This document shows positions 1 through 14,877 of a DNA stretch of 14,877 nucleotides, in pieces. The DNA lies in NCBI GenBank assembly GCA_011620445.1, contig WOZB01000243.1, positions 1 to 14,877 on the forward strand, written 5' to 3'. Source of the stretch: Anaerolineaceae bacterium (GTDB lineage Bacteria; Chloroflexota; Anaerolineae; Anaerolineales; Anaerolineaceae). The translations under genes were made by a program, and so were the position numbers. The first letter of the stretch is position 1. Each line of letters opens with the position of its first letter. A model generated the notes under the pieces. That model was given only the letters and a program-made list of their open reading frames with translations, made no database searches and was not told where the DNA came from.

Positions 1-66
1 ACCAGTCAGGAAGGTGAGGGTGAATCTGCTCTGCCCCTTTGGCAATAAGCCAGTTTCGTAGATTAG

Positions 67-294
67 ATCTCCTATTTGGGCCTGGCACGGACGCTGACCG
101 GGGTTGTGCTCATCCTTGTCTCAGTGAGCGGCGGTTTAATTGTCGAAAAACTGGGATTTGAATTCATGTTCTGGCTGGCAGCAGCAACAACACTGGTTTC
201 CGTTTTCTTATTCAATATGGTGAAAGATCAACCGCGCAATTTATCCAACAAACCCAAGCCTGTTGCAGCCAAAGTCACTGGTTCCGATCATTAA
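67..294 (+). pseudogene. C-terminal remnant of an MFS transporter
   Basis: About 75 residues read in frame up to the stop at 292-294. They contain two hydrophobic stretches (around VVLILVSVSGGLIV and FMFWLAAATTLVSVFLF) separated by a short charged loop, then a polar lysine-rich tail. This is the pattern of the last two membrane helices of a major facilitator superfamily protein, which normally has about 400 residues and 12 helices. Going upstream, the frame meets TAG at 64-66 and TAA at 46-48, and neither other forward frame of 1-63 reads like MFS sequence. The resemblance therefore seems to begin abruptly near position 67. A TTG at 76 could start a 72-residue peptide, but no ribosome binding site precedes it. 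I read this as the tail of a gene broken by deletion or insertion, not a working gene. The substrate cannot be told. Confidence 0.6.
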
Positions 295-333
295 GAGGTA
301 TAAAGACAAGCCATCAAGTCTCCCATCTGTTTC

Positions 334-370
334 GCTGGGGTTCAGGAACTTCCTGAGCCCCAGCCTTGTT
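334..370 (+). terminator. Hairpin terminator after the MFS remnant
   Basis: The arms 334-347 and 351-364 pair over 14 bases (GCTGGGG... with ...CCCCAGC at the base, TCAGGA with TCCTGA at the top, one G-T wobble) around the loop ACT. A short, imperfect T tail (CTTGTT) follows. It probably once ended the MFS transcript and isolates the FMN reductase gene. Confidence 0.6.
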
Positions 371-424
371 CAAACCTTCGACAAGAATTACCATTCAACT
401 GCTTTATGACGATAATAAACTTAC

Positions 425-430
425 TATACT
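425..430 (+). promoter_or_regulatory. Possible -10 box of the FMN reductase gene
   Basis: TATACT lies 28 bases before the chosen ATG, in an AT-rich stretch just after the hairpin at 334-364. The best -35 candidate, TTTATG at 403-408, is weak (16-base spacer). Placement supports a promoter, but sequence support is modest. Confidence 0.35.
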
Positions 431-458
431 AAGTAAATTTAACGGAAAGGTTCACAAT

Positions 459-1007
459 ATGTCTACAAAAATTGCTATCGTTATCGGCTCCCTACGAAAA
501 GATGCCAACAGCAAACGCTTGGCTAAAGCTTTTGCTTCTCTATTTCCTAAAGATTACCAAATATTCACTCCTGAAATCGGCCATTTACCGCTCTACAACC
601 AGGATTATGATAACTCTCCTGATGAACCCAGCTCTTATACTGATTTCCGGAAGGAAATCTCAAGTGCGGATGGTGTCATTTTTATTACCCCCGAACACAA
701 CCGCGGGTTACCTGCTGCTTTGAAAAATGCCATTGACGTCGCATCTCGCCCCTGGGGTCAAAGTGGCTGGAATGGCAAGCCTGCTGTTGTTATCAGCAAC
801 TCTAACGGTGTTATAGGCGGTTTCGGTGCCAACCATCAATTGCGCCAATCCCTGGTCTTCCTAAATATGCGCGTGCTTGCCCAACCCGAGGCTTACATTG
901 GCCAAGTTCAGACCTTGGTGGACGCAGATGGCAAAATTCTGTCGGAAGACACGCAGAAATATTTCCAATCCATCGTGGATGCGTTCATACAACTAATCCA
1001 AGACTAA
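459..1007 (+). CDS. NADPH-dependent FMN reductase family flavoprotein
   Basis: A 182-residue flavodoxin-like protein, the usual length for the NADPH-dependent FMN reductase / azoreductase (SsuE, ChrR, YieF-like) family. After a first beta strand comes the phosphate-binding loop GSLRKDANS (residues 10-18). The family signature PEHNRGLPAALKNAID begins at residue 78 and belongs to the FMN-binding and dimer region; a glycine-rich stretch (GVIGGFGANHQLRQSL) follows. The start at 459 is preferred over an in-frame ATG at 366 because GGAAAGG sits 8 bases upstream and the extra 31 residues do not resemble the family. It is probably cytosolic, reducing flavins, quinones or similar acceptors with NAD(P)H; the true substrate cannot be read from sequence. 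It stands alone between two terminators. A link to the hydroxylase downstream (for example as an electron acceptor) is possible but unsupported. Confidence 0.9.
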   Translation: MSTKIAIVIGSLRKDANSKRLAKAFASLFPKDYQIFTPEIGHLPLYNQDYDNSPDEPSSYTDFRKEISSADGVIFITPEHNRGLPAALKNAIDVASRPWGQSGWNGKPAVVISNSNGVIGGFGANHQLRQSLVFLNMRVLAQPEAYIGQVQTLVDADGKILSEDTQKYFQSIVDAFIQLIQD

Positions 1008-1031
1008 TCCAACAATCATATTACCCCAATG

Positions 1032-1062
1032 AGCCGAAGCACCTTGCTTCGGCTTGATTTTT
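1032..1062 (+). terminator. Rho-independent terminator of the FMN reductase gene
   Basis: A perfect 9-bp stem, AGCCGAAGC (1032-1040) with GCTTCGGCT (1046-1054), has a 5-base loop and is followed by TGATTTTT. It lies 24 bases after the stop codon. It shows that the hydroxylase gene downstream needs its own promoter. Confidence 0.85.
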
Positions 1063-1084
1063 AAGCAAACCAAAGACTTCTTTT

Positions 1085-1200
1085 TCATTCTGGGGAATGA
1101 CGTAGAAAGAATGGCATCGATAACCTCGATGTTCAAGCTAGCTTTCTTCAGCGATGCTCACCACGCTCAAGCAATCAAAAGGAGAGATTCTTGCCCCATA
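1085..1200. repeat. Probable degenerate intergenic repeat remnant
   Basis: The spacer between the FMN reductase terminator and the hydroxylase contains GGGGAATGACG (about 1093-1103), GATGCTCACCACGCTCAAG (about 1153-1171) and GGAGAGATTCTTG (about 1182-1194). These resemble broken pieces of a GGAGATTCTTCGCT...CTCAGAATGAC type repeat that I remember as common between genes of Chloroflexota metagenome assemblies. The reading frame of the downstream gene happens to stay open through here, but its translation does not resemble any domain of that enzyme. The identification is from memory. Confidence 0.3.
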
Positions 1201-1256
1201 CTAAACGCAATTACTTCGAAAACGACATCCCAGGCAGCCCAATCGCACCCCAAAGG

Positions 1257-1262
1257 TATAAT
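1257..1262 (+). promoter_or_regulatory. Consensus -10 box just upstream of the hydroxylase start
   Basis: A perfect TATAAT ends 7 bases before the ATG at 1270, so transcription from it would begin at or next to the start codon, giving a leaderless mRNA. No convincing -35 lies 16-18 bases upstream (GCAGCC region). AAAGG at 1252-1256 could instead be a ribosome binding site, but its 13-base spacing is long. The two readings exclude each other. Confidence 0.35.
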
Positions 1263-1269
1263 ATTCCCT

Positions 1270-4188
1270 ATGCTACTGCAATTCACCCTCAACGGCGAGC
1301 CTTGTGAAGTTGAAGCCCGGCCTGGCGAAAAACTTTCCGACTTGCTGCGCCAACGCCTGGGGCTGACTGGCACAAAAGTGGGCTGCGGTGAGGGGCGCTG
1401 CGGTATTTGCACTGTATTGCTGGACGGTATACCGGTCCGTTCCTGCTTAAGCCCAGCTGAAAAGGCGGAAGGAAAATCAATCCTCACAGTTGAGGGTTTA
1501 CGGAAAATTGCCCAAAAACTTGCCCGCCCCCAGCGCAAGCTGACTGAATACGAAAAACGCGGTGCCTTTGGAGAGAACCTGCACTTGCTTCACCCATTGC
1601 AGGAGGCTTTCATTCGCTATGGTGCCATCCAATGCGGTTTTTGTACACCGGGTCAGTTGATGCGCGCCTATGCCCTTTTGGAAGCCAACCCTAACCCCAC
1701 AAGCGCAGAAATTCGGGCGGCTATGAATGAAGTATTGTGCCGCTGCGGTTCGTACGAGCTTATCGAAGGGGCCATCCAGGCAGCCGCGAAGGCCGTGCGC
1801 ACAGGCACTGAAGTTGAGGACCCTGCTTTCTTTGAAAACTATTCCCAAGCATCTGCCAGGAGCACCGAAATTTACTCCCATGTCGGCCAGCCAGCTATCC
1901 GCCCGGATGCCTTGGCCAAGGTCTGCGGCTCGGCAATATTCAGTGATGATCTCAGCTTCCCCGGCATGCTTTACGCCCGGGTCTTGCGCGCCGGACTGCC
2001 TTCAGCAATCCTGCGGGCCATCGATACCAGCGCCGCTAAAGCTCTGCCGGGGGTAAAGGCCGTACTCACTGCTGCTGACCTGCCGGCTGCCAGGCATCAC
2101 GGGCTTTATTACCAGGATTGGCCTGTGCTGGTTGGCCTGGACGATCGCATCCGCTATCAGGGTGATGCCCTGGCGCTGGTGGCCGCAGAAACACAGGCTA
2201 TAGCTGACCAGGCGTTGACCCTCATAAAAGTTCAAATGGACGAAAGACCGGTTGTCAGCACTCCCCAACAAGCCTTGCGGCCGGGTGCTGAGAAGCTGCA
2301 CGAGCACGGAAATTTGCTCAAGCACATCCAGGTGCGCAAAGGCTCTGTAGCTGAGGGCTTTACCGCTGCCGATGCAATTGTTGAACGCACCTACGCAACC
2401 CCTTTTGCTGAGCACTTCTTTATGGAGCCGGAGTGTTCCATAGCAGTACCCCTATTTGAGGGTGGAACGCGAGAATCTGGCTCCCAACCCCCAAGCAAAT
2501 ATGAGATTTACACGGGCTCACAAATCCCTTACGCTGACCGCCAGCAGGTGGCAGCAGCTCTTGGCTTGCCCGAAACTTCCGTGCGTGTGCGCGGCCAGCG
2601 CACCGGGGGCGGTTTTGGCGGCAAAGAGGATATTGCCGGCCAAATTCACGCTGCATTGCTTGCCCAGGCCACTGGCTGCCCGGTAAAGCTGCTTTTTACC
2701 CGCCGCGAAAGCCTGCTTGTGCACCCCAAGCGCCACGCCACAACCATCCGCGTCAAGCTTGGTGCGCATAGCGATGGTACTTTACTGGCTGCTGAAACCG
2801 AACTCTTCGGTGATACAGGTGCTTATGCTTCCCTGGGCGACAAAGTGATGACCCGTGCCACAACCCACTCAGCCGGGCCTTATATCATCCCAAACGTGAG
2901 TTCCGATTGTTACGCCACTTATACCAATAATCCTCCCGCGGGAGCTTTCCGCGGCTTTGGGGTTATGCAGGCATGTTTTGCCATTGAAAGCGCCATGGAC
3001 GACCTGGCCGCGCACCTGGGCTTGGACCCCCTTGCCTTGCGCCTGAAGAATGCCCTGCGGGCCGGTTCTGAAACCAACACCGGGCAGTTGCTGGATGCGA
3101 GCGTGGGCCTGGTAGCCTGCCTTGAAGCCATCCAGGCAGAGTGGCAGCGTTTGGGCTTGCATGAGCCTTTCAAACCAGAAGCATTCAAGGAAGACGGAAG
3201 AGATTACATAAAGGTTTGGGGCTTGGCATGCGGGTATAAGAACACCGGCCTTGGGGTTGGGGCGGATGATTTTAGCGGCGCAGAAGTAAAATTGCTCCCG
3301 GGCGGTCGCTTGCAGGTGGGCACCGCGGCAGCTGAGATCGGGCAGGGGATGGTGGCCACACTGCAGATTATTGCTGCAGAAGTTCTGCATTTGCCGCTCT
3401 TTATGATCAATGTATTCGTCATGGATACCGACCTCACTCTCGATGGTGGCCCCACGACGGCTTCTCGGCAGACCTTTGTCTCCGGTAATGCCGTCCGCCT
3501 GGCCGCACTGGAGATGCGCGAGCGCTTATTCCGGAAAGCCGCCCAGCTCTGGGGCTTGGAATTGGACCAAGTTGCGCCAGGGGCCATTCAAATTGATCAG
3601 GGTGGGATTCACCACGGCTCAAGGACCCTGACCCTCGCGGAGCTCTATCAGCATCTCAATCCCGAGGAACGCAGTGCCAAACATATCTACCACGCTCCGG
3701 AAACTGAACGGGTGGAGGATGGGCACAAGATCCATATTGCTTTCAGTTTTGCTGCCCAGGCTGTTGAGCTGCGCATAGATAAAAGCAACGGCAATCTTAA
3801 AGTGCTGCGGGTGCTGACGGCTAATGATTCCGGCCGAGTGCTCAACCCGCTGGGTTACGAAGCCCAGGTGCAGGGTGGGGTGGTGATGGGGATTGGCGCC
3901 GGACTGATTGAAGAATTCAAGGTTGAAGAGGGCGTAATTTGGTCTGACAGGGCGGCGCGTTACCCAACCCCGCGTATGCAGGATACACCTGAGATGGTCA
4001 ACCTGATCGTGGAAGAACCCATGCCAGAAGGTCCCTTTGGAGCGAAGGGCATTGGCGAGTTGGTGAGCATTCCTACACCGCCGGCCATCGCTAATGCGGT
4101 CTACCACGCAACAGGTCTGCGCGTAACCCACTTGCCTATCAGGCCAGCCGACTTGACTGAGTGGGTGCAAGGCAATCAGACTGACTGA
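1270..4188 (+). CDS. Fused [2Fe-2S]/molybdopterin hydroxylase, xanthine dehydrogenase family (XdhD-like)
   Basis: A 972-residue molybdenum hydroxylase. Residues 1-80 are a plant-type ferredoxin domain (C39, C44, C47, C59). Residues about 100-180 form the second [2Fe-2S] domain (C122, C125, C157, C159). The rest is the molybdopterin-binding subunit: hammerhead domain from about 200, cofactor loop GGGFGGK (446-452), AFRGFG (559-564), a GQG motif near 700, and GAKGIGE with the catalytic Glu at 930. E453 and R561 align with bovine xanthine dehydrogenase Glu802 and Arg880, which contact purines and are replaced in aldehyde oxidases; this favours a purine substrate. The Gln767 position is Ala380, as I remember for the XdhD / selenium-dependent XDH branch. 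There is no FAD domain and no FAD-subunit gene nearby, so its electron partner lies elsewhere. The start at 1270 fits the domain edge; an in-frame extension to 1054 overlaps the upstream terminator. It converges on the nucleoside importer operon. Family is certain, substrate inferred. Confidence 0.9.
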   Translation: MLLQFTLNGEPCEVEARPGEKLSDLLRQRLGLTGTKVGCGEGRCGICTVLLDGIPVRSCLSPAEKAEGKSILTVEGLRKIAQKLARPQRKLTEYEKRGAFGENLHLLHPLQEAFIRYGAIQCGFCTPGQLMRAYALLEANPNPTSAEIRAAMNEVLCRCGSYELIEGAIQAAAKAVRTGTEVEDPAFFENYSQASARSTEIYSHVGQPAIRPDALAKVCGSAIFSDDLSFPGMLYARVLRAGLPSAILRAIDTSAAKALPGVKAVLTAADLPAARHHGLYYQDWPVLVGLDDRIRYQGDALALVAAETQAIADQALTLIKVQMDERPVVSTPQQALRPGAEKLHEHGNLLKHIQVRKGSVAEGFTAADAIVERTYATPFAEHFFMEPECSIAVPLFEGGTRESGSQPPSKYEIYTGSQIPYADRQQVAAALGLPETSVRVRGQRTGGGFGGKEDIAGQIHAALLAQATGCPVKLLFTRRESLLVHPKRHATTIRVKLGAHSDGTLLAAETELFGDTGAYASLGDKVMTRATTHSAGPYIIPNVSSDCYATYTNNPPAGAFRGFGVMQACFAIESAMDDLAAHLGLDPLALRLKNALRAGSETNTGQLLDASVGLVACLEAIQAEWQRLGLHEPFKPEAFKEDGRDYIKVWGLACGYKNTGLGVGADDFSGAEVKLLPGGRLQVGTAAAEIGQGMVATLQIIAAEVLHLPLFMINVFVMDTDLTLDGGPTTASRQTFVSGNAVRLAALEMRERLFRKAAQLWGLELDQVAPGAIQIDQGGIHHGSRTLTLAELYQHLNPEERSAKHIYHAPETERVEDGHKIHIAFSFAAQAVELRIDKSNGNLKVLRVLTANDSGRVLNPLGYEAQVQGGVVMGIGAGLIEEFKVEEGVIWSDRAARYPTPRMQDTPEMVNLIVEEPMPEGPFGAKGIGELVSIPTPPAIANAVYHATGLRVTHLPIRPADLTEWVQGNQTD

Positions 4189-4202
4189 AGAATTTTTCAT
4201 TC

Positions 4203-4226
4203 CTAAAATTGTTTTTGAAATTTTAG
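4203..4226 (+). terminator. Weak AT-rich hairpin after the hydroxylase gene
   Basis: CTAAAATT (4203-4210) can pair with AATTTTAG (4219-4226) around a T-rich 8-base loop, starting 14 bases after the stop codon. The stem is AT-rich and lacks a T tract after it, so it may be a weak terminator or chance. Confidence 0.3.
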
Positions 4227-4284
4227 CCTGCAGAAACATTTTCCTGACAAATTATTTTTTCTCGATGAAGGATTTTTACCCTGT

Positions 4285-4405
4285 AGTTCTTGGCGGCAGA
4301 TCCTTTGGCATTGCCTCAGGGTGACAAGCTGCGAGAAGGCAGCGTGTAAACCGTTCCTGCAACATGACTGGGCAGGAATCTTCGTTGCCCCGTCCTTACG
4401 TCGGA
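4285..4405. repeat. Degenerate copies of an intergenic repeat
   Basis: Most of the 313-base gap between the two convergent genes. GGCAGATCCTTTGGCATTGC followed by CTCAGGGTGACAA (about 4291-4323), then CTGCGAGAAGGCAGCG (about 4329-4344), then AATCTTCGTTGCC and CCGTCCTTACG (about 4377-4400) read like decayed copies of the GATCCTTCGC...CTCAGGATGACA and TCATTGCGAG...AGCAATC...CGTCCTTACG elements. I remember these as frequent in Chloroflexota intergenic DNA. There is no open frame or RNA gene here that I recognise. The assignment is from memory and needs a genome-wide self-comparison. Confidence 0.35.
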
Positions 4406-4420
4406 TAGCAATAGGAAATT

Positions 4421-4455
4421 AGATTAATTAAAGAGGCTGACAAAAAGTCAGCCTC
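4421..4455 (-). terminator. Terminator of the BMP/Nup ABC transporter operon
   Basis: Read on the minus strand, GAGGCTGAC and GTCAGCCTC (4447-4455 and 4433-4441) form a perfect 9-bp stem with a 5-base T loop, followed by TTTAATTAATCT. It lies about 46 bases after the last stop of the importer operon and points against the oncoming hydroxylase transcript. Confidence 0.8.
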
Positions 4456-4501
4456 GGAGAAAGTGCTTATTCCTAAGATTTATTAAGAATAATCATAAGG
4501 T

Positions 4502-5467
4502 TTATAAACCGCGCTCACCGCGGATGTAAGGCTCGCCAAGGGCGGCAGGTGCGCCAAGGCGTTTACGGCGTGCAGCGGATGAGCCCCAAACCAGGGCAAT
4601 AATAGTCAACAAGTAAGGCGCCATCTGCAAAAAGAAGACCAGGTTGCGGTCATAAAAGAAGGGGTTTTTCATGCCCAGCAACATGGCAGGACCCTGCAAA
4701 TCCAAAAGCAAACGCCGCAGCATTCCGAACAGGTAGCCACCGAGGGCGGCGCGGGTGGGGTTCCATTGAGCAAAAATGACCAACGCCACCGCGATCCAAC
4801 CCTGGCCACTGGTGGTCAGGTGGCTGTACCAACCGGGAGAAATGGCGATGCTGATGGATGCGCCAGCCAGCCCGGCGAAACACCCACCGATAAAGGTGTA
4901 AAGATAACGCAGGCGATATACACTTACCCCCAGTGTATCTGCAGCATCCGGTTTTTCGCCAACGGCACGCAGGTGCAGGCCGGGTTTGGTTTTGAAAATG
5001 AAGAGCCAGGCAATCGGAATCAACAGGTAACCAAAATAGGTGAGCAAATTATGGTCGGTGAATAATATCTGCCCAAGATAGGGGATCTTCGAAAGAAGCG
5101 GCACTGTGAAGTTTGGGATGGTAGCGGTGGTCAGCCCGGTCAGGCCTTCACCCAGGACCAGGGCTATACCCGTTCCCAGGAAAGTAAGCGAGAGACCGCT
5201 AACCGTTTGGTCAGCCTGGAAGGAGATAGTCACCAGTCCGTGCAGAAGACTGAGTATGCCGCCAGCCAGGATGGCTGCTAGCAAACCCACCCAGGCATTG
5301 CCGGTGGTGTAAGCAATTTTGAAGCCAGCCATTGCCCCAAGCAGCATCATACCTTCGATGCCGAGGTTCTGGACGCCGGAACGTTCGGTGAAAATCTCAC
5401 CAATCGCGGCGATGAGCAAAATCGTGCCGGTAGCGATTCCAGCGTGGAAGATGACGGTAAAGTTCAT
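4502..5467 (-). CDS. Nucleoside/purine ABC importer, second permease (NupQ/BmpC type)
   Basis: A 321-residue inner-membrane permease of the branched-chain amino acid/sugar permease family (BPD_transp_2), with roughly eight to ten hydrophobic segments. The N-terminal stretch IGEIFTERSGVQNLGIEGMM (residues 22-41) is the hallmark of the second permease of BMP-linked importers (NupQ, YufQ, BmpC). A conserved cytoplasmic coupling loop with GLHLRAVGEKPDAADTLGVS follows mid-protein. The C-terminus is basic (ARRKRLG). Its ATG overlaps the stop of the preceding permease by four bases (ATGA, 5464-5467), which indicates translational coupling and a heterodimeric channel with that protein. It is the last gene of the operon. 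Family assignment is firm; nucleoside rather than another ligand is inferred from family knowledge. Confidence 0.92.
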   Translation of the reverse strand: MNFTVIFHAGIATGTILLIAAIGEIFTERSGVQNLGIEGMMLLGAMAGFKIAYTTGNAWVGLLAAILAGGILSLLHGLVTISFQADQTVSGLSLTFLGTGIALVLGEGLTGLTTATIPNFTVPLLSKIPYLGQILFTDHNLLTYFGYLLIPIAWLFIFKTKPGLHLRAVGEKPDAADTLGVSVYRLRYLYTFIGGCFAGLAGASISIAISPGWYSHLTTSGQGWIAVALVIFAQWNPTRAALGGYLFGMLRRLLLDLQGPAMLLGMKNPFFYDRNLVFFLQMAPYLLTIIALVWGSSAARRKRLGAPAALGEPYIRGERGL

Positions 5468-6603
5468 TCTGCCTCCTCAACCGCAGCGGATTTGGCTTGA
5501 ACAATCTCACCGTTCTTGTCAGTACGGACCACGCGAATGGTATATTTGAGCAGTACATCACTGGAAATCACCAGGAAAAGGATGATTCCCTGGATGAGGA
5601 ACGATACACCGGAAGGTTGAATCTCACGCCCCGCAACAATCAGCGCGCCAAAAAGAACCGAAACCAGGATGACCGCGAAGGGGTTTAATTTTGCCAGCCA
5701 GGCGATGATGACACCCGAGAAGCCATAATTGGTTGAGATGCGTTCCTGTAAACGGTGCACCACGCCACTCACCTCAGCCATACCTGCCAAACCAGCCAGC
5801 GCACCAGAGAACATAAAGACCAGCACGATATTGCGGGTGATGTTGAGGCCGGCATATTTGGCAGCTTTGGGGTTGTCACCGATCAAAGTGATCTTGTAGC
5901 CCCAGCGGCTCTTGTAGAGGATCAACCATACAATCACAGCGGCAATCAGGCCAAAGATAACGCCCAGATGTAAAGTGATGCCGGAGAAGCCCTTATATTG
6001 CTTGGCAAAATCAGATAATCTTGGCAGCCAGGCGATCTTTGGGAACATCTTGGTCATTTGGAAGCCAGCATCGCTGTACTTCCCAAAGATCCAGTAGTTA
6101 TTCCAGAAGACGGCGATGTAGTTCAGCATCAGGGTGGTGATGACCTCGTTGATGTTGTATTTGGCACGCAGAATTCCGGGAATGAAGCCGTAGAGGGCGC
6201 CGCCTAACATTCCCATCAGCATCATCAGACCTAATACCAGCACTTTCGGGGTGGCCTCAAGGTCGACCATGGGCAGCAGAATCACCATGCTCGCGAAAAA
6301 AGCACCCATGTAAAACTGGCCTTCTGCGCCGATGTTCCAAAGTTTCATTTTAAAAGCAAACGCGCAGGCCAGGCCAATTAAGAGCAAAGGTGTCGCTTTG
6401 ACGATCACATCAGAGACTGCTCCCCAGGAGCCAAAACTGGCAGTCCAGAAGAATGAATAGATGCGAATAGGGTCAGCACCGACGCTTAAAAGAATCAGAC
6501 CGCTGAACACGAAAGCAAGCAGCACAGCGCCCACACTGGTAGCGGCAGGCAGCCACTTGGGGTAATCTTCAGTGCGTTTTTGGACGTCTAAACGGAGGCC
6601 CAT
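5464..6603 (-). CDS. Nucleoside/purine ABC importer, first permease (NupP/BmpB type)
   Basis: A 379-residue integral membrane permease, longer than its partner as usual for NupP/YufP. After a short charged N-terminus, hydrophobic helices begin near residue 20. FAFKMKLWNIGAEGQFYMGA (about residues 82-101) is the family signature, and the central coupling loop contains GYKITLIGDNPKAAKYAGLN. The cytosolic C-terminal tail is charged (DKNGEIVQAKSAAVEEAE). Its start codon shares one base with the stop of the ATPase gene (TAATG on the minus strand), with AGGGAG just upstream as ribosome binding site inside that gene. It should pair with the second permease to form the import channel across the cytoplasmic membrane. 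Confidence 0.92.
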   Translation of the reverse strand: MGLRLDVQKRTEDYPKWLPAATSVGAVLLAFVFSGLILLSVGADPIRIYSFFWTASFGSWGAVSDVIVKATPLLLIGLACAFAFKMKLWNIGAEGQFYMGAFFASMVILLPMVDLEATPKVLVLGLMMLMGMLGGALYGFIPGILRAKYNINEVITTLMLNYIAVFWNNYWIFGKYSDAGFQMTKMFPKIAWLPRLSDFAKQYKGFSGITLHLGVIFGLIAAVIVWLILYKSRWGYKITLIGDNPKAAKYAGLNITRNIVLVFMFSGALAGLAGMAEVSGVVHRLQERISTNYGFSGVIIAWLAKLNPFAVILVSVLFGALIVAGREIQPSGVSFLIQGIILFLVISSDVLLKYTIRVVRTDKNGEIVQAKSAAVEEAE

Positions 6604-8201
6604 TACTCAGCTCCCTGTTCATTGAGATCGGTTGGCTGGGTGCGAGTCTCCGCGGGAGGACAAGCTGGGTCACCCCTCAAAGAACCGATCATCATCAGCC
6701 CGATGGTGTTGATGTCAGCCTCTTTTTGATCCATAACCCCGACGATCTCGCCTTCGTACATTACGGCCACGCGGTCGGAGAGCGAAAGCAATTCTTCGAG
6801 GTCCTCCGAAACCAGCAAGATGGCGCTACCTTTTGAGCGTTCTTCAAGTAATAGGTCCAAAACGGCTTCGATCGCGCCAACGTCCAGCCCACGGGTCGGC
6901 TGCATGGCCACAATCAATCTTGGTTTGGACGAGAGCTCGCGCGCCAAAATCAGCTTCTGCAGGTTGCCGCCCGAAAGCTTGCGGGCTTGCGTTTCGATGC
7001 TTGGCGCTTGAATTTTGTATTGGTTTTTGAGTTCCTCAGCGTGTACGCCGGCCGCAGTGTAGTTGACCCGCCAGGCATTGCTGATAGGGGCGTGATCGTA
7101 GCTCTTCATGATCACGTTTTTTGTCAGAGAGAGATTAGGGGCGGTACCTACCCCAATGCGGTCTTCTGGTATGTGCGCTAGTCCTGCTGAGATAGAAGCC
7201 TGTGGGCTCTTGTTGGCAATTTCCTTGCCTTCGAGCAGGATGTGCCCGGTGCATTCCCTAAGACCGGTGATGACTTCAACCAGCTCCGACTGGCCGTTGC
7301 CAGCCACACCAGCGATACCCAAAATTTCGCCTTCCTTGAGGCAGAGGTTGACTTTGCGCAGCGCGGGCAAGTTCTTATTGTTCACCGCGGAAACCTCCTG
7401 CAGTTCCAGTACAACCTCACCGGGGGCCTGATCCTTCTTTTGCAGGTTAAAGATTACTTCGCGGCCTACCATCAGTGAAGCCAAAGCCTCACGGGTAATA
7501 CCTTCCACTGAAATGCCTTCCGCGGTGGCCCGGCCCTTGCGTAAGATGGTCAATCGATCAGCGACCGCGCACACCTCGTTCAGTTTATGGCTGATAAAGA
7601 TGACAGATTTGCCTTGCCTGGCCATACCGCGCAGGGTTTCGATCAGTTCGGCGGCTTCCTGGGGGGCCAGTACGGCCGTCGGTTCGTCCATAATAAGAAT
7701 TTGCGCGCCGTGATAGAGAATTTTGAGGATCTCCACGCGCTGCTGTTCACCAACGCTGAGCTGCCATATTTGCGCGGTTGGGTCAATCTGGATGCCAAAT
7801 TGTTCCGCAAGCTCCCTGACCTTCTGATCGTATTTTTTGATGTTGAGCACGAATTTAGGCTCGTCCAAACCGATCAGGATGTTTTCGGTGACGGTTTGAT
7901 TGGGCACCAGCATAAAGTGTTGGTGTACCATGCCGATGCCGCTGGCAATTGCGTCCTTGGGTGAGCCAAAACTGACATGCTTGCCATTTACAATGATCGT
8001 GCCAGAATTTGGCTTGTAGAGCCCCATCAGCACATTCATCAGCGTACTTTTACCAGCGCCGTTCTCGCCAAGAAGCGCGTGGATTTCACCTTTGCGCAGG
8101 GTGAAGTTCACGTGGTCATTGGCCAAAACGCCAGGGAAGCGCAGCGTAATGTCTTTCATTTCGACCGCAAGGGCCTCGTTTGTAGTTTCCTGGAGGGTCA
8201 T
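6603..8201 (-). CDS. Nucleoside/purine ABC importer, double ATP-binding protein (NupO/BmpD type)
   Basis: A 532-residue cytosolic ATPase with two ABC domains in one chain, as in all BMP and sugar (MglA/RbsA) importers. First domain: Walker [10 protein letters not shown] (45-53), Q-loop Q94, signature LSVGEQQ (148-154), Walker B ILIMDEP (168-174). Second domain: the Walker A region is GVAGNGQSE, without the lysine-serine core; the signature is LSGGNLQK; and the Walker B region reads AMQPTRGLD, with Gln where the catalytic Glu would be. This degenerate second site is normal for the NupO branch and is not damage. The start at 8199-8201 has only a weak upstream AGGA; the next ATG (8157-8159) would remove the first 14 residues. 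It sits behind a strong hairpin that separates it from the binding-protein gene. Confidence 0.93.
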   Translation of the reverse strand: MTLQETTNEALAVEMKDITLRFPGVLANDHVNFTLRKGEIHALLGENGAGKSTLMNVLMGLYKPNSGTIIVNGKHVSFGSPKDAIASGIGMVHQHFMLVPNQTVTENILIGLDEPKFVLNIKKYDQKVRELAEQFGIQIDPTAQIWQLSVGEQQRVEILKILYHGAQILIMDEPTAVLAPQEAAELIETLRGMARQGKSVIFISHKLNEVCAVADRLTILRKGRATAEGISVEGITREALASLMVGREVIFNLQKKDQAPGEVVLELQEVSAVNNKNLPALRKVNLCLKEGEILGIAGVAGNGQSELVEVITGLRECTGHILLEGKEIANKSPQASISAGLAHIPEDRIGVGTAPNLSLTKNVIMKSYDHAPISNAWRVNYTAAGVHAEELKNQYKIQAPSIETQARKLSGGNLQKLILARELSSKPRLIVAMQPTRGLDVGAIEAVLDLLLEERSKGSAILLVSEDLEELLSLSDRVAVMYEGEIVGVMDQKEADINTIGLMMIGSLRGDPACPPAETRTQPTDLNEQGAE

Positions 8202-8220
8202 GGGCGGGATATTCCTAAGA

Positions 8221-8253
8221 ATAGAAGGATGGCTCAGAGAGCCATCCTTCTAT
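8221..8253 (-). terminator. Strong intercistronic hairpin between binding-protein and ATPase genes
   Basis: A perfect 14-bp inverted repeat (8221-8234 with 8240-8253) has a 5-base loop. It begins 16 bases after the binding-protein stop and ends 19 bases before the ATPase start. On the minus strand it is followed by TTCTTAGGAAT, a poor T tract. It probably acts as a partial terminator or an mRNA-stabilising 3' end that raises binding-protein output over the membrane components. Confidence 0.7.
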
Positions 8254-8269
8254 TAATATATGGTTCGGT

Positions 8270-9535
8270 TTAGAGATCTGGCAATTCAGCGGTGACGTTT
8301 TCGTTCCACCAGTACATGCAGGTCTTGCATTCGCTGCCAAATTGCTTGAAGCCATCGAGGTCAAGCTGTTCAAGGCTGACGCCATCAGCAAGCACTTGAT
8401 TGCCCTTATTGTCGGTGATGGGGCCTTTGAAGACGTCGAACCGGGTGAATTCACCAGCCAGCATCTTGGCTATCAGATCCTTGACCATTTGAAGGTCTTC
8501 GGCAGGGAGTTCAGCCACACCGGGCTGCATTGTTTCGCCTTCCATGAAGCCGAGCAGACCCAAGCCACCGGAATCGCCATCAAAGTAATCCCAGGTGCCC
8601 TTCCAGGTGCCAGCGCGTGAGCCTTCTACGATTTTGCCGTAGATGGGGCCCCAGTTCCAGTACATGGAGGTGAGGCAAGTGGGCAGGGTGCAGTTGCCAG
8701 AATAGTCATAGGTAATGCCCCATTTGCCTTCAGGTGCAGCAATGGCGGGGGCGGGGGTGTCAGCACCGGTCATAACGATCTGAGCGCCGGCATCGAAGAG
8801 CGATTTGGCACCTTCCTGTTCGAGGATGGGATCGTGCCAGGTATTGATGAAGCGTACATCGATCTTGCATTCGGGGCAGGTTTTCTGAACGCCCAACGCG
8901 AAGGCATTGCCCAGGCGCAGTTCTTCAGGGATGGGGAAGGTGGCCATGTAACCAATCTTGGGGTTGCCATCTTTCATAGCACGGGAGCCAGCCAGTATGC
9001 CTGCAAAGTACTTGATGTCTTCCATGGCACCCATCAGGTTGCCAAAGTTTGCCTGGTTGGTCTTGTAACCAGAGACATGGATGAAGTCGATATCAGGGAA
9101 TTCATTGGCGACGGTTTCGGTTGCATCCATGAAGCCAAATGAAGTGGTGAAGATCACATCAAAACCCTTGCGGGCGAGTGAACGGGTCACCTGTTCGGCG
9201 TCGGTGCCTTCCGCTACGTTTTCGACATAGGCGGTGTGGACGTCTTTGAGGTTGTCTTGGACCCACATGCGGCCTACATCATGCGACTGGGACCAGCCAC
9301 CATCATCGTGGGGGCCAACATAGACCCAGGCGACATTGTAGCAACCTTCGATTGGGGCCGGAACCTGGTAAGTACCAACCGCTTCAGAGGCAGTGGCGGC
9401 CGAACAGTCTACGGCAGCAGGTGCAGCGGGTTCGGCTGGGGCAGCCGTGGGGGCAGGAGTCGCGGTTTGGCAGGCGGAAAGCAGCATAGCCAGCACCAAA
9501 ACCAGACTGGTAATAAGGACGAGCTTGTTCTTCAT
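8270..9535 (-). CDS. BMP-family substrate-binding lipoprotein (nucleoside/purine importer)
   Basis: A 421-residue secreted lipoprotein, the ligand-capturing component of the ABC importer encoded downstream. The signal peptide MKNKLVLITSLVLVLAMLLS ends in a lipobox, LLSAC, with the lipidated Cys at 22. An Ala/Pro/Thr linker (23-41) follows, then the BMP/PnrA domain with the typical DDGGWSQSHDVGR, residues like GNLMGAMEDIKYFAGILAG, and TSMYWNWGPIY. Known BMP proteins (PnrA, BmpA, NupN) bind purine nucleosides; the exact ligand here is inferred. The start at 9535 is chosen because GAAGGAGAAAG lies directly upstream and the signal peptide begins there; an in-frame ATG at 9628 would add 31 unrelated residues. 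Unusual: eight cysteines in the mature domain (44, 65, 220, 223, 282, 287, 403, 406), arranged as four possible pairs. I found no convincing promoter in the 174 bases upstream. Confidence 0.92.
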   Translation of the reverse strand: MKNKLVLITSLVLVLAMLLSACQTATPAPTAAPAEPAAPAAVDCSAATASEAVGTYQVPAPIEGCYNVAWVYVGPHDDGGWSQSHDVGRMWVQDNLKDVHTAYVENVAEGTDAEQVTRSLARKGFDVIFTTSFGFMDATETVANEFPDIDFIHVSGYKTNQANFGNLMGAMEDIKYFAGILAGSRAMKDGNPKIGYMATFPIPEELRLGNAFALGVQKTCPECKIDVRFINTWHDPILEQEGAKSLFDAGAQIVMTGADTPAPAIAAPEGKWGITYDYSGNCTLPTCLTSMYWNWGPIYGKIVEGSRAGTWKGTWDYFDGDSGGLGLLGFMEGETMQPGVAELPAEDLQMVKDLIAKMLAGEFTRFDVFKGPITDNKGNQVLADGVSLEQLDLDGFKQFGSECKTCMYWWNENVTAELPDL

Positions 9536-9670
9536 CTTTCTCCTTCTTGTTAAGTAAAAATGGCTCTTCACTTGGTCGGATGGACTGCACAGTAAATCAA
9601 CTGCGTTTGCCGTCCCAAACCAGTTCATGCTTAATTTTACTGCAAAGGACCTGATTAGGTGAATATTCGA

Positions 9671-9708
9671 CCCTTAAATCTTGTGAAATAAATCCTGTGA
9701 AATAAGGG
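9671..9708. repeat. Tandem 14-base repeat within a short inverted repeat
   Basis: AAATCTTGTGAAAT (9676-9689) is directly followed by AAATCCTGTGAAAT (9690-9703), differing by one base. The pair is bracketed by CCCTTA (9671-9676) and TAAGGG (9703-9708), which could close a long loop. It lies immediately after the stop of the deformylase-like gene and upstream of the importer operon. It may be a local duplication, part of a weak terminator, or a two-site protein target. Confidence 0.5.
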
Positions 9709-9709
9709 A

Positions 9710-10195
9710 TTAGTTTGCCTGGGTGATTCGGAATGATTGGCCGTCAAGCGCGCGCATGGTGGCCAGAATGCCATCCAGATGGTCAAACTCATGCTGGATA
9801 AGCTCAGAGAGCGAACCTGAAAATGCAATTTTCTGGGGACGTAAGTGCCTGTCCTGGAAGGTGAGCAGACAATTTTTGAAGCGTTCCACATGCACCAATA
9901 AGCCTGGGAAGCACATGCAATCATCCCAAACAAGCATCTTTTCGCTGTCTGGAAAGGTGAGGGAGGGGTTAACGATGAGCATGGGCTCATCGGTGTGCAT
10001 ATAGAGCACGCGTTTTTGGATGCCAATCTGCGGCGCGGCGATGGCGCGGCCGGCCTGGTGCAAGCGGCGGTAATCAAGCAGGGTGTCGCGCAGATCCGTT
10101 TCGAGCTGGGGCAGCATGGCAGATTCTTCAGGTGCGAGAGATGTGCTGGCCTGGTAGAGCTGGGGGTCGCCGAGTAAGAGGATGGGCTGGATCAT
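9710..10195 (-). CDS. Peptide deformylase-like metalloenzyme (divergent motifs)
   Basis: A 161-residue protein of the peptide deformylase fold, which normally removes the formyl group from new proteins using a metal held by one Cys and two His. Motif 3 is canonical: QHEFDH at 134-139, giving H135, catalytic E136 and H139. Motif 1 reads GRAIAAPQ (49-56) with Ala in place of the second Gly. Motif 2 reads DDCMC (91-95) where typical enzymes have EGCLS; C93 is the likely metal ligand. The active site is therefore complete but the protein belongs to a divergent branch, possibly a secondary deformylase or an enzyme for another formyl or amide substrate. The start at 10195 (MIQPILLLGDP) matches where the family begins. 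An in-frame ATG at 10276 has a fair AAGG upstream, and one at 10315 is also possible. It is transcribed toward the importer operon and divergently from the LacI regulator. Confidence 0.85.
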   Translation of the reverse strand: MIQPILLLGDPQLYQASTSLAPEESAMLPQLETDLRDTLLDYRRLHQAGRAIAAPQIGIQKRVLYMHTDEPMLIVNPSLTFPDSEKMLVWDDCMCFPGLLVHVERFKNCLLTFQDRHLRPQKIAFSGSLSELIQHEFDHLDGILATMRALDGQSFRITQAN

Positions 10196-10316
10196 GGAAC
10201 CTACAACCAATTCTAATCTTATTGTTGTGTTTTTATGAGCGGTCAAGAGAATATTTTTGAGCGGATCAAACTGCATCTCTAACATCCTTGAAGAGATTTT
10301 GCCTTTCTGAACCACA

Positions 10317-10361
10317 TTTGGTAAGGAATTCCGCCTTCTGTTAGCAGAAATCTTTTACCAA
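10317..10361. promoter_or_regulatory. Nested inverted repeats between divergent genes
   Basis: TTGGTAA (10318-10324) and TTACCAA (10355-10361) form an outer inverted repeat. Between them, TTCTG (10336-10340) and CAGAA (10345-10349) form an inner one around TTAG. The region lies between the deformylase-like gene and the LacI-type gene, partly over the putative -35 of the latter. It may be an operator. Neither palindrome has the central CG seen at 11479-11480. Confidence 0.3.
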
Positions 10362-10381
10362 GGAAAGAGCTAGTGTAAAAT
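10354..10381 (+). promoter_or_regulatory. Possible promoter of the LacI-family regulator
   Basis: TTTACC (10354-10359), a 16-base spacer and TAAAAT (10376-10381) would start transcription about 20 bases before the ATG at 10408. The -35 match is moderate. A small inverted repeat, GCTC (10382-10385) and GAGC (10390-10393), covers the predicted start. Confidence 0.35.
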
Positions 10382-10407
10382 GCTCATAAGAGCGTAGAAT
10401 AAGCTAA

Positions 10408-11403
10408 ATGAAAAAACAGTCTCCTCCCACATCAAAGCAAGTTGCTGAAATAGCCAAGGTCTCCCAATCAACCGTTTCCCGGGTATTTAGCGGTATGGAC
10501 GGCATCAGTGAGGCCACCAAAAAGCGGGTTTTCAGCACGGCTGAGAAGATTGGTTATCGCCCGAACGCGATTGCCAGAAGTTTGATTTTAAATCGTTCCA
10601 ATTTAATTGCCATGGTGGCCCTGGGGGTTCAGAATCCTTATTACAACGTGGTAATCAATGAGGTCGCCTCGAGAATCCAGAAGATGAATCGAGAGCCCTT
10701 ATTTTTCATTGCCGAGAAAGAAAAAGGGGTCGATCAGATCCTGGGCCAGGTGATGCAGTATCGGGTTGATGGAATCATTGTTCTTTCGGCGGAAATGTCG
10801 CCCGCAATGGCAGCCGAGTTTGAAAAAATTAAGACCCCCATGGTGATTTTTAACAAATTAACGCACATAGCCAATGTAAAAACGATTTGTTCGGACAACG
10901 AAAAAGCTGGGCGGGACGCGGCTGATCACCTCTTTAGCCGGGGCTATCGAGAACCTGTATTCGTAGGTTCTTCCACATTTCACATAACCAGCCTGACGCG
11001 TGAGAAAGGTTTCGTCAGTCGATTTGAAGAACTGGGATGTAAAGTTCAGATTTTGCAGCAGATCCCATATTCTTATCAAGCAGGAAAAGTGATTATTGAA
11101 GAACTTATCAAGAGCCAGACGCATTTTGATTCGATTTTTTGCGCCGCGGACCTGTTCGCCCTGGGAGCCATCGATCAATTAAGGAATTCATCCATTCGTG
11201 TACCTGAAGATGTTGGCATAATTGGGTTTGATAATATCGAATTCGCATCGTGGCCATCTTATCAACTGACCACATTCTCGCAACAAACCGAAACCATGCT
11301 GGATGCCTGTTTTGCCTACCTGGATACAAAACTGGAAGGGCATGAAAACGGCAGCGATATTCAACTATTCCCCTGTGAATTAATCCATAGAAAGACAACC
11401 TAA
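10408..11403 (+). CDS. LacI-family transcriptional regulator
   Basis: A 331-residue repressor of standard LacI/GalR length. The N-terminal DNA-binding domain has the helix-turn-helix from residue 8 (TSKQVAEIAKVSQSTVSRVF), followed by VSxxT-like ISEATKKRVF and the hinge motif GYRPNAIARSL (49-59). From about 65 it has a periplasmic-binding-protein-like sensor domain (MVALGVQNPYYNVV; DGIIVLSA; GIIGFDNIEFASW; LTTFSQQ) that should bind a sugar-like inducer. No clear ribosome binding site precedes the ATG; the next ATG is too far inside the helix-turn-helix region. It is encoded directly upstream of, and in the same direction as, the dehydrogenase/transport operon. A palindromic operator with a central CG sits at that operon's promoter, so this protein very likely controls it. 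The inducer is presumably the imported compound or its first metabolite. Confidence 0.95.
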   Translation: MKKQSPPTSKQVAEIAKVSQSTVSRVFSGMDGISEATKKRVFSTAEKIGYRPNAIARSLILNRSNLIAMVALGVQNPYYNVVINEVASRIQKMNREPLFFIAEKEKGVDQILGQVMQYRVDGIIVLSAEMSPAMAAEFEKIKTPMVIFNKLTHIANVKTICSDNEKAGRDAADHLFSRGYREPVFVGSSTFHITSLTREKGFVSRFEELGCKVQILQQIPYSYQAGKVIIEELIKSQTHFDSIFCAADLFALGAIDQLRNSSIRVPEDVGIIGFDNIEFASWPSYQLTTFSQQTETMLDACFAYLDTKLEGHENGSDIQLFPCELIHRKTT

Positions 11404-11436
11404 AAAAGAATTTATCCCAAAAAAGGGGATTATCAC

Positions 11437-11465
11437 TTGACAGGGCAAGGATCGGGGATTAACAT
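11437..11465 (+). promoter_or_regulatory. Promoter of the dehydrogenase/MglB operon
   Basis: A perfect -35 TTGACA (11437-11442), a 17-base spacer and the -10 TAACAT (11460-11465, four of six consensus bases) predict a start near 11472. That position falls inside the palindrome at 11469-11490. The leader to the first gene would be about 50 bases. Confidence 0.75.
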
Positions 11466-11468
11466 TTA

Positions 11469-11490
11469 GTTAAGCATACGTATGCATAAC
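11469..11490. promoter_or_regulatory. LacI-family operator over the transcription start
   Basis: A 22-bp palindrome with 10 of 11 base pairs matching: the core GCATACGTATGC (11474-11485) is perfect, one mismatched pair follows outside it, then GTTA (11469-11472) pairs with TAAC (11487-11490). The central CG step is where LacI-family hinge helices usually insert. Bound repressor would cover the predicted +1 and block initiation. The adjacent regulator gene is the obvious partner. Confidence 0.85.
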
Positions 11491-11521
11491 ACTCAATTGG
11501 AGAAATGAGGATTTTGCCTGC

Positions 11522-12490
11522 ATGATCCAAAATGTCTTGATCGTTGGATGTGGGACGATGGGCAGCGCTATCGGCGTCTGCGCGGCTGCGGCTGGCAACA
11601 AGGTTGTTTACTATGATAACGGCTCGGACTTCCCACAGAACATCAAAAACCGTACGAACGGACTCCTGGACGAACTGCTCTCTTATGATTTGATCCCGGC
11701 TTCCGATTTGGATGCCATAAAAGCGAGATTGGAATCCTGCGCAGACTTATGCGCTGCCGTGTCCCACGCGGACCTCATCATTGAGGCAATCTACGAAAAC
11801 CTGGAAGCAAAGCAAAAATTATTTACGGAGCTGGATGCGTTTGCAGACCCCTCCATTCCAATCCTTAGCAACACTTCCGGATTAAGAATTACAGATATCA
11901 GCAGCCAAATGCGCTACCCTGAGCGGGCTTTAGCTGCTCATTTTTGGCTGCCAGCACATTTGATTCCCCTGGTGGAGATTGTTATTGGCGATAGAAGTTC
12001 ACCTGAACTGGCAGAGCGCATCAAAGAAATACTGATGGGGTGGGGGAAGACGCCCGTGATCGTGAAAAAGGACTTGCCTGGTCAACTGGCCAACCGCATA
12101 CTACAAGCAGTCATCCGGGAGGCGGTAAACATTGTTGAGACTGGCCTTGCCAGCCCAGAAGATGTTGATAAAGCTATTCAAATTGGTATGGCATTGCGCT
12201 TTCCGGTTTGGGGCCCCCTGGAGCATGTGGACGCAGTAGGTTTTGATATCTGCAAATCTGTACAAGACACTGTCTTACCGGAAATTTCAGATCGCAAGCA
12301 AGCTTCCCCACTTTTTGCTGAAATGATGACTGCCGGTCACTCAGGTGTAAAGAGTGGTGAAGGCTTTTATGACTGGACTACGAAAGATATCAACACGTTG
12401 GTTAAGAGGCGTAATGATTTCATTGTGTTCGCACTTAAACAGATTAAGCAAAGTCATTTATCTGCCGACCTCGAATTAAACAAGGAGTAA
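11522..12490 (+). CDS. 3-hydroxyacyl-CoA dehydrogenase family NAD-dependent oxidoreductase (lambda-crystallin/gulonate dehydrogenase-like)
   Basis: A 322-residue single-module dehydrogenase. The N-terminal Rossmann fold has the dinucleotide motif GCGTMG (9-14) and an acidic D32 after strand 2, favouring NAD. The catalytic set of the 3-hydroxyacyl-CoA dehydrogenase family is visible: S119 in NTSG, H140, E152 twelve residues later (as in the His-Glu pair of the human enzyme) and N191. The helical C-terminal domain follows from about 185, containing LRFPVWGPLEHVD. The stand-alone size and the sugar-type operon suggest relatives such as L-gulonate 3-dehydrogenase or carnitine dehydrogenase that oxidise a 3-hydroxy acid, not fatty-acid oxidation. 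It is the first gene of the operon; GAGG 11 bases upstream is its only ribosome binding site. The next gene's AAGGAG overlaps its stop, so the two are tightly linked. Substrate unknown. Confidence 0.88.
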   Translation: MIQNVLIVGCGTMGSAIGVCAAAAGNKVVYYDNGSDFPQNIKNRTNGLLDELLSYDLIPASDLDAIKARLESCADLCAAVSHADLIIEAIYENLEAKQKLFTELDAFADPSIPILSNTSGLRITDISSQMRYPERALAAHFWLPAHLIPLVEIVIGDRSSPELAERIKEILMGWGKTPVIVKKDLPGQLANRILQAVIREAVNIVETGLASPEDVDKAIQIGMALRFPVWGPLEHVDAVGFDICKSVQDTVLPEISDRKQASPLFAEMMTAGHSGVKSGEGFYDWTTKDINTLVKRRNDFIVFALKQIKQSHLSADLELNKE

Positions 12491-12492
12491 GC

Positions 12493-13581
12493 ATGCCTGC
12501 GTACGAATTGCCCGAAAAGATGACTGCCTGTGTATTGACCCGCCCCGGCGAGTTTGAAATCCAGCACGATATTCCCGTTCCACAACCCGGTCCCGACGAA
12601 GTTTTGTGCAAAATCCGGGCTGTGGCAATCTGCGGGAGCGACCCTGAGATTATCCGGGGAGATTTAGCGGGTTCATGGCCCCCCAGCTATCCATTTATTG
12701 CCGGGCATGAATGGTCAGGGGAAGTGGCAGCGCTGGGTCCTGGCGTGGTGGAATTCAAGGTTGGTGATCGTGTGGCAGGTGAGGCCCATAAGGGCTGCGG
12801 CTATTGCGTGAATTGTAAACAAGGCCGATATACACTCTGCCTGAATTACGGAAAACCGGACACGGGCCATCGGCATTATGGTTTCACTACTTTTGGGGCT
12901 TACTGCCAATACCAGGTCTATTCAGTTAAAAGTGTCAACCACATGCCCGACAACGTAAGCTTCGAAGAAGGCTCGCTTTGTGATACGGCCAGTGTGTCTC
13001 TGCACGGAATTGACGTTTCGGGGATTACCTCCGGAGGCACATCCGTCGTTATCGGTCCAGGACCGATCGGCTTGTGCACGATGCGGCTTGCCAAGGCATT
13101 GGGTTCAGTGAGGGTGATTATGGTTGGCCGAGGTTCCAGATTGGAATCTGCTAAACGGCTTGGTGCCGATGAGATCGTGAATTTTATGGATGTTGAACCA
13201 ATTGCAGCCGTCAGAGAACTGACTGGCGGGTTGGGGGTCGACCAGGTGTTTGAGTGTTCCGGAGCGCCAGGTACGCTTACGCAGGCTATCCGGATGGTCA
13301 AGAAAGGAGGCAGTATTTCACTGATTGGTGTTGCCAAGGATGGTGAAATGGAATCTGTTCCATATAAATACATCACCCACAACGAAATTGCTATCTTCGG
13401 TTCCCGAGCGAACCCCAATACCAGCGGACGTGTATTAGAAATGATGTCTTCTGGCACCTTGAACGTACGGGATTTTATTACCCACCGCTTTGCGCTTACC
13501 TCGTTTGCGCAAGCTTTAGAAACATTTGTGCAACGGAAAGAGAATGCCGTCAAGGTTGTAATCCTTCCGAATCAAAATTAG
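12493..13581 (+). CDS. Zinc-dependent MDR alcohol/polyol dehydrogenase
   Basis: A 362-residue medium-chain dehydrogenase of the sorbitol/threonine dehydrogenase group. The catalytic zinc site is C47 (in CGSD), H72 and E73 (in GHEWSG), with an acidic residue near 164 as a possible further ligand. The structural zinc lobe has four cysteines: C102, C105, C108 and C116. The NAD(P)-binding Rossmann motif is GPGPIG (188-193), followed near 205-213 by VIMVGRGS rather than the acidic residue typical of strict NAD enzymes, so cofactor choice is open. AAGGAG (12482-12487), overlapping the stop of the preceding gene, gives a strong ribosome binding site. The context points to oxidation or reduction of a sugar, polyol or sugar acid in the same pathway as the neighbouring dehydrogenase. 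The specific substrate cannot be assigned. Confidence 0.92.
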   Translation: MPAYELPEKMTACVLTRPGEFEIQHDIPVPQPGPDEVLCKIRAVAICGSDPEIIRGDLAGSWPPSYPFIAGHEWSGEVAALGPGVVEFKVGDRVAGEAHKGCGYCVNCKQGRYTLCLNYGKPDTGHRHYGFTTFGAYCQYQVYSVKSVNHMPDNVSFEEGSLCDTASVSLHGIDVSGITSGGTSVVIGPGPIGLCTMRLAKALGSVRVIMVGRGSRLESAKRLGADEIVNFMDVEPIAAVRELTGGLGVDQVFECSGAPGTLTQAIRMVKKGGSISLIGVAKDGEMESVPYKYITHNEIAIFGSRANPNTSGRVLEMMSSGTLNVRDFITHRFALTSFAQALETFVQRKENAVKVVILPNQN

Positions 13582-13594
13582 TCAAGGAGAGAAA

Positions 13595-14671
13595 ATGAAG
13601 AAATTTATAGTCCTCTTATTAGCTGCAATGCTCGTCATAATGGCTGCTTGCAGCGCTGCTCCTGTACAGGCTCCCGCTGTGGAACCTACAGAGGTTGCCC
13701 AGCCCGCGGAAACGAAGTTGCCGGTTATCGGAGTTGCAATTTTTGATTACTCCAATAACTATGTCACCTATATTCGCAACTCCATCATGGCCGTCTCCGC
13801 CGGAAAAGCTGACATCCAGATGGCTGACGCACAAAACGATCAGGCCAAGCAAGTTGAACAAATCGATTTGCTGCTGAGCAAAGGTGTAGATGCCCTGGCT
13901 GTGAATGCGGTTGACCCCAAAGCTGCCGCGACGATCATCGCCAAAGCCAAAGCTGCCGATGTTCCTCTGATTTTCTTTAATCGCAGCCCATCCAAGGAAG
14001 ACATGCTCAGTTACGACAAGGCCTGGTATGTGGGTACAACCCCGGAAGATTCTGGCCGCATGCAGGCTGAAATGGCAATGGATGCCTTCACGAAAGACCC
14101 CACCTTTGACAAAAATGGTGATGGGATCATGCAATATGTAATCCTGAAGGGAACTTTGGGCCATCCGGATGCTGAAGCCCGTACACAGGCAAACCAGGAT
14201 ACATTCGCCGCGGCAAATTTCAAGACTGAATTGCTTGATGTTCAACCAGGCGATTTCAAGACCCAGACTGCCAAAGACGTGACGGATGTTTGGATGGGAA
14301 AATTCGGCGACAAAATCGAAATGATCCTTGCCAACAACGACGCCATGCTGCTTGGTGCCATTGAAGCTGCCAAAGCTGAAGGCTACTTCGGCGGCGGCAA
14401 GAAAATGGGCGCTGTCGGTATCAATGCCTTACCTGAGATCCTGCCAAAAATTAAGGATGGTACCATTATCGGGTCGATCCTTTCCGACGCTTACTCAGAA
14501 GGGCTGAACATCTTCACCATGGCTTATAATGTAGCCACCGGAAAAGACGTTTATGAAGGTGTCACAATTGCACCTGATGACATGAAAGCTATCCGGGTAC
14601 CATATGTGCCGATCTCCATTGACAATGTTCAAATTGCTGAGGAAATGTACGCCAAAGCACTGAAGAATTAA
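13595..14671 (+). CDS. MglB-like sugar-binding lipoprotein with calcium loop
   Basis: A 358-residue periplasmic-type binding protein (Peripla_BP_4). The lipoprotein signal ends IMAAC with lipidated C19, then comes an Ala/Pro/Glu linker to about 42. It aligns closely from memory with E. coli galactose/glucose-binding MglB: FFNRSPS (127-133), SYDKAWYVGT (139-148), LGHPDAEART (188-197) and IEMILANNDAM (241-251). The calcium loop is kept (D172, N174, D176, Q180, E242). Contacts D192, R196 and the ANND asparagine are conserved, but other MglB contacts change: Y10 to F50, D14 to N54, F16 to Y56, K92 to R130, W183 to F221, D236 to N278, N256 to S297. The ligand is therefore probably a related sugar or sugar derivative and not simply galactose. 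AAGGAGA (13584-13590) is a strong ribosome binding site. A stable hairpin follows, then an MglA-like ATPase. Confidence 0.93.
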   Translation: MKKFIVLLLAAMLVIMAACSAAPVQAPAVEPTEVAQPAETKLPVIGVAIFDYSNNYVTYIRNSIMAVSAGKADIQMADAQNDQAKQVEQIDLLLSKGVDALAVNAVDPKAAATIIAKAKAADVPLIFFNRSPSKEDMLSYDKAWYVGTTPEDSGRMQAEMAMDAFTKDPTFDKNGDGIMQYVILKGTLGHPDAEARTQANQDTFAAANFKTELLDVQPGDFKTQTAKDVTDVWMGKFGDKIEMILANNDAMLLGAIEAAKAEGYFGGGKKMGAVGINALPEILPKIKDGTIIGSILSDAYSEGLNIFTMAYNVATGKDVYEGVTIAPDDMKAIRVPYVPISIDNVQIAEEMYAKALKN

Positions 14672-14683
14672 GTCTTGACCCAA

Positions 14684-14718
14684 AGACAAGGCGGAAAGTT
14701 TTGCTTTCCGCCTTGTCT
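14684..14718 (+). terminator. Strong intercistronic hairpin between MglB-like and ATPase genes
   Basis: A perfect 15-bp inverted repeat (14684-14698 with 14704-14718) has the loop TTTTG. It begins 12 bases after the stop and ends 17 bases before the ATPase start. The tail GTTTCAG is poor for full termination, so partial termination or 3'-end protection of the binding-protein message is likely. Confidence 0.75.
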
Positions 14719-14735
14719 GTTTCAGAAAGAATTTT

Positions 14736-14877
14736 ATGGATAGTACACCTTACCTTCTCCAAATGAAGGGAATCAGGAAGGAATTTCCTGGTGTAAAAGC
14801 ATTAACAGATGTTGACTTGAATGTTCAAGCTGGCTCGGTTGTGGCATTAGTCGGTGAGAATGGAGCTGGCAAGTCGA
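14736..14877 (+). CDS. MglA-like sugar ABC transporter ATPase (5' part, cut by window end)
   Basis: Only the first 47 codons are present. They read like the start of MglA/RbsA/XylG-type double ATPases (normally about 500 residues): [20 protein letters not shown] followed by a turn and the Walker A motif GENGAGKS at the edge. A weak GAAAGA lies upstream of the ATG. With the MglB-like protein it should form an importer; a permease gene is expected beyond the window. Confidence 0.9.

Follow-up and report, generated by a model that had tools for sequence, protein, structure and literature searches.

A probable LacI-controlled catabolic operon of an Anaerolineaceae bacterium combines an MglB-like binding protein of predicted altered pocket with an uncharacterised 3HCDH-fold dehydrogenase

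What does an MglB-like importer take up when its gene is joined to a dehydrogenase of the 3-hydroxyacyl-CoA dehydrogenase (3HCDH) family and a zinc dehydrogenase? This question is raised by a contig of an Anaerolineaceae bacterium, the whole stretch of which (14,877 bases; hereafter the window) was analysed. Open frames and family assignments confirmed the gene line given by the original prediction, namely a LacI regulator, a 3HCDH-fold enzyme, a zinc dehydrogenase, an MglB-like protein and the start of MglA. The gene content also agrees with its view of an MglB-like importer standing without galactose genes. The features are as follows.

10408-11403, + strand: LacI-family transcriptional regulator (PF00356, 48.8 bits; PF13377, 83.5 bits)
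11522-12490, + strand: 3HCDH-fold dehydrogenase of an uncharacterised subfamily (PF02737, 156.3 bits; PF00725, 73.3 bits)
12493-13581, + strand: ADH1, a zinc MDR dehydrogenase resembling sorbitol and threonine dehydrogenases (PF00107, 94.2 bits; PF08240, 91.2 bits)
13595-14671, + strand: MglB-like lipoprotein, a substrate-binding protein with a predicted altered C3/C4 side of the pocket (PF13407, 171.8 bits)
14684-14718, + strand: RNA hairpin with a 16-bp stem, predicted by folding, between the binding-protein gene and mglA
14736-14877, + strand: first 47 codons of an mglA-like ATPase gene, ending with the contig at 14877 (14742-14876 match MglA of locus L005)

From the 3HCDH gene onward, the intergenic gaps are 2, 13 and 64 nt, as befits the tight operon that had been proposed. 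The hairpin is predicted at -29.9 kcal/mol (z -7.33), and none of 200 shuffles was equally stable. Because the window is the entire contig and mglA is cut at 14877, the operon is truncated; the window holds only 47 mglA codons and no mglC. The MglA N-terminus is 67% identical to that of L005 over 45 residues. A search of the window's own genome revealed no remainder of MglA and no ADH2 orthologue (best 33%), and a search run without a positive control found no lactonase there. An MglA fragment on contig C294 (46% identity, interrupted by a transposase-like frame) is unlikely to continue the window's mglA, since the binding proteins of the two operons compared are 80% identical. We therefore infer the second half of the operon from other genomes.

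In homologous loci, the full operon begins with genes for LacI, 3HCDH, ADH1 and the MglB-like protein and continues with those for MglA, MglC, another zinc dehydrogenase (ADH2) and a lactonase of family PF10282. Gene content, order and recurrence were observed directly, as were the residue changes described below. The arrangement is more than chance, since the same enzyme genes are clustered in the genomes of a few distant bacteria, with identity to the window of 48-63% for the 3HCDH and 54-70% for ADH1. The window probably holds the first half of a LacI-controlled catabolic operon. As judged from its homologues, the part cut from the window probably comprised MglA, MglC, ADH2 and the lactonase. 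ADH1 adjoins the 3HCDH gene in eight of the nine loci read that carry the subfamily; around the 3HCDH gene of L006, the part read shows none of ADH1, ADH2 and lactonase, and the assembled L144 and L145 copies of the 3HCDH gene are interrupted. The lactonase is present in all seven readable downstream regions and ADH2 in five of them, being missing from L150 (9.8 kb read) and unseen in L145, where the lactonase is followed by the contig end. Importers are swapped from locus to locus while the enzymes stay: the window, L005, L143, L144 and L149 have an MglB-type importer, L004 a ChvE-like binding protein and L145 a CUT1-type importer. A xylose-isomerase-like TIM barrel lies near the enzymes in L145 and L150; this fold is also used in 3-keto-glucoside/levoglucosan clusters (PMC10066097, excerpt). 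No Gfo/Idh-type dehydrogenase that would form 3-keto-glycosides was recognised among the neighbours examined, mostly by sequence only.

A comparison of gene neighbourhoods within Chloroflexota, as the original prediction proposed, yielded no second operon: across 400 genomes of the phylum, a close member occurs only in the window's genome. A search at 1e-85 gave four more loci of the same phylum (L125-L128), none of which is this operon; two carry, among different neighbours, a 3HCDH enzyme about 40% identical, and in the other two, whose neighbourhoods were read in part, the 3HCDH frame was not recovered. Among viral contigs, 51 stretches matched a pattern and none encoded relatives; plasmids carried only Thermus dehydrogenases (43%).

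The regulator belongs to the LacI family, with scores for the PF00356 helix-turn-helix and the PF13377 sugar-binding domain above the cut-offs of 27 and 26.5. Its best NCBIfam model is RbsR, at 177.6 bits under a cut-off of 382, and orthologues adjoin the operon in L005 (48%) and L149 (52%). The LacI gene itself sits just 5' of position 11437, from which the original prediction counted the operon. Two candidate control sites follow it.

11437-11465, + strand: sigma-70-like promoter candidate, TTGACA-17-TAACAT (10/12), directly 5' of the operator candidate
11470-11489, no strand: LacI-type operator candidate, a CG-centred 20-mer palindrome with one mismatched pair, from a palindrome search

When no more than one mismatched pair is allowed, the operator candidate (arms 11469-11479/11480-11490) is unique among the 20-mers of the window; sets of 40 random sequences gave an expectation of 0.75 for any centre and 0.1 when the centre is CG. 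Palindromes that resemble it in sequence and in their CG centre precede the operon in L005 and L149, and none was found before it in L143, L144 or L004. Promoter-like sites in the region number 6 against 3.9 expected from shuffles, a statistically weak excess.

The ten best solved structures for the binding protein are all MglB/galactose-binding proteins. Annotation as plain MglB (NF011924) was rejected at 292.6 bits in the window and 296.5 in L005, under a cut-off of 420. At the positions of MglB Asp14, Phe16, Trp183, Asp236 and Asn256, the last of which we take to be a ligand contact, the window has Asn, Tyr, Phe, Asn and Ser. The contact set Asp14/Asp236/Asn256/Trp183 is thus lost, while Asp154, Arg158 and Asn91 are retained. 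In E. coli MglB, Asp236 contacts C3, Asp14 C4, Asp154 C1, Arg158 C2 and Asn91 C5, and glucose binding survives Asp14Asn alone with a Kd of 0.4 uM (PMC5101532, excerpt). The change at C4 therefore says little, and the C3 argument rests on Asp236. Among 120 homologues, 71 reach 55% identity or more, and every one of these has Asn at 236; with the others counted, Asn stands there in at least 83 of the 120 listed. The canonical Asp14/Asp236/Asn256/Trp183 set is found in 35 of the 49 homologues outside the closer group; Trp183 is retained in L143. The longest contig matched that of a 3HCDH-subfamily member in size for 8 clusters of the Asn class and for 0 of 37 of the Asp class (jittered control: mean 0.2, maximum 3 of 2000). 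From the aligned residues, this is a coherent class of predicted altered pockets, in which the C3/C4 contacts go from Asp to Asn and the C1/C2/C5 contacts are kept. The argument concerns MglB-type importers and leaves aside L004, L145 and L150, which have others. Ordinary galactose or glucose uptake, with unrelated dehydrogenases merely adjacent, could be read from L005, where MglA (830.3 vs 828) and MglC (438.7 vs 386) exceed their curated cut-offs. The failure of both binding proteins against the MglB model, the coherently different pocket and the recurrence of the same enzymes beside other importers make it highly improbable.

For ADH1, the top structure match is sorbitol dehydrogenase (181.2 bits), and the zinc-type residues C47, H72, E73, C102, C105, C108 and C116 are invariant in 8 orthologues; we propose that it acts as a sugar dehydrogenase. 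Identities as L-threonine 3-dehydrogenase (200.6 bits, cut-off 458.35) and scyllo-inosose 3-dehydrogenase IolM (195.1 bits, cut-off 450) were rejected. An NADP preference of ADH1 and ADH2, guessed from the Rossmann motif by a general rule, was dropped. IolM is among the top NCBIfam relatives of both zinc dehydrogenases, L004 ADH2 scoring 198.3 bits, which could suggest that they oxidise an inositol-like compound in an IolM-like manner, the beta-propeller opening the ring and the 3HCDH enzyme acting on the acid. Such a polyol or cyclitol route is very unlikely: both scores lie far under 450, L-threonine dehydrogenase scores about equal, and no IolG-type first-step enzyme was recognised.

The PF10282 proteins score 364.9 (L005) and 304 bits (L004) over a gathering score of 21.7. 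Against the 6-phosphogluconolactonase model NF008258, the L005 protein reaches 161.7 bits under a cut-off of 370. Apart from 6-phosphogluconolactonases, the nearest structure bearing a lactonase name is that of PpgL, a periplasmic gluconolactonase (175.2 bits). True 6-phosphogluconolactonases also occur among PF10282 proteins.

The 3HCDH-fold enzyme carries H140, E152 and N191 as predicted; among 28 aligned subfamily members the first two are invariant and N191 is found in 27. It falls under every NCBIfam cut-off. Identity as 3-hydroxybutyryl-CoA dehydrogenase or another acyl-CoA 3HCDH was rejected (195.3 vs 408 for NF004474, other models likewise), and the best model, FHMPC 5-dehydrogenase, reaches 215.1 bits against 500. 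G120, W142, Q188, R226, W230 and H235, invariant or nearly so in the 28 members, set the subfamily apart from 67 acyl-CoA-type relatives, whose Ser120, Phe142, Phe188 and Leu235 are replaced by Gly, Trp, Gln and His. These scores and changed active-site residues uphold the view that this is not an ordinary acyl-CoA enzyme. The suggested ties to carnitine (122.5 bits vs 592 for NF005716; 120.5 vs 414 for NF005471) and L-gulonate (CRYL1, a distant relative at 139.6 bits vs 214.6 for FHMPC dehydrogenase) were not supported. Also discarded were Pro for Lys at 149 as a sign of free acids (53 of the 69 relatives less than 45% identical have Pro too), Arg122 as a subfamily mark (Arg also in 23 of 67) and a cofactor guess from the Rossmann motif (NAD-type Asp in 22 of 28 members). 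We propose a free 3-hydroxy/3-keto sugar-acid oxidoreductase.

With a lactonase in the homologous operons, what had seemed two dehydrogenases becomes a route from sugar to lactone to acid. The proposed "two-step oxidation" is not supported; in agreement with the original prediction, the route matched no known pathway in the literature searched. Substrate, step order and direction we infer as follows. The importer would take up a free hexopyranose differing from glucose and galactose at C3 (and C4), a 3-keto-hexose being the likeliest. C1 would be oxidised by one of the zinc dehydrogenases, the resulting lactone would be opened to the aldonate by the cytoplasmic lactonase, and the 3HCDH enzyme would work on C3 of the free acid. 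With a 3-keto-hexose, this last enzyme would reduce the 3-keto acid and so give an ordinary aldonate, e.g., gluconate or galactonate, a product requiring no further operon enzyme. ADH2, missing from some loci, would be an auxiliary reductase or dehydrogenase, and phosphorylated or CoA intermediates would be unnecessary. We consider this reading, C3-altered hexopyranose import followed by C1 oxidation, lactone hydrolysis and C3 redox, tentative, at slightly under an even chance.

The oxidative pentose phosphate steps are carried out by glucose-6-phosphate dehydrogenase, Pgl and 6-phosphogluconate dehydrogenase, and the operon may possibly encode their phosphate-free twin, with a probability well below one half. 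A zinc dehydrogenase would form the lactone, PF10282 the aldonate and the 3HCDH enzyme, acting oxidatively, a 3-keto-aldonate that yields CO2 and a pentulose, perhaps further reduced or oxidised by ADH2. The shared three-step logic speaks for this, as does the best structure for ADH1, sorbitol dehydrogenase. CRYL1 provides a family precedent: it oxidises L-gulonate, and its product, 3-dehydro-L-gulonate, loses CO2 to become L-xylulose, which is reduced to xylitol (PMC12435205, excerpt). The mammalian decarboxylation has its own enzyme, C11orf54 (same excerpt); the operons contain no recognised decarboxylase gene, and the Asp236Asn change is left unexplained. Alternatively, the lactonase together with three dehydrogenases from two families, with the altered pocket residue being the C3 contact, might epimerise C3 of a rare hexose (e.g., allose, gulose): via lactone and aldonate, 3HCDH oxidation at C3 and opposite-face reduction by a zinc dehydrogenase would give a common aldonate. 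This is improbable; ADH2 is missing in L150 and unseen in L145, and an epimeric OH gives no obvious reason for Asn over Asp.

Returning to the 3-keto-hexose reading, its broadest form would be a widespread but rare phosphate-free route, in which a re-specified MglB importer, C1 oxidation and delactonisation lead to free-acid C3 correction by a new 3HCDH subfamily; this we regard as doubtful. If true, it would salvage 3-keto-hexoses freed by oxidative glycoside breakdown, a possible fate for compounds for which the description of Caulobacter gives a merely presumed one (PMC9007349, excerpt). It would also give a function to a subfamily now labelled 3-hydroxybutyryl-CoA dehydrogenase or epimerase in databases, and to a large class of "galactose" binding proteins whose ligand is probably not galactose.

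Several known systems resemble the operon in part. The MglBAC importer shares the binding-protein, ATPase and permease families and the positions of the sugar-stacking and C1/C2/C5 contacts, but the window's pocket residues are changed and its binding protein falls under the MglB cut-off. FHMPC 5-dehydrogenase (PDB 4om8) is the top solved relative of the 3HCDH enzyme (214.6 bits) and shares the Gly of the S-x-T-S-G motif, but in the alignment it lacks Q188, R226, W230 and H235. CRYL1 (L-gulonate 3-dehydrogenase/lambda-crystallin) has the same fold and a free 3-hydroxy sugar acid as substrate, as proposed here, and its glucuronate-xylulose pathway likewise has zinc polyol-dehydrogenase relatives nearby. 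Its sequence is distant (139.6 and 135.5 bits), and the operon here is bacterial, with a lactonase and an importer and no recognised decarboxylase. The oxidative deoxyribose/deoxyribonate pathway of Pseudomonas simiae runs from sugar to lactone, free acid and 3-keto acid (PMC6365646, excerpt), the logic of the proposed route. Levoglucosan/3-ketoglycoside pathways share 3-keto-hexose intermediates, ABC importers and nearby xylose-isomerase-like proteins; there, LgdC reduces 3-ketoglucose directly to glucose (PMC10066097, PMC9007349, excerpts), whereas the conserved pair in the present operons is the lactonase and the 3HCDH enzyme.

The source genome is fragmented (299 contigs, 1.92 Mb), and the window is one entire contig. 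The tight operon of the original prediction, with genes for a LacI regulator, a 3-hydroxyacyl-CoA-dehydrogenase-fold enzyme (3HCDH), a zinc dehydrogenase (ADH1), and an MglB/MglA-like importer, is present; downstream of the regulator's intergenic region the coding genes are spaced by 2, 13, and 64 nt. Only the first 47 codons of the MglA-like ATPase precede the contig end.

10408 to contig end, forward strand: LacI regulator, 3HCDH, ADH1, MglB-like lipoprotein, start of MglA-like ATPase (gene and family search)
Between the regulator and 3HCDH genes, directly before the palindrome: promoter-like TTGACA-17-TAACAT
11470-11489, directly after the promoter-like site: CG-centred 20-nt palindrome, one mismatched pair
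Gap between the binding-protein gene and mglA: 16-bp hairpin (z -7.33)

No other palindrome in the window is as good (0.75 expected, 0.1 with a CG centre). Palindromes with a CG centre and a similar sequence precede the operon at two loci of other genomes, L005 and L149, where the regulator shares 48% and 52% identity, respectively, with that of the window; none was found at L143, L144, or L004. Because the motif matched 66 of 200 shuffled windows when three mismatches were allowed, its support is position and recurrence, not rarity. Hairpins like the one before mglA are common where a binding protein outnumbers its transporter. Other genes of the window include the following.

1054-4188, forward strand: xanthine-dehydrogenase-like protein, iron-sulfur and molybdenum domains on a single chain; top model selenium-dependent XDH, 725.8 bits, under its cut-off of 830.45
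4502-9628, reverse strand: BMP/PnrA-type importer operon (binding protein, ATPase, two permeases) adjoining the xanthine-dehydrogenase-like gene; related models, for a putative B6 importer, all under cut-off
9710-10315, reverse strand: solitary peptide-deformylase-like protein; PF01327 104.2 bits, under every NCBIfam deformylase cut-off

The catalytic-type His140, Glu152, and Asn191 first noted in 3HCDH are kept. The nearest solved structures are FHMPC dehydrogenase (214.6 bits), 3-hydroxybutyryl-CoA dehydrogenases (at most 208.9), and then CRYL1 (139.6), and the protein falls under the cut-off of every NCBIfam model. G120, Q188, R226, W230, and H235 are invariant in all 28 hand-picked members of the subfamily alignment (27 from the best 120 of 2091 proteins, plus L006), and W142 is present in 27. 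The 67 relatives compared (best matches in 66 other scan loci and the own genome's second copy) all carry Ser or Ala at 120 and Phe at 142 and 188; 66 have Leu or Ile at 235, and gaps occur at 226 in 52 and at 230 in 62. We infer from these data that the substrate class has changed, probably to a polar free acid.

Used as the query against whole genomes, the window's 3HCDH matched 69 loci. Close matches lie in L004 (Propionibacteriaceae MAG, 63%), L005 (Clostridiaceae MAG, 62%), and L006 (Ruthenibacterium MAG, 47%); the remaining loci reach at most 36% identity. Gene orders are given below, ADH2 being a second zinc dehydrogenase.

L005: LacI, 3HCDH, ADH1, binding protein, MglA, MglC, ADH2, PF10282 lactonase
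L144, L149: identical to L005 from 3HCDH onward
L004: importer genes, then 3HCDH, ADH1, ADH2, lactonase
L143: binding protein, MglA, cupin, MglC, GntR, ADH1, ADH2, 3HCDH, lactonase
L145, L150: different permease genes, followed by ADH1, 3HCDH, lactonase; xylose-isomerase-like TIM barrel close by; no ADH2 seen in these neighbourhoods

ADH1 adjoins 3HCDH or lies one gene away in 8 of the 9 subfamily loci read, window counted; the one locus without it nearby, L006, ends 350 nt upstream. Where the side missing from the window is readable, the lactonase occurs in 7/7 loci and ADH2 in 5/7. The window's own genome was searched for the remainder of mglA, an ADH2 orthologue, and the lactonase, and none was found. 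Because even the mglA remainder is absent, the lack of the second half is most simply explained by a gap in the assembly; we infer that half from the other genomes. Another contig of this genome (C294, 1-1200, locus L107) carries an MglA-like frame, 46% identical to the L005 MglA, that ends at the start of a transposase-like frame, in the same codon region where the window's contig ends. The small cupin gene of L143 (3115-3552, PF07883), between MglA and MglC, encodes a possible sugar isomerase or decarboxylase. In L006 (353-5238), the neighbours of 3HCDH are a LacI-like gene, a transporter gene, and a gene for an enolase-superfamily sugar-acid dehydratase; the other operon enzymes are absent from the part read.

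The proposed comparison across the window's phylum found matches in 5 of 400 genomes at 1e-85 and, beyond the window, no such operon where neighbourhoods were read; the four other matches score 310-334 bits versus 532 for the window's own 3HCDH. In whole-genome draws, which overlap one another and include the starting genome, the family occurred in 4/391 genomes of the class of L005 (1e-110) and 6/33 of its order (1e-105), in 1/345 of the class and 1/377 of the order of L004, and in 1/375 of the order of L006. In 60 genomes related to that of the window, none of the family matches listed exceeded 39% identity. In the protein collection, 2091 proteins among 7999 scored candidates passed 1e-40, the best 120 of them reaching down to 52% identity. 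Given the low counts in the genome draws, the family is rare and scattered, and it has probably spread by transfer. The window's phylum also contains another group of 3HCDH proteins (L126, 8970-9962; L127, 3671-4627), about 40% identical, which has the S-x-T-S-G and HFW motifs and a different neighbourhood.

Aligned to E. coli MglB as reference, the window's binding protein differs by Asp14 to Asn, Phe16 to Tyr, Trp183 to Phe, Asp236 to Asn, and Asn256 to Ser, and shares Asn91, His152, Asp154, Arg158, and Asn211. We take His152, Asn211, and Asn256 of E. coli MglB to have pocket roles. Asn is found at 236 in all 71 homologues at least 55% identical among the 120 matches listed; the 49 below 55% comprise 35 canonical Asp/Asp/Asn/Trp, 12 Asn-class, and 2 mixed proteins. 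Judged from these alignments, the two pocket classes are sharp. Among homologues P0121-P0240, positions 14/236/256/183 read Asn/Asn/Ser/Phe in at least 75 complete cases and Asp/Asp/Asn/Trp in at least 35, and source names label both classes galactose-binding. The binding proteins of the window, L005, L144, L149, and L143 all have Asn at both 14 and 236 (5/5), with Trp183 retained in L143. In a shared-contig test on 87 clusters with contigs >3 kb, 8 Asn-class and 0 Asp-class clusters matched a 3HCDH-subfamily cluster in the exact length of the longest contig; equal length served as a proxy for a shared contig, and each protein set was the 120 matches listed. The jittered control gave a mean of 0.21 and a maximum of 3 in 2000, versus 8/87 observed.

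According to the available text of PMC5101532, MglB contacts the sugar through Asp236 (C3), Asp14 (C4), Asp154 (C1), Arg158 (C2), and Asn91 (C5), Phe16 and Trp183 stack on it, and Asp14Asn alone leaves glucose binding intact (0.4 uM). Because that substitution spares glucose binding, an altered C3 is suggested only by position 236.

A lactonase of family PF10282 implies a lactone substrate, which in turn means that a sugar is oxidised at C1. Both ADH1 and ADH2 belong to the zinc MDR family; the nearest structure to ADH1 is sorbitol dehydrogenase (181.2 bits), and those to ADH2 are alcohol dehydrogenases, with D-arabinose 1-dehydrogenase lower (145.1 bits). C1 oxidation is tentatively given to ADH1, because ADH1 and the lactonase occur in all readable loci and ADH2 does not. 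ADH1 would thus oxidise the imported sugar at C1 to a lactone, the lactonase would open it to a free aldonate, and a 3HCDH whose site is polar, as proposed, could accept this acid. If the imported sugar bore a C3 ketone, reduction by 3HCDH would yield a common aldonate, and the path would be complete and redox-balanced. With a C3-hydroxyl sugar, oxidation by 3HCDH would instead give a 3-keto acid in need of decarboxylation, for which the L-gulonate to L-xylulose route is a precedent; that route, in the accessible part of PMC12435205, uses a separate decarboxylase. Because no decarboxylase gene was recognised, we put the 3-keto sugar first and the decarboxylating route second.

Searches of the open-licence literature, judged by listing or abstract, gave no recognisable description of this operon, and an account in print elsewhere is possible. 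Its families are known, but their combination and the active-site changes are without an assigned pathway in the literature covered. The closest logic is that of the oxidative deoxyribonate pathway, whose enzymes, as given in the available text of PMC6365646, differ from those of the operon.
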